Below the pieces are notes generated by a model, which worked only from the letters and a program-made list of their open reading frames with translations, searched no databases and was not told the DNA's origin. This document shows, one piece after another, positions 1-64,000 of a stretch of DNA of 64,000 nt. Origin of the DNA: Sphingopyxis lindanitolerans (GTDB lineage Bacteria > Pseudomonadota > Alphaproteobacteria > Sphingomonadales > Sphingomonadaceae); NCBI RefSeq assembly GCF_002993885.1, contig NZ_CM009578.1, positions 2,207,751 through 2,271,750 on the forward strand. Reading direction: 5' to 3'. Numbering within the stretch: position 1 is the stretch's first letter; each line of letters starts with the position of its first letter. A program made the translations under genes and the position numbers.

Positions 1-76
1 GATCGATCCCCGCGCGCCCCAGCGTGACGACGTCCAGCCGGTCTTCTCCGACCGTTTCATGCCCTTGCTCCGCCAT
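1..76 (-). CDS. iolC: 5-dehydro-2-deoxygluconokinase, N-terminal fragment
   Basis: Only the first 25 codons are inside the window; the gene runs off the left edge on the minus strand. The visible residues end in LDVVTLGRAGID, which matches the opening beta strand of PfkB-type sugar kinases of the IolC group. IolC phosphorylates 5-dehydro-2-deoxy-D-gluconate in myo-inositol breakdown. The assignment leans on the neighbours: an RpiR-type regulator and an inositol dehydrogenase follow at once. Another PfkB kinase is possible from so short a piece. Confidence 0.6.
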   Translation of the reverse strand, partial: MAEQGHETVGEDRLDVVTLGRAGID

Positions 77-104
77 CGCTTTTCAGACCATCCTTCCTTG
101 GTCT

Positions 105-118
105 GTAACACATATTCC
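105..118. promoter_or_regulatory. Possible IolR-type operator upstream of iolC (degenerate)
   Basis: GTAA-N6-TTCC lies 29 bases upstream of the iolC start. It matches seven of the eight fixed positions of the GGAA-N6-TTCC inverted repeat described for RpiR-family inositol regulators in alphaproteobacteria. A second AT-rich dyad centred on CATATG lies at about 133-146. Suggestive only. Confidence 0.3.
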
Positions 119-170
119 AAGTTTAGAATGTTTGCAACATATGTTTCATATGGGCATCGGAATGAAATAG

Positions 171-1043
171 CTATGCCGCCCCGTCGTCGCGCACCTTGCC
201 GTCGGTGCGCGTCGCCTCGAACGCGAAGTTGATCACCAGCGCCTGCGCGAGGCACATCGACGCCGACAGCGAACGGAATTTCCGCACTTCGGCTTCGCGC
301 ACCTGAAGGACATGCTCGGCGGGCTTGGCGACCGGGCTGACCAGGCTGTCGCTGATCGCCAGGACGCGGCCGCCATTGGCCCTGGCGGCGTTGACGACCG
401 CGATCGTCTCTTCCGAATAGGGATGAAAGCTGATCGCTATCAGCAGGTCGTCGGGACCCATCGCATGGACCTGCTGAAGCCCGAGGCCGCCGACCCCGTC
501 GATGAATACCGCGCGCTTGCCCGCCTGGAGCAGCGAATAGGCGATATAGGACGCCACCGGGAACGAGCGGCGAAAGCCCGCGACATGGACGGTATCCGCC
601 GCCATCAACAGGTCGACCGCCGTGCGCATGTCGGCGCCGCTGACCGTCTGCAGCAGATTCTGGATCGCGAGGCTGTTGCCCTCGACGAATTCGGAGAGGA
701 GGTTCGCGGGTTCGACATCGCTCGCATTCGTCGCCTGGTCGAGCTGGCGGACGCGCTCCGAATAGCCGAGCGCGGCATTGTTGCTGAGCAGCCCGTCGCG
801 GAACAATCGCTGCATCTGGCTCGCCCCCTCGAACCCGAAACTCTTGGCAAAGCGCACGATCGCCGACGGCTGGACCCCGCAGCGGTCGGCGATCACCGCC
901 AGCGTTTCGAGCGCGATGTCGTTGGGCTCGTCGAGAATATAGCGCGCAATCTGCTTGAGCCGCTTGCTCAGCGTTTCGTATCGGCTCACGATCTCGGCGC
1001 GCAATTCTTCCGCCGAGGCGGGGGCAGTCGGGACGTCGGTCAA
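171..1043 (-). CDS. iolR: RpiR/MurR-family transcriptional regulator of inositol catabolism (IolR-like)
   Basis: A 290-residue regulator with an N-terminal helix-turn-helix of the RpiR type (about residues 15-90, with RYETLSKRLKQIARYIL and a CGVQPSAIVRFAKSFGF recognition segment). A C-terminal SIS sugar-phosphate-binding domain follows (about 130-270). The frame is open to a TTG at 1088, but the TTG at 1043 has a strong GGGGAG ribosome site seven bases upstream and removes a non-conserved leader, so I start there. That choice also puts the dyads at 1074-1087 and 1132-1145 outside the gene. It sits between iolC and the divergent iolG, so it probably represses both until an inositol-derived sugar phosphate binds the SIS domain. 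Confidence 0.8.
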   Translation of the reverse strand: MTDVPTAPASAEELRAEIVSRYETLSKRLKQIARYILDEPNDIALETLAVIADRCGVQPSAIVRFAKSFGFEGASQMQRLFRDGLLSNNAALGYSERVRQLDQATNASDVEPANLLSEFVEGNSLAIQNLLQTVSGADMRTAVDLLMAADTVHVAGFRRSFPVASYIAYSLLQAGKRAVFIDGVGGLGLQQVHAMGPDDLLIAISFHPYSEETIAVVNAARANGGRVLAISDSLVSPVAKPAEHVLQVREAEVRKFRSLSASMCLAQALVINFAFEATRTDGKVRDDGAA

Positions 1044-1073
1044 ATAGTTTCTCCCCCGTTGATCCGGAAAAAC

Positions 1074-1174
1074 GGAATATCTGTTCAAAACTTGTAACGC
1101 AACTGTCGCCCTGCGGCATTTCTCGCGCTATGGAATATATGTTCCATATTATGTATGTATGGAAGATGATTTCA
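1074..1174. promoter_or_regulatory. Flanking half-matched IolR-type sites
   Basis: GGAA-N6-TTCA occurs at 1074-1087 and again at 1161-1174, on either side of the perfect site. Each misses the last base. Three sites 87 bases apart could allow cooperative or looping repression; this is inference. Confidence 0.35.
1132..1145. promoter_or_regulatory. IolR-type operator GGAA-N6-TTCC in the iolR-iolG divergent promoter
   Basis: GGAATATATGTTCC is a full match to GGAA-N6-TTCC, and the dyad extends one base each side (TGGAA...TTCCA). It lies 45 bases upstream of the iolG ATG and 88 bases upstream of the regulator start, where a repressor could control both genes. Confidence 0.6.
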
Positions 1175-1190
1175 ACCGGAAGAGGATAGA

Positions 1191-2174
1191 ATGCACGATA
1201 TCGCACTGATCGGCGCCGGCAGGATCGGCAAAATCCATGCGGCGAACCTGGCCGCCAACCCGCGCCTGCGGCTGACGCGGGTGGTCGATCCCTTTCCCGA
1301 GGCGGCGGCGGCGATCGCCGCGCAATATGACGCGCGCGTCTCGACGGTCGAGGAGGCGCTGGCCGACCCGGCGATAGCGGGAGTCGTGGTCGCGAGTTCG
1401 ACCGACACCCACCTGCCCTACAGCCTCGCCGCCGCCAAGGCCGGCAAGGCGATCTTCTGCGAAAAGCCGCTCGATCAGGATCTGGCCGCCGCGCGCGAAT
1501 CGGCGGCGCGCTTCGCGGCGCTGGACGCGCGGCTGTTCCTCGCCTTCAACCGCCGCTTCGACCCGAATTTCGCGGCGTTGCAGGCGCGGCTTGCCGGCGG
1601 CGCGGTCGGCACGCTCGAAACGCTGCACATCATCAGCCACGACCCCGCGCCGCCGCCGGTCGATTATATCAAGGTATCGGGCGGCATCTTCAAGGATATG
1701 GTGATCCATGATTTCGACATGGCGCGCTGGCTGCTCGGCGAGGAGGTGACCGAAGTCTTCGCCAGCGCCTCGGTGCTCGTCGATCCCGCGATCGGCGAAG
1801 CGGGCGACGCCGACACGGCGAAGACGATCCTGCGCACCGCGTCGGGCCGCCTGTGCGTCATCTCGTCGAGCCGCCGCAGCGGCTATGGCTATGACCAGCG
1901 GATCGAGGCGTTCGGATCGAAGGGCATGATCCGCGCCCAGAACCAGCTCGAAACGACGGTCGAGACCTGGGGCGAGAATGGCGCCGCGGCCGACCGCTTC
2001 CAGAATTTCTTCCTCGATCGCTATGCCGTCGCCTATGCGCGCGAGACCGACCATTTCGCCGACATTCTCGACGGCGGCGCCCCGCTCGTCGACTTCCGCG
2101 ACGGCGTCGCGGCGCTCGCGCTGGCCGAAGCGGCGGCGCAGTCGGCACAGACCGGCGAGCGGGTGCGGCTTTGA
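1191..2174 (+). CDS. iolG: Inositol 2-dehydrogenase (Gfo/Idh/MocA family)
   Basis: A 327-residue cytosolic NAD-dependent dehydrogenase that oxidises myo-inositol to scyllo-inosose, the first step of inositol catabolism. The Rossmann motif GAGRIGKIH is at residues 8-16. The family lysine is in EKPLD (K92). The catalytic Asp/His pair is in DMVIHDFDMARW (D169 and H173). Length is normal for the family. The start ATG is preceded by AGAGGA. It is divergent from the RpiR regulator and ends in a perfect 9-bp hairpin. The iolC/regulator context favours inositol over other Gfo/Idh substrates. Confidence 0.85.
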   Translation: MHDIALIGAGRIGKIHAANLAANPRLRLTRVVDPFPEAAAAIAAQYDARVSTVEEALADPAIAGVVVASSTDTHLPYSLAAAKAGKAIFCEKPLDQDLAAARESAARFAALDARLFLAFNRRFDPNFAALQARLAGGAVGTLETLHIISHDPAPPPVDYIKVSGGIFKDMVIHDFDMARWLLGEEVTEVFASASVLVDPAIGEAGDADTAKTILRTASGRLCVISSSRRSGYGYDQRIEAFGSKGMIRAQNQLETTVETWGENGAAADRFQNFFLDRYAVAYARETDHFADILDGGAPLVDFRDGVAALALAEAAAQSAQTGERVRL

Positions 2175-2180
2175 CCAAGA

Positions 2181-2212
2181 GGCGGGCGGCAAGATCACCG
2201 CCCGCCGTTTCT
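2181..2212 (+). terminator. Rho-independent terminator after iolG
   Basis: A perfect 9-bp stem (GGCGGGCGG paired with CCGCCCGCC) with an 8-base loop is followed by GTTTCT. It lies seven bases after the iolG stop and before the converging gene. Confidence 0.7.
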
Positions 2213-2216
2213 CCCG

Positions 2217-3443
2217 TCAGGGCTCTCGCAACTCCGCGGCTCCAGACGTGTCTTCGTCAACGGGCGCCGGAACGCTGTCGGTCACGCCTGGAAAGTCCAT
2301 GCGAGTCATCACCTGTCCCGCACAGCTATAGGTCGCGCGGTTTTCGATTCGGGCTTCCGCCATCCGGGCCGCCGCATCGGGCTGGAAAATCATCATCGCG
2401 GCCTTGGCGTCGTCGAAATGGCGTGCATAGCCCATGCCGCTATGCCTGCCGCCTGCCGCAAGCTCCGCGTCGAGGAAAGGTGTCGCGTCGGCCAGATACG
2501 CATATTCGCCTGCCTTGACCTCAAAAGCCGGAGCGCCAAAGCAGTTGGTTGTGTTGGGTAAAATCTTACCCACGGCATCGGTTTGCAAGACATACCAGCC
2601 TGGCGTCAGTTTCGCGACCTGCAGCTCATAAGCCGCCTTCTTGTCCCTGCTGACAAATTCGCTGGCGTAAGTGGTGTGATCCCCTTTTTTCTTCCAATCG
2701 CGCGGCTGATAGAAAAGATCGCCATTTTCACGGTCGAAACGACGGATCTGGACGCGGCCCGAACGCCCCGCGCTTCCGGCATCGTTGCGGCGGAATGCCA
2801 TGACCAGTCCGCCTTCGTTTTCCGCCAGCGCAAGCGGCGTCTTGGGATCGACTTTCTTGCCCAGAAACAGCGACGGCGGACCCGCCAGCGGGCCGCTCAT
2901 ATTCAGCCTGTCATCGGCAACCGGGGTAAAGCTGGTCATTTGGGTGACGTCACCCTCGACCGTCTGCGCCCCGACCATCGTTTCAAAATAATCCTGCCGT
3001 TCGGCATCCGACAGGGCGGCCACCTTTGCGGCTTGCGCGGCAGGCAGTTCTACCAGCCGCCATCCTTTGATCAGCAAACAGTTCCGCCGGTTGGCGCGGC
3101 GCATCTGGCCTTCGACGATCGCAGCGCCGATGGCCGCGCCTATTCCGCTGCCGATGCCCGCAGCAAGCGGCGAAATCGCCGGATTATATATCGCGGGATT
3201 ATAGATCGGCACCGATCCGGCGGGTGTCCGAGACCCGCGTGCGATCAAACGGCAGGTTTGCCAATCTGCATCATATTCCGCCCGGCTGGCGCCCGGCTTG
3301 TTGTAAAAGCGGCTGTCCTTGAGATCACGCGCAGCGTCTTGCGCAATGTCTTCGGGCGTATCCGAAGTGGCAACGACCTCGCGCGCCGCAACCGGCTGCG
3401 CGATCAGCGCTGCAGCCGTCAAAAACAATATCGCTTTCTCCAT
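2217..3443 (-). CDS. Secreted hypothetical protein with glycine-zipper segment
   Basis: A 408-residue protein of unknown function. It has a clean signal peptide (residues 1-20, cut after QPVAA). A short glycine-zipper stretch (GIGSGIGAAIGAAI, near residue 100) could insert into or pack against a membrane. The rest is soluble, with lysine-rich loops and no motif I recognise. Two adjacent near-identical pentads (PIYNP, AIYNP) sit just before the zipper. It converges on iolG and is followed upstream by repeat DNA, so it appears to be a single-gene unit. Codon use is like its neighbours. Location is probably periplasm or outer membrane. Confidence 0.75.
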   Translation of the reverse strand: MEKAILFLTAAALIAQPVAAREVVATSDTPEDIAQDAARDLKDSRFYNKPGASRAEYDADWQTCRLIARGSRTPAGSVPIYNPAIYNPAISPLAAGIGSGIGAAIGAAIVEGQMRRANRRNCLLIKGWRLVELPAAQAAKVAALSDAERQDYFETMVGAQTVEGDVTQMTSFTPVADDRLNMSGPLAGPPSLFLGKKVDPKTPLALAENEGGLVMAFRRNDAGSAGRSGRVQIRRFDRENGDLFYQPRDWKKKGDHTTYASEFVSRDKKAAYELQVAKLTPGWYVLQTDAVGKILPNTTNCFGAPAFEVKAGEYAYLADATPFLDAELAAGGRHSGMGYARHFDDAKAAMMIFQPDAAARMAEARIENRATYSCAGQVMTRMDFPGVTDSVPAPVDEDTSGAAELREP

Positions 3444-3679
3444 ATTCTGCTCCCCCTTTAGCCCCCGAGCCGAAGCTCAGCATTTCTGTGATGGCATAGG
3501 CGAGCCCCGTCAACCAGCTAGGTAGAGACCGGATTTCCACGGCAACAGAAGGGTTTGGCGCGGCCGGTCCGTGGTGCCACATCAGGAAGAAAGCTGGCCC
3601 CGCGCGGCTTCCCGCAAAAGAAAAGGAGATCATGTCGTTTGCAAACACATCGGCTGTCGGCCGACCTCATTCATTCTCT

Positions 3680-3784
3680 CGTCACCCTGAACTTGTTTCA
3701 GGGTCCATGGCCTGCCCTCGAATTGGACGCAGCTCTGCCTGAGAGAGTAGATCATGGATGCTGAAACAAGTTCAGCATGACGAG
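3680..3784. repeat. Interspersed palindromic repeat (CTGAACTTGTTTCAG family) in a 432-base gap
   Basis: Two inverted copies face each other: CCCTGAACTTGTTTCAGGG at 3685-3703 and GCTGAAACAAGTTCAGC at 3760-3776, each also flanked by CCATGG/CATGG. This type of dyad is common in sphingomonad intergenic DNA. The rest of the gap 3444-3875 holds no convincing gene; only the receptor terminator at its right end is functional by sequence. Confidence 0.7.
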
Positions 3785-3820
3785 GGTGGCGAGGGTGTGT
3801 TTGCAAGCTCCACAATCGCC

Positions 3821-3850
3821 AAAGAAAAGGGGCCGGGTTTCCCCGGCCCC
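3821..3850 (-). terminator. Rho-independent terminator of the first TonB-dependent receptor
   Basis: Read on the minus strand, GGGGCCGGG and CCCGGCCCC form a 9-bp perfect stem with a GAAA-type tetraloop, followed by TTTTCTTT. It begins 25 bases after the receptor stop. Confidence 0.85.
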
Positions 3851-3875
3851 AGGTCCAGTGCTCCCCTGCAGAGGA

Positions 3876-6431
3876 TCAGAATTTGAACTGGATGCCCGTC
3901 TTGAGCGAATAGCCGTAGCGCTCGACCTCGTCGGTTCGCGACGATATGCCCTGATAGACGCGATAGGGTTCGTCGTTGAGGTTCGATCCTTCGAGGAAGA
4001 TCGTCACATTCTTGACGATGTCATAACCGATGCGCGCGTCCCACTGGTTGAAGGCGCCGACATAGAGATCGCTGTCGGTATCCCCGCCGGGCTCGAGCAG
4101 ATAGGCCGAGCGGTAGGTATAGGCGATGCGCGCCGACAGCCCGCCCTTTTCATAGGCGAGGAAAGCCGACGCGACCCGGTTCGACTGGCTGGCGAGCGGC
4201 AACCGCTCGTCGCCGCGGCCCGGAATGCCCTTGGCGCGCGATTTCACGAAGGTGATGCTGCCGCCGACGCTGAAACCATCGAGCGGCGCGGGCAGGAAGC
4301 TGAGCTCGGTCTGCGCGTTGATCTCGATGCCCTTGACGAAGGCGCTGTCGGCGTTGACCGGCATCGTCACCTGCGCATCGACCAGCGCCTGCCCGGCGAA
4401 GGTTCCGCTCTGCTCGGTGGTCGCCGAATAGATCGGATTCTCGATCGTCTTGTAGAAGCCGGCGACGCTGATGATGCCCTTGCGCCCGATATAGAATTCG
4501 CCCGCAAGGTCGTAATTGGTCGAGGTGAGCGGCCTCAGATTGGGGTTGCCCATCGTGACTTCATTGTCGCCGGTGTTGACGACCGTCGTCGGCGCGAGCT
4601 GTTCATAGTTCGCACGCCCGATCGCCCGCGTCACCGCGGCGCGAAGGACGAGCGACTCGGTTGCGTTCCAGCGCAGGTTCAGGCCCGGAAAGAAATCGGT
4701 GTAGCTCTGCGCCCCGAAGCTGTCATAATCCTTGCCAAGGTCGGCGACGGTCGTGGTGTCGAGGATGTCCTTCGCCGCATAATTGCTCTTGGTCTTTTCC
4801 ATGCGGACGCCGGGGATGGCGGTGAAGGGCCCGAATTTCAGCGTCGCCATCGCATAGGCGGCGAAGATCTTCTCGCGGATCAGATAATCGGCGGCGAGGC
4901 TGTCGCCGACGGTGCCTTCCTCGTCGATCTCGAAACCGGCGAGATTCGACTGGAAGAAGCTGTCGGCGCTCGGGCGGCTGATCGTCGCGCCGAAGGGGTA
5001 GCGGCCCTTGAAGATACTGTCGATCGAGCCGTCCTGGACCTGATCGAGCGTGAAATCGTCGTCATAGCCGCCGTAAATCACCGATTCGGCGTCGTTGGTC
5101 TTGCGCCGCTGCGTATATTTCGCGCCGATCTGGATCGTGCTGTCGTCACCGATGCCGATCGGAGTGCGGAAATCGGCGCGCGCCTGATAAAGATCCTCGC
5201 GGGCGCGGCGATGCTCGTAGCTCGTTTCGTCGAATTTATATTTGGTCGGATCGAACGCCGTCGCACCGGACTGATAAAGCGGGATCGTTCCCGACAGGTC
5301 GTAGGATCCCGTGATGTTCTTGGCCGCAAAGATGATTTCGTCGCGATGCGGGTCGCGCTTGTTGGCGCGGGTGTAGCTGCCCTCGACGCGCAGCCAGCTC
5401 GGACCGAGATCGAATTCGCCGCCGAGCGACGAGGTGAAGGTGTCCGAATCCTCCTCGCGCGAACGCAGCGCCCGCTTCGCCTTGGCGCCGGTGAAATCGC
5501 CGCTGGTCGCGGTCTGGTTCGTGATCGCGTCTTCGTCGAGATCGACCTGGAAGCCCGGACGCGATTCCTTGTCCTTATATTTGGAATAGAGGAAGCGCGC
5601 ATATACCTTCACGTCGTCGGTCGGGCGCCAGTCGAAATTCGCGACCGCGCCATAGCGCTGGCGGCGGGTGTGATAGTCGCGCAGCGTCTGGCGCAGCGGC
5701 ACGAATTCGCCGCCCACCTCCTCCCAATTACCGCCCGACTGGATGTTCTGCGCCTCGAACTCGCGGTTGGAATAGTTGAGCGCGAAAACGAAGCCGAACT
5801 GGCGGTCGGGGCCAAAGCGCGACCCGATCGAGGCGTCGAATTCATAGGGATGCTTGCCGTTGAGGTCATATTTGCCATAGGCGGCGCGCAGGCTGCCGAA
5901 CGTGCCCGATCGGTCAAAGGCCGACACGGTCTCGATGTTGGCGGCGCCCGCGATCGCGTTGGCGTCCATGTCGGGGGTCAGAGTCTTCGACACCGTCACC
6001 GCGCCGATCAGCGCCGAGGGGATGTCGTCGAGCTTTACCTGGCGCGAATCGGGTTCGGGGGCGGCGGCGGTCTGGCCGTTCAGCGTCACGTTGAGCAAGT
6101 CGGGCGATACGCCGCGGACGGTGAGGTAGCGCCCCTCGCCCATGTCGTTCGAGACGCTGAGGCCCGGCAGGCGGCGCAGCGTTTCGGCGACATTCTGGTC
6201 GGGCAGGCGGCCGACATCGTCGGCGCGAACCTCGTCGACCTGCGTATCGGTGTTGCGCTTCGTTTCGAGCGCCGCGCGGTCGGCGGCGCGGCGGCCGCTG
6301 ACGACGATCGCATCGCCCTGGTCCGCTGCGGTTGTCCCCGCCGCGGCCGACGAATCCTGCGCCCAGGCGCCCGTCATCGGGACCGCCAGACATGTCGTGA
6401 GCAAAAGCGCCCGTCCGAACCGCCGTGTCAT
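3876..6431 (-). CDS. TonB-dependent receptor (TIGR01782-like), candidate inositol-phosphate receptor
   Basis: An 851-residue outer-membrane receptor. The signal peptide covers residues 1-25 (cut after GAWA). A TonB-box-like DAIVVSGRR segment follows at about 40-48. The plug contains RLPGLSVSNDMGEGRYLTVRG and LNVTLNGQT, features of the Xanthomonas/Caulobacter-type receptor class TIGR01782. The C-terminus ends in aromatic F (IQFKF), as Bam substrates do. It has its own dyad operator, a Pho-box-like pair upstream and a strong terminator downstream. It sits just after the two-component operon and near the phytase-like gene, so uptake of phosphorylated inositol is a reasonable guess. Such receptors also take glycans or siderophores, so the substrate is inferred. 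Confidence 0.85.
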   Translation of the reverse strand: MTRRFGRALLLTTCLAVPMTGAWAQDSSAAAGTTAADQGDAIVVSGRRAADRAALETKRNTDTQVDEVRADDVGRLPDQNVAETLRRLPGLSVSNDMGEGRYLTVRGVSPDLLNVTLNGQTAAAPEPDSRQVKLDDIPSALIGAVTVSKTLTPDMDANAIAGAANIETVSAFDRSGTFGSLRAAYGKYDLNGKHPYEFDASIGSRFGPDRQFGFVFALNYSNREFEAQNIQSGGNWEEVGGEFVPLRQTLRDYHTRRQRYGAVANFDWRPTDDVKVYARFLYSKYKDKESRPGFQVDLDEDAITNQTATSGDFTGAKAKRALRSREEDSDTFTSSLGGEFDLGPSWLRVEGSYTRANKRDPHRDEIIFAAKNITGSYDLSGTIPLYQSGATAFDPTKYKFDETSYEHRRAREDLYQARADFRTPIGIGDDSTIQIGAKYTQRRKTNDAESVIYGGYDDDFTLDQVQDGSIDSIFKGRYPFGATISRPSADSFFQSNLAGFEIDEEGTVGDSLAADYLIREKIFAAYAMATLKFGPFTAIPGVRMEKTKSNYAAKDILDTTTVADLGKDYDSFGAQSYTDFFPGLNLRWNATESLVLRAAVTRAIGRANYEQLAPTTVVNTGDNEVTMGNPNLRPLTSTNYDLAGEFYIGRKGIISVAGFYKTIENPIYSATTEQSGTFAGQALVDAQVTMPVNADSAFVKGIEINAQTELSFLPAPLDGFSVGGSITFVKSRAKGIPGRGDERLPLASQSNRVASAFLAYEKGGLSARIAYTYRSAYLLEPGGDTDSDLYVGAFNQWDARIGYDIVKNVTIFLEGSNLNDEPYRVYQGISSRTDEVERYGYSLKTGIQFKF

Positions 6432-6494
6432 TATTGCCTCTCCTCCCCGGCACGGCTCCTTGCCGCGCTCGTTCGGGCATCATAATGGCACAAT

Positions 6495-6522
6495 TATTCT
6501 ATATTGCAAGTAAAATAGAATA
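6495..6522. promoter_or_regulatory. 8-bp inverted repeat upstream of the receptor gene
   Basis: TATTCTAT-N12-ATAGAATA is perfect over eight bases per arm and lies about 64 bases upstream of the receptor ATG, in an AT-rich island. An outer partial dyad (TGCACAA-like ends) surrounds it. The spacing of arms suggests a dimeric repressor or activator. The arms are unlike both the iol operators and the Pho-like boxes, so a different regulator is implied. Confidence 0.55.
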
Positions 6523-6577
6523 TATCTTGCACAATGGCTTGGCGCGGCACGCGGCGGCGCGGCGCGGCACGCCCGAT

Positions 6578-6595
6578 CTGACACCAGGCTGACAG
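6578..6595 (-). promoter_or_regulatory. Pho-box-like direct repeat upstream of the receptor (site A)
   Basis: On the minus strand this reads CTGTCAG-CCTG-GTGTCAG, two TGTCAG heptads 11 bases apart. The layout and core match the PhoB box (CTGTCAT-N4-CTGTCAT). It lies 147 bases upstream of the receptor start, just after the sensor kinase stop. Confidence 0.5.
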
Positions 6596-6600
6596 GAAGT

Positions 6601-7938
6601 TCAGTCGGATAGCGTCCAGCCGACGCGGACTTCAAGCCCCCCGAGCGGCGAGCGCGCCAGGACAAGGTCGCCGCGCGTCGCTTCGGCAAGCTCGCGCGCG
6701 ATGGCAAGGCCGAGCCCATGGCCCTCGCCGCCCGAATCGAGCCGCGCGCCGCGCAGGATCGCTTCGCCCCGCTGCGCGCTGTCGAGCCCGGGCCCGTCGT
6801 CGCCAACGATCAGCATCCGCCGGCCGTCGGCCGTCTCGACCGCGACATGGACAAGGCGGCGGGCATGGCGCGCGGCATTTTCGAGCAGTGGCCCGAGCAG
6901 TTCGGCGGCATCGTCGCTCGCGAGCGGTAGCGTCGCGCGCTCGTCGCAGGCCAGCGAAAAGGCGACGCGCTCGCCCGCCCCGGTCAGTTCGATCACCGCG
7001 ACGAGCCGCTCGATCAGCGGCAGCGCCTCGGTGCTGCGCCCTTCGGGAACGAGGCTGATCCGCGTCCGCGCCAGTTCGCCGTCGATCGCCGCGCGCATCG
7101 CGGCGATCGACGAATCGAGGCCGTCGGCCAGCGCCGCCGCGCCGCCTTCGCGCGCCCGCGCGCTTTGCGCGGCGAGCGCGGCGAGCGGAGTCTTGAGGCC
7201 GTGCGCCAGGTCGGCGGCGCGGCGCCGCGCGCGCACCAGATCGGCCTCGCGCGCATCGGCCAGCGCGTCGATCGATTCGGTGAGCGGCGCCAGCTCGCGG
7301 GGATAGGTGCCGCCAAGCCGCGCCGAGGCGTCGCGGCGCAGCCGCTCGACCTCCTGCCCGACGCTTCGCAGCGGGCGGAGCCCCAACCCGACCTGCGCCC
7401 AGGCCGCGAGCGCGAGCGCGATCCACAGCAACACCAGGAACAGCGCCATCTCGCGCCCGAATTCGCGCTGCGCCGGCGCCAGCTTGGCAAGGTCATAGCC
7501 GAGCTGAACGATCACCGGAGGTTCCTGCGGCTGCAGGCGGATCGCGCGTTCCATCAATAGCAGATGCTGGCCGAAGGGACCCTCGGCGCGGCGGATCCGC
7601 CAGCGGTCGGCAGGCGCCGCCGCGGCAGGCGGCAGATGGCTGTCCCAGAGCGAGACCGAACGGATCGCGCCGCCGCCGGTCGAGGCCTGCCAATACAGCC
7701 CGCCGGCGGGAACCGCGAAGCGCGGGTCGGCGGGTTCGGACCCCGCGACCGGGACGCCGCGCGCCAATTGCAGGTCGGCGAGCAGCGGCCGCACCTGGAC
7801 CAGCAGTTCGTCCTCGACGCGCCGCTCGACATGGCCGTCGAACAGCCACGTCATCGCGAACCAGGCGACGAGCAGCGCAAGAGCGATCGCCACCCCGGCC
7901 CCCGCGATCAGGCGAAGCCGGAGCGAGCCGCCCGTCAT
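6601..7938 (-). CDS. Sensor histidine kinase, PhoQ-like
   Basis: A 445-residue inner-membrane kinase. TM1 is about residues 9-31 and TM2 about 164-186, flanking a periplasmic sensor of roughly 130 residues. A HAMP-like linker precedes the HisKA box ADLAHGLKTPLAAL with phospho-acceptor H246; the HGLKTP form is the PhoQ style. The ATPase domain has N box LLENAARHA, G1 GDDGPG and G2 GHGLGLAIA. The start ATG overlaps the response-regulator stop (ATGA), so translation is coupled. Longer starts would run into the regulator gene and lack support. It should phosphorylate the regulator encoded just upstream; the signal is unknown, possibly a cation, acid stress or phosphate/phytate state. Confidence 0.88.
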   Translation of the reverse strand: MTGGSLRLRLIAGAGVAIALALLVAWFAMTWLFDGHVERRVEDELLVQVRPLLADLQLARGVPVAGSEPADPRFAVPAGGLYWQASTGGGAIRSVSLWDSHLPPAAAAPADRWRIRRAEGPFGQHLLLMERAIRLQPQEPPVIVQLGYDLAKLAPAQREFGREMALFLVLLWIALALAAWAQVGLGLRPLRSVGQEVERLRRDASARLGGTYPRELAPLTESIDALADAREADLVRARRRAADLAHGLKTPLAALAAQSARAREGGAAALADGLDSSIAAMRAAIDGELARTRISLVPEGRSTEALPLIERLVAVIELTGAGERVAFSLACDERATLPLASDDAAELLGPLLENAARHARRLVHVAVETADGRRMLIVGDDGPGLDSAQRGEAILRGARLDSGGEGHGLGLAIARELAEATRGDLVLARSPLGGLEVRVGWTLSD

Positions 7939-8600
7939 GCGGCGGCCGCCGGCAGGAGATAGCCAAAGCCGCGCCGCGTCCGGATGGTGTCGGGGCCGAG
8001 CTTGCGCCGCAGCCGCGCGACCAGCGCTTCGATCGCATTGGCGTTTTCGGTGTCGGCGTCGCCATAGAGATGGTCGGACAATTCGGTCGCGGGCACGGCG
8101 CGGCCGGGGTGATGGGCCAGATAGTCGAGCAACCGATATTCGAGCGGCGAAAGCTTGACGAGCGCGCCGTCGAGCGTCGCGGTCATCCGGTGGGTGTCGA
8201 TCCGCAGCGGCCCCGCCTCGAGCGTCGGGCTCGAACGCCCCGCCGCGCGGCGGACCAGCCCGCGCACGCGCGCGATCAATTCCTCCATCGCCCACGGCTT
8301 TGCCATATAATCGTCGGCGCCGGCCTCGATCCCGGCGACCTTGTCGGTCCAGTCGCCGCGCGCCGACAGGATCAGGACAGGAAAGCCACGCCCCGCGTCA
8401 CGCCAGCGCTTGATGACCGAGAGGCCGTCGAGTCGCGGCAGGCCGAGATCGACGATCGCGACGTCATAATCCTCGACATCGCCGTTGAACCAGGCCTGCT
8501 GGCCGTCACCGGCAAGGTCGACGACGAACCCGGCGGCGGTCATCCCGCGAACCAGTTCGGAAGCGACGACGGGATCGTCTTCGACCACCAATGCGCGCAT
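7935..8600 (-). CDS. OmpR/PhoP-family response regulator
   Basis: A 221-residue regulator. The receiver has the acidic pocket EDD (residues 7-9), phospho-acceptor D51 in VDLGLPRLDG and the switch lysine in KPW. The C-terminal winged helix (about 125-220) has the OmpR-type signature SPLEYRLLDYLAHHPG. A TTG one codon upstream of the ATG at 8600 is possible, but the ATG overlaps the PepSY stop as TGATG, which fits coupled translation. It is partner of the downstream kinase. Paired TGTCAG heptads at 11-base spacing in this locus are the usual target geometry for this family, so it or the global PhoB may bind them. Confidence 0.88.
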   Translation of the reverse strand: MRALVVEDDPVVASELVRGMTAAGFVVDLAGDGQQAWFNGDVEDYDVAIVDLGLPRLDGLSVIKRWRDAGRGFPVLILSARGDWTDKVAGIEAGADDYMAKPWAMEELIARVRGLVRRAAGRSSPTLEAGPLRIDTHRMTATLDGALVKLSPLEYRLLDYLAHHPGRAVPATELSDHLYGDADTENANAIEALVARLRRKLGPDTIRTRRGFGYLLPAAAA

Positions 8601-8914
8601 CAATCATCCTCGATCTTGAGTATCCGGCCGGTCCGGGCGTCGACTTCGACCTCGCGCACCCTGCCGCTTCGGGTGAGGATTTTCACCTCATATTTGAACC
8701 CGAAGGATTCGCGCTCGAGCTTGACCTTGAGCACGTCGCCCGGAACGCGTTCGGTCGCGATCGCCAGAACGCGCACGATCGGCAGGATTTCGCCGCGGGC
8801 CAGCGCCGCGCTGGCGGCGCGCTGATCGGCTTCGTCGTCCTTGTCGCTCGCGAGCGACAGGGCGGGGGTGGCGAGAGCGACCATCGCGGCCGCAAGCAGA
8901 TAGATTTTCTTCAT
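8600..8914 (-). CDS. PepSY-domain periplasmic protein
   Basis: A 104-residue exported protein: signal peptide MKKIYLLAAAMVALATPALS, then one small PepSY-type domain (about residues 30-104) ending in RSGRVREVEVDARTGRILKI, the typical strand-turn-strand of the family. The ATG at 8914 has a strong AGGGAGGG site; the upstream in-frame extension lacks conservation. It is first in an operon with the response regulator and kinase (1-base and 4-base overlaps). PepSY proteins next to OmpR/PhoP systems are common and may tune the sensor; that role is inferred. Confidence 0.82.
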   Translation of the reverse strand: MKKIYLLAAAMVALATPALSLASDKDDEADQRAASAALARGEILPIVRVLAIATERVPGDVLKVKLERESFGFKYEVKILTRSGRVREVEVDARTGRILKIEDD

Positions 8915-8937
8915 GGCCCTCCCTTGCCACAGGCGCG

Positions 8938-8955
8938 CTGACATCAAGCTGACAC
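8938..8955 (-). promoter_or_regulatory. Pho-box-like direct repeat in the PepSY-phytase divergent region (site B)
   Basis: Minus strand reads GTGTCAG-CTTG-ATGTCAG, again two TGTCAG cores 11 bases apart. It is 23 bases from the PepSY ATG and 124 bases from the phytase-like GTG. The distance to the phytase gene resembles that of site A to its receptor. The strand orientation points towards PepSY, so the target gene is uncertain. Confidence 0.5.
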
Positions 8956-9079
8956 CGGCTATCGATCCGATTTCCCCGGCGCCATATTTTCTCGACACAG
9001 GACATTGATGAAATATATTTTCTGATTTATACAGTATCGATAAATTTATTCCACACCTGTTCCACAAGGGAGAGAGCCT

Positions 9080-10309
9080 GTGAAGCCCATCCTGCTTTTA
9101 TCCGCCGCGCTGCTCGCGGCCTGCGCCGCGCCCGCGCCGGGTGCCGATGCGTCGTCCCCCGAACCGGGACCGCTGAAGCTCGAAAAAGTGGTGATGCTGA
9201 TGCGCCACGGCATTCGCCCGCCGACCAAACCGGCGGTGGTGCCGCCAGGCTATTCGCCTGAAAAATGGCCCGACTGGCCGGTCGATTTCGGCCTGCTGAC
9301 GCCGCGCGGCGCGGCGGGGGTCAAGCTGCTCGGCGAAAGCGACCGCCTCTATTTCGGCGGTCGCGGTCTGTTTCCGGACGGGTGCCCCGCCGCGGGCACG
9401 ATCGTCCTCAAGGCAAGTTACAAGGAACGCACGATCGCCACCGCGCAAAGCTGGGCCGCGGGCTTCATGCCCGGCTGCGCGACGGACGTCGCGCATCCCG
9501 CCAGTCCGGGCGATGACGCAATCTTTCACGGGCTCGACGGCGGCCCCGCCTCGTTCGACGGCAAGCGCGCGTTCGACGCCGCGCTCGCCCAGGCCCCCGA
9601 GGGCGGGCTGGCCGCCGAGACCGCGCGCTATCGCGGCGAACTGACCTTGCTGGCAAGGGTGCTGAACTGCGCGCTGCCCGCCTGTCCGCTGATCGCCGAG
9701 CCGAGCCGGCTGGTGGCGCAGCCGCACGATCGCCCCGATATCGAAGGCCCGCTCGACGTCGGATCGACCGCGAGCCAGACGCTCGTGCTCGAATATCTGG
9801 AGGGCAAGCCGATGGCGGAGGTCGGCTGGGGCCGGGTGAGCCGCGCCGAGATCGAGCAATTGCTGCGCTTTCATCCGCTCAAATTCCGATATTCGAACCG
9901 TCCGGGCTATATCGCCGCCGCCGCCGCCGCGCCGATCGTGCGCGAAATCGTCACGGCGCTCGGCGATCAGAGCCCGGCGCGGCTGACCTTGCTTGCCGGT
10001 CACGACACGAACGTCGCCGATCTCGGCGGCTTTTTCGACCTGCACTGGCAGGTGCCGAGCTATCCCGCCGACGAAGTCCCGCCGGGCAGCGCGCTGGGGT
10101 TCGAACTGGTCAGCAACGCAAAGGGCGACCGCTATGTCCGCGCCTTCTATCGCGCGCAGACGATGGACCAGCTCCGCAATCTCGAGCCGCTGGGGTCGGG
10201 CGACGCGCTGTTCCGCCGCTATCTCGCCATTCCCGGGTGCGGCAATTCGGCCGAGCCCACCGCATGTAGCTGGAGCGACTTCGCCCGGCTCGCCGCGCCG
10301 CGCGGATAA
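9080..10309 (+). CDS. Histidine acid phosphatase lipoprotein, phytase-like
   Basis: A 409-residue histidine phosphatase (branch 2, AppA/acid phosphatase group). The catalytic motif RHGIRPP has nucleophile H43, and the proton-donor motif GHDTN has H308-D309; HDTN is the phytase-like form. The N-terminus MKPILLLSAALLAAC has a lipobox with C15, so the enzyme should be anchored to a membrane facing the periplasm or outside. The GTG start is preceded by AAGGGAGAG. It releases phosphate from organic esters, with phytate the best guess given the inositol genes 7 kb away and the receptor/two-component context. Glucose-1-phosphatase or general acid phosphatase activity cannot be excluded. It converges on the next receptor with three bases between stops. 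Confidence 0.85.
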   Translation: MKPILLLSAALLAACAAPAPGADASSPEPGPLKLEKVVMLMRHGIRPPTKPAVVPPGYSPEKWPDWPVDFGLLTPRGAAGVKLLGESDRLYFGGRGLFPDGCPAAGTIVLKASYKERTIATAQSWAAGFMPGCATDVAHPASPGDDAIFHGLDGGPASFDGKRAFDAALAQAPEGGLAAETARYRGELTLLARVLNCALPACPLIAEPSRLVAQPHDRPDIEGPLDVGSTASQTLVLEYLEGKPMAEVGWGRVSRAEIEQLLRFHPLKFRYSNRPGYIAAAAAAPIVREIVTALGDQSPARLTLLAGHDTNVADLGGFFDLHWQVPSYPADEVPPGSALGFELVSNAKGDRYVRAFYRAQTMDQLRNLEPLGSGDALFRRYLAIPGCGNSAEPTACSWSDFARLAAPRG

Positions 10310-10312
10310 GGC

Positions 10313-12340
10313 TTATCCTCCGAAGCTGCGCTGGACGGTAAGCCCGACATAGCGCCCGCTGCGCAGCACGCGCAATTCGCGATAGCGCAGCGCGCTGTCG
10401 CCGCGGACACCGGCATAGATGTCGCGCGTCCGCGTCGCAGGACTGTCGGTCAGATTCTTGCCGAACAGGCGAAAGGTCCAGCGTGCGTCGGGACGATATT
10501 CGACGAACAGGTCGAGCCGCCCGGCCAGGCGGTCGGCCTCGACCTCCTCGACCTTGAACGCCGTTTCGGTGCGCGCGAAGGCAAAGCTGCCGCCCCAGCG
10601 CAGCTTCCACGCCGGAATATCGTGAGTCAGCGCGATCCGCGCTTCGACCGGAAGGTCGCCCGAGATGGGGCGGCGCTCGCCGGTCGAGGGATCGGTCGCC
10701 CGGCCGCGCCGCGCGACAAGGTCGGCGGTCACGACGACGCCCTTGGCGCCAATCCCGTCAAGCGGCCATTTCAGCGACGCTTCGACGATATCGCGCCGCG
10801 CCGCGCCGATATTGCCGACCGCGTCATAGACGGTCCCGTCGGCGACGACCGGCAATTGGTCGACCAGATCGGATATCCATTCGCGGCGCGCGGCGAGGGT
10901 GAAGGATCCGGCGCCGAAGCGGCGCTCGTAGGTCGCCTCGATGCGCCAGAGGCTGTCGGGCTCCAGATCGGCATTGCCGGCGCTGATCGTCCCGCTGGTC
11001 AGCGATGCGGCGCCGACGAAATCGCCGAAATCGAGCTGGCCGACCTCGCGCTCGACCAGCAGGCGCAGCGTCTGGTTCGGCGTCGGGGTCCAGATCAGCC
11101 GCGCGCGCGGTTTCCAGAAAGCGAGCGATTTGACGAGGTCGATGTCGCCCGTCTGCGACAGGCGCGACATTTCATATCGGATCCCCAATTCCGCCGTGAG
11201 CCGCGCATCGAGCGGTCGGCTCGCGGTCGCGAAGAATTCGGCGCGATGCTCGGCAACCCGGACATTGGCCTGGGGCAGCAGCACGGGGTCGCCATCCTCG
11301 ATCAGCGCGTTGCGGCTGTCGAGAATGTTGATCGCCCCCTCGGCGCCGATCTCGATCGCCCAATCGCCCCGATGATGGCGGAGTGCGGCGCGCAGAATCG
11401 CCTCGCTGGCGTTCGCGCGTTCGTCGGAGAGGCTGCTTTCCGACGCGCTCGTCTCGCGGTCGATGCCGACCGTCGCCACCGATCGATAGCTTCCGACCAG
11501 TTCGAGGTCGTTCGCCGCGCCGAGCGCGCGTTCGTAGCGAAGCCCCCCTTCCCAGGTGCGCGCATGTTCGCGCTCGCTGCCGGTGATCGCATCGGGGGCG
11601 GGGAAGGTGACGGCATAGGCGATGTCGGCGAATTTCCGCTTGTCCTGGACCAGCCCGTTGAGGCGAAGCGTGCCGCCGAACAGCGGCTGGCGATAGGCGA
11701 GCGTCGCCTGCGCGATATCGGCGCCCTCGGGCTGCGCATAGCGGGCGAGACGCAGCGGCGCGCCGTCGCTCGCGAAGCGGTTGCGGACCCCGAAGCCATG
11801 TTCGTCGTCGATCTCGCGATAGACGGTCCCGAACAGGTCGAGCACCCGGCCGTGTCCATCGACCGTCGCCTGCGCCGAAAAGCGGGGGCCGCGGCGCCCG
11901 TGACGATAGAGCGCCTGCTCGGCCTCGATCCGGCCGCTGATCGTGCCGGCTTTCGCCAGCACGACATTGGCGAGCAGCGCATAGCCCTGCATGTCGTGGC
12001 TGGCCGACCCGGCGCGGATCAGCTCGATCCGCGCGACGCGCGCCGCGGGAATGCGTTTCAGGATCGCGCCCAGCGTGTCGGTCTTTCCAGCCGGGCGCTG
12101 ACCGTCGATCAGGACATTGCCCGCCGCCCCCGAATAGCCGCGCACGTCGCCATCGCCCTCGACGAGCGTGAAGCCCGGGAGCAGCGCCACCATTTCATAG
12201 GCGTTCGACGGCTGCGTGCGGTCAAAGAAATGCTTGTCATAGGTCGCGGCCTGCCCGCCCGCGCCCTCCTGTCCGGCGGCGGGCAGCGGCGCCGCGGCGC
12301 CGATCCACAGCAGCAAAGCGATACGAACGCCATATGTCAC
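10313..12340 (-). CDS. TonB-dependent receptor-like outer-membrane protein
   Basis: A 675-residue outer-membrane protein with a signal peptide (cut after PLPAAGQ, about residue 24). A plug domain (about 45-130) contains LLPGFTLVEGDGDVRGYSG and NVLIDGQRPAGK, then a long beta-barrel. The plug opens directly with a YDKHFFDRT segment and I see no clear TonB box, and the C-terminus ends SFGG rather than F. It may be a receptor variant, or be fed by TonB through a cryptic box. It is encoded tail-to-tail with the phytase-like gene and head-to-head with a urea transporter. A Pho-box-like pair lies 85 bases upstream. A role in uptake of phosphate esters or nitrogenous products is inferred. Confidence 0.75.
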   Translation of the reverse strand: MTYGVRIALLLWIGAAAPLPAAGQEGAGGQAATYDKHFFDRTQPSNAYEMVALLPGFTLVEGDGDVRGYSGAAGNVLIDGQRPAGKTDTLGAILKRIPAARVARIELIRAGSASHDMQGYALLANVVLAKAGTISGRIEAEQALYRHGRRGPRFSAQATVDGHGRVLDLFGTVYREIDDEHGFGVRNRFASDGAPLRLARYAQPEGADIAQATLAYRQPLFGGTLRLNGLVQDKRKFADIAYAVTFPAPDAITGSEREHARTWEGGLRYERALGAANDLELVGSYRSVATVGIDRETSASESSLSDERANASEAILRAALRHHRGDWAIEIGAEGAINILDSRNALIEDGDPVLLPQANVRVAEHRAEFFATASRPLDARLTAELGIRYEMSRLSQTGDIDLVKSLAFWKPRARLIWTPTPNQTLRLLVEREVGQLDFGDFVGAASLTSGTISAGNADLEPDSLWRIEATYERRFGAGSFTLAARREWISDLVDQLPVVADGTVYDAVGNIGAARRDIVEASLKWPLDGIGAKGVVVTADLVARRGRATDPSTGERRPISGDLPVEARIALTHDIPAWKLRWGGSFAFARTETAFKVEEVEADRLAGRLDLFVEYRPDARWTFRLFGKNLTDSPATRTRDIYAGVRGDSALRYRELRVLRSGRYVGLTVQRSFGG

Positions 12341-12425
12341 GCGCGGGGCCCCTTCGGCAGGCGGGTGCCATCCCCGCTCTCCGCAGCCCTATCGGCCAGG
12401 CGCGCTGACAATTGCGCCGCGATCG

Positions 12426-12443
12426 GCGTCAGCCTTTTGTCAG
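12426..12443 (+). promoter_or_regulatory. Pho-box-like direct repeat in the receptor-urea transporter divergent region (site C)
   Basis: Plus strand reads GCGTCAG-CCTT-TTGTCAG, two cores 11 bases apart, one of them with a mismatch. A lone CTGACA lies at 12405-12410. The pair is 132 bases upstream of the urea transporter ATG and 85 bases upstream of the receptor ATG. Confidence 0.45.
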
Positions 12444-12575
12444 CTTCGCGGGATGGGGCGGGCAGGCCCTGCCGACGAACGGTGCCGCCCCTTCCCATCC
12501 GTCGCTTTTGCCGTCTACGATAGGAAGGGTGCACGCCGGGGCAGCGGCGCGGCGTCACTCGGGGAGCTTTCGGCG

Positions 12576-13571
12576 ATGGCGACATATTTTTCAGCGACGG
12601 GGCTGACCGACAACGACAAGGATCCGCTGCCCGCCCCGCTGCGCTTCCTCGATCATCTGCTGCGCGGTGTCGGCCAGGTAATGTTACAGAACAACAGCTA
12701 TGCCGGACTGCTCTTCCTGGTCGGGATTTTCTATCATTCGCCGCTCTTCGGATCGGCCGTGTTGATCGGAACCGGAGTGAGCACGGCCACCGCCATGCTG
12801 CTGGGCGTCGATCGCAGGCTGGTGCGGGCGGGGATGTTTGGTTTCAATGGCGGGCTCGTCGCCGTCGCCCTGCTCACCTTCCTGCAACCCAATGCGCTGA
12901 CCTGGGCCTTGCTGGTCTTCACCGCCGCCTGTTCGACAATCGTTATGGCCGCGATGCTGCGCTTGCTCGCCGTCTGGAAGCTGCCCGTGCTGACCGCCCC
13001 GTTCGTCTTCATCTCGTGGTGCGTCTTCCTCGCCACCGCACGCTTCGGCCGGCTTGAGTCCACCCATCTTTTGCCGACCGCGGGACTTCCCAAGGCGGTA
13101 ACGGTCGAAGGCGTGGTAACGGCATCGACGATCGGGGAGGGCCTGTTCAATGGCATCGCGCAGGTCTTTTTTCAGGGCAATCTCGTCACCGGCCTGATCT
13201 TTGCGATCGGCCTCCTCATCGCTTCGCGGGTCGCCTGTGCGGCGGCCTTGGCGGGATCGCTGATCGGTCTCCTCGTCGCCTGGGGCATGGGTGCTGCCGA
13301 ACCGGCGATCCGATCGGGCGCGTTCGGTTATAATGGCGTACTTGTCGCCGTCGCGCTGGGCAGCAGTTTCTTCGCGCTCGACAGGCGCTCGCTTGCCTAT
13401 GCGCTGCTCGCGGCGATCGCCACCCCGCTGGTGTTCGCAGGCGTTTCGGCCGCGCTGGAGCCGCTGGGCATCCCCGCGCTGACCTTTCCCTTCGTGCTCG
13501 TCACATGGCTGTTCCTGCTCGCGGCCGCGCTCTTCCCCTCGCTACGGCCCGCGACCGATTCGGGGGTCTGA
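12576..13571 (+). CDS. Urea transporter (UT family)
   Basis: A 331-residue polytopic inner-membrane protein with about ten hydrophobic segments arranged as two homologous halves. Each half carries the family pattern: GMFGFNGGLVAVAL with LTAPFVFISW in the first, and GAFGYNGVLVAVALG with LTFPFVLVTW in the second. These match SLC14-type urea channels, which pass urea down its gradient. The ATG at 12576 follows GGGGAG; a longer frame to 12453 is not supported. No urease genes are in the window. Shared control with the neighbouring receptor is possible. Confidence 0.85.
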   Translation: MATYFSATGLTDNDKDPLPAPLRFLDHLLRGVGQVMLQNNSYAGLLFLVGIFYHSPLFGSAVLIGTGVSTATAMLLGVDRRLVRAGMFGFNGGLVAVALLTFLQPNALTWALLVFTAACSTIVMAAMLRLLAVWKLPVLTAPFVFISWCVFLATARFGRLESTHLLPTAGLPKAVTVEGVVTASTIGEGLFNGIAQVFFQGNLVTGLIFAIGLLIASRVACAAALAGSLIGLLVAWGMGAAEPAIRSGAFGYNGVLVAVALGSSFFALDRRSLAYALLAAIATPLVFAGVSAALEPLGIPALTFPFVLVTWLFLLAAALFPSLRPATDSGV

Positions 13572-13828
13572 CCGCTCGATGGCGCGAATAGGAACGCGGC
13601 ACGGTCAGGCCGACCTGCTTGCAAAGATCGCAGGCGCCTTGCCCTTATAGCCTCGATATCAAGGAAGAATTTGGCGCACCGCGACCGGCGAAGATGAGCA
13701 TTACGGTTTCGCCATTGCACTCTAGGTTGCGCAACGCGTCCTGCGCGGTTCTGTGCTTCAAGGCACGAACGTCCGAAATGGGGTGGGAACCGGACGTTTT
13801 GGAGCAACTTCATTTTGACCGGTTTGAG

Positions 13829-14710
13829 TTACCAAATCCTCTTGGCGACCATGCCACCAAAGATTGACACCGACAGGCCGATCGCACCGAGCACAAGCCA
13901 AAGCATGTTGAAATTCGAATAGGAAACTTGGCGAGCTTCCTGCGGGTTTGAGCGCAAGTAATAGACCTTTTCCTGCTCGCCCACTTCGAACAGGCCGTTT
14001 CCATAAATAGAGTTCACCCGATAAACGACCCCATCGACCTCGTATTGCAGGACACCCATTTTACTTTGGTGATCGAGAGATTGTTCTGGGTTCACGTATG
14101 TCGCCATGGTGGCAATCCCATCTCGCCGAAATCGCTGATCATCCTGAAGCCCGGTAATCGCGGCGAACAAAGCACCCGCTCCCCAAATCGCGAAGAAAGC
14201 ACGAGCAAACAAGAAGGTGCGGTTCTTTCGTGGGCTGGCATTCTCTTTGAGCTCGCGATCACCCGGCACCGTAACGCGAGAACCGATCGCTCGCTCGAAC
14301 GCCTTCTCGTCATGCAGCACCACCTCTACCGGCGCGGGGCCGCCGCGAGTGAATTCGATTCGTAGTGCCTTTTGGAATAGCGAGGACACCGGTTTCACAG
14401 AGGCAACGGCGCCAACCGGCACCTTGATATCCAGTCCGTAAATCTCAGGCAGAAACATGAGGTTGAACGGAAATTGAGGCGTTATGATCAACTTCCCTTT
14501 TCGCACCGCTACGAGAATACATCGGCTAGCGCCGCCAATCTTGGACAATGGGCTCTTGAGCGATCGTCCAGAGCATCCCTTCTCACCGAACTCAGCGTCG
14601 TCAGGCAGCCGGGGAAAAATGGGCTCGCCCTTCGAGCGACGATACCAGATGGAAACTACCACAAAACCAAGAATCCACAGAAAGGGAGTGAAGAAAATCC
14701 ATTGGGGCAT
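13829..14710 (-). CDS. Membrane protein with DUF3592-like domain
   Basis: A 293-residue protein of unknown function. TM segments are near residues 3-22, 165-185 and 265-290. The cytosolic or lumenal middle part (about 40-150) has a beta-rich PH-like look. The C-terminal part (GIATMATYVNPEQ, LQYEVDGVVYRVN, EQEKVYYLRSNPQEAR) matches the beta sandwich of DUF3592 proteins, which sits between two TM helices. An in-frame GTG at 14716 has a better-spaced AGAGG site than the ATG and may be the true start. Lower GC than its surroundings suggests transfer. It is alone in its direction. Confidence 0.6.
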   Translation of the reverse strand: MPQWIFFTPFLWILGFVVVSIWYRRSKGEPIFPRLPDDAEFGEKGCSGRSLKSPLSKIGGASRCILVAVRKGKLIITPQFPFNLMFLPEIYGLDIKVPVGAVASVKPVSSLFQKALRIEFTRGGPAPVEVVLHDEKAFERAIGSRVTVPGDRELKENASPRKNRTFLFARAFFAIWGAGALFAAITGLQDDQRFRRDGIATMATYVNPEQSLDHQSKMGVLQYEVDGVVYRVNSIYGNGLFEVGEQEKVYYLRSNPQEARQVSYSNFNMLWLVLGAIGLSVSIFGGMVAKRIW

Positions 14711-14716
14711 CGTCAC

Positions 14717-15473
14717 ATCATACCTCTTTTCCGTCGCGACGCTCGCATCGATGGCTCTGGTTCGGTTGTGGCTACTTCCCAAGATTGCGCAACGTCCGCA
14801 ACCGGTCGTTCCAACCATTCGCAGGGGAAGGGTTTAGTGTCCAGAAGGGGAGCGGCGAGGGCAAATTTAGGAGGGCGAGATAAAAGAGCCGCCAGCTTTG
14901 GGTGCGTTTCGAACGGTATTTCAGTAGTTTGCGCGTATGGCACTAATTTTGGCTTGCCGTACGCTCCTGGCTTTTCTCCTTACATTTGAGATATCTACGA
15001 TCTGGCATCGACGTCATCTGGGTCAGCGAGACGATATGGCCGTGGAACTGCTTCCCTAGGATACCACGACCCGCGCGCAACTTGGCGACGTCGACTTAGC
15101 GCCTGCTGTCAGTCATCGCGGATTGGCTGGCGATCGCCCGAAAGCGGACATGACTGCCGATAGGTTTCAAAGGCCGAGTCTGGGACATTTCTGCCGCTCC
15201 CCGGCGACCCATCGAACGGCAGGTCCTGTCAAATGCCGACGTTCAGCGTTTGCTCCACAGGTGTCGTCGGCAGACTGAAATTGGACCGAAAGCGGATTGT
15301 CAGCTTCGGCCGAAGGCGGCCATCCAATTATCGACTTAGTTGCCTCTGCGATGGGGTGACGACTTTACGGAAGCGGACAATTTAGAAAGACGTTCGAAGT
15401 TGCGGCGAATAGCCCGCCAAGCTAGACTTGACCTTCACAAGCGCGATAGGGATCGCGATTAAAGGGGGACTAT
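14717..15473. other. Non-coding stretch with short repeats
   Basis: About 750 bases without a convincing gene; the open frames here are short and lack ribosome sites. A short motif, CGAAAGCGGA, recurs near 15140 and 15290, and a related GGAAGCGGACA near 15370, as in degraded mobile DNA. The last bases hold AAAGGGGGA, the ribosome site of the next gene. Confidence 0.5.
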
Positions 15474-16144
15474 ATGGCATCGCACCCGTACATCTCTGGC
15501 CCAAGAAACGTCTCGCAGATGATTGCGTATTTGCGGAAGAATTTCCCCGCGACGGTTACATCAGAGACCGTTAAGAAGTTTGGGCTGGCCTCGAACAACG
15601 AGAGCTACGTCATCAATGCGCTACAGTTTCTCGGATTGATCGACGAGGAAGGCAAGCGCACCACGGAGGGCCATGACATCCTCGTGCTCTCGGACGACAA
15701 GTTCCCTGCAGCTTTCGAAGGGCTGGTCAAAAAGGCGTACAGCGACCTGTTTGAGATAAGGGGCGAGGACGCTTGGACAATGACCAAGAGCGAGCTCACT
15801 GGCTATTTTCGGACGACCGACAAGACCAGCGAGGTCATCGGGGGCGCCAGGCAGGCGTCTTCCAAGTGTTCCGGTCCCTCGCCGGTCATGAGAGCGGGGA
15901 TGACAAGTCGGCGGCAAAGTCGCCCGCCAAGGCTCGTCAAAGCAGGGCGAAGGCGGCCCCTCCTCAGTCCAAAGCGAAGCCGACCGCGCCCAATGAGACC
16001 AAGGTGGAAGTAGGGCTGGGATCATCCGAAGGCCGCAAGGATATGGCGCTGACAGTGCGGATCGAAATCAACCTGCCTGCCAACGGATCCAAAGAGACCT
16101 ACGACAACATCTTCAAGAGCATCCGAGCGAACCTCTATGTCTAG
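15474..16144 (+). pseudogene. DUF5343-family protein, frameshifted
   Basis: The start has a strong AGGGGGA site. Residues 1-123 (PYISGPRNVSQMIAYLRKNFP ... ELTGYFRTTDKTSEVIG) match the conserved DUF5343 domain, which looks like a winged helix. At the five-G run 15840-15844 the frame is lost and would end at 16013. The family sequence resumes in another frame (RQAGVFQVF from 15845) through an Ala/Lys-rich linker to MALTVRIEINLPANGSKETY and stops at 16144. One missing base explains it. The resumed stop overlaps the next gene's ATG by eight bases, as expected for a coupled pair, so the split is recent, a sequencing error or programmed. Function unknown. Confidence 0.8.
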
Positions 16145-16610
16145 CCCCCTCGCGGCCTTCGAGCGAATTGTCAGGGCTGCAAGCGAGCTTGGCTACGGGT
16201 CGGAGGAAGATGGCGAGCAGTCTCATCCTTTTGACGAGCGCAACATTCACCCCGAACTCGGCAAGGTCTCGCTCAAGCTCTTCAACAATGGGCACTACTC
16301 TCAAGCGACCTTTGAGGCGTTTAAATATCTCGATAATCAGGTGAAGAAGCTTTCTGGCATCAACGAAAGCGGCCAGAAGTTAATGATGGCTGCTTTCACT
16401 GACTCAAACCCAAAAATCCGCCTGACCCCTCTCTCCACACAGAGCGAGATTGATGAGCAGCTCGGCTACAGGTTCATCTTTGCGGGCTCCATGTCAGCGA
16501 TCCGGAACCCGCGCGGCCATGACATTACGACGGACCCTATCGATCGATGCCTCGATCATTTGTCGTTCGCATCGGTCCTTCTTCGAAGGCTGGAGGACAG
16601 GCAGCCCTAG
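16137..16610 (+). CDS. TIGR02391 (Ymh) family protein with HEPN-like motif
   Basis: A 157-residue protein. The segment LGKVSLKLFNNGHYSQATFEAFK (about residues 41-63) and the end AIRNPRGHD (122-129) are the hallmarks of the TIGR02391/Ymh family, found sporadically near phage, plasmid and restriction loci. R123-N-P-R-G-H128 fits the R-x4-6-H active site of HEPN ribonucleases, so an RNase toxin or effector role is a fair hypothesis. It starts inside the end of the DUF5343 frame (8-base overlap), so the two are co-translated and probably act together. It lies just before the island recombinase. Confidence 0.75.
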   Translation: MSSPLAAFERIVRAASELGYGSEEDGEQSHPFDERNIHPELGKVSLKLFNNGHYSQATFEAFKYLDNQVKKLSGINESGQKLMMAAFTDSNPKIRLTPLSTQSEIDEQLGYRFIFAGSMSAIRNPRGHDITTDPIDRCLDHLSFASVLLRRLEDRQP

Positions 16611-16684
16611 ATGAACGCTGGTTCGGCGATCTTTTCGACGAGCTATTTTCCCCGCCCAATTGACCTGACCTTACGGAGATTGCC

Positions 16685-18375
<1,691 letters not shown>

Positions 18376-18474
18376 CGGTAGAGCGCGGCCTCTAGCAAGA
18401 GCGCGGCGCGCCAGCAATGGCCTATCGACCGCGCCGCGCGGATATGCGAAGCGGGCGATGAAGCGGGGAGATCC

Positions 18475-19536
18475 ATGGCGTCCGAACAAAGCTGGCCGAT
18501 GGCCGCCGACCTTTATGGCGAGATGCATCTTGAGGCGGCGCGGCCTGCGAAGCGGCGGTGGCGCGATTATCTGCCGGGCGCGCTCGTCACCGCGATCGCG
18601 GCGCTCGCCGCGGCCTGGCTCGCCGACCATTATGCCGCGCCGCTCGTCCTCATGGGGCTGCTCATCGGCCTCGCGATGAGCTTCCTGTCGCAGGACCCGC
18701 GCACCCACGCCGGGCTCGACCTCATGTCGCAGACCGCGCTGCGCATCGGCATCGTCCTCGTCGGCGCGCGGATCACCGCCGGGCAGTTCGCCGAACTGGG
18801 CCCGCTGCCCTTTGCCCTGCTGGTCGGCATCATGCTCGCCGTCATCCTGATCACCGTCGCCAGCGCCCGATTGTTCCGGCAGGACCGCCACGCCGCGCTG
18901 CTCGCCGGCGGCGCCACCGCCATCTGCGGCGTCTCGGCCGCGCTCGCCCTCTATTCGCTGATCGGCGACAAGCGCGTCGACCAGGCGCGCTTCACGATGA
19001 CCCTGGTCGGGATCACCGTCGCCAGCGCGCTCGCCATGACCCTCTATCCCATCCTCGCCGCCGAACTCGCGCTCTCCGACACGCAGGCGGGGTTCCTGAT
19101 CGGCGCGTCGATCCATGACGTCGCGCAGGCGATCGGCGGCGGCTTTTCCTTCTCGCCGCAGGCCGGAGAGGTCGCGACCATCGTCAAGCTGACCCGCGTC
19201 GCGCTGCTCGCGCCGATGCTCATGCTCGTCGGCCTGTGGCTCGCGCGCGCCGGCGGCGGCGATGCGGCCAAGCGGCGTATCCCGCTGCGCCTGCCCTGGT
19301 TCATCCTCGGCTTTCTCGCGCTCGCCGCGCTCAATTCGCTCGTCGCGCTGCCCAGGCCCGCCGTCGACGCGGCCAACATGGCCGCGCAGGCGCTGCTCCT
19401 CCTCGCCATCGTCGCCACCGCGATGAAGGCACGCCTCCACCTCCTCCTCGACCAGGGCTGGCGAAGCTTCGCCCCCATCGTCGTCGCCACGCTCACAAGC
19501 TTCCTGCTCGCGCTGGCGGCGGTGGAACTGATGTGA
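18475..19536 (+). CDS. YeiH/UPF0324-family membrane protein
   Basis: A 353-residue polytopic inner-membrane protein with about ten TM helices. Family motifs are GLLIGLAMSF near residue 62, the helix LRIGIVLVGARIT near 90-102, GGATAICGVSAALAL near 142-156 and FLIGASIHDVAQAIGGG near 205-221. These match the YeiH/UPF0324 group, sometimes called putative sulfate exporters; the substrate is not established. The start ATG follows GGGGAGATCC. It lies directly beyond the tRNA at the island edge, and is likely core genome. No operon partner is seen. Confidence 0.82.
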   Translation: MASEQSWPMAADLYGEMHLEAARPAKRRWRDYLPGALVTAIAALAAAWLADHYAAPLVLMGLLIGLAMSFLSQDPRTHAGLDLMSQTALRIGIVLVGARITAGQFAELGPLPFALLVGIMLAVILITVASARLFRQDRHAALLAGGATAICGVSAALALYSLIGDKRVDQARFTMTLVGITVASALAMTLYPILAAELALSDTQAGFLIGASIHDVAQAIGGGFSFSPQAGEVATIVKLTRVALLAPMLMLVGLWLARAGGGDAAKRRIPLRLPWFILGFLALAALNSLVALPRPAVDAANMAAQALLLLAIVATAMKARLHLLLDQGWRSFAPIVVATLTSFLLALAAVELM

Positions 19537-19575
19537 CGTCAGGGCGGAGCGACGTCACGATAAGCTCTTGTTTTA

Positions 19576-20382
19576 TCAACCCTTGGGTAGCGCCCAGCTG
19601 ACCGTCAGCTGCGTCGCGCGGCGCGGGATGTCGAGCTTCGCCTCGCTGAAATTCACCTTTTCGTTCGGCGGCAGCAGGCGGACCGGCGGCTTGATCGTCC
19701 AGCTATAGACGATCGTCCCCTGCGCGTCGCGAAGCTCGGCGAGGATCGGCGGGACGCGCTGTTCGCGGTCGGTCGGATTGATGATCACCCCCGACGCCGC
19801 GAAATAGATGGTGCCGTCGGGAAGTTCGCGATGGTCCTGGTTCGGCGGCAGTTCGATGACGAGGTCGGGTTCGTCGGCCATGCCCGGAAGGCCGAGGCCC
19901 TGCGCCCAGCCCGGCAGGCCGAACCAGTAGAGCGCGCCGGTCGCGGCGAGCATCAGCGCCGCGGCGCTTCCCGCGATCCACGTCCAGCGCTTCGCCGGGT
20001 TGCGGCGCGGGCGGCGAAAGGGCAGCGGCGCGTCCTCGACCGGCGGCGGGGTCGGCTGTGCTTCGGGAACCGCGAAGGCTTCGGGCGGCGGCGGCGGCGC
20101 GGCTTCGGCGAGGGGTTCCTCGATCGGCGGCGCGGCCATCGGCGCCGGTTCGGGCGTTGCTGATGGCGCGGCCTGGGCTGACGGCGCGGATTGAGCTGAC
20201 GGCGCCGCTTGGGGTGCTGGCGCCGGTTCGGGCGCGGGCGCCGCGACCGGCGGCGCGGGGGCGGCGGGCTCCTGAAACCAGCTATGGCGGCAATTGGCGC
20301 AGCGCACGGTGCGCCCGGAGGATCCAATCGCCGTATCGGGCACGACATAGCGCGTATGGCAGGACGGGCAGGCGAGGATCAT
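19576..20382 (-). CDS. MJ0042-type zinc-ribbon membrane protein
   Basis: A 268-residue protein. An N-terminal zinc finger ([16 protein letters not shown] with C5/C8, and [10 protein letters not shown]) is followed by a long low-complexity Pro/Ala stretch (about 40-130). One TM helix is near 145-167. A C-terminal domain (about 175-268) resembles DUF3426, ending in [14 protein letters not shown]. The inner ATG at 20382 is chosen because the zinc finger starts at once. In sphingomonads this protein sits divergent from ftsE, as here, suggesting a link to the cell envelope or division. Function unproven. Confidence 0.8.
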
Positions 20383-20633
20383 AGCCTCTCTAAACACGGT
20401 GATTCGCACGGTTGCAAGCCTTGCTTGTGCTTCGGTCGCTGCGGCCCCCGCCCGCTCCCCCGCCCGGCCTCGTGGCAGGATAGGCCATGGACGGCCGCGC
20501 CGGTGCGAACAGAGCGCTTTACGTCGGGGGACAGCCGTGTAACAGGCAACGCCATGAGCGCCGTTGCTCCCACGCCCAGCGCCCCGCCACAGGCGCGCGA
20601 TCGCGCCCGGCCCGATCGCGCGCGGATGACGTC

Positions 20634-21356
20634 ATGACGCCCGTTTCCCGTTCCGGCGGCGCGATGGTCGAGTTCAATGGCGTCGGGCTGCGCTATAGCC
20701 CCGATGCCGAGGTGTTGAGCGATATCAGCTTCAACCTCCAGCCCGGCAGCTTCTATTTCCTGACCGGCGCCTCGGGTGCGGGCAAGACGTCGCTCCTGAA
20801 GATGCTCTATCTCGCGCAGCGGCCGAGCCGCGGGCTGATCCGCCTGTTCGGCGAGGATCTGGTCGGCATGCCGCGCCACCGCCTGCCCGGCTTTCGCCGC
20901 CGCATCGGCGTCGTCTTTCAGGATTTCCGGCTGATCCCGCATTTGAGCGCGCGCGACAATATCGCGCTGCCGCTGCGCATCGCCGGGGTCGGCGAAGAGG
21001 ATCTGGCAGGGCCGGTCGGCGAGATGCTGAGCTGGATCGGGCTCGGCGAGCGCGCCGAGGCCTTTCCGCCGACGCTGTCGGGCGGCGAGCAGCAGCGCGT
21101 CGCGATCGCGCGCGCGGTGATCGCGCGGCCGCAACTGCTCGTCGCCGACGAGCCGACGGGCAACGTCGATCCCGAGATGGCGGGCCGCCTGCTCGGATTG
21201 TTCGAGGCCTTGAACCGCCTTGGCACCACCGTCGTCGTCGCGACCCACGACATCCACCTGATCAGCCGGATCGAAAATGCGCAGATGATGCGCCTCGAAA
21301 AGGGGCGGCTGTCCGACCCCACCGGCGCGCTGCGCTATCCGCCGAACCGGTCGTGA
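20634..21356 (+). CDS. ftsE: Cell division ATP-binding protein FtsE
   Basis: A 240-residue ABC ATPase that works with FtsX to activate peptidoglycan hydrolases at the septum. Walker A is GASGAGKTS, the Q loop QDFRLIP, the ABC signature LSGGEQQR, Walker B LLVADEPTG and the H switch ATHD. The short, compact domain is typical of FtsE. The ATG at 20634 follows GGATGACGTC; an ATG ten codons later (20664) is also possible. The frame is open to 20487 but that part is not conserved. ftsX follows seven bases after the stop. Confidence 0.9.
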   Translation: MTPVSRSGGAMVEFNGVGLRYSPDAEVLSDISFNLQPGSFYFLTGASGAGKTSLLKMLYLAQRPSRGLIRLFGEDLVGMPRHRLPGFRRRIGVVFQDFRLIPHLSARDNIALPLRIAGVGEEDLAGPVGEMLSWIGLGERAEAFPPTLSGGEQQRVAIARAVIARPQLLVADEPTGNVDPEMAGRLLGLFEALNRLGTTVVVATHDIHLISRIENAQMMRLEKGRLSDPTGALRYPPNRS

Positions 21357-21363
21357 CTTCGGC

Positions 21364-22281
21364 ATGATCATCCCGCGCGTCCCCGTCCAGCATCGCCGCC
21401 TGCTTCCCGATCATCGCCTGTCGGGGCCGACGCCGTGGGTGATTGCGATCCTGATGCTGCTGACCCTGCTCGCTGCCGCCGCGGGGGTCGGCCTGGCGCG
21501 CTCGGCGAATGCGATCGGCGCCGCGATCGCCGGGCGGGTGACGGTGCAGATCGTCACCGCCAACCCGGTCACCCGCGCCGAGCAGGCGGCGGCGCTGCGC
21601 CGCGCGGCGGCGGGACAGCCCTTCGTCCGCTCGGCGCGCACGGTCGAGCCCGCCGAACTGCGCGCGACGCTCGGCCAATGGTTCGGCAGCGCCGACGGCG
21701 GCAATGGCGGCGACGATCCGGTGCTGAAGTCGCTGCCGCTGCCCGCGCTCGTCGATATTGATTTCGTCGGCGAGGATCACGCCGGGCCGATGCGCCAGCT
21801 TCGCGCGCTCGTCGCGCGCGAGGCGCCGGGGGCGCGGATCATCCCGCACGCCGAATGGCTGGGCCCGGTCGCGCGGCTGATCCGCTCGCTCGCCTGGATC
21901 GCCGGCGCGCTCGTCCTGCTGATGACCGCGGCGAGCGCGGCGGTGGTGATCATGACCGCGCGCGCCGCGCTCGGCACCCATTATGCGACGATCGAGATGC
22001 TGCACATGATCGGCGCGACCGACCAGCAGATCGCGCGATTGTTCCAGCGGCGGATCGCGATCGACACCGCCTATGGCATCGCGCTCGGCAGCACGGTCGC
22101 CGCGGCGATTCTGCTCCTCATCGGCTGGCAATGGTCGGGGGTCACCGCGGGCCTCGCCGCGACCGCGTCGCTGGGCGCTGGGGGCTGGGCGCTCTTGCTG
22201 GCGCTGCCGCTATTGGCTATCGCGCTCGCGGCATGGACGGCGCGGCAGACCCTGCTCGCCGCGCTCAAGAAGATATTATGA
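21364..22281 (+). CDS. ftsX: Cell division protein FtsX
   Basis: A 305-residue inner-membrane protein with four TM helices (about residues 25-47, 180-203, 235-258 and 270-292). A periplasmic loop lies between TM1 and TM2 (about 50-178), and the ABC3-type permease motif IEMLHMIGATDQQIARLFQ lies between TM2 and TM3. FtsX couples FtsE ATP hydrolysis to cell-wall hydrolase activation at division. The gene is in an operon with ftsE and overlaps the next gene by four bases (ATGA). Confidence 0.88.
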   Translation: MIIPRVPVQHRRLLPDHRLSGPTPWVIAILMLLTLLAAAAGVGLARSANAIGAAIAGRVTVQIVTANPVTRAEQAAALRRAAAGQPFVRSARTVEPAELRATLGQWFGSADGGNGGDDPVLKSLPLPALVDIDFVGEDHAGPMRQLRALVAREAPGARIIPHAEWLGPVARLIRSLAWIAGALVLLMTAASAAVVIMTARAALGTHYATIEMLHMIGATDQQIARLFQRRIAIDTAYGIALGSTVAAAILLLIGWQWSGVTAGLAATASLGAGGWALLLALPLLAIALAAWTARQTLLAALKKIL

Positions 22282-22808
22282 TCAAGCGGCTGATATCTCT
22301 TCTCTTTCTGGCTTGGGTGCTGGGCTTCGCCTGGTTCGCCCTGCTGCTGCCCCTGCCCGCCGCGCCGCAAAAGACCGACGCGATCGTCGTGCTGACCGGC
22401 GGTCCGGGGCGCATCGACCGCGGGCTCGAGATGCTCGAAAAGGGCGAAGCGAAGCGCCTGTTGATCAGCGGCGTCGCGCGCGAGGTAAAGCCCAGGGAAC
22501 TCGCCGCCGAATATGAACGGCCGCAGGCGCTGTTCGACTGCTGCATCGCGTTGGGGTTCGAGGCCGAGGATACGCGCTCGAACGCGACCGAGGTCGCGGC
22601 GTGGGTTGCGCGGCGCAACTACAGGAGCATCCGCCTGATCACCACCGACTGGCACATGCGCCGCGCCCAATATGAACTCGGCCGCGCGCTCGGCGCCAAG
22701 GTGGCGATCCTTCCCGATGCGGTGCGCAGCCATCCCGGTTTCGCGACCCTGTTCCGCGAATACCACAAATATCTGGCCGGGCTCGCGGGCGGGCTGCTCG
22801 GGCTTTGA
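22278..22808 (+). CDS. YdcF/DUF218-family envelope protein
   Basis: A 176-residue protein with one N-terminal TM helix (about 4-25), then a DUF218 domain: DAIVVLTGGPGRIDRGLEML, LLISG, the polar segment EAEDTRSNATEVAAW and LITTDWHMRRAQYEL. Members are thought to act on envelope lipids or glycans, but no reaction is fixed. It overlaps ftsX (ATGA) and abuts plsC, so it is translated with both. A membrane-facing domain next to a phospholipid acyltransferase fits an envelope role. Confidence 0.8.
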   Translation: MIKRLISLLFLAWVLGFAWFALLLPLPAAPQKTDAIVVLTGGPGRIDRGLEMLEKGEAKRLLISGVAREVKPRELAAEYERPQALFDCCIALGFEAEDTRSNATEVAAWVARRNYRSIRLITTDWHMRRAQYELGRALGAKVAILPDAVRSHPGFATLFREYHKYLAGLAGGLLGL

Positions 22809-22816
22809 GAGAGGCG

Positions 22817-23554
22817 ATGCGCTATACCGCCGCCCTGATCCGTTCGATCCTGTTCTGGATCCTGTTCGTGATCATGAGCAGCATCTCGTCGATCGGCGCG
22901 GTGGTGTCGCTGCCCATATCGCATCACGCGACGCGCTGGTTCGTGCGGATGTGGGCGATCTTCCACCGGCTGATCTGCCGTTTCGTGCTGGGCCACAAGA
23001 TCGTCGTCGAGGGCGAGATGCCCGACATCCCCGTCCTCTATGTCTTCAAGCATGAGGGCGCGTTCGAGACGATCGAGCAGCCGATGCTGTTCCAATGGCC
23101 CGCCGTCTTTGCCAAGGAGCAACTGCTCTCGATCCCCGTCTGGGGGCAGGCGGCGCGTTTCTATGGCCTGATTCCCGTCGACCGCGACGGCGGCGGCAAG
23201 GCGATGCGCGCGATGCTGAGCGCCGCCAGGGCCGCGCTCGCCGGCGATCGCCCGCTGGTGCTGTTCGCCGAAGGCACGCGCGTTCCGCATGGCGAGGCAC
23301 CGCCGCTGCGCTCGGGCTTCGCGGGCATCTATCGGATGCTCGGCGTGCCGGTGATCCCGGTCGCGGTGAACAGCGGCCTGGTCTATCCGCCGCGGCGCTG
23401 GGTCAAATGGCCGGGGACGATCACCTACCGGATCGGCGAGACGATCCCCGCGGGCCTGCCGCGCGAGGAAGCCGAGGGGCGCGTGTGGCGCGCGATCAAC
23501 GCGCTCAATCCGCCCGAAGCGTTGCTGGCGGGAATGCCGAAGGCCGAGAAATAA
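22817..23554 (+). CDS. plsC: 1-acyl-sn-glycerol-3-phosphate acyltransferase
   Basis: A 245-residue membrane-bound acyltransferase that makes phosphatidic acid from lysophosphatidate. Motif I is the alpha-proteobacterial KHEGAFE form (H-x4-E instead of H-x4-D), and motif III is FAEGTR. An N-terminal TM helix spans about 4-30. The ATG at 22817 lies behind GAGAGAGG; a TTG at 22805 overlapping the upstream stop is an alternative. Last gene of the ftsE-ftsX-ydcF-like run; a palindromic repeat with a T-run follows. Confidence 0.88.
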   Translation: MRYTAALIRSILFWILFVIMSSISSIGAVVSLPISHHATRWFVRMWAIFHRLICRFVLGHKIVVEGEMPDIPVLYVFKHEGAFETIEQPMLFQWPAVFAKEQLLSIPVWGQAARFYGLIPVDRDGGGKAMRAMLSAARAALAGDRPLVLFAEGTRVPHGEAPPLRSGFAGIYRMLGVPVIPVAVNSGLVYPPRRWVKWPGTITYRIGETIPAGLPREEAEGRVWRAINALNPPEALLAGMPKAEK

Positions 23555-23555
23555 T

Positions 23556-23639
23556 CGTCGGCCCCGCGAAGGCGGGAGTCGCTGGCAACCTTGCTCAAGG
23601 CCGATAGGGCCCCCCGCCTTCGCGGGGGCGACGGTTTTT
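23556..23639. repeat. Interspersed palindromic repeat (CCCGCGAAGGCGGG family), copy 1
   Basis: Inverted arms at 23556-23580 and 23610-23633. The right arm folds alone as CCCCCGC-CTTC-GCGGGGG and is followed six bases later by TTTTT, so it may also end plsC transcription. Three more copies occur in this window (27541, 39851, 45461). Confidence 0.75.
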
Positions 23640-24540
23640 AATGCTTCCGCCCGAAATCGGGCGCGGCGTCGTCCTGCCCCTGCTCGATGATCGAGCGGCG
23701 GATCGCGCGGGTGCGGGTGAACCAGTCCTCGAGCTTGGCGCCGTCGCCGCGCCGGATCGCCTGCTGGAGCACGGTCAGATCCTCGTTGAAGCGCTGCAGG
23801 GTTTCGAGCACCGCGTCGCGGTTGGCGAGGAAGACGTCGCGCCACATCACCGGGTCGCTCGCCGCGATGCGGGTGAAGTCGCGAAAGCCGCCCGCCGAAT
23901 ATTTGATGACCTCGCTTTCGGTCACTTCTTCAAACTCGCTCGCGGTGCCGACGATCGTATAGGCGATAAGGTGCGGCAGATGGCTCGTCATCGCCAGCAC
24001 CATGTCGTGGTGCGCGGCGTCCATCGTCTCGACCTTGGCGCCGAGCGCCTGCCAGAATCCGGTCACTGCCGCCACGCCCTCGTCGGGCGCGCCGGCCGGC
24101 GGGGTGACGATGCACCAGCGCCCCTCGAACAACGTCGCAAAGCCCGCGGCGGGGCCGCTGTTCTCGGTCCCCGCGACGGGGTGCGCCGGGATGACGAGAT
24201 GGCCGGGAAGCGCTTGTCCCAGCGCGTCGGCGACGCCGCGCTTCGACGAGCCGACGTCGGAAATGATCGCATCGGCGCGCAGCCCCGGCGCGATCGCCAC
24301 CGCCGCATCGGCCATGCGCCCGACCGGCACCGCAAGGATCACGAGATCGGCCTTCGCCACCGCCGCCGCCGGATCGTCGGCGACCACATCGCAGAAACCG
24401 AGCGTGCGCGCCGCGGCGCGGACCTCGCTGCTGGCGTCATGGCCGGTCACCGTCACATCGGGCAAGCGCTCCTGGACCGCACGCGCGATCGACGAGCCGA
24501 TCAGGCCAAGCCCGACGATCGTGACATGAGCCAGCGCCAT
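23638..24540 (-). CDS. tyrA: Prephenate/arogenate dehydrogenase
   Basis: A 300-residue NAD(P)-dependent dehydrogenase of tyrosine biosynthesis. The Rossmann motif GLGLIGSSIARA is at about residues 10-21. Substrate-site segments are SDVGSSKRGV, HPVAGTENSGP and AMTSHLPHLIAY. The ATG at 24540 overlaps the hisC stop by one base (TGATG), so the pair is translated together. In alphaproteobacteria a cyclohexadienyl dehydrogenase beside an HisC-type aminotransferase often serves aromatic amino acid synthesis. Confidence 0.9.
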   Translation of the reverse strand: MALAHVTIVGLGLIGSSIARAVQERLPDVTVTGHDASSEVRAAARTLGFCDVVADDPAAAVAKADLVILAVPVGRMADAAVAIAPGLRADAIISDVGSSKRGVADALGQALPGHLVIPAHPVAGTENSGPAAGFATLFEGRWCIVTPPAGAPDEGVAAVTGFWQALGAKVETMDAAHHDMVLAMTSHLPHLIAYTIVGTASEFEEVTESEVIKYSAGGFRDFTRIAASDPVMWRDVFLANRDAVLETLQRFNEDLTVLQQAIRRGDGAKLEDWFTRTRAIRRSIIEQGQDDAAPDFGRKH

Positions 24541-25655
24541 CAGCCCGCGAGCGCCGCGCGGACCGCCGCGGCGAGCCCGCGCGTCTCGTCCTCGGTGCCG
24601 ATCGTCATGCGCAGCGCCTGCGCAATCCCCTGCCCGGGCAGCCAGCGGACGATATAGCCCGCGTCCATCAACCGGCCATATACCGTCTCGGCGCTGACAT
24701 CGCCCTCGAACAGCACGAGCAGGAAGTTGGTCGCCGACGGCACGACGCGGACGCCATGGTTGCCGAGGCTTTCGAGTTCCTGCGTCAGCCAGGCGCGCCA
24801 TGTCGCATTATGCGCGCGGCTGGCGTTCACGAAGTCGTCGTCGCCGAGCGCCCCGACCGCCGCCGCCTGCCCCGCGCGCGTGACGTTGAACGGCAGGCGG
24901 ATGCGGTGCAGCGCCGAAATCACCTCGGCGGCGGCATAGCCCCAGCCGATCCGTTCGGCCGCGAGGCCATGAATCTTTGAAAAGGTGCGCGTGACGAAGA
25001 TATTGGGTTCGGTCTTCGCAAGCTCGAGCCCGCCGTCATCCTCGGCCGCCGACAGATATTCGGCATAGGCCTGGTCGATGACGAACAGGACGTTCTTCGG
25101 CAGCCCGGCATGGATTCGCGCGACCTCGTCGCGCGTCGCGAGCGTTCCGGTCGGATTGTTCGGGTTCGCCAGATAGACGACGCGCGTCCGCTCGGTCACC
25201 GCCGCGAGCAGCGCCTCGACGTCGGTCGCAAAGTCGCGGTCGTCGGCCTCGACCGGAGTCGCGCCGACGCGGCGCGCGGCGATCTCGTAAACCGCAAAGC
25301 CATAGCGGACATAGAGAATCTCGTCGCCCGCCCCGGCATAGGCGCCCGCGGCGAGGTGAAGCAGCTCGTCCGAGCCGTTGCCGCAGATGACGCGCGCCGG
25401 ATCGAGTCCATATTTCGCCGCGATCGTCTCGCGCAATTCGACCGACCCGGGATCGGGATAGCGCGACAGCGCATCGGCGCTGGCGAGCGAGGCGCGGAAC
25501 GCCTCGCGGGCCTTGTCCCCGGTGCCGAGCGGATTTTCGTTCGCGCTGAGTTTGATCAGCGGACGGCCGTCGGCGCCGGCCGACTTGCCCGGAACATAAG
25601 GAGCGATGCCGCTGATCCACGGCTTGGGAGTAAGGGCGCTGCTGCTGTCGGTCAT
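24540..25655 (-). CDS. hisC: Histidinol-phosphate / aromatic aminotransferase
   Basis: A 371-residue PLP enzyme of aminotransferase fold I. Markers: SANENPLG near residue 37, [10 protein letters not shown] at 91-100, NPNNPTGT near 164, DQAYAEY near 194 and the PLP lysine K227 in [14 protein letters not shown]. It should convert imidazole-acetol phosphate to histidinol phosphate; the tyrA partner suggests it also transaminates prephenate or aryl-pyruvates. The ATG at 25655 begins where the family normally begins. Confidence 0.88.
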
Positions 25656-25826
25656 GTCGCGCCGTTTAACGCCTGCATCGCCCGAGTCCAGTTTGTTGAA
25701 GGGATTCGCGTGGGAGGGCGAAACCTGCCCCCTGCTGTTCCCCCCTTCCTTTGAGTCTCCGGGTCTCCGCGTGAACCCTCCCCAATCGTTGACAGCCCCC
25801 GTCCGTCCGCTTAGCCCCGCCGCACG

Positions 25827-26948
25827 ATGGCGAGCCTGCTCCACGAAATTCAGCATCAGAGCGTGACGATCGGCGCGCCGCTGCCGCTCGACAGCGGCCA
25901 GACGCTGCCGTCGGTGACGATCGCCTATCAAAGCTATGGCACGCTCGACGCCGCCCGGTCGAACGCGGTGCTCGTCTGCCACGCGCTGACCGGCGACCAA
26001 TATGTCGCAAGCGAGCATCCCGCGACGGGCAAGCCCGGCTGGTGGGCGCGCATGGTCGGGCCGGGCAAGCCGGTCGATACCGACCGATATTTCGTGATCT
26101 GCGCCAATGTGCTGGGAAGCTGCATGGGGACGAGCGGCCCCGCGACCCCCGACCCCGCGACCGGCACCCCGCTCGGCATGAAATTCCCCGTCATCACGAT
26201 CGCCGACATGGTGCGCGCGCAGGCGATGCTGCTCGATCATCTCGGTATCGATCGCCTTCATGCCGTCATCGGCGGATCGATGGGCGGGATGCAGGCGCTC
26301 GCCTGGACCGCCGCCTGTCCCGAACGCCTCGCCTCGGCGATCGTGATCGCCAGCGCGGCGCGCCATTCGGCGCAGAACATCGCCTTTCACGAAGTCGGGC
26401 GGCAGGCGATCATGGCCGATCCCGACTGGCAGGACGGCGATTATTACGACAAATTCTGCGCCCCCGCCAAGGGTCTCGCGGTCGCGCGGATGGCGGCGCA
26501 CATCACCTATTTGTCCGAAGCCGGGCTGACCGAGAAATTCGGCCGCCGCCTGCAGGCGCGCGACATCAAGAGCTTCGGCTTCGACGCCGATTTCCAGGTC
26601 GAATCCTATTTGCGGCACCAGGGGCTCGCCTTCACCGACCGCTTCGACGCCAACGCCTATCTCTACATCACCCGCGCGATGGATTATTTCGACCTCGCCG
26701 AGCCGCACGACGGGCAGCTTGCGGGCGCCTTCGCGAGAGCGAAGGACGTGCGCTTCACTCTCGTCAGCTTCGACACCGACTGGCTTTATCCGACCAGCGA
26801 ATCGCGCCGCATCGTCCAGGCACTGCAAAGCGTCGGCGCCGCGGCGAGCTTCGTCGAGCTGTCGGCGCCCTTCGGCCACGACAGCTTCCTCCTCGACGTC
26901 CCCGCGCTCGACCGCCTCGTCGCGGGTGCGCTGAAGGCGGAGGACTGA
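25827..26948 (+). CDS. metX: Homoserine O-acetyltransferase
   Basis: A 373-residue alpha/beta hydrolase-fold enzyme that acylates homoserine for methionine synthesis. The nucleophile is S151 in [12 protein letters not shown]. The Asp and His of the triad lie in SFDTDWLYP and FGHDSFLLD. The oxyanion/active-site loop CHALTGDQ and the family segment [13 protein letters not shown] are present. No clear ribosome site precedes the ATG. A TTGACA at 25789-25794 with a weak downstream hexamer could give a near-leaderless transcript. I see no SAM riboswitch in the 170-base leader. metW follows four bases after the stop. Confidence 0.92.
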
Positions 26949-26952
26949 CGCC

Positions 26953-27537
26953 GTGACGCTGCGCCCCGACCTGGCGATCATCGCCGGCGCGGTGCCGACC
27001 GGCACGCGCGTCCTCGACGTCGGCTGCGGCGACGGAACGCTGATCGCGGCGCTGCGCGATGCCGGCGTCGACGCCCGCGGGCTCGAGATCGATCCCGCCA
27101 ACGTCACCGCGGCGATCGCGCGCGGCCAGTCGGTCGTGCAGGGCGACGCGAACCGCGACCTCGCCGATTATCCCGACGATGCCTTCGCCTATGCGATCCT
27201 GTCGCAGACGCTCCAGACGACCGAGCGCCCCGACCGCATCATCGACGAACTGCTTCGCATCGCGCCGCGCGCGTTCGTCAGCTTCCCCAATTTCGCGCAC
27301 TGGCGGGTGCGGCTCGCCTTGCTGTGGAACGGACGGATGCCGGTGACGCGACTGCTGCCGGTCGCGTGGTACGAAACGCCGAACATCCACCATGTGACGG
27401 TCAGCGATTTTCGCGATCTTGTCGGCGGCAAGGGGATCAAGGTTGAACAGGCCTGGTATCTGTCGGGCGACAAGCCGACCAGCGACGCCGCCGCAAGCTG
27501 GCGCGCCGAGCATGCGATCTTCCTGATTTCGCGATAG
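26953..27537 (+). CDS. metW: Methionine biosynthesis protein MetW
   Basis: A 194-residue SAM-methyltransferase-fold protein. Motif I is [12 protein letters not shown], the acidic strand is LEIDPANV, and the family segment [12 protein letters not shown] and [10 protein letters not shown] are present. MetW works with MetX in many bacteria and is needed for full homoserine acylation. GTG start four bases after metX, so one operon. Confidence 0.9.
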
Positions 27538-27540
27538 CCC

Positions 27541-27652
27541 GTCGTCCCCGCGAAGGCGGGGCCGCTGGCAATCTTGCGCAAGGCCGACGGCGGCATTCGG
27601 CCGGTCGCAACCCCAGCTATCCTCGTCACCCCGGACTTGATCCGGGGTGACG
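27541..27652. repeat. Two palindromic repeat types between metW and the TetR gene
   Basis: A single arm of the CCCGCGAAGGCGGG family lies at 27541-27562. A perfect 12-bp inverted repeat CGTCACCCCGGA-CTTGA-TCCGGGGTGACG lies at 27624-27652. The latter can fold as a hairpin and may separate the two converging transcripts. Confidence 0.75.
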
Positions 27653-27657
27653 CCCGA

Positions 27658-28320
27658 TCAATCCCGCTTCCCCAGCCCGTTCGCGAGCATGTCGTTCGCG
27701 ATCCGCGCGACCTCGCCGATGTCGGCGGTCTCGTCCCACAGGCCATAGCGCATGCCGAGGAAGACGTTCATGCCCGCGATCGCCCAGGCATGGACTTCGC
27801 TCGCGTCGGCGCGGATCTCGCCGCGCGCCGCGCCCGCTTCGAGCCGCTGGCGCATGCGCTCGACCGTCGTTTCATAGTGGCGGCGATAGCTGGCGTAATC
27901 GACGAATTCCGCCTCGTCGATGATGCGATAGATTTCCTTATGCTCGCGCACGAAACCGAGGAAGGACAACAGGCCGATATGTTCGGCGCTGATCTCGTCG
28001 GGCGCCGCCTGCACCTCGGGCGTCACATGGTCGCGCAGCAGCTCGCTCATGTGGCGGACGAGCGCCTGGAAAATTTCCTCTTTCGAATCGAAATAGGTGT
28101 AGAAACTGCCGAGCGCGGTGCCGGCGCGGCGGGTGATGGCGCTGATCGAGGCGTCGTGAAACCCGCGCTCGCCGAACTCGACCGCCGCCGCGTCGAGCAG
28201 CTTGCGCAACGTGCGGCGCCCGCGTTCGGTGCGCGGCGTCTTGTCGCGGCTTTCGCTATCGGCGGCCGCGCCCGCCTCTGGCGACCCCGGCGATCCTGGC
28301 GCTGGTTGCGGCTGATCCAT
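27658..28320 (-). CDS. TetR-family transcriptional regulator
   Basis: A 220-residue repressor. After a low-complexity Pro/Ala/Gly start (about 1-30), the TetR helix-turn-helix runs over about 35-82 (RKLLDAAAVEFGERGFHDAS and AGTALGSFYTYFDSKEEIF). The C-terminal ligand domain (about 90-215) carries GLWDETADIGEVARI near its end. It is divergent from a TonB-dependent receptor with perfect dyads in between, so it probably represses that receptor and itself. The ligand is unknown; the domain pattern is common among lipid- or acyl-CoA-responsive TetR proteins. Confidence 0.85.
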   Translation of the reverse strand: MDQPQPAPGSPGSPEAGAAADSESRDKTPRTERGRRTLRKLLDAAAVEFGERGFHDASISAITRRAGTALGSFYTYFDSKEEIFQALVRHMSELLRDHVTPEVQAAPDEISAEHIGLLSFLGFVREHKEIYRIIDEAEFVDYASYRRHYETTVERMRQRLEAGAARGEIRADASEVHAWAIAGMNVFLGMRYGLWDETADIGEVARIANDMLANGLGKRD

Positions 28321-28409
28321 CGTGCCTTCCCGTTCCCCCTTGGCTCGGCGCTTTGCTGCATCGTGGCATTTCGGCACCACTGGCAAGCAAAAAACGACCG
28401 AAGCAGATT

Positions 28410-28436
28410 CCAAGTTGAAACTTGGTTCATGTTTCA
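28410..28436. promoter_or_regulatory. TetR-type operator dyads in the divergent promoter
   Basis: CCAAGTT-GA-AACTTGG (28410-28425) is a perfect 7-bp dyad. TGAAAC-N9-GTTTCA (28416-28421 and 28431-28436) overlaps it. They lie about 90 bases upstream of both genes. Confidence 0.6.
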
Positions 28437-28521
28437 TTATAGGCCCCCTCGCGGCTTGGCAAGACCGAGCCCCAGAAAAGTAGCGGGCGGCGAGGGGCCT
28501 CCCGCACATGGGAGAGTTTTC

Positions 28522-30858
28522 ATGCGTCCTTTCGCCCGTTCGCTGCGCCCCGTCCTTCATGCGACGAGCGCGCTTTCGTTGCTCGCTTTCGTTCCCGCCG
28601 CCCACGCGCAGGACGCCAGCGACCAGCAGAGCGCAAGCGCCGACAATGACGGCGACGAGATCATCGTTTCCGCCCGCCGCCGCGACGAGCGGCTGATCGA
28701 CGTGCCGATCGCGGTCACCGCGCTGTCGGGCGATGCGCTGGCGAAGGCGGGCGCGATCGACATCACCGACGTCGCCAACATGGCGCCGAACACGACGCTC
28801 GAAAATTCGCGCGGCACCAATTCGACGCTGACCGCCTTCATCCGCGGCGTCGGCCAGCAGGATCCGGTGCCGGGCTTCGAGGCGGGGGTCGGCCTTTATC
28901 TCGACGACGTCTATCTGAACCGGCCGCAGGGCGCGGTGCTCGACATCTACGACGTCGAGCGGATCGAGGTGCTGCGCGGGCCGCAGGGCACGCTCTATGG
29001 CCGCAACACGATCGGCGGCGCGGTCAAATATGTGACCCGCGCGCTCAATCCCGATTCGCCCGAACTGCGCATCCGCGGCACGCTCGGCACCTATAACCAG
29101 GCCGACCTCGTCGTCACCGCGAGCGCGCCGATCAGCGACATCGTCCGCGTCGGCGGTTCGGTCGCGCGGTTGTCGCGCGGCGGTTTCGGCGACAATCTGA
29201 CCATCAAGGGTCTGGAAAATTACAACAAGGACGTGTGGGCGGGGCGCGGCACGATCGAACTCGGCGGCAATGGCGCGCCGGTGCTGATCCGCATCTCGGG
29301 CGACTATACCCGCGACAAGTCGGACCCGCGCAACGGCCACCGCCTGATCCCGGGCCTGGTTTCGGGCGCCCCCGTCCTCGACGACGTCTACGACACGCGC
29401 GCGGGGCTCAACGACCCCAAGCAGGATGTGAAGGCCTATGGCCTCGCGATGAATGTTTCGGCCGAACTAACCGACACGCTGACGCTGCGGTCGATCAGCG
29501 CGTGGCGCAAGGACACCAGCTTTACCCCGATCGATTTCGACGCGCTGCCGTCGGTCGATGTCGACGTCCCCGCCGTCTATCGCAACGAGCAGCTCAGCCA
29601 GGAATTCCAGCTTCTTTATGAACACGACCGGCTGCACGGCCTCGTCGGCTTCTATTATCTCGACGCCAAGGCCGCGACCTCGTTCGACGTGCTGCTCGGC
29701 CTGACCGGCGCTCCGATCGGCTTCCCCGGCCTCAATGCCTATACCGCGGGCGATGTGCGGACCAAGACCTGGTCGGTGTTCGGCGACTTCACCTATGATT
29801 TCACCGATCAGCTCAGCCTGTCGGTCGGCGGCCGCTATACCAACGATCATCGGGGCGCCTTCGTCTACAAGGCAACGCGGATCACCGGCCTGTCGCCCGA
29901 ATTCGGCGGCACGCTCGATCCGATCGCGATCGCGATCGCGACCAACTTCCGCGGCGACCGCACCTTCAAGGAATTCACGCCGCGCGCCTCGCTGAGCTTC
30001 AAGCCCGACGCCAACAATATGGTCTACGCCTCCTATTCAAAGGGCTTCAAGGGCGGCGGCTTCGACCCGCGCGGATCGGGCACCTCGGCGCCGAGCAGCA
30101 ATCCACCGGCGGCGCCCAGCTATGACGACATCTTCAACTTCCTCGCCTTCGACCCCGAAAAGGTCGACAGCTATGAAATCGGCTACAAGGGATCGCTGCT
30201 CGACCGCCGCCTGACGCTGAGCCTCGCGGGCTTCTACATGGATTATAAGGACGTCCAGATTCCCGGCTCGGTCGGTTGTCTCGTCGGCGGCATCCAGAGC
30301 TTCTGCGGCATCACCACCAACGCGGCGAAGGCACGGCTGCAAGGCATCGAGGCCGAAACCACCGCGATTCTCGCGCGCGATTTCGCGGGCGCGGGCTCGA
30401 CCTTCCGCTTCAACGGCGCGCTCGGCTTTATCGACGCCAAGTATAAGCGCTTCATCGGCCCGACCGGCGCCGACGTCGCCGACCAGCGCACTTTCCAGAA
30501 CACGCCGAAATGGACGGTGTCGGGGTCGATCGCGGCGGGCATCCCGGCGATGGGCGGCAATATCGATGCCTCCACCGGCCTCACCTATCGCAGCCTGACC
30601 CACCAGTTCGAGGTGCCGATCCCGGCGCTCGACCAGCCGGGCTATGTCCTGTGGGATGCCAGCCTGGTGTGGACCGCCGACAGCGGCAATTATTCGATCG
30701 GCCTCCACGGCAAGAATCTGACCGACAAGCAGTATATTACGTCGGGCTATAATTATCAGAACGCCGCCGGGGGCTCGACGCTGGGCAAGGAAGGCATTCA
30801 AACCGCCTTCTACGGCAATCCGCGCCAGGTCTTCGTCACCGGCACGGTCAAATTCTGA
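28522..30858 (+). CDS. TonB-dependent receptor
   Basis: A 778-residue outer-membrane receptor with signal peptide (residues 1-29, cut after AAHA). A TonB-box-like DEIIVSARRR (about 44-53) is followed by a plug domain with TAFIRGVGQQDPVPGFEAGVG and RIEVLRGPQGTLYGRNTIGG. The barrel ends in VFVTGTVKF with terminal F. The sequence style is that of the large sphingomonad receptor group for hydrophobic or plant-derived compounds; the substrate is unknown. GGGAGAG precedes the ATG. A divergent TetR gene and operator lie upstream and a terminator downstream. The neighbouring acyl-CoA genes are convergent, so a functional link is only possible. Confidence 0.88.
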   Translation: MRPFARSLRPVLHATSALSLLAFVPAAHAQDASDQQSASADNDGDEIIVSARRRDERLIDVPIAVTALSGDALAKAGAIDITDVANMAPNTTLENSRGTNSTLTAFIRGVGQQDPVPGFEAGVGLYLDDVYLNRPQGAVLDIYDVERIEVLRGPQGTLYGRNTIGGAVKYVTRALNPDSPELRIRGTLGTYNQADLVVTASAPISDIVRVGGSVARLSRGGFGDNLTIKGLENYNKDVWAGRGTIELGGNGAPVLIRISGDYTRDKSDPRNGHRLIPGLVSGAPVLDDVYDTRAGLNDPKQDVKAYGLAMNVSAELTDTLTLRSISAWRKDTSFTPIDFDALPSVDVDVPAVYRNEQLSQEFQLLYEHDRLHGLVGFYYLDAKAATSFDVLLGLTGAPIGFPGLNAYTAGDVRTKTWSVFGDFTYDFTDQLSLSVGGRYTNDHRGAFVYKATRITGLSPEFGGTLDPIAIAIATNFRGDRTFKEFTPRASLSFKPDANNMVYASYSKGFKGGGFDPRGSGTSAPSSNPPAAPSYDDIFNFLAFDPEKVDSYEIGYKGSLLDRRLTLSLAGFYMDYKDVQIPGSVGCLVGGIQSFCGITTNAAKARLQGIEAETTAILARDFAGAGSTFRFNGALGFIDAKYKRFIGPTGADVADQRTFQNTPKWTVSGSIAAGIPAMGGNIDASTGLTYRSLTHQFEVPIPALDQPGYVLWDASLVWTADSGNYSIGLHGKNLTDKQYITSGYNYQNAAGGSTLGKEGIQTAFYGNPRQVFVTGTVKF

Positions 30859-30886
30859 CCGGACGCACCGTGAAAAAAGGGGGAAA

Positions 30887-30913
30887 GGGGCGTCCGCCAG
30901 GGCGCCCCTTTTT
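30887..30913. terminator. Bidirectional terminator between receptor and CoA-transferase
   Basis: GGGGCG pairs with CGCCCC around a short inner stem and a GCCA loop, followed by TTTTT on the plus strand and by a T-rich run on the minus strand. It separates two converging genes. Confidence 0.75.
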
Positions 30914-32047
30914 CTATGCGCTCAGCGGCGGCGCGCCGGTGGCCGCGACCATGCGCTCGCCGTCGATGACGATCGGGCTGGCGACCCCGTCGATCGCCGC
31001 GCCCTCGGGGCGAAAACGCATCCCGCGCGCGGCAACCTGCGGGTCGGCGAAGACGCCGGCGAGATCGTTGATCGGCCCCGCGGGCACACCGTCGGCCTCG
31101 AGCGCGAGCGACAGCGGCTGCGCATCCCAGCCTGCGATCTTGGCCGCGAGCAGCGGGATCAGCTCGGCGCGGTTGGCGAGCCGGGCGGCGTTGGTCGCGA
31201 ACCGCGGATCGCCGCCCCATTCGGGCACCCCCAGGATCGCGCACAGCTTGCGATACTGGCCATCGTTGCCGACCGCGATCACGAGCTGCCCGTCGGCGGT
31301 CGCAAACACCTGATAGGGCACGACATTGACATGCGCATTGCCCATCCGCTTCGGCACCACTCCGCTCGCCAGATAATTGGCGGCCTGGTTCGCGAGCACC
31401 GCGACCTGCGCGTCGAGCAGCGCCATGTCGATATGCGCGCCCCCACCCTTGTCCTCTCCGGTGACGTCACGACGTCGCAGCGCGGCCAGGATCGCGACGG
31501 TCGCATACATGCCGGTAAAGATGTCGGCATAGGCGATTCCCGCCTTTTGCGGCGCGCCGTCGGGCTCGCCGGTCAGCGACATGAAGCCGCTCATCGCCTG
31601 GACGATATAATCATAGCCCGCACGGTGCGCATAAGGCCCGGTCTGGCCGAAGCCGGTGATCGAACAGACGATCAGCCGCGGGAAATCGGCGCGCAGCCGC
31701 GCCGGGTCGAGCCCATATTTGACGAGGCCGCCGACCTTGTAATTCTCGATCACCACATCGGCGCCCGCCAGCAGCGCGCGCACCTCGGCCTGACCCTCCG
31801 CGCTTGCGATATCGATCGCGACGCTCCGCTTGCCGCGGTTGCAGCTGTGATAATAGGCCGCGCTCAGATTGGACCCGTCGGCGCCGGTAACAAAAGGCGG
31901 GCCCCATTCGCGCGTGTCGTCGCCGCCCCCCGGCCGCTCGACCTTGACCACCTCGGCGCCGAGGTCGGCGAGCAATTGCCCGCTCCACGGCCCCGCGAGC
32001 ACGCGCGCGAGTTCGACGACGCGCAGGCCTTCGAGGGGTTTCATCAT
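30914..32047 (-). CDS. CaiB/BaiF CoA-transferase, probable glutarate CoA-transferase
   Basis: A 377-residue family III CoA-transferase. It opens with LEGLRVVELARVLAGPW and has NYKVGGLVKYGLD. The likely catalytic aspartate is D175 in AYADIFTGMYA, equivalent to the formyl-CoA transferase nucleophile. One base separates it from the glutaryl-CoA dehydrogenase gene upstream, so both are in one operon. By analogy with succinyl-CoA:glutarate CoA-transferases it probably activates glutarate from lysine or tryptophan breakdown. The substrate is inferred from context; other dicarboxylates are possible. Confidence 0.82.
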   Translation of the reverse strand: MMKPLEGLRVVELARVLAGPWSGQLLADLGAEVVKVERPGGGDDTREWGPPFVTGADGSNLSAAYYHSCNRGKRSVAIDIASAEGQAEVRALLAGADVVIENYKVGGLVKYGLDPARLRADFPRLIVCSITGFGQTGPYAHRAGYDYIVQAMSGFMSLTGEPDGAPQKAGIAYADIFTGMYATVAILAALRRRDVTGEDKGGGAHIDMALLDAQVAVLANQAANYLASGVVPKRMGNAHVNVVPYQVFATADGQLVIAVGNDGQYRKLCAILGVPEWGGDPRFATNAARLANRAELIPLLAAKIAGWDAQPLSLALEADGVPAGPINDLAGVFADPQVAARGMRFRPEGAAIDGVASPIVIDGERMVAATGAPPLSA

Positions 32048-32048
32048 C

Positions 32049-33251
32049 TCAGGAAAAAGCGCTGATGCCGGTGATCGCGCGGCCGAGGATCAGCGCATGG
32101 ACGTCGTGCGTGCCCTCATAGGTGTTCACCGTCTCCAGGTTCACCGCGTGACGGATGACATGATAATCGGCCGAAATGCCGTTGCCGCCGTGCATGTCGC
32201 GTGCGACGCGCGCGATATCGAGCGCCTTGCCGCAATTGTTGCGCTTGAGCAGGCTGATCGCATCGGGAATCAGGCGGCCATCGTCGATGAGGCGCCCGAC
32301 GCGCAGCGCGGCCTGCAAGCCCATCGCGATGTCGGTGAGCATGTTGGCGAGCTTGAGTTGGACGATCTGATTCGCCGCGAGCGGGCGCCCGAACTGCTTG
32401 CGCTCGAGCGTGTAGCCGCGCGCCGCTTCATAGCAGAATTCGGCCGCGCCCATCGCGCCCCAGCCGATGCCGTAGCGCGCGCGGTTGAGGCAACCGAACG
32501 GCCCTTTCAGCCCCGACACATGCGGCAGCAGCGCATCCTCGCCGACCTCGACCCCGTCCATCACGATCTCGCCGGTGATCGAGGCACGCAGGCTCACCTT
32601 GCCCTCGATCTTCGGCGCCGACAGTCCCTTCATGCCCTTTTCGAGCAGGAAACCGCGGATCGCGCCGTCATGCGCGTCGGATTTCGCCCAGACGACGAAA
32701 ACGTCGGCGATCGGCGCATTGGTGATCCACATCTTCGCGCCCTTGAGGCGATAGCCGCCCGCGATCTTTTCGGCGCGGGTGCGCATCCCGCCCGGATCGC
32801 TGCCGGCGTCGGGTTCGGTGAGGCCGAAGCAGCCGACAAGCTCGCCCGAGATCAGGCCGGGCAGAAATTTGCGCTTCTGTTCGTCGCTGCCATAGGCGTT
32901 GATCGGATGGATCACGAGCGAGCTTTGCACCGAGCAGGCCGACCGATAGCCCGAATCGATCCGCTCGACCTCGCGCGCGATCAGCCCATAGCTGACATAG
33001 TTCAGCCCGGCGCCGCCATATGCGGGATCGATCGTCGCGCCGAGCAGGCCGAGCGCGCCCATTTCGGACATGATCGCACGGTCGAACCGCTCTTCGAGAA
33101 AGGCCGAGGTGACACGTGGCAGCAGCTCGCCCTCGGCATAGGCGCGCGCGGCGCCCTGGATCATCCGCTCCTCTTCGCTGAGCTGATCGGCGAGCTGAAG
33201 CGGGTCGAACGGATCAAGCGCCTCGATGCGCTGTGGATCGGCGAGGGCCAT
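32049..33251 (-). CDS. gcdH: Glutaryl-CoA dehydrogenase (acyl-CoA dehydrogenase family)
   Basis: A 400-residue FAD flavoenzyme that oxidises and decarboxylates glutaryl-CoA to crotonyl-CoA. Family signatures: [14 protein letters not shown] (about residue 138), [18 protein letters not shown], and the C-terminal [25 protein letters not shown], where the Glu in TYEGT is the catalytic base. The match to the glutaryl subgroup is strong. The ATG at 33251 begins at the normal N-terminus. Downstream CoA-transferase gives a two-step glutarate route. Confidence 0.88.
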
Positions 33252-33293
33252 GGGTCGCGCTTTCTCTTGGACGCGACCCCGTCGGGGCACGCG

Positions 33294-34196
33294 TTACGGG
33301 GTGGTCGCGGTCGCCGTGCGGGCCGCGGCGACGGCCGGACCGTCGCGCGGTTCCAATATCGCCGCCGTCTCGATGAGGTCAAGCGCACGCCGCGCCTCAT
33401 TGTAACGCCGGGCATCGATCAGCCATTCGCTCGCCGCCGCCGCGCCGGGCATCGCCGCGACCTCGACGATGGCCTTGTCCGCCATGCCGCTCGTCAGATA
33501 GCGGCGGGCGCGATCGAGCCGCTCGGTGGCGCGGGGCGACTGCGTTCCCGCGGGCCGCACCACGAACAATTCGCCGATCTCGCGCTTGATGCCGGTCCAC
33601 AGGCTGCCCTTGTCACCGCTGCGTCCGACCAGTTCGGGGGCGATCACATCGAGTTCGGCGCGAAGCTGTTCGAGCGTCACCGGCTCGCGCGAGGTTTCGA
33701 TGATCGTCTTGACCGCATTGGGCTGATCGTCGCCGAAGCGCAGACGCAGCTGCGCCTCAAGATAGCCGAGCGACAGGCCGCGATCGAGCGCGCGACGCAC
33801 CGCGAAAGCGACGAGCAGCCCCTCGGCGCGCGACGCATTGCCCGAGGCCGACTCGGCCTGGAGCGTGATGCGCGAAAGGCGTGTTTCAAGTTCGGCGACG
33901 CGCGCGGCGAGCGCATCGGCGCCGTCGATCGGCGCGACGACCACCGGCTGCGCGGCCAGCGAGGGATCCGTGCCATCGCTCACGATCTTGAGCACGCCGC
34001 CGGAAGCAGGCGTATCGGTCACGCTGGTCACCGGCGGCGTGTCGCTGGCGAGCCAGCGGCTCATCGCCCAGCCGCCCCCGACAACCCCGACGATCAGCAG
34101 GATGACCGCGCTGACGAAGAGCGCGCGCAACGAAAGCCTTTTCACCGGGGCCTCGCCGTTGGTCGGCGGAGCCCGTTCGATGCTGTCGATTGTCAT
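33294..34196 (-). CDS. Mitofilin-like inner-membrane protein
   Basis: A 300-residue protein with a cytosolic N-terminus, one TM helix (about 22-47) and a periplasmic part. A coiled coil (about 93-125, ARVAELETRLSRITLQAESA) leads into a helical C-terminal domain rich in Ala and Arg. This matches the alphaproteobacterial mitofilin-like proteins (COG4223) usually encoded after hemD, as here, and related to the mitochondrial cristae protein Mic60. A role in envelope shaping or membrane contact is proposed for the family; here it is inferred from length, topology and position. Confidence 0.75.
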   Translation of the reverse strand: MTIDSIERAPPTNGEAPVKRLSLRALFVSAVILLIVGVVGGGWAMSRWLASDTPPVTSVTDTPASGGVLKIVSDGTDPSLAAQPVVVAPIDGADALAARVAELETRLSRITLQAESASGNASRAEGLLVAFAVRRALDRGLSLGYLEAQLRLRFGDDQPNAVKTIIETSREPVTLEQLRAELDVIAPELVGRSGDKGSLWTGIKREIGELFVVRPAGTQSPRATERLDRARRYLTSGMADKAIVEVAAMPGAAAASEWLIDARRYNEARRALDLIETAAILEPRDGPAVAAARTATATTP

Positions 34197-34218
34197 GTGT
34201 CTCTTTCGAACGACCCTG

Positions 34219-34905
34219 TCAGCGTCCCTTGTGGCACAAAGCATGCGCCTCTGCCAACATTGCCGCGTCGTCGGGGCGTGACGAAATCGCCTTTTCGGCC
34301 CAGCCTTCGCCCGCGGCGGACGCGACGGCAGCGCTGATCGCCAGCAAGGTCAAATGCTTACGCCCGCTCCCGACGAGTTCGGCGATCCGCGCCGCGCCGC
34401 GCGCCGAATGCGCCATCACCACCGCCGGCGCGGCGACGAGCGCGTCCCAACCCGGCGGCGGGGGAATGGGATCGACCGCATAGGCGGGAAGCGGGGTGAT
34501 CGCGATTCCCGCGGCGCCGAAGGTCGAGCGGTCGCGCCCGCACAGCCACAGCAGCCGCGCCGGACCCTCTGCCGCCATGGCGTCGACAAGGCCCTGGCCG
34601 TCGCCGGGCCCGGTGACGGCGACGGTCAGCCCCGCGGCGCGCGCGGCGGCGGCCGTCGCCTCGCCCACCGCCCAAACCGGCAGCGCCGCCAGTGCGGCCA
34701 ATCCTGCCCCGCCGAGCCGCGCCGCCTGCGCGCTCGTCAGCAGCAGCGCGTCGAACCCGGCCCGATCGGGCGGCGACCAGGCCAGCGCGCGCGCGGCGAA
34801 CAACGGCATGGGCCGGGCATCGAGGCCCGCCGCCCGCGCCCGTGCGACGGTCGCCGCGCCGCCGGGGTCGGGGCGCGTGACGACAAGCGGCAGATGGCCG
34901 GTCAT
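34219..34905 (-). CDS. hemD: Uroporphyrinogen-III synthase
   Basis: A 228-residue two-lobed enzyme that cyclises hydroxymethylbilane to uroporphyrinogen III. Sequence is poorly conserved in this family, but LVVTRPDPGG at the start, FDALLLTSAQAAR in the first lobe and PAVVMAHSARGAARI in the second are typical. The start ATG overlaps the hemC stop (ATGA). Position directly after hemC supports the call. Confidence 0.85.
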   Translation of the reverse strand: MTGHLPLVVTRPDPGGAATVARARAAGLDARPMPLFAARALAWSPPDRAGFDALLLTSAQAARLGGAGLAALAALPVWAVGEATAAAARAAGLTVAVTGPGDGQGLVDAMAAEGPARLLWLCGRDRSTFGAAGIAITPLPAYAVDPIPPPPGWDALVAAPAVVMAHSARGAARIAELVGSGRKHLTLLAISAAVASAAGEGWAEKAISSRPDDAAMLAEAHALCHKGR

Positions 34906-35855
34906 GCCGCGAACAGGCGGCGCACCGCGTCGGGGGCTTCGCCGAGCAGCCGGTGCGCGAGCGCGGCGGCATCGCTTTCGCCGGACACCATCGCATGGCC
35001 CGCGACATGCGCGGCGCCGTCGTCCGAATAGATTTCGGCGTCGAGCCGCAGCAGGCCGCCCGCCTGCCAATGCGCATGCGCGGCGACGGGCGACCGGCAA
35101 TCGCCGCCGAGCGCCGCAAGCAGCGCGCGCTCGGCCATTACCGCGCGGTGCGTCAGGGCGTGGTCGACCGCCTTCAGCAGCGCGAGCGTCGCCGCATCGT
35201 CGGCGCGGGCGTCGATCCCGATCGCGCCCTGCGACGCCGCGGGGAGCAGCAGGTCGATCGGCTGCGCGCGCCCGATATCGGGCATGGCGAGCCGTTCGAG
35301 CCCGGCCGCGGCGAGCAAGGTCGCGTCGGCATCGCCGGCGGCCAGCTTGGCGAGCCGTGTCTGGACATTGCCGCGCAGCAGCGTCGTGACGAGATCGGGG
35401 CGGAGCCGCTTCACCTGCGCCGCGCGGCGCGGGCTGCTCGTCCCCAGCCGCGCGCCGCGCGGCAGGTCGGCGATGGTCGGAGCGTCGAGCCCCGCGCGCA
35501 CGACCAGCCGGTCGCGCGGATCGGCGCGCTCGAGCATCGCGCCGAGCGCAAAGCGGGGGTCGCGCAGCGTCTCGACGTCCTTCAGGCTATGCACCGCGAT
35601 ATCGATCGTCCCGGCGTCGAGCGCAGCGTCGAGTTCGCGCGTCCACAGCGCCTTGCCGCCGACCTCGGCCAGCGCGCGGTCCTGAATCCGGTCGCCGGTC
35701 GCGGTCATCGGCACGATATCGAGCGCATCGGGGTTCAGATCATGCGCTTTGATGAGCGCCGCCGCCGCAAGATGCGCCTGCGCCATCGCCAGCGGCGACG
35801 CGCGCGTGCCGATACGGAGCGGGTTTGCGGGCGTGGGTAGCGGGATCGAAGCCAT
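34902..35855 (-). CDS. hemC: Hydroxymethylbilane synthase (porphobilinogen deaminase)
   Basis: A 317-residue cytosolic enzyme that joins four porphobilinogen units. Motifs: IGTRASPLAMAQ at 15-26, HSLKDVET at 89-96, LGTSSPRRAAQ at 138-148, and the dipyrromethane-cofactor cysteine C253 in GGDCRSPVAAH. Length is normal. First gene of the run hemC-hemD-mitofilin-like, which may continue into gcdH and the CoA-transferase because gaps are short (22 and 42 bases). Confidence 0.93.
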   Translation of the reverse strand: MASIPLPTPANPLRIGTRASPLAMAQAHLAAAALIKAHDLNPDALDIVPMTATGDRIQDRALAEVGGKALWTRELDAALDAGTIDIAVHSLKDVETLRDPRFALGAMLERADPRDRLVVRAGLDAPTIADLPRGARLGTSSPRRAAQVKRLRPDLVTTLLRGNVQTRLAKLAAGDADATLLAAAGLERLAMPDIGRAQPIDLLLPAASQGAIGIDARADDAATLALLKAVDHALTHRAVMAERALLAALGGDCRSPVAAHAHWQAGGLLRLDAEIYSDDGAAHVAGHAMVSGESDAAALAHRLLGEAPDAVRRLFAA

Positions 35856-35892
35856 GCGCGCCTGCTAAGGCCTAAGGGTGGCAAAGGGAAGA

Positions 35893-36140
35893 TGAAGGAT
35901 TCGCGCAGAGACCGCGGAGTGCGCAGAGATTTTGTTCAAGCGGAGACGCGGAGACGCGGAGAAAGGCGCGCTCTGCCGCGAAGCGGCCTTTCCATCTCCA
36001 ACGCAGCTCCAAAATGCGGCGTCCTTGGACAAGGGGCCTGGCGGCCCGATACTCTTTCTTCTCCTTCTTCTCCGCGTCTCTGCGTCTCCGCGTGAACTAT
36101 CTTTCTTTCTTCTCTGCGGCCTCTGCGCGAATCTCCCCAA
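35893..36140. repeat. Long imperfect inverted repeat (GCGGAGACGCGGAG family) between hemC and tsaD
   Basis: The left arm (about 35903-35964) has CGCAGAGACCGCGGAG and AGCGGAGACGCGGAGACG. The right arm (about 36060-36140) carries the complement (TCTCCGCGTCTCTGCG, CTCTGCGGCCTCTGCGCG). The 334-base gap holds nothing else. Arms are wide apart and could form a long stem. A similar repeat lies near 59 kb and a half copy near 25.75 kb. Confidence 0.75.
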
Positions 36141-36189
36141 CACCGCCGCTTGCCCCCCGGCCCTTCGCCCGCGTAAGGGAGCGACTTAT

Positions 36190-37224
36190 ATGTCCCTTAT
36201 CCTCGGCCTCGAATCTAGCTGCGACGAAACCGCGGCCGCGCTCGTCGATAGCGAACGGCGCATTCTCGCCCACCGCGTCGCGGGGCAGGAGGCCGAGCAT
36301 CAACCCTATGGCGGCGTCGTCCCCGAAATCGCCGCGCGCGCGCATGTCGATCGCCTCGCGCCAATCGTCGAGGGCGTGCTGGCCGACGCAGGCGTAACGC
36401 TCGCCGCGGTCGATGCGATCGCCGCAACCGCGGGGCCGGGTCTGATCGGCGGGGTGATGGTCGGGCTCGTCACCGGCAAGGCACTCGCGCATGCCGCGGG
36501 CAAGCCGCTGATCGCGGTCAATCATCTCGAAGGTCATGCGCTGAGCCCGCGGCTCGCCGATCCGTCGCTCGCATTTCCCTATCTGCTGCTGCTCGTCTCG
36601 GGCGGCCATTGCCAGTTGCTGCTCGTCAAGGGGGTCGGCGATTATCGCCGCCTCGCGACGACGATCGACGACGCGGCGGGCGAGGCTTTCGACAAGACCG
36701 CGAAGCTGCTCGGGCTCGGCTATCCCGGCGGTCCGGCGGTCGAGCGCATCGCGCGCGACGGCGACCCGCAGGCGGTCGCGCTCCCGCGCCCGCTCGTCGG
36801 CAGCGCCGAGCCGCATTTCTCCTTCGCAGGGCTGAAGAGCGCCGTCGCGCGCGCCGCCGCGAGCGGCGAGCATCGCGTCGCCGACCTCGCCGCCTCCTTC
36901 CAGCAGGCGGTCGTCGACTGCCTCGTCGACCGCAGCCGCATCGCGCTCGCCGCCTGCCCCGACGCCACCGCCTTCGTCGTCGCGGGCGGAGTGGCCGCCA
37001 ATGGCGCGATTCGCGCCGCGCTCACCGATCTCGCCGCCCGCTTCGACAAGGCCTTCGTCGCACCGCCGCTGTGGCTGTGCACCGACAATGGCGCGATGAT
37101 CGCCTGGGCGGGTGCCGAGCGCTTCGCCGCAGGACTGACCGACCCGCTCGATATCGCGGCGCGGCCGCGCTGGCCGCTCGACGCCGGGGCCGAGGCGGTG
37201 CGCGGCGCCGGAGTGAAGGCATGA
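36190..37224 (+). CDS. tsaD: tRNA N6-threonylcarbamoyladenosine transferase subunit
   Basis: A 344-residue ASKHA-fold enzyme that attaches threonylcarbamoyl to A37 of tRNAs reading ANN codons. It begins [15 protein letters not shown]. The metal site has HLEGH (H-x3-H) near residues 111-115, SGGHCQLL follows, and the C-terminus has the segment [12 protein letters not shown]. The ATG at 36190 is chosen because the family begins there; the longer frame is within the repeat. Its stop overlaps gpsA (ATGA). Confidence 0.93.
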
Positions 37225-38213
37225 CGTCATACAGCCGCTTCGGGGTGGTCGGCGGGGGCGCCTGGGGCACCGCGCTGGCGCAATTGCTCGCCGCCGAAGG
37301 TGCTCCCGTCCGCCTCTGGGCGCGCGAAGATGCGGTCGTCACGGCGATCAATGCCGAGCATCGCAACCCGCTTTTCCTCCCCGGCGCCAGCCTGTCGCCT
37401 TCGCTCGTCGCGACCGGCGATCTGGCCGACCTCGCGGCGTGCGATGCGCTGCTCGTGGTCGTCCCGGTTCCTTTTCTGCGCGCGGTGCTGGCCGACCTGC
37501 CCGCCGGCCATGCCCCGCTGATCTTTTGCAGCAAGGGCATGGAGGCACAGAGCTTTGCCTTTCCGATCGACATCGCGCGCGATGTCTGTTCCGACCGGCC
37601 GCTGGCGGTGCTGTCGGGCCCGACCTTCGCGCACGAAGTCGCCGCCGGCCTGCCGACCGCGATCACGCTCGCCGCCGCCGACACCGCGACCGCCGAAGCG
37701 CTCGCGCAGGCGCTCGCCCGCCCGCATTTCCGGCCTTATGTGTCGACCGACATGATCGGCGCCGAGATCGGTGGCGCGGTCAAGAATATCCTCGCGATCG
37801 CGTGTGGAATCGTCGATGGCGCCGGGCTGGGACTCAACGCACGCGCCGCGCTGATCAGCCGCGGCTTCGCCGAAATGACGCGCTTCGGGCTGGCGCGCGG
37901 CGCCCAGGCCGACACCCTCGCGGGGCTCGCCGGGCTCGGCGACCTCGTCCTCACCTGCACCTCGTCCAACTCGCGCAATTTCGCGCTGGGGCAAGGGCTG
38001 GGGCGCGGCGCCGACGCGGCAACATTGATGGCCGACCGCCGCACCGTCGCCGAAGGCGCGTTCAGCGCCCCGGTGATCGCCGCTGCGGCGCGCGCCGACG
38101 GCATCGAGATGCCGATCACCGACGCGGTCGCCCGGCTCGTTGCCGGCGACATCCGCGCGGGCGAAGCCATTCAGGCTCTGCTCAGCCGCCCGCTGCGACC
38201 CGAGGGGCGATGA
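37221..38213 (+). CDS. gpsA: Glycerol-3-phosphate dehydrogenase (NAD(P)+)
   Basis: A 330-residue enzyme that reduces dihydroxyacetone phosphate to glycerol-3-phosphate for phospholipids. The nucleotide motif is [13 protein letters not shown]. Other markers: [22 protein letters not shown], the catalytic-lysine segment [15 protein letters not shown], and [18 protein letters not shown]. It overlaps tsaD by four bases. Confidence 0.93.
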
Positions 38214-38289
38214 CCAGCCTATCGCAATTGCCTGCCCCCCCCGCGCGCGCTAGACGGGTCGCCGGGGAACAACGGAAGGGGCGCAAGGC

Positions 38290-39822
38290 TTGAGCCAGAC
38301 GGACAGCGCGACCGCGCGCAGCCCCGCATCCGCCGAGCCTGCGCTGGCTGACGCCGATACCGCCGCGCTCGCCAAGGGTGGGCGCACCAATTTCCTCGGT
38401 TTCATCATGCGCCTCGTCGCGCGCCTGCCCTTTCTCTATTTCGCGGGCCGCTGGTACGGGCCCGAAGCGGTCGGACGCTTCGCCTTCGCCGTCCTCGTCA
38501 TCGAACTGGTCGCGCAGCTTGCCACGCTCGGCCTCAAGCGCGGCCTCGCCGAACAGCTCAGCGCCGAAGGGGCCGATCATCGCCACGTCGTGTGGGACGG
38601 CATGTTCGTCGCCTTCCTCGCCTCGGCGATCGGTTCGGCGATCCTCCTTCTCCTGCCGCACATCATGTTTCCGGCGGGCGACATCGACAGCACCGACCGC
38701 TGGATGGCGCTGCTCGTCTTTGCGATCGCGGGCACCGACGTCGCGCTCGCCGCCTGTGCCTATCGCTTCGATATCGGCGCGACGGTGCGCGCGCGCGCGG
38801 TCGTCGAACCTTGGGTGATCAGCATCGCCGCCGCCGGTTTCTGGTATGTGTCGCCGCGCGACGGGCTGATGCTCTCCTATGCCGCGGCGATGGTCGGCGC
38901 ATTCCTGACCGCGCTGATCCCGATGATCCGCCACTATGGCGGCCCCGGCGTCTGGCGGCCGCAGCCGTCGCACCTGATCATGGTTGCCCGCCGCAACGCG
39001 CCGCTCGCCGCCGCCGATGCGATCGAATGGGGAACGCGCCGCCTCGACCTGTTCATCCTCGGCCAGTTCACCTCGCCGACGATCTACGGCATTTATTATA
39101 TGGCGCAGCAGGTCGCCTCGCTGCCGCAAAAGCTCAAGACCAGCTTCGAGCCGATTCTCGGCCCGGTGATCACCCGCAATCTCGCCGAAAACCGCCTGGG
39201 CGCGATCGCCGCGCAGGTCAGCCAGGTCGGTTTCTGGATCATCGCCGCGCAGGCGGGGATCGCGCTCGCGCTCGGCATTCCCGGCGAAGCGGTGATGGGC
39301 CTCGTCGGTCCGCAATTCGTCGGCGGCGCCGGCGCCCTCGCCTTCCTGCTCGCGGCCGAGGTCGTCGCGGCGACCGCGGTCGTCAGCGAAGCCGCGCTCG
39401 TCTATGTCGCGCGCCACCGCAACCTGCTCATCAGCCTCGCGACCCTCGCGCTACAGGCGGTGCTCAGCGTCGTGCTGATCCTCATTGCCCGGTCGATGGG
39501 GCTCGACCCCATCACCTATGCGGCGGCGGTCGCGCTGGCGCTGATGCTCGCGCTCGGCTTTGCCTCGGTGGTCAAGGCGCGGCTGCTCGCAAAGGTGCTC
39601 GGCGCGCCGGTGAACAGCCTGCGCTGGGCGCTCGTCTGGGCGACCGGGGGCGCGGCGGTGCTCGGCTGGGGCGCGACGAAGCTTCCCGAATGGGCCGAAC
39701 TGCTGATCGGCGTCCCGGTCATTCTCGGCATCTATGCCTGGCTGATCTGGACGCGCGGCTTCGGCCCCGCCGACCGCGCGCTGTTCCGCAAGCATCCGGA
39801 GGCAGCGGAACCCGCCGCCTGA
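38290..39822 (+). CDS. Oligosaccharide flippase-like (MOP superfamily) membrane protein
   Basis: A 510-residue protein with about 13-14 predicted TM helices, laid out like Wzx/MurJ-type lipid-linked oligosaccharide flippases. The first helices contain FIMRLVARLPFLYFAGRWYG and GRFAFAVLVIELVAQLATLG, and the middle has DLFILGQFTSPTIYGIYYMAQQ, the MOP pattern. The TTG start at 38290 follows GGAAGGGG at a short distance. It probably moves a glycolipid across the inner membrane; the substrate is unknown and no glycosyltransferases are adjacent. Confidence 0.8.
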   Translation: MSQTDSATARSPASAEPALADADTAALAKGGRTNFLGFIMRLVARLPFLYFAGRWYGPEAVGRFAFAVLVIELVAQLATLGLKRGLAEQLSAEGADHRHVVWDGMFVAFLASAIGSAILLLLPHIMFPAGDIDSTDRWMALLVFAIAGTDVALAACAYRFDIGATVRARAVVEPWVISIAAAGFWYVSPRDGLMLSYAAAMVGAFLTALIPMIRHYGGPGVWRPQPSHLIMVARRNAPLAAADAIEWGTRRLDLFILGQFTSPTIYGIYYMAQQVASLPQKLKTSFEPILGPVITRNLAENRLGAIAAQVSQVGFWIIAAQAGIALALGIPGEAVMGLVGPQFVGGAGALAFLLAAEVVAATAVVSEAALVYVARHRNLLISLATLALQAVLSVVLILIARSMGLDPITYAAAVALALMLALGFASVVKARLLAKVLGAPVNSLRWALVWATGGAAVLGWGATKLPEWAELLIGVPVILGIYAWLIWTRGFGPADRALFRKHPEAAEPAA

Positions 39823-39850
39823 ATCGCATCCTCGTTATGCTGGATAATTT

Positions 39851-39938
39851 GCGTGCCCCCGCGAAGGCGAGGGCCCATCACCGGTCGGTGCAAAATGGAA
39901 CCGGCCGGAGATGGATCCCCGCCTTCGTGGGGACGCAC
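39851..39938. repeat. Interspersed palindromic repeat (CCCGCGAAGGCGGG family), copy 3
   Basis: Arms GCGTGCCCCCGCGAAGGCG (39851-39869) and CGCCTTCGTGGGGACGCAC (39920-39938) face each other between two converging genes. A run of five Ts follows at 39941. Confidence 0.75.
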
Positions 39939-39950
39939 AATTTTTGCGCC

Positions 39951-40949
39951 TTACCCGACCCGCGTCGCGACCTTGGACTTGAGGTCGGTCTGGGCGCGCG
40001 GGCCGACCTGCGCGATGATCTCGCGCGCGCAGACCGCCCCCATCGTCAGGCAATCGGCGATGGCCCGGCCCTGCGCCTGCCCGGCGAGGAAGCCCGCCGC
40101 GAACAGGTCGCCCGCGCCGGTGGTGTCGACGACATGATCGATCGGCTCGGCCGGGACCGCGGCGCGCTCGCCGTTCGCCACCGCGACCGCGCCCTTTTCG
40201 CTGCGCGTCACGACGAGCAGCGGCACGTCGGCCGCAACGCTGGCCAGCGCCGTTTCGAAATCCTGCTCTTGCGCGAGTTCGAGCAGTTCCGCCTCGTTCG
40301 CGAAGAGGATGTCGATCTCGCGCGCCGCGATCATGCGGCGGAAATCCTCGCCATGCGCCGCAATGACGAAGGTGTCGGACAGGGTGAAGGCGACGCGGCG
40401 GCCCGCCCCGCGCGCAAGGCCGATCGCTTCGGCCATCGCCGCGCGCGAGGCATCGGCGTTCCACAAATAGCCTTCGAGATAGAGGATGTCGGCATCGGCG
40501 ATCAGCGCGGGGGCAAGCGAATCGCGGCCCAGATTCTGCGACGCGCCGAGGAAGGTGTTCATCGTCCGCTGGCCGTCGGGGGTGACGAAGATCAGGCAGC
40601 GCGCGGTCGGGTCGCTGTCCTTGAGCGGCGGCGTCTCGAAGGCAACCCCCAGCGAGGTCAGATCGTGGGTAAAGACCTGGCCGAGCTGGTCGTCGGCGAC
40701 CTGGCCGATGAAGGCGCAGCGCTGGCCGAGCGCCGCCATCCCGGCGAGCGTATTCGCCGCCGAGCCGCCCGACATTTCGACCGCCGGGCCCATCGCCGTA
40801 TAAAGCCGCGCCGCCTCCTCGGCATCGATCAGCCGCATCGACCCCTTGGCAAGGCCCTCGGCCGCGATCAGCGCATCGTCGGCGCGGGCAATCACGTCGA
40901 CGATCGCATTGCCGATCGCGACGACATCGAAACGGGCGGTGGAGGCCAT
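39951..40949 (-). CDS. Adenosine kinase (PfkB family)
   Basis: A 332-residue carbohydrate-kinase-fold enzyme. It begins FDVVAIGNAIVDVIAR, has the Gly-Gly substrate pair MSGGSAANTLAGMAALG (about 59-75) and the PfkB signature 2 DTTGAGDLFAAGFLAG (about 275-290) with the catalytic base D in GAGD. The sequence style fits alphaproteobacterial adenosine kinases, which salvage adenosine to AMP. Other nucleoside or sugar substrates are possible. No operon partner. Confidence 0.85.
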   Translation of the reverse strand: MASTARFDVVAIGNAIVDVIARADDALIAAEGLAKGSMRLIDAEEAARLYTAMGPAVEMSGGSAANTLAGMAALGQRCAFIGQVADDQLGQVFTHDLTSLGVAFETPPLKDSDPTARCLIFVTPDGQRTMNTFLGASQNLGRDSLAPALIADADILYLEGYLWNADASRAAMAEAIGLARGAGRRVAFTLSDTFVIAAHGEDFRRMIAAREIDILFANEAELLELAQEQDFETALASVAADVPLLVVTRSEKGAVAVANGERAAVPAEPIDHVVDTTGAGDLFAAGFLAGQAQGRAIADCLTMGAVCAREIIAQVGPRAQTDLKSKVATRVG

Positions 40950-41059
40950 GAAAATTCCTGTTCTGGATGGGAAAAGCTGCGCGCGCCTTTACGGGCGGCG
41001 GCGCGCCAAGGCAAGCGCGACGCTTGACGCGCGGCCCATCGGCGCGCCATCCCTACCCT

Positions 41060-41737
41060 ATGGCCCGCGCCGTCCACGCCCTGCTGCTCGCGCTGAAGGA
41101 TCTGCCGCATCCGCGCGTGCTGCGGGTGTTGGCGGCGAGCCTCGCGCTGACCCTGCTCGTCTTCGCCGTCGCGGGCGCGGCGCTTTTCCTCGCCGCGCGC
41201 TGGGCGCTCGAGCATTGGGAATGGCTGGACGGCGTCGAACTCGACATGGCTGGCGTGCTGGTCGCCCTGCTGCTGATCGCGGTAAGCTGGCTGCTGTTCC
41301 GCGCGGTCGCGATCCTCGTCGTCGGGCTGTTCGCCGACGGCATCGTCGCCGATATCGAGGGGCGGCACTATCCGGCCGCGGCGGCGCGCGCGGTGCCGGT
41401 CCGTTTCGCCAAAAGCCTGCGCCTCGGCCTTGCTTCGGTCGCACGGCTGATCGCGGTGAACCTGGTCGCGCTGCCGCTCTATATCCTGCTGCTGTTCACC
41501 GCGGTCGGCGCGCCTTTGCTTGCCTTCGCCCTCAACGCCGCGCTGCTCGGCCGCGACCTCGAGGCGATGGTGCGCGCGCGCCATCCCGACCGGCCGCCGC
41601 TCGGCCGCGGCGCGCGCTGGTCGCTCGGCGCACTGTCCGCCGCAAGCTTTCTGGTGCCCGTCGCCAATCTGTTGGCCCCGATCATCGGCGCGGCTATGGC
41701 CGTCCACCTGTTGCATCTCAGGGATGGGGAAACATGA
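41060..41737 (+). CDS. EI24/CysZ-like membrane protein
   Basis: A 225-residue polytopic protein with four to five hydrophobic segments (about 20-48, 62-98, 130-165 and 190-218). The segment MARAVHALLLALKDLPHPRVLR at the start and the helical layout match the EI24/CysZ superfamily of sulfate or small-solute channels. The function is not established by sequence alone. It overlaps the downstream lipoprotein gene by four bases (ATGA). Confidence 0.75.
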   Translation: MARAVHALLLALKDLPHPRVLRVLAASLALTLLVFAVAGAALFLAARWALEHWEWLDGVELDMAGVLVALLLIAVSWLLFRAVAILVVGLFADGIVADIEGRHYPAAAARAVPVRFAKSLRLGLASVARLIAVNLVALPLYILLLFTAVGAPLLAFALNAALLGRDLEAMVRARHPDRPPLGRGARWSLGALSAASFLVPVANLLAPIIGAAMAVHLLHLRDGET

Positions 41738-42111
41738 CGAGATATTTGAGGCCGCTCGCCATCGCGGCGCTCGCCGCCACGCTTGGCGGCTGCGCGGGGG
41801 CCGCGGTGCCGCGCCCCACCGCACCCGCGGCGCGGCCCGTCCCGCCACCGACCCCGCCGCGCATCACCCAGAACAACAGCCTGGTCGGCCATGCGGCGAA
41901 CGCCGCGCTGTCGCTGTTCGGCAAGCCGCGGCTCGACGTCAGCGAAGGCATGGGCCGCAAACTGCAATTCGCAGGGTCGCCCTGCATTCTCGATATCTAT
42001 TATTACGCGCCGAAACAGGGCGCCGAGCCGATCGCGACCTATGTCGATGCGCGCACCCCCGACGGGCGCGACGCCAATGTCGATAGCTGCATCACGGCGT
42101 TGCGGCGGTAA
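41734..42111 (+). CDS. Small lipoprotein of unknown function
   Basis: A 125-residue protein. The signal peptide MTRYLRPLAIAALAATLGGC has an LGGC lipobox with C20, so it is lipid-anchored, probably in the outer membrane. A Pro-rich spacer (about 27-45) precedes a small domain with FGKPRLDVSEGMGRKLQF and CILDIYYYAP, where two cysteines (in SPCIL and DSCIT) could form a disulfide. Coupled to the membrane protein upstream. Confidence 0.75.
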   Translation: MTRYLRPLAIAALAATLGGCAGAAVPRPTAPAARPVPPPTPPRITQNNSLVGHAANAALSLFGKPRLDVSEGMGRKLQFAGSPCILDIYYYAPKQGAEPIATYVDARTPDGRDANVDSCITALRR

Positions 42112-42116
42112 AAGCC

Positions 42117-42150
42117 CGTCATTGCGAGGCGCGAAGCAACGAGGCATCAT
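42117..42150. repeat. Half of a GTCATTGCGAGGCGCGAAGC-type repeat
   Basis: GTCATTGCGAGGCGCGAAGC and a following ACGAGGCA form one arm of a dispersed repeat common in bacterial genomes. It sits between two convergent genes. Confidence 0.45.
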
Positions 42151-43211
42151 GACGTCAATTCATCGAGTGCCCATGCCGCCGCGTCGGCCACCATCGGCGA
42201 TTCGTCGCCCAGCAGTTCCTCGAGTCGCGCCCGGAACCGGGGATCGCCGCTGTTTCCCGCCGCAACCGCCGCGTTGCGGACCATGCGGTTCCGCCCGATG
42301 CGCTTGATCGGCGACCCCGCGAACACCTGGCGAAACCCCGCATCGTCGAGCGCGAGCAGGTCGGCGAGCGACGGCGCGGCCAGCTCGGCGCGCGGCAGGA
42401 AGGCGCGGTGGCGCGCCGCGGTATCGGCGAATTTGTTCCACGGGCAGACCGCCAGGCAATCGTCGCAGCCATAGATGCGATTGCCCATCGCGCGGCGCAG
42501 CTCGACCGGGATCGGCCCGTCATGTTCGATGGTGAGATAGGAGATGCAGCGCCGCGCATCGACGCGATAGGGTGCGGGAAAGGCCTGCGTCGGGCACGCA
42601 TCCTGGCACGCGGTGCAACTCCCGCAGCGGTCGCGCGCGGCGGCCGACGGCACGAGATCGAGCGTCGTATAGATCGCGCCGAGGAACAGCCAGCTGCCAT
42701 GCTCGCGGCTGACCATATTGCTGTGCTTGCCCTGCCAGCCGAGCCCGGCGGCGGCGGCGAGCGGCTTTTCCATCACCGGCGCGGTGTCGACGAACACCTT
42801 GACCTCGGCGCCCGGCGCCTCGGCGACCAGCCAGCGCGCGACCGCCTTCAGCGCGCGTTTGACGACGTCATGATAGTCGGCGCCCTGCGCATAGACCGAA
42901 ATGCGGCCGCGGTCCGGCACCTCGGCAAGCGCGAGCGGATCCTGTTCGGGGGCATAGCTCATCCCCAGCGCGATCACCGAGCGGACCTCGGGCCACAGCC
43001 CTTGCGGCGAACCGCGCTGCCCGGCGCGGCTTTCCATCCAGATCATGTCGCCGTGACAGCCCTCGGCCAGCCACCGGGTCAGCCGCGCCGCGGTTTCGGG
43101 CGCGGCGTCGGCGCGCGCAATCCCGAACGCCGCGAAGCCATGGTCGCGGGCGACGGCTTCGAGTCGCGGTTCGATTCCGTCGTGGACGGGGGGCAAGGCT
43201 TCGGCAACCAT
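42147..43211 (-). CDS. queG: tRNA epoxyqueuosine(34) reductase
   Basis: A 354-residue cobalamin and iron-sulfur enzyme for the last step of queuosine synthesis. The catalytic Asp is in [10 protein letters not shown] (about D142). Two 4Fe-4S clusters are built from C196-x2-C199-x2-C202-x3-C206 and from C222, C249, C252 and C256 ([15 protein letters not shown]). A HEAT-like C-terminus (about 300-354) should bind tRNA. The ATG at 43211 is chosen as it keeps the conserved start; ATG 43229 is possible. Divergent from the ABC exporter. Confidence 0.92.
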
Positions 43212-43279
43212 TGCCGCTCTATACGGCATCGATATCTTCGTGCCATAGTCCGGCAACGCTTAATCTCAGGGACCAGCAT

Positions 43280-44230
43280 TTGACCGATTATAGTGTCGAG
43301 GCGACCGGCCTCACCAAATATTTCGACAGCTTCAAGGCGGTCGATCAGGTGTCGCTGACAGTTCCCGCGGGGTGCATCTATGGCGTGCTCGGCCCCAATG
43401 GCGCCGGCAAGACGACAAGCCTGCGCATGATGCTGGGCATCATCGATCCCGACGAGGGGACGAGCCGGCTGCTCGGCGGGCACAAGCCGCGGACGGTGCG
43501 CCACCGCATCGGCTATCTTCCCGAGGAGCGCGGCCTCTATCCCGGCATGAAGGCGCGCGAGGCGATCGCCTTCATGGGCGCGCTGCGCGGGCTCGACTGG
43601 TCCGAGGGGCGCCGCCGCGCCGCGATCTTCATGACCGAGCTTGGCCTCGAACGCGTGATCGACGAGAAAATCCGCAAGATGTCGAAGGGCATGGCGCAGA
43701 TGGTCCAGTTGATCGGGTCGATCGTCCATACGCCCGACCTGATTGTCCTCGACGAGCCTTTTTCGGGGCTCGACCCGGTCAATCAGGAGCGGCTCGAAAC
43801 GATCGTCCGGCGCGAGCAGGGTCGCGGCGCGACGATCCTTTTTTCGACCCATGTCATGGCGCACGCCGAGCGACTCTGCGACCGGCTGGCGATCATCGCG
43901 GGCAGCGCCCGCCGCTTTGAAGGGACGGTCGACGAAGCGCGCGCGCTGCTGCCGATGCAGGTGCGCTACACGCCGCGCGACGGCAGCGACGCCGTCGCCG
44001 CGCTGCTCCCCGCCGCCGCGACGCGCAAGGGCGAGGCCTGGCATTTCGCGATCGAGGAAAGCGACGTCGAGCCGCTGCTCGCGCGCATCACCGCGAGCGG
44101 TCATGGCGTCGCGGGCCTGTCGATCGCGCGCCCCGCGCTGCACGACGCCTTCGTCCATATCGTGCGCCAGGTCGATGCCGAATTCGACGACGCCCCCGAA
44201 GCGGACGCGATCGAGGAGGCCGCGGCATGA
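43280..44230 (+). CDS. ABC exporter ATP-binding protein
   Basis: A 316-residue ATPase. Walker A is GPNGAGKTTS, the signature is the variant MSKGMAQMVQ, Walker B is LIVLDEPFSGLDP and the H loop is STHVMAHAE. A C-terminal extension (about 230-316) is the DUF4162-type domain of NatA-like transporters. TTG start with AGGGA eight bases upstream; it restores the expected N-terminus YSVEATGLTKYF. The stop overlaps the permease gene by four bases. Export of a small molecule or ion is likely; substrate unknown. Confidence 0.88.
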   Translation: MTDYSVEATGLTKYFDSFKAVDQVSLTVPAGCIYGVLGPNGAGKTTSLRMMLGIIDPDEGTSRLLGGHKPRTVRHRIGYLPEERGLYPGMKAREAIAFMGALRGLDWSEGRRRAAIFMTELGLERVIDEKIRKMSKGMAQMVQLIGSIVHTPDLIVLDEPFSGLDPVNQERLETIVRREQGRGATILFSTHVMAHAERLCDRLAIIAGSARRFEGTVDEARALLPMQVRYTPRDGSDAVAALLPAAATRKGEAWHFAIEESDVEPLLARITASGHGVAGLSIARPALHDAFVHIVRQVDAEFDDAPEADAIEEAAA

Positions 44231-45459
44231 CTCCCTTCCTCAAGAATCTGCTCGTCATCGCGCGCCGCGACTTTCTGGCGATCGTCGCGACGCCGACTTT
44301 CCTGCTGTTCCTGCTCGCGCCTTTGTTCATGGTCGGCATGGGGCTGGCCGGGGGCATGGGCGCGTCGCAGCTCGCCGACAGCGCGCGCGGCGCCGGCCGC
44401 ATCGTCGCGATCGCCGATGCCGCCGATGTCGAAGCGCTGCGTGCCGCCGACACGCGCCTGCGCGCCGCGATGCCGCGCGAACCCGCGACGCTCGAAGTCC
44501 GCGTCGCGAGCGCGGCCCTCGATCCGGTCGCGGTCGCGCGCGAAAAGGGCAGCGACACCTATGCGGTGATGAGCGGGCCGCTGGCGACCCCGCGCATCGT
44601 CGAGCGCGAGGCAGGGAGCAGCTCCGGCCGCTATCTCGCGCTGCTCGCGGGCGCGGTGGTGCAGAACCGCGTCGCCGGGGCGCCGCCGCCGATCGCGCCG
44701 CATTTCGAGGCGATCACGCGCGGCGGGACGAGCATCGCCGCACAGCAGTCGCTGGGGTTCGGCGCGGTGTTCATCATTTTCCTCGTGACCCTGCTGCTCG
44801 CCGGCCAGACGGTCAGCTCGCTCGCCGAGGAAAAGGGCAACAAGGTGATCGAGATTCTCGCCGCCGCGGTGCCGCTCGAAAGCGTGTTCCTCGGCAAGCT
44901 GCTCGGCATGCTCGGGGTCGCGATATTGTTCATCGCCTTCTGGATTCTCGTCGCGATCGCCGGCGGCTTCGTCGCGGCGACGCAATTGGACCCGGCGACG
45001 ATCGCCGCCGCGGGCAAGCCCGCCGCCGCGCTCGCGGTCGCCCCGGCGAGCGGCTGGCCCTTTTTCATCGGCGTCGGCTTCGCCTATTTCGTCATGGCCT
45101 TCCTGCTGCTCGGCGCGGTGTTCCTCGGCGTCGGGGCGCAGGCGGGGACGGTGCGCGAAATTCAGATGCTCAGCCTGCCGATCACCATCTTCCAGGTCGG
45201 CATGTTCAGCCTGTCGGCCGCCGCCGCGAGCGCGCCGACCTCCAGCCTCGCGACATTCGCGCAGATATTCCCCTTCTCCTCGCCCTTCGCGATGGCGGCG
45301 CGCGCCGCAACCGACGAAGGGCATGGCGTTCACCTGCTCGCGCTCGGCTGGCAGGCGATCTGGGTCGCGCTGGTCGTCTATCTGTCGGTCAAGATGTTCC
45401 GCGCCGGGGTGCTCAGCAGCGGCGGCGGGCTCAAATTCTGGAGGCGAAAGCGGTCATAG
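44227..45459 (+). CDS. ABC exporter permease (NatB/ABC-2 family)
   Basis: A 410-residue inner-membrane protein. A first TM helix (about 22-45) is followed by a large periplasmic domain (about 46-165), then five or six TM helices in the C-terminal half. The motif SLAEEKGNKVIEILAAAVPLESVFLGKLLG is characteristic of the ABC-2/NatB permeases. Works with the ATPase just upstream. Confidence 0.88.
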   Translation: MTPFLKNLLVIARRDFLAIVATPTFLLFLLAPLFMVGMGLAGGMGASQLADSARGAGRIVAIADAADVEALRAADTRLRAAMPREPATLEVRVASAALDPVAVAREKGSDTYAVMSGPLATPRIVEREAGSSSGRYLALLAGAVVQNRVAGAPPPIAPHFEAITRGGTSIAAQQSLGFGAVFIIFLVTLLLAGQTVSSLAEEKGNKVIEILAAAVPLESVFLGKLLGMLGVAILFIAFWILVAIAGGFVAATQLDPATIAAAGKPAAALAVAPASGWPFFIGVGFAYFVMAFLLLGAVFLGVGAQAGTVREIQMLSLPITIFQVGMFSLSAAAASAPTSSLATFAQIFPFSSPFAMAARAATDEGHGVHLLALGWQAIWVALVVYLSVKMFRAGVLSSGGGLKFWRRKRS

Positions 45460-45460
45460 C

Positions 45461-45550
45461 CGTCGCCCCCGCGGAGGCGGAGGCCGCTGTCGGCCTGATC
45501 CTTCAGCACAGCGTAAAACGCCAGCGACTCCCGCCTCCGCGGGGGCGACG
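45461..45550. repeat. Interspersed palindromic repeat (CCCGCGAAGGCGGG family), copy 4
   Basis: Arms CGTCGCCCCCGCGGAGGCGG (45461-45480) and CCGCCTCCGCGGGGGCGACG (45531-45550) are perfect inverted complements over 20 bases. A TTGACA at 45570 beyond it may belong to the P450 promoter. Confidence 0.8.
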
Positions 45551-45642
45551 CCATACTGGGCACCTCGCATTGACAAAGCTGTAAATAGTGGCATTCTGCA
45601 ACGGAATCGGCCGCACGCGACGGCCACGCAGAGGAGTGCTCC

Positions 45643-46899
45643 ATGGCCACCCAGATCCGCGTCGAAGCCGACGCCGCCAATCCCCTCGACGTCAGCCGCG
45701 CCGAACTATGGCGCGAGGATCGCTGGCAGGAACCGATGCGCCGGCTGCGCGCCGAATCGCCGATCCATTATTGCGAGGATTCGAAATTCGGCCCCTATTG
45801 GTCGGTGACGACCTATAAGCCGATCCAGCATATCGAGGCTTTGCCCAAGATTTTTTCGTCGAGCTGGGAATATGGCGGCATCACCGTCGCCGGCGACGGG
45901 GTCGATCATCTGCAGGAAGGCGATGTGCCGATGCCGATGTTCATCGCGATGGACCCGCCGCAGCATACCGCGCAGCGCCGCACCGTCGCCCCCGCCTTCG
46001 GCCCGTCGGAAACCGACCGGATGCGCGCCGACACGCAGGCACGCACCGCGGCGCTGATCGACACGCTGCCGGTCGGCACGCCGTTCGACTGGGTCGAGAA
46101 GGTATCGATCGAGCTGACCACCGACATGCTCGCGATCCTGTTCGATTTTCCGTGGGAGGATCGCCACAATCTGACCCGCTGGTCCGACGCGCTCGGCGAT
46201 ATCGAAAGCTTCAGCACCGTCGAGGAACGCCATGCGCGCCTTGCCACCGCGTTCGAGATGGGCGCCGCCTTCAAGCAATTGTGGGACCGCAAGGCGCAGA
46301 ACCCCGGCCCGCACGACCTGATCTCGATCATGCTCCAGTCCGACGCGATGAAGCATATGAGCGAGAATGAGTTCATGGGGAATCTCATCCTGCTCATCGT
46401 CGGCGGCAACGACACGACGCGCAATTCGATGTCGGCCTATGCCTATGGCCTGCACAGCTTCCCCGAGGAGCGCGCGAAGCTCGAGGCGAATCACGATCCC
46501 GACCTCGCGGTCAACGCGATGCACGAGATTCTGCGCTGGCAGACCCCGCTCGCGCATATGCGGCGCACCGCGACCGAGGACACCGAATTGTTCGGGCACC
46601 AGATCAAAAAACGTGACAAGATCGCGCTATGGTATGCGTCGGCGAACCGCGACGAAAGCGTCTTTCCCGATGGCGACCGGATCATCGTCGACCGCGAAAA
46701 CGCCCGCCGCCACCTTGCCTTCGGTTACGGCATCCACCGCTGCGTCGGCGCGCGCGTCGCCGAATTGCAGCTCACGACGCTGATCTCCGAAATGCAGAAG
46801 CGCCGCCTGCGCGTCAACGTGCTGGCCGAGCCCGAGCGCGTCAACGCCAGCTTCGTCCACGGCTATCGCCACATGCAGGTCGAGCTCGAGCGTTATTGA
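45643..46899 (+). CDS. Cytochrome P450, CYP153-like
   Basis: A 418-residue soluble P450. The heme-binding loop is FGYGIHRCVGARVAE with C367. The I-helix has GGNDTTRN (about 254-261), the E-x-x-R pair is E295-ILR298, and MPMFIAMDPPQHTAQRRT and LAHMRRTA are present. GGNDTTRN and these segments recall CYP153 alkane/fatty-acid omega-hydroxylases; that subgroup is my judgement by eye. A ferredoxin and reductase would be needed but none is in the window. The ATG follows AGGAG. Confidence 0.85.
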   Translation: MATQIRVEADAANPLDVSRAELWREDRWQEPMRRLRAESPIHYCEDSKFGPYWSVTTYKPIQHIEALPKIFSSSWEYGGITVAGDGVDHLQEGDVPMPMFIAMDPPQHTAQRRTVAPAFGPSETDRMRADTQARTAALIDTLPVGTPFDWVEKVSIELTTDMLAILFDFPWEDRHNLTRWSDALGDIESFSTVEERHARLATAFEMGAAFKQLWDRKAQNPGPHDLISIMLQSDAMKHMSENEFMGNLILLIVGGNDTTRNSMSAYAYGLHSFPEERAKLEANHDPDLAVNAMHEILRWQTPLAHMRRTATEDTELFGHQIKKRDKIALWYASANRDESVFPDGDRIIVDRENARRHLAFGYGIHRCVGARVAELQLTTLISEMQKRRLRVNVLAEPERVNASFVHGYRHMQVELERY

Positions 46900-46942
46900 C
46901 ATCGGGCCGCAACCGGGCGCAGATTCGCTGCGTACAGGGGGC

Positions 46943-47446
46943 ATGAGGACGCCCGACATGATCGAACGCCGCTATATATTGTCCGGACTCGCGCTCGGCG
47001 GCGCGCTGATCGCCGCGCCGATGCTGTTCGCCAAGCCCGGCAAGCGGCCGCTCGCAGAGCCCGGCTGGCGATTGTCCGACGCCGAATGGCAGAAGCGGCT
47101 GACCCCGATGCAATATAAGGTGCTGCGCCAGGCGGCGACCGAGCGCGCCTTTACCAACCCGCTGAACGACGAGCATCGCGCCGGGATCTTCGCCTGCGCG
47201 GGCTGCGCGCTGCCGCTCTATTCGAGCCGGACCAAGTTCGAGAGCGGCACCGGCTGGCCGAGTTTCTGGGCGCCGCTGAAGGGCGCGGTCGCAACCTCGA
47301 CCGATCATGCGATCGGCGTCGCCCGCACCGAAGTGCATTGCCGCCGCTGCGGCGGGCACCTCGGCCATGTCTTCGACGACGGGCCGAAACCGACCGGCAA
47401 GCGCTATTGCATGAACGGCGCGGCGCTGCGTTTCACCCCCGCCTGA
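46943..47446 (+). CDS. msrB: Exported peptide-methionine (R)-S-oxide reductase
   Basis: A 167-residue MsrB. The zinc site uses C85, C88, C133 and C136, and the catalytic cysteine is C156 in RYCMNGAALRF (most relatives have RYCxNS). Segments TGWPSFW and GGHLGHVFDDGP are canonical. An N-terminal ERRYILSGLALGGALIAAP stretch is a Tat-like signal with twin arginine, so this copy is likely exported or membrane anchored and repairs oxidised envelope proteins. Start at 46943, or 46958 if the second ATG is used. Confidence 0.88.
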   Translation: MRTPDMIERRYILSGLALGGALIAAPMLFAKPGKRPLAEPGWRLSDAEWQKRLTPMQYKVLRQAATERAFTNPLNDEHRAGIFACAGCALPLYSSRTKFESGTGWPSFWAPLKGAVATSTDHAIGVARTEVHCRRCGGHLGHVFDDGPKPTGKRYCMNGAALRFTPA

Positions 47447-47456
47447 CCGAAACGCC

Positions 47457-49310
47457 TCAGCGCGCGGGCCTGACCCGCCACACCGCCAGCCCGCTATCGC
47501 CCGGCATCGGCACGCGTTCGAGCCAGCCGGGCGGTGTTCCGGCATAGAGGTGCGCCGCCAGCGACGCCTTGCTCACGCGGCGATATTGCGAAAAATCATT
47601 GGCGGTCGGGCAATAGACGATCAGCGTCGCCTTCTGCTTGCGCACCAGCGCCTCGGCCTTTGCCGGATCGCCGATGAAGATGCGCAGCGTATCGGCCATC
47701 GCCTCGCGGTTGCGGTGATGCGGCGTCGCGACCACCGCATGGTGGGTCCAGAAGATCAGCGGCGCGCCGAGGTCGATCGGGGTCAGCATCACCGTCGGCG
47801 GCAGGCGGTCGAGCGCGGCGACCGTCACCGGATCGATACAGGTCTGCTCCGCAACGCTTTTTTCTTTCTCATTCTGCGCGGCCTTGACCGCCGGAAAGGC
47901 GAGGCCGGCGATCGCCGCCGCCGCCAGCCCGCCGAGCAGCGGCAGGGTGAGCGCCGCCGCGGCCGACACCGCGACGCGCGGCAGCAAGGCCGCGATCGAC
48001 CGCGCGCGGGTCCAGATATGCAGCCCCAGCCAGGCTGAGCCCGGCAGCGCAAAAAGCTGCGCGGTGCCCGCGGCGCGAAGCACGAGCAAGGACAGCACCG
48101 CCGCGCCGAGCAGCGCGGCGGTCACGGTCGCCCAATTCCTGCGATCCTCGGCGCTGTCGCTGGCGCGCCACGCGAGCAATGATCCGGCGAGCCCGACGAT
48201 CGACGGGACGATCACGAACAGCACCGTCGTTGCCGACGAGGCCCACACCGGCTGGCCTTCGAGGACGTTGCGATACCAATATTGGACGACGATCGGGTCG
48301 AGCGTCGCGAAAGGGCCAGCGGCGCACAGCGGCTCGACCGCCACCAGCGCCCCGGCGGCGAGCGCGCCCGCGCCGCCGAGCGCGGCGAAGCGGGTCCAGC
48401 GGCGCGCCGGGTCGACGCGGACGATCACGAACACCAGCGCGGCGGCGGCGGCGAAGGCGGCGATATAGGGCGCCGACAGCGCATCGCACCAATGGCCCGC
48501 GAGCCCGGCGGGGCCGCGCGTCAGGAATTGGAGGAGCGCCGCGCCGCCGGCAAGGCCGCCCATATATCCGGCGAGCCTGGCCCGGTCGTCGGCGCGCGCG
48601 TGCAGCGCCCAGCGCAGCGCAGCGAGCGCCGCGAACAGCGCGACAATGGGCAGACCCTCGATCGAGATGGCGAGCAGCGCCGCGGCGCTTACCCCCCCGA
48701 TCAGCCCCGCCCGCGCGCTCGCGGGCCGCAGCGCCTGCCCCATGATCAGCATCGCGAGGAAAATCTGCCAGCCGTGATGATCGACCCGGAGCGGGCGAAG
48801 CTGGATCACGATGAAGGCGGCCGAGACGAGGTAGAGCGGCACGACATAGGAGATCCGCCGGTCGGACAAATGCCGATAGCCGCGCACGCACGCGACGCTG
48901 AGCGCCGCGCCGAGCAGCGGCGGCCACAGCGTCATCACGACCTGTTCGGCCAGCCCCTGGCCCAGCAGCGGCTTCAACAGCAGGATTGCAAGCGCGAGCG
49001 GCGCATCGACGATGCGCGACCAGTGCATCAGCACGCCGCCGCCGGCCGGATTGACGCGATATTGGGTGAGATCCCACCAGCCTTGCCCGGCGAGCAGGTC
49101 GCGGACCTGCGCCATCCGCATCGCATCGTCGGTGTCGCTGAGTTCGATCGTCGCGATCGCGTGCCAGCGCGCGACGATCGCGACCAGGCTCATCGCCGCC
49201 CAGACGATCAGCGCGATCCGGACCGGCGTGAACCACGGGCTGAAGCCAGGAGTGGTCGGCGCCGGGAGCGGAGGCGCGAGTGGGGGCGCGGGCCGCGCCG
49301 CTTCGGTCAT
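47457..49310 (-). CDS. Polytopic membrane protein, glycosyltransferase-like (GT-C fold suspected)
   Basis: A 617-residue inner-membrane protein with about 12 TM helices and a C-terminal soluble domain of about 130 residues. After TM1 (about 28-50) the first outer loop contains IELSDTDDAMRM with the acidic pattern DTDD, as in GT-C enzymes and oligosaccharyltransferases such as STT3/AglB. The next loop has RVDHHGWQIFL, like the WWD-type regions in that class. It overlaps GtrA (ATGA), so it forms an operon with GtrA and an FAD enzyme. Sugar transfer from a polyprenyl-linked donor to an envelope target is inferred. Confidence 0.65.
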   Translation of the reverse strand: MTEAARPAPPLAPPLPAPTTPGFSPWFTPVRIALIVWAAMSLVAIVARWHAIATIELSDTDDAMRMAQVRDLLAGQGWWDLTQYRVNPAGGGVLMHWSRIVDAPLALAILLLKPLLGQGLAEQVVMTLWPPLLGAALSVACVRGYRHLSDRRISYVVPLYLVSAAFIVIQLRPLRVDHHGWQIFLAMLIMGQALRPASARAGLIGGVSAAALLAISIEGLPIVALFAALAALRWALHARADDRARLAGYMGGLAGGAALLQFLTRGPAGLAGHWCDALSAPYIAAFAAAAALVFVIVRVDPARRWTRFAALGGAGALAAGALVAVEPLCAAGPFATLDPIVVQYWYRNVLEGQPVWASSATTVLFVIVPSIVGLAGSLLAWRASDSAEDRRNWATVTAALLGAAVLSLLVLRAAGTAQLFALPGSAWLGLHIWTRARSIAALLPRVAVSAAAALTLPLLGGLAAAAIAGLAFPAVKAAQNEKEKSVAEQTCIDPVTVAALDRLPPTVMLTPIDLGAPLIFWTHHAVVATPHHRNREAMADTLRIFIGDPAKAEALVRKQKATLIVYCPTANDFSQYRRVSKASLAAHLYAGTPPGWLERVPMPGDSGLAVWRVRPAR

Positions 49311-49762
49311 GCCACGGCGGCCCGAAAGACGATGTGACGGCGCAGCAGATAGGTGGCCTGAAAACTGACGACGATCGCCGCGAGCTTCGCCAGCCGCGGG
49401 TCGAGTCCGAGTGCGGTGCCGGCGCCGACGATCGCGGTCGTGAGCGCCAGCCCGACGAGCGCCGACCCGACGAACAGCCATTTCTGCCGATGCCGTTCAC
49501 CGGTGCCGCGCGCCGCCGTGCCGTCGGCAAAGACGAGCCGGCTCGAAACCAGCCAGTGGACGAGGATACCCGCACAATAGCCGATCGCCGACGCCGCCAT
49601 CGGTCGCAATCCGGCATCGAGCAGCAGCAGGAACAGCCCGGCGTCGCTGCCGAGCGCCAGCCCGCTGGCGAACAGATAGTTCAGCCAGCGCGCCTCGCCG
49701 CGGCGAACCAGGCCGATCATCCGGGTGACGGGAGTCGTCATCGCATCTTCGCCCGAAGCCAT
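49307..49762 (-). CDS. GtrA-family membrane protein
   Basis: A 151-residue protein with four TM helices. It matches GtrA in the opening LNYLFASGLALGSDAGLFLLL, the central IGYCAGILVHWLVSSRLVF and the end KLAAIVVSFQATYLLRRHIVF. GtrA proteins are linked to flipping or use of polyprenyl-phosphate-linked glucose in O-antigen or wall modification. Starts three bases after the FAD enzyme stop and overlaps the next gene. Confidence 0.85.
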   Translation of the reverse strand: MASGEDAMTTPVTRMIGLVRRGEARWLNYLFASGLALGSDAGLFLLLLDAGLRPMAASAIGYCAGILVHWLVSSRLVFADGTAARGTGERHRQKWLFVGSALVGLALTTAIVGAGTALGLDPRLAKLAAIVVSFQATYLLRRHIVFRAAVA

Positions 49763-49765
49763 GGC

Positions 49766-51301
49766 TCAGGCGGCCTTCGAAACGCGCGCCGGAACGTCGC
49801 GAACCGACGCCAGCGCCGCCTGTTCGCCCTCGCTGCCGCTTTCGTGATATTCGGCGTCCTCGTTGACGCCCCAGATGTCATAGACGCGCGCGCCGGCGAC
49901 GATGTTGCGCACCGTCAGCATCGCGGTCATCATCGCATGATCCTGGTTGTTATAGCGGTGCATGCCGTTGCGCCCGACCATGTGCAGCGTCGGATAGCGC
50001 GCTTCGAGTTCCTCGCGCATCACCGCGACATGCGCGGCATAATCATCGTCATAGACCGGATAGGCCTTTTCCTGCCGCACCACCGCGCCGCCGACGACAT
50101 CATCGGCGTTGCAAAGGCCGAGGATCGCCATTTCCTTCGTCGCCAGCGCGATCAGGTCGGCATCGCTCGACGACCAGAGCCCGTCGCCCTCGAAGCAGAA
50201 ATATTCGAGGCCGACGCAGGCGATCGCCGGATCGGGCACCATTTCGGGCGACCAGCTCCGGAAATTCTGCACCCGGCCGACCTGCACCTTGCTGTCGTGG
50301 ATATAGATCCAATTGTCGGGAAACAGATCGTCCGAGCGAATCTTGAGCGCGACGGTCAGGAAGTCGCGATAATTGAGCTTGGGCGCGGCGGTGAGCGCGC
50401 AGGCGGGCAGCGGATGGATACGCGCCGCCAGTTCGCGCATCGGCGCCGAACTGATCACATGCGCGGCGTCGATCACGATGTCGCCACCGGGTCCGGTTGC
50501 GGTCAGTCGCCAGCGGCCGCTGACCTGATCCTGGGTGAGCTGTTTGAAGCTGTGGCCCATCAGCACATGGTTGCCACCCTGAACGACCTTGTCCGCCGCC
50601 GCCTCCCACATCATCCCCGGCCCAAGCCGCGGATAGCGAAAGGTTTCGAGCAGGGTCTTGGTCGCCATGCCGTCGTTGGGCGCCTTATTGAGCCCGAGGC
50701 TGCGCTTCAGCCCGTCGAGCACCGCGGCGCCGAGGCTCAGCCCCTTGATGCGCTGCGCCGCCCAGTCGGCCGACATTTCGTCGCACGGCATGCCCCACAC
50801 CTTTTCGGTATAGGTCTTGAAAAAGATCGAATAGAGCTTCTGCCCGAACTGGTTGATCGTCCAGTCCTCGAAACTGCGCACCGTGCGATTGGGAAGCAGC
50901 TTCGCCTTGGCGTAGCTCGCCATGCACAGCGCCGAACGGACGATGCCGAGATTCCACAGCGCCTCGAACGCGCGCAGCGGATAGGAGTAAAATTTGCCCT
51001 CATAATAGATGCGGCTCATCCGCGGGCGCTGGATGAAATCGTCGGGGAGGATTTCGTTCCACAGGTCGACGACTTCCTGGCTTTTCGAGAAAAAGCGATG
51101 CCCGCCGATATCGAAGCGGAAGCCTTCATGTTCGACGGTGCGGCTGATGCCGCCGACATAGACGGGATCCTTCTCGATCACCGTCACCTTATACCCCTGC
51201 CGGGTCAGCAGATAGGCGGCGGTCAGCCCCGCCGGGCCGGCGCCGACAATCGCGACATCGGCGCTGGTCGGACGGCTGGTCGGCATTTGGACGTCGGTCA
51301 T
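49766..51301 (-). CDS. FAD-dependent oxidoreductase, UDP-galactopyranose mutase/amine oxidase-like
   Basis: A 511-residue flavoprotein. The dinucleotide motif [20 protein letters not shown] is at about 14-33, and the GGHRFF and [13 protein letters not shown] segments are typical of the UDP-galactopyranose mutase/protoporphyrinogen-oxidase superfamily. A C-terminal FAD motif appears in [18 protein letters not shown]. The start ATG at 51301 lies behind GGGGG; the longer frame is not conserved. With GtrA and the GT-like protein it probably builds or modifies an envelope glycan. The exact substrate is unknown. Confidence 0.75.
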
Positions 51302-51554
51302 ATAATCCCCCACAGGAAAGCCTTGCTTGCCTGCCGCTGTGCCCAAACATGGCTAAGAACTGATTAACACGGGTGGGGGAATCGAGCGCCGCGGGCCGTT
51401 CGCCGTGACGGTCGTCGCCAAAGGCCCCGGCGGCGACGCGACGAAACGCCTCCGAACGCGGTCGAGCCGTGCTCGCGGCGGCCAAATCAGGCGGTGGTTC
51501 AGCGAAACGCCAGCTTTGGCTTCCTAATATGGTCGCGGGACCAAAGACAATGGG

Positions 51555-51938
51555 ATGAACACCATGATCTGGATGAAGAAACTGGCACTTTCCGCGCTGA
51601 TCGGAGCGAGCGCCATCGCTGCGCTGCCCGCCGATGCCGAGGCGCGCGACCGCCATCACCGCCACTCCTATTACGGCCACCGCGACCATGATCGCTATCG
51701 CGACTATCGCAGCGACTATCGCCGGGATTACCGACGCGACCATCGGCGCGGCCATTACCGCGACCGCTATTATTGCCGTCGCGGCAGCGGGACGACCGGG
51801 CTGATCGTCGGCGGTGCGGCGGGCGCGCTCCTCGGGCGCGAAGTCGATCGCTATGGCGACCACGCACCCGGAACGATCATCGGCGGTGCGGCGGGTGCGC
51901 TGATCGGCCGTGAGATCGGCCGCGGCGGGCGCTGCTAG
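51555..51938 (+). CDS. Glycine-zipper 2TM protein (17-kDa antigen-like)
   Basis: A 127-residue exported protein. The signal peptide covers about residues 1-30 (cut after ADAEA). A His/Arg/Tyr-rich, strongly basic repeat region follows (about 31-75). Then come two glycine-zipper halves, each containing VGGAAGALLGRE or IGGAAGALIGRE. This matches outer-membrane glycine-zipper proteins such as the 17-kDa antigen family. The repetitive basic tract is unusual and may bind LPS or peptidoglycan. Function unknown. Confidence 0.8.
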   Translation: MNTMIWMKKLALSALIGASAIAALPADAEARDRHHRHSYYGHRDHDRYRDYRSDYRRDYRRDHRRGHYRDRYYCRRGSGTTGLIVGGAAGALLGREVDRYGDHAPGTIIGGAAGALIGREIGRGGRC

Positions 51939-51945
51939 GAAGCAG

Positions 51946-54717
51946 TCACGACGGCCCGCCGACTTCCTCCGCCGACGGGCCGCGGACGCCATGGCCCGCG
52001 CCGGGCGCCGCGCTCTTCGCCAGCCCGCGCGCGATCGGTTTCAGCGCCACGGTGCCGAGCTTGACGCGCGGCGCCGCCTTTCCCGGCGCCGCGCCGATCG
52101 CAAGCGCCGGGTCGAGGCGCAAGGCGGCGGCCGATGCCTTGGCCAGGCGAACCGTATAACGCCCGTAAGCCACGCTTTCGAAAAGATAATATCCATCGAA
52201 TTCGGTCAGGGTCGTCGCGCGGACGCGGCCTTCGGCATCGACGAGTTCGAGCGCGAGCCCCTCGATCGGATTGCCGCCGTCGCGGATCATCACGCCTTCG
52301 ATTTCACCCGCCGCGGTCATCGGCAGCAGGACGTGCGTCGCGACCCCGGGACGCGGGGTGACGACGACGCCGGGCAGCGCGGGCTGGATATAGGGATCGG
52401 GCAGGCTGCCCGCGTCGATCCCGATCATCACCGGGCGAAAGGGTTCGAGTCCGTCGATCGACGCGCGGCCGTCGCTGTCGGTCGATGCTTCGACAAGGGC
52501 GTTGCCGGCGGTCAGCGGCACGCCGCCGAGCGCCGCCTCGCCCGGTTGGCGGATGCCGTCGCCATTCTCGTCCATGAAGACATCGGCGGTCACCTGGCCG
52601 CGGCCGCCGAGCTTCTCGCTCGATAGCCGCCAGCCGCCACCGGCGGGTTTCGGTCCAAAGCTGAAGGCGAGCGACAGCGACGCCGCGACCGAGCCGTCGG
52701 TCGCCACCTCGCCAAAGCCGCTGAGCTGCAACATCTTGAAACGGCGCGTATAACCAAGGCCCGCACGCCCGCGGTCGAGCCCCTTGTCATAGCCGAGTTC
52801 GGCGCGCCATTCGGCATCGCCCTTCCCCGCCCATTCGCCGACGACGGCGAGGCGGGTGTCGGCCGCCTGCCCCGACAGCGCAAAGCGCGCCTCGCCGCGC
52901 AGGCGGACGGGGCCGATCCGGGCGTTGGCGAGCAAAGTCGCGGTCAGCTCGTCGGGCGGGCCGGGACCGACCGGCGCGCTCGTCCGACTCCAGTCGAGTT
53001 GTCCGGTAAAGGACAAGGCGCGAAAGCTCAGCGAAGCGCGGCCCGACGCCTGAAGGTTCGACACCCCCGAAGCGCGGTCGATCTTCGCGAGATCGAAATG
53101 CAGCGGCACGACCGTCCGCCCGAGCGCGACCGACTGGTCGATCGAGAGCGAATAGAGGCCGTCGATACCACCGACGAACCGGTCGGAGACGAAGCCGCCC
53201 CACCCGCGCATCGCATCGGCGCGGACGTTGGTTTCGCCGAACGCCGCGAGCCAGCTTGCACGCAGCGCCGCGGAACCGTTATCGGCATAGCTTCCCGCCA
53301 CTTCGAGCAGCGACGGGCCGATCGAGCGGCGCACCGCCACCTCGCCATAATTGCGCCGGACATCCTCGATCATCAGACTGTGCAAATAAAGCGCGGCGGA
53401 CGTGCGGGTGTCGAGCCCGCGCTCGACGCCCGCGGTGCCGCGCCAACCGCGCCGGAAGGCGCCGCCACGCCGACCAAACTCGATCAGGTCAGTGTCTTCC
53501 TGCGCCACACCCGCCCAATACCAGGTCTGTTGCGGCGGGATCGAGTCGATGCCGACCTGCAATTGCCTGATTTCGCGCCGGACCTGACCTTGCGGGCCAT
53601 ACAGGACGATCTCGAACCGGTTCGCGCCATATTGCAGCGGGACGTCGAGAAATTCATAGCGTCCGTCGCCGTTCGGGCTCGCGAAGGCGAGCAATTGCCC
53701 GTTGCGATACAGTTCGGCGTCCCAGCCCGCGGGCAGGTCGCCGCGAAAGCTCGTCTTGTCGAAGCTGTCGGGGCGCTCGACCGGGCGGTTGGTGATCACC
53801 GCGCCGCGCCCCGGCGCGCCTTGCGCGACCAGTCCGGTCGACAGCAGGCTGACGTCGCCGACCGCATAATGGGTCGCGTGGAGCGGGCCGAGCAGCCGCG
53901 CTTCGGGATCGGTACGATAGAGGCGCATCCGCAGGCTGTCGGGAACGCCCTTGTCGTTCGACGACAGCCGCGCGTCGAAACTTTGCCCGATCGCCTCCCC
54001 CGCGGCAAAAATCTCATAGCGCGCCTGGGTGTATGACCCGCCCTTGCGGTCCGAAACCACCCCCGCCGAGGCGACGACATCGACCGACGGAGTCGCCCAT
54101 GCCCGATAGGGGCGCGCCGCCTGTGGCAGGCTCGCAAGGTCGAACGTCGCCTGCGGACGAAGCCCCGCCGCGCGCGAGCGCCGCTCCGCCGCAAGCTGAA
54201 AGGGCAGTTTTTCCGCGGTATCGATCCGCAACACCGCGTTCGGCAGATCGGCGGCGATCGGCACGCCGAGCCATTTGGTCAGGCTGTCCAGGTCGACGCA
54301 CCAGCCCGCCGGCTCGTCACGGATCGCGGTCGCGCCGATCGCATAACGCTGGCTGCCGACGCGCACCTCGTCCGCATCGCGGTCGATCAGCAGGCTGCGG
54401 CGCTCGTCGAACACCCAGCCGGTTGCGCGGCGCAACTTCGTATCGATGCGCACCGCCAGATCGAGCGCGAGCACCATGTCGCCCAGGTCGACGCAGAGCC
54501 CCTGCGGGGTCTGATACCCCCGCACCCCGCCGCCGAGCCGATACGGGCCCGAACGCAGATCGAACAGCCAGCGATCATCCTCGCTCGGCGTCCAGCCATC
54601 GGACGCGGCCGAAACTGGCGTTTTTTCAGCGGCATGGGCGCCGCCGGAAGCCAGTCCGGCAAGCGTCCACCCGGCGACCAGCGCCGCCATCCATCGCCAA
54701 AGGGTCGCGCGGATCAT
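51946..54717 (-). CDS. Usher-like outer-membrane protein of a chaperone-usher system
   Basis: A 923-residue protein. Signal peptide is about 1-29 (cut after GGAHA). An unusual N-terminal domain (about 40-175) has two GLCVDL/GWCVDL repeats, each with a cysteine. A long beta-barrel (about 200-720) includes the usher-like strand NRFEIVLYGPQGQVRREIRQ. A C-terminal pair of Ig/SdrD-like or carboxypeptidase-regulatory-like domains (about 730-900) has DENGDGIRQPGE and EFDGYYLFESV. It lies 33 bases after a PapD-like chaperone and downstream of a DUF4402-like pilin, so it should secrete and assemble that subunit. The N-terminal and C-terminal parts differ from classical FimD/PapC ushers. Confidence 0.7.
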   Translation of the reverse strand: MIRATLWRWMAALVAGWTLAGLASGGAHAAEKTPVSAASDGWTPSEDDRWLFDLRSGPYRLGGGVRGYQTPQGLCVDLGDMVLALDLAVRIDTKLRRATGWVFDERRSLLIDRDADEVRVGSQRYAIGATAIRDEPAGWCVDLDSLTKWLGVPIAADLPNAVLRIDTAEKLPFQLAAERRSRAAGLRPQATFDLASLPQAARPYRAWATPSVDVVASAGVVSDRKGGSYTQARYEIFAAGEAIGQSFDARLSSNDKGVPDSLRMRLYRTDPEARLLGPLHATHYAVGDVSLLSTGLVAQGAPGRGAVITNRPVERPDSFDKTSFRGDLPAGWDAELYRNGQLLAFASPNGDGRYEFLDVPLQYGANRFEIVLYGPQGQVRREIRQLQVGIDSIPPQQTWYWAGVAQEDTDLIEFGRRGGAFRRGWRGTAGVERGLDTRTSAALYLHSLMIEDVRRNYGEVAVRRSIGPSLLEVAGSYADNGSAALRASWLAAFGETNVRADAMRGWGGFVSDRFVGGIDGLYSLSIDQSVALGRTVVPLHFDLAKIDRASGVSNLQASGRASLSFRALSFTGQLDWSRTSAPVGPGPPDELTATLLANARIGPVRLRGEARFALSGQAADTRLAVVGEWAGKGDAEWRAELGYDKGLDRGRAGLGYTRRFKMLQLSGFGEVATDGSVAASLSLAFSFGPKPAGGGWRLSSEKLGGRGQVTADVFMDENGDGIRQPGEAALGGVPLTAGNALVEASTDSDGRASIDGLEPFRPVMIGIDAGSLPDPYIQPALPGVVVTPRPGVATHVLLPMTAAGEIEGVMIRDGGNPIEGLALELVDAEGRVRATTLTEFDGYYLFESVAYGRYTVRLAKASAAALRLDPALAIGAAPGKAAPRVKLGTVALKPIARGLAKSAAPGAGHGVRGPSAEEVGGPS

Positions 54718-54750
54718 CGGTCCGCCCGCGGGCGCCGCCCTGCCCCGCGC

Positions 54751-55593
54751 CTATTTCACGACCCGGTCGGCCTCGTCGATCGTGCCGCCGCCGATGTCGC
54801 GATCCTCGCTATAACGGATATGCACCGGCCCCTTGAGCTTCGCGGCGAGGTCAGGCGTGATCGGCAGCGACACCGTGCGCGCGGCGACTTCGGGATAGAT
54901 CGCGATGCCGCGCGCGAGCAGCAGCGGTTCGGCCATTCCCGGCCGCGTCACTTCGATGTCGCCATAGACCGATCGATCGCCGCTGCGCGTCAGGTCGAAC
55001 TCGAACGCCGGTCCATTCTTCGTCGCACCGACCCGGGCGTCGCCGATCGTCGCGCTCGCGCCAAGATCGCCGACACGGACGATGATCGGAATGGTGATGC
55101 CATAGATCGGCGTCAGCGCGATCGAGACGCCGGTCGGCGCGGGTTTGGCGAGGGGCTTTGCACGATCGGCCGCGACGGCGGGCGCCGCGTCGGGCACCGC
55201 ACGAAACAGCATATGCGCGCGATATTCGCCCGGCGCGAGCCCTTCGGGGATGCGCACCCCGACGCGGATCACCTGCGGCTGGTTCGGCGGCAGGGTGACG
55301 CGGCGCGGGCTGAAGGCGATCATGTCGAGCGCCGCGCGCTCGGCCGGCGTCGCGTTCGCCTCGTCGATCTCGTCGAGCCCGCCGTCCGGGGTCATCCGCT
55401 TGACCTCGAGGCTGATGCGATAGGTCGCCGGCGCGCTGCCGATATTGTTGAGGATCACCTCGGTGCCGCGCGATCCGTCGAGGATGACGCGCGTCGGCGC
55501 GACGAGCAGGTCGCCCGCGGCACAGGCAGGCGGCGCGGCGGTGCCGAGCGCAGCCGCCGAGAACAGGCAAAAGCCCTTGAAAAAGCGCAACAT
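54751..55593 (-). CDS. Fimbrial periplasmic chaperone, PapD-like
   Basis: A 280-residue exported protein. A signal peptide (about 1-24, cut after ACA) is followed by a first Ig-like domain with LLVAPTRVILDGSRGTEVILNN and FSPRRVTLPPNQPQVIRV, the G1-strand pattern with conserved prolines used for donor-strand complementation. The second domain follows (about 150-270). It is longer than typical PapD (about 240) and its linker is Pro/Ala rich. In-frame GTG codons at 55599 and 55608 are alternative starts. Should stabilise the DUF4402-like subunit before the usher. Confidence 0.8.
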   Translation of the reverse strand: MLRFFKGFCLFSAAALGTAAPPACAAGDLLVAPTRVILDGSRGTEVILNNIGSAPATYRISLEVKRMTPDGGLDEIDEANATPAERAALDMIAFSPRRVTLPPNQPQVIRVGVRIPEGLAPGEYRAHMLFRAVPDAAPAVAADRAKPLAKPAPTGVSIALTPIYGITIPIIVRVGDLGASATIGDARVGATKNGPAFEFDLTRSGDRSVYGDIEVTRPGMAEPLLLARGIAIYPEVAARTVSLPITPDLAAKLKGPVHIRYSEDRDIGGGTIDEADRVVK

Positions 55594-55708
55594 AGACACG
55601 ATCCCCACAATCGTTCGGGGACGACGGTCGTCGCCCCATTTGGTTGGTCGCGTCCCTGTTGCGCCATCATGGTTGATATTTTGCTAACCATGATGGGTTC
55701 GCGCGCAA

Positions 55709-55745
55709 CAAAAAGGGCCCCGGAGCCTGGTGCTCTGGAGCCCTT
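55709..55745 (-). terminator. Hairpin between pilin and chaperone genes (attenuator)
   Basis: On the minus strand, GGGCTCCAGAGC pairs with GCTCCGGGGCCC around a short loop (one mismatch and one G-T pair), followed by TTTTTG. It lies 45 bases after the pilin stop and 115 bases before the chaperone start. It would make pilin mRNA more abundant than chaperone and usher mRNA. Confidence 0.7.
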
Positions 55746-55790
55746 TTGTCCGGTCGGCGAGCGCGCGGCCCGCCGGCCCCCCACCCAATA

Positions 55791-56285
55791 TTATTGGTAG
55801 TTGGCGGTGACGTTGAACGTCCCCGAATAATTGCCCGCCGCCTGGTTGGCGCCGACGTTCAGCGTGCCGCCGACCGTGAAGCTGCCACCGGTCGCGGTAA
55901 GCATCAGGTTCGGCACCGAATAGGTCAGCGCGGCGGTCATGCTATTGCTGCCCGCGGTCAGCGTGACCGTCGCCGGACCGCTGATGCCGACATTGGCGCC
56001 GCTCGTCCCGCCGAGGCTGAAGCCCGCGGCCGAGGTCGTGCCGATGCAGGTCAGGCCGCTGCCGCAAGTCGCGGCGCCGGCGGTCGAAACCGCGACGGTC
56101 GAGGCGGCGGTGCCGCTGACGATCGTCCCGAAATCGAGGTCGCTGGTGTTGAGGATGGTCAGCGGCGCAAGGATCTTGGCCTTGGCCGTCGCCGTCGCCG
56201 ACGTAGCGTGCGCCGCCGAGGCGGTCATCGCGAGGGCAGCAATCGCGGCGCCGGTGAGGGCGCGCTTCATTCCAGTGGTGCGCAT
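55791..56285 (-). CDS. DUF4402-like fimbrial subunit
   Basis: A 164-residue secreted protein. The signal peptide (about 1-26, cut after SAAHA) is followed by a Ser/Thr/Ala/Gly-rich beta-sandwich. The opening ATAKAKILAPLTILNTSDLDFGTIVSG matches the DUF4402 start, and the end NYSGTFNVTANYQ has the beta-strand pattern of pilins that donate or accept a strand. Two cysteines near residues 78 and 84 could form a disulfide. AAGGGA precedes the ATG at 56285. First gene of the chaperone-usher run. Confidence 0.8.
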   Translation of the reverse strand: MRTTGMKRALTGAAIAALAMTASAAHATSATATAKAKILAPLTILNTSDLDFGTIVSGTAASTVAVSTAGAATCGSGLTCIGTTSAAGFSLGGTSGANVGISGPATVTLTAGSNSMTAALTYSVPNLMLTATGGSFTVGGTLNVGANQAAGNYSGTFNVTANYQ

Positions 56286-56576
56286 ATGATTTGGTCCCTT
56301 GAACAAGTCGAAATTCGAATGGAAATCCCACCCCATTCGCCGACCCCTTTAGCCGATCACCCGTTCAGTTTTTGCCCCACAAGCATGGTTAACAGCGTAT
56401 AGAGAAAATGCCCGCGTTGCATAGTGCAAGCGAGCGAAAACAAGGCCTTGGGCCATGACAGGACGGATCGTGGGGATCGCCTATGGCCTGTTAACGGCCC
56501 GCCGCGGGACAGATTAAGGGGCCGCGAGGCAAAAGTGCGCGCGGCTCGATTCGTCCTCCCGGCGCCGGCCGCAAGC

Positions 56577-57530
56577 CTAAATCCCTTCGCCGCTCAGCCG
56601 CTGGCAGATCATGTCGAGCTGGTCGAGCGACCCAAATTTGAGCGTCAGCGCGCCCTTGCCGCCGCCGGCATAGTGGATCGCGACGCCAATCCCCAGCAGT
56701 TCGGCGAGGTGGCGTTCGACCGCGACGATATCGGGGTCGCGGCCGCCGTCGAGGCTCTTATATTCGAGCGGCGCCTTGCGTCCGCCGCCCTTGCCCGCGC
56801 GCACCAGCGCTTCGACCGCGCGCACCGACAGGCCTTCCTTGACGATCCGCCGCGCCATATCTTCGCCATCGACGGCGCCGATCAACGCGCGCGCATGCCC
56901 CATCGACAGCGAACCGTCGCCGACCAGATCCTGCACGCCCTGCGGCAGGTCGAGCAGCCGCATCAGGTTCGCGACATGGCTGCGCGACTTGCCGACGAGC
57001 TTCGCCAGCGCGTCCTGGCTGTGACCGAAATCGTCGATCAGGCGGCGATAGGCGGCCGCTTCCTCGATCGCATTCAGATCCTGGCGCTGGATATTCTCGA
57101 CCAGCGCGATCTCATAGGTCGCGGCATCGTCGAGGTCGCGGACGAGCGCGGGAATCTGGTGCAGCCCGGCGCGCTGCGCCGCGCGCCAGCGGCGTTCACC
57201 GGCAACGAGCTGATAGCCCTGCCCATCGGGAGCATGGCGGATGATGATCGGTTGCAAAAGCCCGCGCGCGCCGATCGAATCGGCAAGCTCCACGATCGCG
57301 GCCTCGTCGAAATGGCGGCGCGGCTGGTTCGGCAGCGGACGAATCGCGGCGACCGCGATGTGCTGGACCGCATCGCCCGGTATCGGCGCCGCCTTCGCCG
57401 CCGCCCCCGGCGTGGCGAGGACCGGCGCTTCGACCGCGACGTCGCCGAACAGCGCATTCAGCCCGCGCCCCAGGCCGGAGGGCCGCTTGCGCGGCGTGTG
57501 CGCGTCCATTTCCTTTTCATTATCAGACAT
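56577..57530 (-). CDS. parB: Chromosome-partitioning protein ParB
   Basis: A 317-residue CTP-dependent DNA-binding clamp. N-terminal SGLGRGLNALFG is followed by the ParB/Srx domain with LPNQPRRHFDE and the CTP motif GERRWRAAQRAG, then the helix-turn-helix (about 175-200: SQDALAKLVGKSRSHVANLMRLL) that reads parS, and a dimerising C-terminal part. parA lies immediately upstream with no gap. Three parS sites in the next 4 kb are its targets. Confidence 0.95.
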   Translation of the reverse strand: MSDNEKEMDAHTPRKRPSGLGRGLNALFGDVAVEAPVLATPGAAAKAAPIPGDAVQHIAVAAIRPLPNQPRRHFDEAAIVELADSIGARGLLQPIIIRHAPDGQGYQLVAGERRWRAAQRAGLHQIPALVRDLDDAATYEIALVENIQRQDLNAIEEAAAYRRLIDDFGHSQDALAKLVGKSRSHVANLMRLLDLPQGVQDLVGDGSLSMGHARALIGAVDGEDMARRIVKEGLSVRAVEALVRAGKGGGRKAPLEYKSLDGGRDPDIVAVERHLAELLGIGVAIHYAGGGKGALTLKFGSLDQLDMICQRLSGEGI

Positions 57531-58313
57531 TTAAGCGGCCTTGCGAATGTCGGGAAGGCGGTCGATCAGCTCGCGCGCAAGCGCGATATAGGCGGCCGAC
57601 CCGGCGCAACGATGGTCATAGATCAGCGCCGGCAAGCCGTGGCTCGGCGCTTCGGACAGGCGGACGTTGCGCGGAATCACCGTCTCGAACACCACCGGGC
57701 CGAGCACTTCGCGGACATCGTCCGACACCTGGTCGGTCAGCCGGTTGCGGCGGTCGAACATGGTGAGCGCGACCCCGAGAATGAACAATTGCGGGTTGAA
57801 GCGCCCGCGCACGCGCTCGACCGTGGTGAGCAGCTGACTGAGCCCTTCGAGCGCGAAAAATTCGCACTGGAGCGGCACGAGCAGCGATTCGGCGGCGATC
57901 AGCGCATTGAGCGTCAACATGCCGAGCGACGGCGGGCAGTCAATCAGGCAGATGTCCCACTGCCCCGCTTCGGCGCCCGACAGCGCCTGTTGCAGGCGGT
58001 GCAGCCGATCGGCGAACTCGATCAGCTCGATCTCGGCGCCCGACAGATCGACGGTCGCGGGGACGATATCGAGCCGCGGCACCGCGGTCGGCACCGCGCA
58101 TTCGGCGACCGTCGCCTCGGCGCGCAGCAGGTCATAGCTCGAATATTCGCGCTGCGCCTGCGTGATGCCGAGCCCGGTCGACGCATTGCCCTGCGGGTCG
58201 AGATCGATGAGGAGCGTCCGCCATCCGGTCGCCGCGAGCGCGGTCGCCAGATTGATCGCGGTCGTCGTCTTGCCGACCCCGCCCTTCTGGTTCGCCACGG
58301 CAATGCGGATCAT
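57531..58313 (-). CDS. parA: Chromosome-partitioning ATPase ParA
   Basis: A 260-residue deviant-Walker ATPase. The P-loop is KGGVGKTTT (K10-T18) and the Mg/switch motifs are LIDLDPQGNAS and LIDCPPSLG. It moves the ParB-bound origin region. The ATG at 58313 overlaps the rsmG stop (ATGA), and the stop abuts the parB ATG, so the three genes are translated as a unit. Confidence 0.95.
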   Translation of the reverse strand: MIRIAVANQKGGVGKTTTAINLATALAATGWRTLLIDLDPQGNASTGLGITQAQREYSSYDLLRAEATVAECAVPTAVPRLDIVPATVDLSGAEIELIEFADRLHRLQQALSGAEAGQWDICLIDCPPSLGMLTLNALIAAESLLVPLQCEFFALEGLSQLLTTVERVRGRFNPQLFILGVALTMFDRRNRLTDQVSDDVREVLGPVVFETVIPRNVRLSEAPSHGLPALIYDHRCAGSAAYIALARELIDRLPDIRKAA

Positions 58314-58960
58314 CGCTTTCCTCGCTGTTCTGCGCCGATTCGACCTTCGCCGACCAAGATCCGGCTTGTCGCGTCGGTGCGGCTCTGTTCCACGTGAAAC
58401 ATTCTCTGCCATGGCTGCGGCAGCAATGCCAGTTCCTTAACCGCGTTTCGCCCCTTTGGCAGCAGCCAGCGCGTCGATTCGGTGGAAAAACGCGTGGACA
58501 AGGCGATCAGCCGGTCGAGCGGCGCAAAGGCGCGCGCGCTGATCGTCGCTGCCGGCCGCGTTTCGATGCGTTCGAGCGGCGCTTCGGCGACTTCGACATA
58601 GCGCAAATCGAGGGTGTCCGTGACCGCGCGGAGAAAATCGCAGCGCCGCTTGCGCGATTCGACGAGCAGCAGCGGCCGCTCGCTCAGAATCGCGATCACC
58701 AGCCCCGGCAACCCCGGCCCGCTCCCCAGGTCGACCCAAAGCCCGTCGCTCGCCCGGTCGAGACACAGCAGTTGAGCGCTATCCGCGATATGCCGCACCC
58801 ACAGGCTCGGGATCGTCGAAGCCGCGATCAGATTCTGCCGGTCATTCTCCTCGACCAGCATCGCCGCGAAGCGTTCGAGCTGCCCCCATTGCCGAACCGC
58901 CGGGGCGAAGGCGTCCCCAATCCAGTCCCGCGCCTGCTCCTCGCTCGCCAACACCATCAT
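58310..58960 (-). CDS. rsmG: 16S rRNA (guanine(527)-N(7))-methyltransferase
   Basis: A 216-residue SAM methyltransferase (GidB). Markers: RQNLIAAST, WVRHIADSAQLL, the SAM motif VDLGSGPGLPGLVIAI and SARAFAPLDRLI. Among several ATGs, 58960 has GAGGGA at good distance; 58978 and 58972 are also possible. A parS site lies within its 3' part, coding FHVEQ. Followed by parA with a 4-base overlap. Confidence 0.9.
   Translation of the reverse strand: MMVLASEEQARDWIGDAFAPAVRQWGQLERFAAMLVEENDRQNLIAASTIPSLWVRHIADSAQLLCLDRASDGLWVDLGSGPGLPGLVIAILSERPLLLVESRKRRCDFLRAVTDTLDLRYVEVAEAPLERIETRPAATISARAFAPLDRLIALSTRFSTESTRWLLPKGRNAVKELALLPQPWQRMFHVEQSRTDATSRILVGEGRIGAEQRGKR
58386..58401. promoter_or_regulatory. 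parS site 1 (within rsmG)
   Basis: TGTTCCACGTGAAACA is an exact 16-base match to the B. subtilis parS consensus. It lies inside the rsmG coding region and near parAB. Confidence 0.9.
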
Positions 58961-59007
58961 TTCGTCCCTCATTCGCATCCCAACCCGCGAAGCGGAATCT
59001 CTCTTAT

Positions 59008-59245
59008 TCTTCGCGCTTTTGCGCCTTTGCGTGAGATTTTGATGAGTTTACGCGAAGACGCGAAGAAAGGCACCTCGCCAGCAGGCGGAGCAAATGTCTC
59101 ACACAAAGACACGAAGATGTCGTGTGATAGATTCATCGTCGATGAGAATTGGAGTGCGGCATTTTCATATAAATCGCGCTTCGCGCGATATCGCGACCGA
59201 CAACCGCGACCGAAACCGGTCTCTTTGTGTCTTTGTGTGAGCTTC
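59008..59245. repeat. Nested inverted repeats in the rsmG-RES gap
   Basis: Pair 1: TTCTTCGCG... (59008-59033) with CGCGAAGACGCGAAGAA (59051-59067). Pair 2: CACACAAAGACACGAAGA (59099-59116) with TCTTTGTGTCTTTGTGTG (59222-59239). No gene is evident in the roughly 300-base gap 58961-59261. The first pair resembles the repeat at 35.9-36.1 kb. Confidence 0.7.
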
Positions 59246-59261
59246 ATCGAAGGCCGGTCCA

Positions 59262-59720
59262 TCAACGACAGCGATAGACATCCAGCATCGGCGGCCGGTG
59301 CAGGCATTCGGCGAAGCTGAACGGCCGCGTGACGAGCGGCGGCACTCGCTCAGCCTCGGGGTGTCGGGGGTTCATCAGGATCACATCGGCTTCGGGCAGA
59401 ACCTTCGACCGAATGGCCGCCAGCAGCGATCGCCGCGTGTCGAGCCATTCATCGACGCACGCGATGATAGCCGGACGTGGCAGGTCGTCGGCTATGCGCT
59501 CCGGCACCGCATCAACCGACGTCCAGCCCAGCAGATGGTCGCTTTCCGCATCGAGACGGTCGGGCAAGAGATAGCGCAGCGCGACAAGAACCGCGAGTCC
59601 GGCTTCGCTGGCAAGACTGACGACCGGGCGTCCCGCCGACGAATATCGACCACCGAATTTCTCCGCCCCGGCCCCGTCCAGCGCGACATGCGGCTCGCGG
59701 CTCAAACGCCAAAGCTTCAT
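59262..59720 (-). CDS. RES-domain protein (toxin-like NAD+ phosphorylase family)
   Basis: A 152-residue protein of the RES family, named for conserved Arg-Glu-Ser. Visible markers: KLWRLSREPHVALDGAGAEKFGGRYSS (R in GGRY), the E in SLASEAGLAVLVAL, and RPFSFAE near the end with S. Family toxins degrade NAD+ and are normally preceded by an Xre/MbcA-type antitoxin. None is seen here: only 41 bases separate it from the mnmG stop. It may be a solitary or domesticated toxin, or the antitoxin may be elsewhere. The ATG at 59720 is preceded by a modest GAGGA site. Confidence 0.8.
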   Translation of the reverse strand: MKLWRLSREPHVALDGAGAEKFGGRYSSAGRPVVSLASEAGLAVLVALRYLLPDRLDAESDHLLGWTSVDAVPERIADDLPRPAIIACVDEWLDTRRSLLAAIRSKVLPEADVILMNPRHPEAERVPPLVTRPFSFAECLHRPPMLDVYRCR

Positions 59721-59761
59721 GGGGTGGCTATCCTCTTTCGGGTCTTGATGCGCGGCCACGA

Positions 59762-61633
59762 TCACGCCGCCCGCCGCCGCCCATGCACCATGATCGCGGT
59801 CAGCGCCGCCGGCGTCACCCCGTCGATCCGCGCCGCCTGCCCCAACGTCTCGGGCCGGGCTTTCGCCAACCGCTCGACCATCTCGCGCGACAGCCCGCCG
59901 ATCGCGCCATAATCGAGCGCGGGATCGAGCGCGATCGCCTCGTTCGCGGCAAGCGCGCGCAGTTCGGCGTCCTGCCGTGCGATATAGGGCGCGTAATGCG
60001 CATCCTCGGCCAGCTCGGACAGGATCGCCTCGTCGATGCCGTCGAGCGCGGGCGCGAGGGTCTTGAGCGACGCCATCGTGGCATCGGGGAAGCGCAGCAG
60101 GTCGATCCGCTGGCGTGTCACCCCGTCGCCCGGGATCGCGAGATCGATCGCGGCATAATCCGACGACAGGACCGGCGCCGCCAGCAGCGCTTCGGCGCGC
60201 GCCCGCTCGGCCTGCCGCGCCTCGAACAGCGCCGCCGTCGCAGGCCGCACCAGCCCCAGCGCCATCCCCTTCGGGGTCAGCCGCGTCGCCGCATTGTCGG
60301 CGCGCAGCCGCAGCCGATATTCGGCGCGCGCGGTGAGCATGCGATAGGGCTCGGTCACCCCCTGCAACACCAGATCGTCGATCATCACCCCGATATAGGA
60401 TAAGGAGCGGTCGAGGATCAGCGGATCGCGGCCACTCGCCGCGAGCGCCGCATTCGCCCCGGCGACCAGCCCCTGCGCGGCGGCCTCCTCATAGCCCGTC
60501 GTGCCGTTGATCTGGCCCGCGCAATACAGCCCGTCGATCGCGCGAAGCTGCAAACTGCGGTCGAGCGCGCGCGGGTCGATATGGTCATATTCGACCGCAT
60601 AGCCCGGAACATCGATCTCGACTTTCTCCAGCCCTTCGATCGTGCGCAGCATCGCGAGCTGGACATCGGCGGGGAGCGAGGTCGACACGCCATTCGGATA
60701 GACGAGCGGCGAGTCGAGCCCCTCGGGCTCGAGAAACACCTGATGCCCGTCGCGATCGGCGAAGCGATGGATCTTGTCCTCGATCGACGGGCAATAACGC
60801 GGACCCGCCGCGCCGATCGCTCCGGTGAACAGCGGCGAGCGGTCGAGATTCGCGGCGATGATCGCGTGGGTTTCGGGGTTGGTGCGCGTGATCGCGCAGA
60901 AAATCTGCGGAACGCTTCGCGCGCTGTTCCACGTGGAACAGGTCCAGTCGCCGCTGTCCGACGGCTGTTCTTCGAGCCGTGCCCAATCGATCGTCCGCCC
61001 GTCGAGACGCGGCGGCGTGCCGGTCTTGAGCCGCGCCATCGGCAGATCGGCGGCGCGAAGCTGGGCGGCGAGCCGATGCGCGGCGCCCTCGCCGATCCGC
61101 CCACCCTCCATCCGTTCCTCGCCGCGAAACAGCCGCCCGCCGAGAAAGGTCCCCGTCGCGAGCACCACCGCCTTTGCCGACAGACGGCTGCCGTCGCCGA
61201 GTTCGAGCCCCCCGACGCGATTGCCGCACTCGCCGCCGGGCGACAATATCAGCGCCGCCGCTTCGCCCGCGACCACGGTGATCCCGTCCTCGGCGGCGAG
61301 CAATTTCTGGATCGCTTCGCGATAGAGCTTGCGATCGGCCTGGATGCGCGGCCCCTGCACCGCCGCGCCCTTCGATGCGTTGAGCATCCGGTAATGGATC
61401 GCGGCGCGATCGGCGGCGCGCGCCATCCAGCCGTCGAGCGCATCGACCTCGCGCATCAAATGGCCCTTGCCGAGCCCGCCGATCGCGGGATTGCACGACA
61501 TCGTCCCGATCAGCGCGGGATCGAAGCTGACGAGCGCCACGCGCGCGCCAAGCCGCGCCGCCGCCGCGGCGGCTTCGGTCCCGGCATGTCCACCGCCGAC
61601 GACGATGACATCGAAATATGCGCTCTTCTGCAT
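59762..61633 (-). CDS. mnmG: tRNA uridine-5-carboxymethylaminomethyl(34) synthesis enzyme, FAD subunit
   Basis: A 623-residue FAD protein (GidA). FAD motif [16 protein letters not shown] is at about 7-22. The family segments [34 protein letters not shown] and [16 protein letters not shown] are present, and the C-terminal helical domain binds MnmE. Together with MnmE it modifies U34 of several tRNAs. A parS site (60925-60940) is embedded and translates as TCSTWN, probably in a surface loop. The inner ATG at 61633 is the family start. Confidence 0.95.
60925..60940. promoter_or_regulatory. parS site 2 (within mnmG)
   Basis: TGTTCCACGTGGAACA, a perfect 16-base palindrome of parS type, inside the mnmG frame. 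The inserted residues look non-conserved. Confidence 0.88.
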
Positions 61634-61714
61634 GGGTGCGGCGCCTTTAGCCCAACACCAACATGGAATCCACCGGCGCGTAGCGGGCCTCGCCTGGATT
61701 ACAGGATCGCCGCC

Positions 61715-61730
61715 TGTTCCACGTGGAACA
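61715..61730. promoter_or_regulatory. parS site 3 (mnmG-mnmE gap)
   Basis: The same perfect palindrome TGTTCCACGTGGAACA lies immediately after the mnmE stop, in the short gap before mnmG. Confidence 0.88.
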
Positions 61731-63053
61731 TCATTTGCCGATGCAGAAGCGCGCGAACAGCGTGTCGAGCATTTCCTCGACCCCCGCGCGCCCGGTGATG
61801 CGGTCGAGCGCGGTCGCGGCGAGTCGCAGCCGTTCGGCGAGCAGAATGAGGTCGCTGACCTCGCGCGACCGCGCATCGATCATCAGCCAGTCGCGCGCCT
61901 CGGCCAGCGCGGCGCGCTGGCGCTGGCGGAGCGCGGCTTCGCCTTCGCGCGGCAACAGGGTGCGCGCCATCTCGACGATCATGCTGTGGAGCCGGTCCAT
62001 CCCCTCCCCCGTCGCCGCCGACAGGATCAGGTCGCAGCGCGCCGCCTCGGCCTCGGCGGCGGCATCGCCGCGCCAACGGTCGGCCTGCGCCGCGATCAGC
62101 ATGACGCGCGGATGGTCGGCGGGCGCCTCGGTCGGCGGCCCGAGCCAGAGCAGAAGATCGGCGGCCTCGACCGCCGCCCGCGCGCGCTCGATCCCGATCG
62201 CTTCGATGGCATCGGCACTTTCCGCGCGAATGCCTGCCGTATCCGAAAAGCGCATCGCAATCCCGTCGAGCGCGAGCGGCGTTTCGATCACGTCGCGCGT
62301 CGTCCCCGCGACCGGCGACACGATCGCCAGCTCACGCTGCGCCAAGGCATTGATAAGTGTAGATTTACCTGCATTTGGCGGCCCCGCGATCACCACCGAC
62401 AGCCCCTCGGCAATCACCTCCGCCGCCGGCCGCGCCAGCCATTCGTCCAGCTCGGCGGCCAGATCCGCCATCCCCACCACCAGTCGCTGCGCGGCACCTT
62501 CGTAAACTTCGACGTCATCCTCGTCGGCAAAATTAAGCTCGGCCTCGGCGCCCGCCATCAGCGTGAGCAGGCGCGCCTGCCAGTCGGCGACCGCGCGCGA
62601 CACATGGCCGCGCGCCATGCCGAGCGCCTGGACGCGCTGGCTTTCGGTCTCGGCCGCGAGCAGGTCGGCGAGTCCCTCGGCCTCGGCCAGGTCGATCCGG
62701 CCGTTGAGAAAGGCCCGCCGCGTGAATTCGCCCGCCTCGGCGCGGCGCAACCCCGGCAGCGCGGCGAGCGCCGCTTCGACCGCCGCGACCACCGCGCGAC
62801 CGCCGTGGAGATGCAGTTCGGCCAGATCCTCGCCCGTCGCGGTCGCCGGTCCCGGAAACCACAGTAGCAGCGCGCGATCGAGCGGCGCGCCCGCCGCATC
62901 GGTCAGGTCGGCGAGCGACGCGCGGCGCGGCGCGGGCAGCCGCCCCGCCAGTGCCGCGAGCGCCGCACCGGCCGCGGGCCCGCTGACCCGCACGACCGCG
63001 ATCGCCGCCGGCGGCATCCCGCTCGACAGCGCGAAAATCGTATCGCTTACAAT
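61731..63053 (-). CDS. mnmE: tRNA uridine-5-carboxymethylaminomethyl(34) synthesis GTPase
   Basis: A GTPase (TrmE) of about 440 residues. N-terminal folate-binding domain, then the G domain with P-loop GPPNAGKST, switch GTTRDVIE and DTAG, and the C-terminal CIGK motif with the conserved cysteine. The first standard start is ATG at 63017, but this omits the conserved N-terminal DTIFALSSG, which is encoded just upstream in frame. That stretch has no ATG, GTG or TTG. I extend to an ATT at 63053 as the likely rare start; the alternative is the ATG or a sequencing error. The gene begins near the stop of the DUF6489-like gene. Confidence 0.85.
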
Positions 63054-63061
63054 GGTTTGGT

Positions 63062-63358
63062 TCAGCTCTTGCGTCCCTTGGCGGGCGTGTCGCCATCGGT
63101 TTTGTCCGACGATTTCGTCGCTCCGCCCATCAGTCCGCCGCCGAACTGGCCGAGCAAGGACTGAACGAGGCCCAGCCCTCCTTCACCCATCGGCACCCAG
63201 CTCTTGACCATCGCCTGCACCATGTCGGGGGTGATACCCTTTGCCATCAGCTCCTTGACCCGCGACAGATAGATGTCGTGGAGCGGTTCGAGGTCGGGGA
63301 GCCCGAACAGCCGCCGCGCCTCTTCGGGCGTGCAATCGATCTCGATATGGAACTTCAT
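63062..63358 (-). CDS. DUF6489-like small protein
   Basis: A 98-residue protein, MKFHIEIDCTPEEARRLFGLPDLEP at the start, then a helical part with YLSRVKELMAKGITPDMVQAMV and a Gly-rich tail ending in lysines. It resembles the small DUF6489 proteins of sphingomonads. No signal peptide or TM helix. It is encoded directly before mnmE and probably shares its transcript. Function unknown. Confidence 0.75.
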   Translation of the reverse strand: MKFHIEIDCTPEEARRLFGLPDLEPLHDIYLSRVKELMAKGITPDMVQAMVKSWVPMGEGGLGLVQSLLGQFGGGLMGGATKSSDKTDGDTPAKGRKS

Positions 63359-63454
63359 GGCCTGACTTTCCCCTTCGGCGCTTGAGCCGCGCCCTGTCGC
63401 CCGCTAGCTTCGCGCTTTCACCGTCAAGAAGCAAGAGACAGGAGAGCTTCCCCC

Positions 63455-64000
63455 ATGTCCGCATCCTCCCCGACGAACACGACCATCGCCGCGCTCGACA
63501 GCGAGGGCACGATTCCCGCCTATGTCGCGCGCCCCGACGCCGATTCGTCGCGCGCGATCATCGTGATTCCCGAGATTTTCGGGGTGAATGCGGGGATTCG
63601 CGAGAAATGCGACGATTGGGCGGCGCAGGGCTATCTGGCGGTCGCCCCCGACATTTTCTGGCGTTTTGCCCCCGGCATCGAGCTCGACCCCGACGTCGAG
63701 GCCGAAATGAACGAGGCGCTCGGCTATTTCGGCCAGTTCGACGCCGACAAGGGTGTCAGGGACATCGAGGCGGTGATCCGCTGGGCGCGCGGGCAAGGCA
63801 CGAACAAGGTCGGCGCGGTCGGCTTCTGCCTCGGCGGCAAACTGGCCTATATGACCGCGGCGCGCACCGATATCGACGCATCGGTCGGCTATTATGGTGT
63901 GATGATCGACCAGATGCTGAACGAAAGCCACGCGATCGCGCATCCGCTGCTGCTCCATATCCCGACCAACGACCATTTCGTCAGCCCCGAAGCGCAGGCG
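63455..64000 (+). CDS. Dienelactone hydrolase family protein, 3' truncated by window
   Basis: The first 182 codons of an alpha/beta hydrolase. The nucleophile is the Cys in GFCLGGKLAY, typical of dienelactone hydrolases. IIVIPEIFGVNAGIREKCDDWAAQGYLAVAPDIFWR is the standard opening, and LLLHIPTNDHFV holds the catalytic Asp at the right end. AGGAGAG precedes the ATG. It could hydrolyse dienelactone in aromatic ring breakdown, though most family members are general carboxylesterases. No pathway neighbours are visible. Confidence 0.88.
   Translation, partial: MSASSPTNTTIAALDSEGTIPAYVARPDADSSRAIIVIPEIFGVNAGIREKCDDWAAQGYLAVAPDIFWRFAPGIELDPDVEAEMNEALGYFGQFDADKGVRDIEAVIRWARGQGTNKVGAVGFCLGGKLAYMTAARTDIDASVGYYGVMIDQMLNESHAIAHPLLLHIPTNDHFVSPEAQA

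Follow-up and report, generated by a model that had tools for sequence, protein, structure and literature searches.

What reads the three short direct repeats scattered among the sensor, phytase and receptor genes of this Sphingopyxis lindanitolerans locus, and which genes does it control? We considered this question in a window comprising the whole 64,000-nucleotide stretch of DNA that was analysed (Table 1). Our answer, which we hold to be very probable, is that the repeats are predicted operators to which the response regulator encoded among them would bind once phosphorylated, and that they control genes for the use of phytate.

Three direct repeats and the genes around them

The three sites listed in a preliminary description agree with the sequence in both position and letters: CTGTCAGCCTGGTGTCAG (6578-6595) and GTGTCAGCTTGATGTCAG (8938-8955) on the minus strand and GCGTCAGCCTTTTGTCAG (12426-12443) on the plus strand. 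The 11-base period described there stands, but the 7-base halves separated by four bases do not; each half-site has 6 bp and the spacer has 5 bp, and the consensus of the box is CTGACA-N5-CTGAC(A/G). All three boxes are intergenic, and their orientation relative to the gene varies. Box 1 lies 6 bp past the stop codon of the kinase gene (6601-6603) and 146 bp 5′ of the start of receptor 1, and box 2 is found 23 bp 5′ of the ATG of the PepSY gene.

Table 1. Features of the Sphingopyxis locus, in window coordinates
Feature	Position	Strand	Basis or remark
RpiR-family regulator, IolR-like	171..1088	-	NF008590 78.9 bits (cut-off 355; positions 171-1043 scanned); position
IolG, inositol 2-dehydrogenase	1191..2174	+	TIGR04380 416 bits (cut-off 355); last gene of the adjoining inositol locus
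TonB-dependent receptor 1 (TIGR01782 type)	3876..6431	-	Pfam and NCBIfam
Palindrome TTCTAT-N12-ATAGAA	6497..6520		Receptor-1 promoter
Box 1, TGTCAG-N5-TGTCAG	6578..6594	-	Exact match; upstream of receptor 1
Sensor histidine kinase, UrpS-like	6601..7938	-	HATPase_c
OmpR-family response regulator, UrpR-like	7935..8603	-	Response_reg and Trans_reg_C; start TTG 8603 or ATG 8600
Small PepSY protein	8600..8914	-	PF03413; leads the PepSY-regulator-kinase set
Box 2, TGTCAG-N5-TGTCAG	8938..8954	-	PepSY/phytase divergent promoter
AppA-like phytase/histidine acid phosphatase	9080..10309	+	NF007552 221.2 bits (equivalog cut-off 585): AppA-like, not a member by that model
TonB-dependent receptor 2	10313..12340	-	Pfam
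Extra inverted TGTCAG half-site	12405..12410	-	3′ of box 3 when read along receptor 2; 7/8 aligned loci
Box 3, CGTCAG-N5-TGTCAG	12427..12443	+	86 bp 5′ of receptor 2

Among the 25 NCBIfam models listed for the response regulator, PmrA, QseB and PhoP rank highest, the score being below the cut-off for all of them, and its closest solved DNA-binding domain is that of CarR. For the kinase, PhoQ is the best model, its match being confined to the catalytic part (residues 165-439). The sensor region of the kinase has no cysteine and is balanced in charge, and an AlphaFold model (mean pLDDT 82, pTM 0.44) predicts strands between residues 56 and 149 in this part. The solved structures closest to the AppA-like phytase are the phytases 4arv and 8xm1. 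By eye, the N-terminus of the PepSY protein resembles a signal peptide. The iolCDEBA genes adjoin the IolR-like regulator, at and past the edge of the window.

Might the repeats be accidental, or the sites of an unrelated regulator? The chance estimate varies with how loosely the motif is written. A loose form (up to two mismatches to TGTCAG-N5-TGTCAG) is not rare: the window has three matches where 1.43 would be expected, and this count is reached in 16 of 100 shuffles. The exact form CTGACA-N5-CTGAC, which was picked after the sites had been seen, occurs three times in positions 6301-12720, and none of 2000 dinucleotide shuffles reaches three (mean 0.0015). In the whole 4.37-Mb genome this exact form has three matches, all inside these 5.9 kb. 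Elsewhere in the genome there are 35 places with one mismatch, compared with a total of 20 for the reversed control pattern. Of the 35, 27 were retrieved as loci: 20 of the 27 fall within genes according to our gene caller, and the 3-kb loci around the 27 contain no homologue of the seven window proteins. On these grounds we dropped the idea of a wider regulon in the organism's own genome. Genes and starts outside the window were called with a home-made program based on codon usage.

Conservation of the box with one two-component family

The strongest evidence for the boxes is the conservation of their positions in relatives, which is independent of any motif threshold. Box 1 and box 2, the latter before the PepSY gene, are each kept in 11 of 11 Sphingopyxis loci (own locus counted), and box 3 in all eight that carry receptor 2 at the locus (own plus seven relatives); C is invariant at positions 1 and 12 over the 30 aligned sites. 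The kinase is at least 87% identical in the 10 relatives, the copy of G064 being in two pieces. Among 80 genomes of the genus, a box lies 5′ of each of the 14 receptor-2 genes found, including two that are distant from the sensor genes (G013 and G014, unlinked); for L071, L072 and L074 the receptor-2 starts taken are non-start codons, and only the presence and orientation of the box count there. At E 1e-30, the phytase has orthologues in 11 of the 80 genomes, exactly those that carry the close orthologue of the kinase, and receptor 2 (E 1e-100) occurs in 13 of 80, every one of which has this kinase family. Genus genomes lacking a kinase of at least 45% identity give 36 motif matches in 65 genomes, compared with 8 for the reversed control in all 80; thus, this box or one much like it may also be recognized by another regulator.

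Varying the spacer revealed the tandem half-sites, 11-bp repeat and fixed spacing of an OmpR-family direct-repeat operator. All 33 PepSY promoters examined in the family carry the box with a spacer of 5 only; spacers of 0-4 and 6-11, and the reversed motif, were found in none of the 33, and the box is absent from all four promoters of a different PepSY two-component system. The 33 are the fetched loci that have a PepSY gene and a kinase at least 42% identical to that of the window, which omits L251 (kinase 35%, contig end, no PepSY called) as well as L077, L078 and L080 (31-34%, no PepSY match), where the box is located 5′ of the regulator. Of 23 PepSY starts checked, 18 are ATG and five (L071, L072, L073, L075 and L076) are non-start codons, so that at those five loci the presence of the box alone counts. 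The spacer control contradicts an origin by chance, as do fixed positions and spacing kept in both Sphingopyxis and Caulobacter, and we give accidental repeats, or the sites of an unrelated regulator, a negligible probability.

The preliminary description had also counted a urea transporter as a member of the regulon. That assignment has lost its support, because box 3 is kept in seven relatives with receptor 2 and no transporter match was obtained in any of the 20 loci searched, the stretch beyond box 3 being covered for about 4 kb in six of the seven and for 0.4 kb in L063.

The Caulobacter counterpart and the candidate regulators

In Caulobacter, the box lies 5′ of the PepSY gene and of a non-homologous beta-propeller phytase gene at all 12 loci with a kinase at least 72% identical to that of strain Root343. 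Strain 602-1 has the same beta-propeller phytase and no box within 260 bp of it; this strain gives no match to the Root343-type kinase at E 1e-60 and has a more distant kinase (34% identical to that of the window). The box follows the two-component family, whichever phytase or receptor adjoins. One locus (L241) has the uninterrupted order phytase, IolG, IolR, C, D, E, B, A, PepSY, regulator, kinase, which by gene count, and provided that tags are consecutive, matches the run from CCNA_01353 to UrpRS (CCNA_01362/01363) of C. crescentus. The iol operon lies within the fetched stretch at 7 of the 12 Caulobacter loci, and the exact CCNA order is that of L241, not of Sphingopyxis. The linkage of phytase and iol genes that characterizes an UrpRS-type system is nevertheless found in the window's own genome. 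The window pair shares 72% (regulator) and 51% (kinase) identity with the Root343 pair at the UrpRS position. Judged by sequence, the response regulator of the window is most likely an orthologue of Caulobacter UrpR. Another UrpRS candidate, at Caulobacter L200-L203 (kinase 31%), has no box beside it and was dropped in favour of the L197/L241 locus; the five scanned neighbours of L200 include no phytase, and two of them are cytochrome c biogenesis genes.

The Sphingopyxis cluster shares with the UrpRS/phytase locus of C. crescentus a PepSY-regulator-kinase set lying close to a phytase and to iol genes. In contrast, the phytase beside this set is AppA-like, the cluster includes two TonB receptors, and the genome's own beta-propeller phytase stands, without a box, at the distal end of the iol genes. 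Because the box is missing there, at receptor 1 of Caulobacter Root343 and at the second phytase of BIN43 (L211), the regulon differs among lineages. Given its conservation in Sphingopyxis, at receptor-2 and PepSY promoters and at Caulobacter phytase loci, the box most likely serves the local UrpR-type regulator as its operator. The earlier proposal that the three sites form one regulon under the locally encoded regulator is borne out to this extent, in that box and two-component family go together in both Sphingopyxis and Caulobacter.

PhoB had been named as the other candidate reader, which would place the cluster in the phosphate-starvation regulon. The Pho box is likewise an 11-bp direct repeat with a TGTCA-N6-TGTCA core and phosphate-related targets; read on the box strand, it has A or G at positions 1 and 12, where the 30 aligned sites have an invariant C. 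Compared with CTGTCAT-N4-CTGTCAT, boxes 1 and 2 have mismatches at 3 of 14 positions and box 3 at more. A Pho-like site with three mismatches occurs in 2 of 13 Caulobacter phytase promoters (L198 and L243), and the C. crescentus phytase CCNA_01353 is a member of the PhoB regulon according to the available text of PMC11208175. Nevertheless, the best Pho match in the other 11 promoters has at least four mismatches, and the box itself is present in 12 of the 13 and missing in 602-1, which is without a close kinase. The PhoB of this genome is a separate gene (C1:413292), scoring 337.1 bits with TIGR02154 (cut-off 296.2) against 141.9 for the local regulator, and its recognition helix is of the E. 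coli type. A Pho-box match (2 mismatches of 14) lies 5′ of the gene group containing phoB; a genome scan at two mismatches gives 11 such places and 5 for the reversed control, so that single Pho matches are weak evidence. The differences in flanking bases, regulator and co-occurrence led us to reject PhoB as the reader of the boxes, and we regard the Pho-box interpretation as very unlikely.

The recognition helix of the regulator begins with NA(I/V/L)EA in 16 of 16 aligned regulators from box loci. Two regulators at loci without a box (L079 and L200) have NTIEV, and at L199 an NTIEV regulator is preceded by a box with one mismatch. Two 6-bp half-sites with a 5-bp spacer are also the architecture of the PmrA box. 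The local regulator resembles PmrA/BasR and other OmpR-family regulators of hexamer repeats in having PmrA as its top model, and differs in the half-site CTGACA and in its helix, NAIEALVARLRRKLG.

It is also conceivable, if improbable, that the local regulator reads the boxes while PhoB, and perhaps an IolR-like repressor, acts through other or overlapping sites. Such dual control would fit the PhoB-regulon membership of CCNA_01353 and the Pho-like sites at two Caulobacter phytase promoters. It would also fit the palindrome in the receptor-1 promoter, possibly a second, predicted regulator site: TTCTAT-N12-ATRGAA is kept in all 11 Sphingopyxis loci and in Root343, TTCYAT-N12-ATRGAA has one exact match in the genome (the receptor-1 palindrome itself), and TTCYAT-N11/12-ATRGAA is found also at iolG and, with one mismatch, at the beta-propeller phytase. 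Against it, positions 1-14000 contain, besides boxes 1 and 2, one place within three mismatches of the Pho box, and this lies inside the regulator gene. The palindrome is moreover unlike the published IolR motif, GGAA-N6-TTCC as given in the available text of Boutte (2008), which makes IolR a doubtful owner of it. The inositol module described there shares iolG, an RpiR-type regulator and iolCDEBA with the neighbourhood of the Sphingopyxis cluster, and its motif differs from the box as well.

A predicted phytate regulon

Returning to the local UrpR-type regulator, we suggest that its dimer would bind the two CTGACA half-sites head to tail, like other OmpR-family regulators. Binding at box 2, 22-24 bp 5′ of the PepSY start, would result in autoregulation of the PepSY-regulator-kinase genes, and the AppA-like phytase and two TonB-dependent receptors would presumably be switched on rather than repressed. 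The signal that the kinase senses outside the cytoplasm may be phytate itself, one of its breakdown products or a complex of phytate with metal, and the PepSY protein is a putative accessory. The phytase would then release phosphate and inositol, the latter being consumed by the products of the neighbouring iol genes.

Alternatively, the kinase might sense metal cations (uranyl, Fe, Ca or others) and not phytate, in a metal-stress or iron-phytate system. The PmrA, QseB, PhoP and PhoQ-type systems, to which the best models of the regulator and the kinase (catalytic part only) belong, are linked to metals, and TonB receptors often carry metal chelates. The uranium-responsive UrpRS is in use in biosensors. 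The available text of a review (PMC8963506) describes the response of Caulobacter UrpRS to uranium and calls indirect induction by this metal a hypothesis. The conserved partners of the pair are two unrelated phytases and inositol catabolism, which argues against metal sensing, as do the lack of cysteine and the balanced charge of the sensor region, and we consider metals doubtful as the signal.

In plants phytate is the main phosphorus store, and in soil it forms a large organic phosphorus pool; to our knowledge its sensing by bacteria is little defined. UrpRS was already known; the present study adds the predicted operator, its occurrence in Sphingopyxis as well, and the receptor genes. The literature searched contained no account of an operator of this kind, and the original UrpRS study (Park and Taffet 2019), which was outside that search, may give one. 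We speculate, with some reserve, that the box marks an ancient regulon for phytate sensing, common to two alphaproteobacterial orders represented by Sphingopyxis and Caulobacter, in which the operator and the PepSY-regulator-kinase set stay, the phytase has been swapped between two unrelated folds, and the presence of receptors and iol genes varies. If this is true, the kinase would be a dedicated sensor of phytate (inositol phosphate), and uranium a stand-in acting through phytate or phosphate chemistry. The conserved operator would list the members of the regulon, namely two receptors, two kinds of phytase, the PepSY protein and the sensor pair, and would predict targets in trans, such as the unlinked receptor-2 genes. 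It would also give the uranium-responsive UrpRS a likely natural role.

A conserved repeat at three promoters

The preliminary description had noted three direct TGTCAG repeats at neighbouring promoters, and all three were confirmed at their coordinates (see the table); on the opposite strand they read CTGACA-N5-CTGAC(A/G), and we refer to them as boxes 1–3. The exact form CTGACA-N5-CTGAC, which was chosen after the sites had been seen, has three matches in the 4.37-Mb genome, all at this locus, and none of 2000 shuffles of 6301–12720 contained three. With one mismatch, the genome holds 35 such places (20 for the reversed control); at two mismatches the window count is unremarkable, being equalled or exceeded in 16 of 100 shuffles. 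The degenerate form CTGAYR-N5-CTGAYR has three matches in the 64-kb window and none in the 16.9-kb stretch at its left edge. Seven of eight loci also keep a TGTCAG half-site in inverted orientation downstream of box 3.

Features of the locus and its left flank (L219, the stretch left of the window)
Feature	Position	Strand	Remark
RpiR regulator	171–1088	-	neighbour of IolG
Palindrome	1142–1164		iolG promoter
IolG	1191–2174	+	
Receptor 1 (TonB-dependent)	3876–6431	-	
Palindrome	6497–6520		receptor-1 promoter
Box 1	6578–6594	-	
Kinase (UrpS-like)	6601–7938	-	
Regulator (UrpR-like)	7935–8603	-	
PepSY	8600–8914	-	
Box 2	8938–8954	-	
AppA-like phytase	9080–10309	+	
Receptor 2 (TonB-dependent)	10313–12340	-	
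Half-site	12405–12410		inverted TGTCAG
Box 3	12427–12443	+	
Urea transporter	about 12580–13571	+	
Beta-propeller phytase, 666 aa	L219:1494–3494		far end of iol cluster
Palindrome, one mismatch	L219:3570–3593		promoter of this phytase

Distribution with the kinase in Sphingopyxis and Caulobacter

The kinase is found at 87% identity or more in 11 of 80 Sphingopyxis genomes, this one included, and a relative of only 45–50% in four others; in one genome (G064) the gene matches as two pieces about 170 bases apart (L070:9490–9660). Boxes 1 and 2 are each retained in all 11 close-kinase loci and box 3 in all eight with receptor 2 on site, and both CTGA cores are invariant across the 30 aligned sites. 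The AppA-like phytase occurs in the same 11 genomes, and receptor 2 in 13 of the 80, each with the kinase family; a box precedes all 14 receptor-2 genes found. Two genomes (G013, G014) have, instead of receptor 2 at the locus, a homologue (67–68%) elsewhere in the genome, far from it, with an exact box 83 bp ahead of its called start, which suggests a regulon target in trans.

By a hand tally of the match list, CTGACR-N5-CTGACA has 36 matches in the 15 kinase-family genomes and 36 in the other 65 (reversed control, eight in all 80); the motif is enriched alongside the system, yet not restricted to it. Three genomes lacking a kinase of at least 45% (L136, L142, L143) carry a box ahead of a 247-aa gene facing a 109/537/326-aa gene set, so a different regulator may use a similar box. 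An identical CTGACAATTTGCTGACA recurs in G017, G036, G041 and G076 (L129, L130, L100, L102), preceding a gene of about 420–440 aa in the two loci inspected, L129 and L130. Where kinase and regulator are more distant (33–34% and 43–44%; L077, L078, L080), two boxes stand face to face directly ahead of the regulator gene.

A match to the kinase of strain Root343 (E 1e-60) was found in 17 of 61 Caulobacter genomes; in 12, counting Root343 and BIN43, its identity is at least 72%. In all 12 loci a box precedes both the beta-propeller phytase and PepSY; within the retrieved stretches, seven hold the iol operon, six the AppA-like gene and four receptor 2. Root343 has the gene set around the iol operon, with one box common to the beta-propeller phytase and AppA-like phosphatase and another common to receptor 2 and PepSY, followed by regulator (72% identical to ours), kinase (51%) and receptor 1 (53% for its first fragment and 43% at full length), at which no box was found. 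Four loci with 46–48% kinases keep a box ahead of PepSY and behind the kinase, with no phytase in the retrieved 20 kb. Strain 602-1, whose phytase is of the same beta-propeller kind (83% over 334 residues), serves as a natural control: it has a more distant kinase, none matching that of Root343 at E 1e-60, and the 260 bp ahead of its phytase contain no box.

At PepSY promoters, the CTGAYR pair stands at spacer 5 in 33 of 33 examined, and neither spacers 0–4 and 6–11 nor the reversed motif gave a match in any of them. The distance from box end to PepSY start, always ATG, is 22–24 bp at each of the 11 Sphingopyxis loci and of the 12 Caulobacter loci with a kinase at ≥72%. The four named Caulobacter genomes compared, Root343 among them, each carry a second PepSY–regulator–kinase set (L200–L203; kinase 31%, regulator 51%), and none of its four promoters has the box; the 866-aa upstream neighbour in L200 matched no Pfam family at E 1e-3.

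PhoB or the local regulator

PhoB had been proposed as one possible reader of the box, and this is not supported: the PhoB of this genome is a separate gene (C1:413292; 337 bits, cut-off 296.2) with a recognition helix, RTVDVHIRRLRKAI, matching that of E. coli PhoB (1gxp), RTVDVHIRRLRKAL. The local regulator scores 142 and is a better fit to the PmrA, QseB and PhoP models, reaching the cut-off of none; its helix is NAIEALVARLRRKLG. This helix begins NA(I/V/L)EA in 16 of 16 aligned regulators of box-bearing loci, a comparison that omits the L080 regulator, missed by the gene caller; NTIEV occurs in L079 and L200, which lack the box, and in L199, with a one-mismatch box. A Pho-box match with two mismatches precedes the gene group containing phoB, in which gene order and lengths point to pst genes. 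Because C. crescentus has the phytase CCNA_01353 in its PhoB regulon (PMC11208175), PhoB input in addition to the box is quite possible.

Inositol genes, UrpRS and a proposed circuit

At and beyond the left window edge lie iolC, D, E, B and A, a transporter and the beta-propeller phytase. This second phytase is unrelated to the AppA-like one and matches that of Root343 at 64% over 336 residues; no box was found at it. The palindrome TTCYAT-N11/12-ATRGAA, whose receptor-1 copy is the sole exact N12 match in the genome, resembles palindromes in four Caulobacter loci (L197, L237, L241, L244) and is possibly an IolR-type site, although the published IolR motif differs.

According to a review (PMC8963506), UrpRS of C. 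crescentus, CCNA_01362/01363, regulates phytase CCNA_01353; Boutte 2008 (PMC2597717) lists idhA as CC1296, iolR as CC1297 and iolCDEBA as CC1298–1302. The order in the Caulobacter locus L241 is phytase, IolG, IolR, C, D, E, B, A, PepSY, regulator, kinase, and counting onward from 01353 makes the last two 01362 and 01363; from gene position, we read this pair as probably orthologous to UrpRS.

We infer that the regulator binds the box, as well as the direction of control and the signal. Most probably, an extracytoplasmic signal would pass through the kinase to the regulator and thence to the box, whose output would be the PepSY–regulator–kinase genes, phytase and receptors; phytate would be stripped to phosphate and inositol, and the inositol would be consumed by the products of the iol genes.
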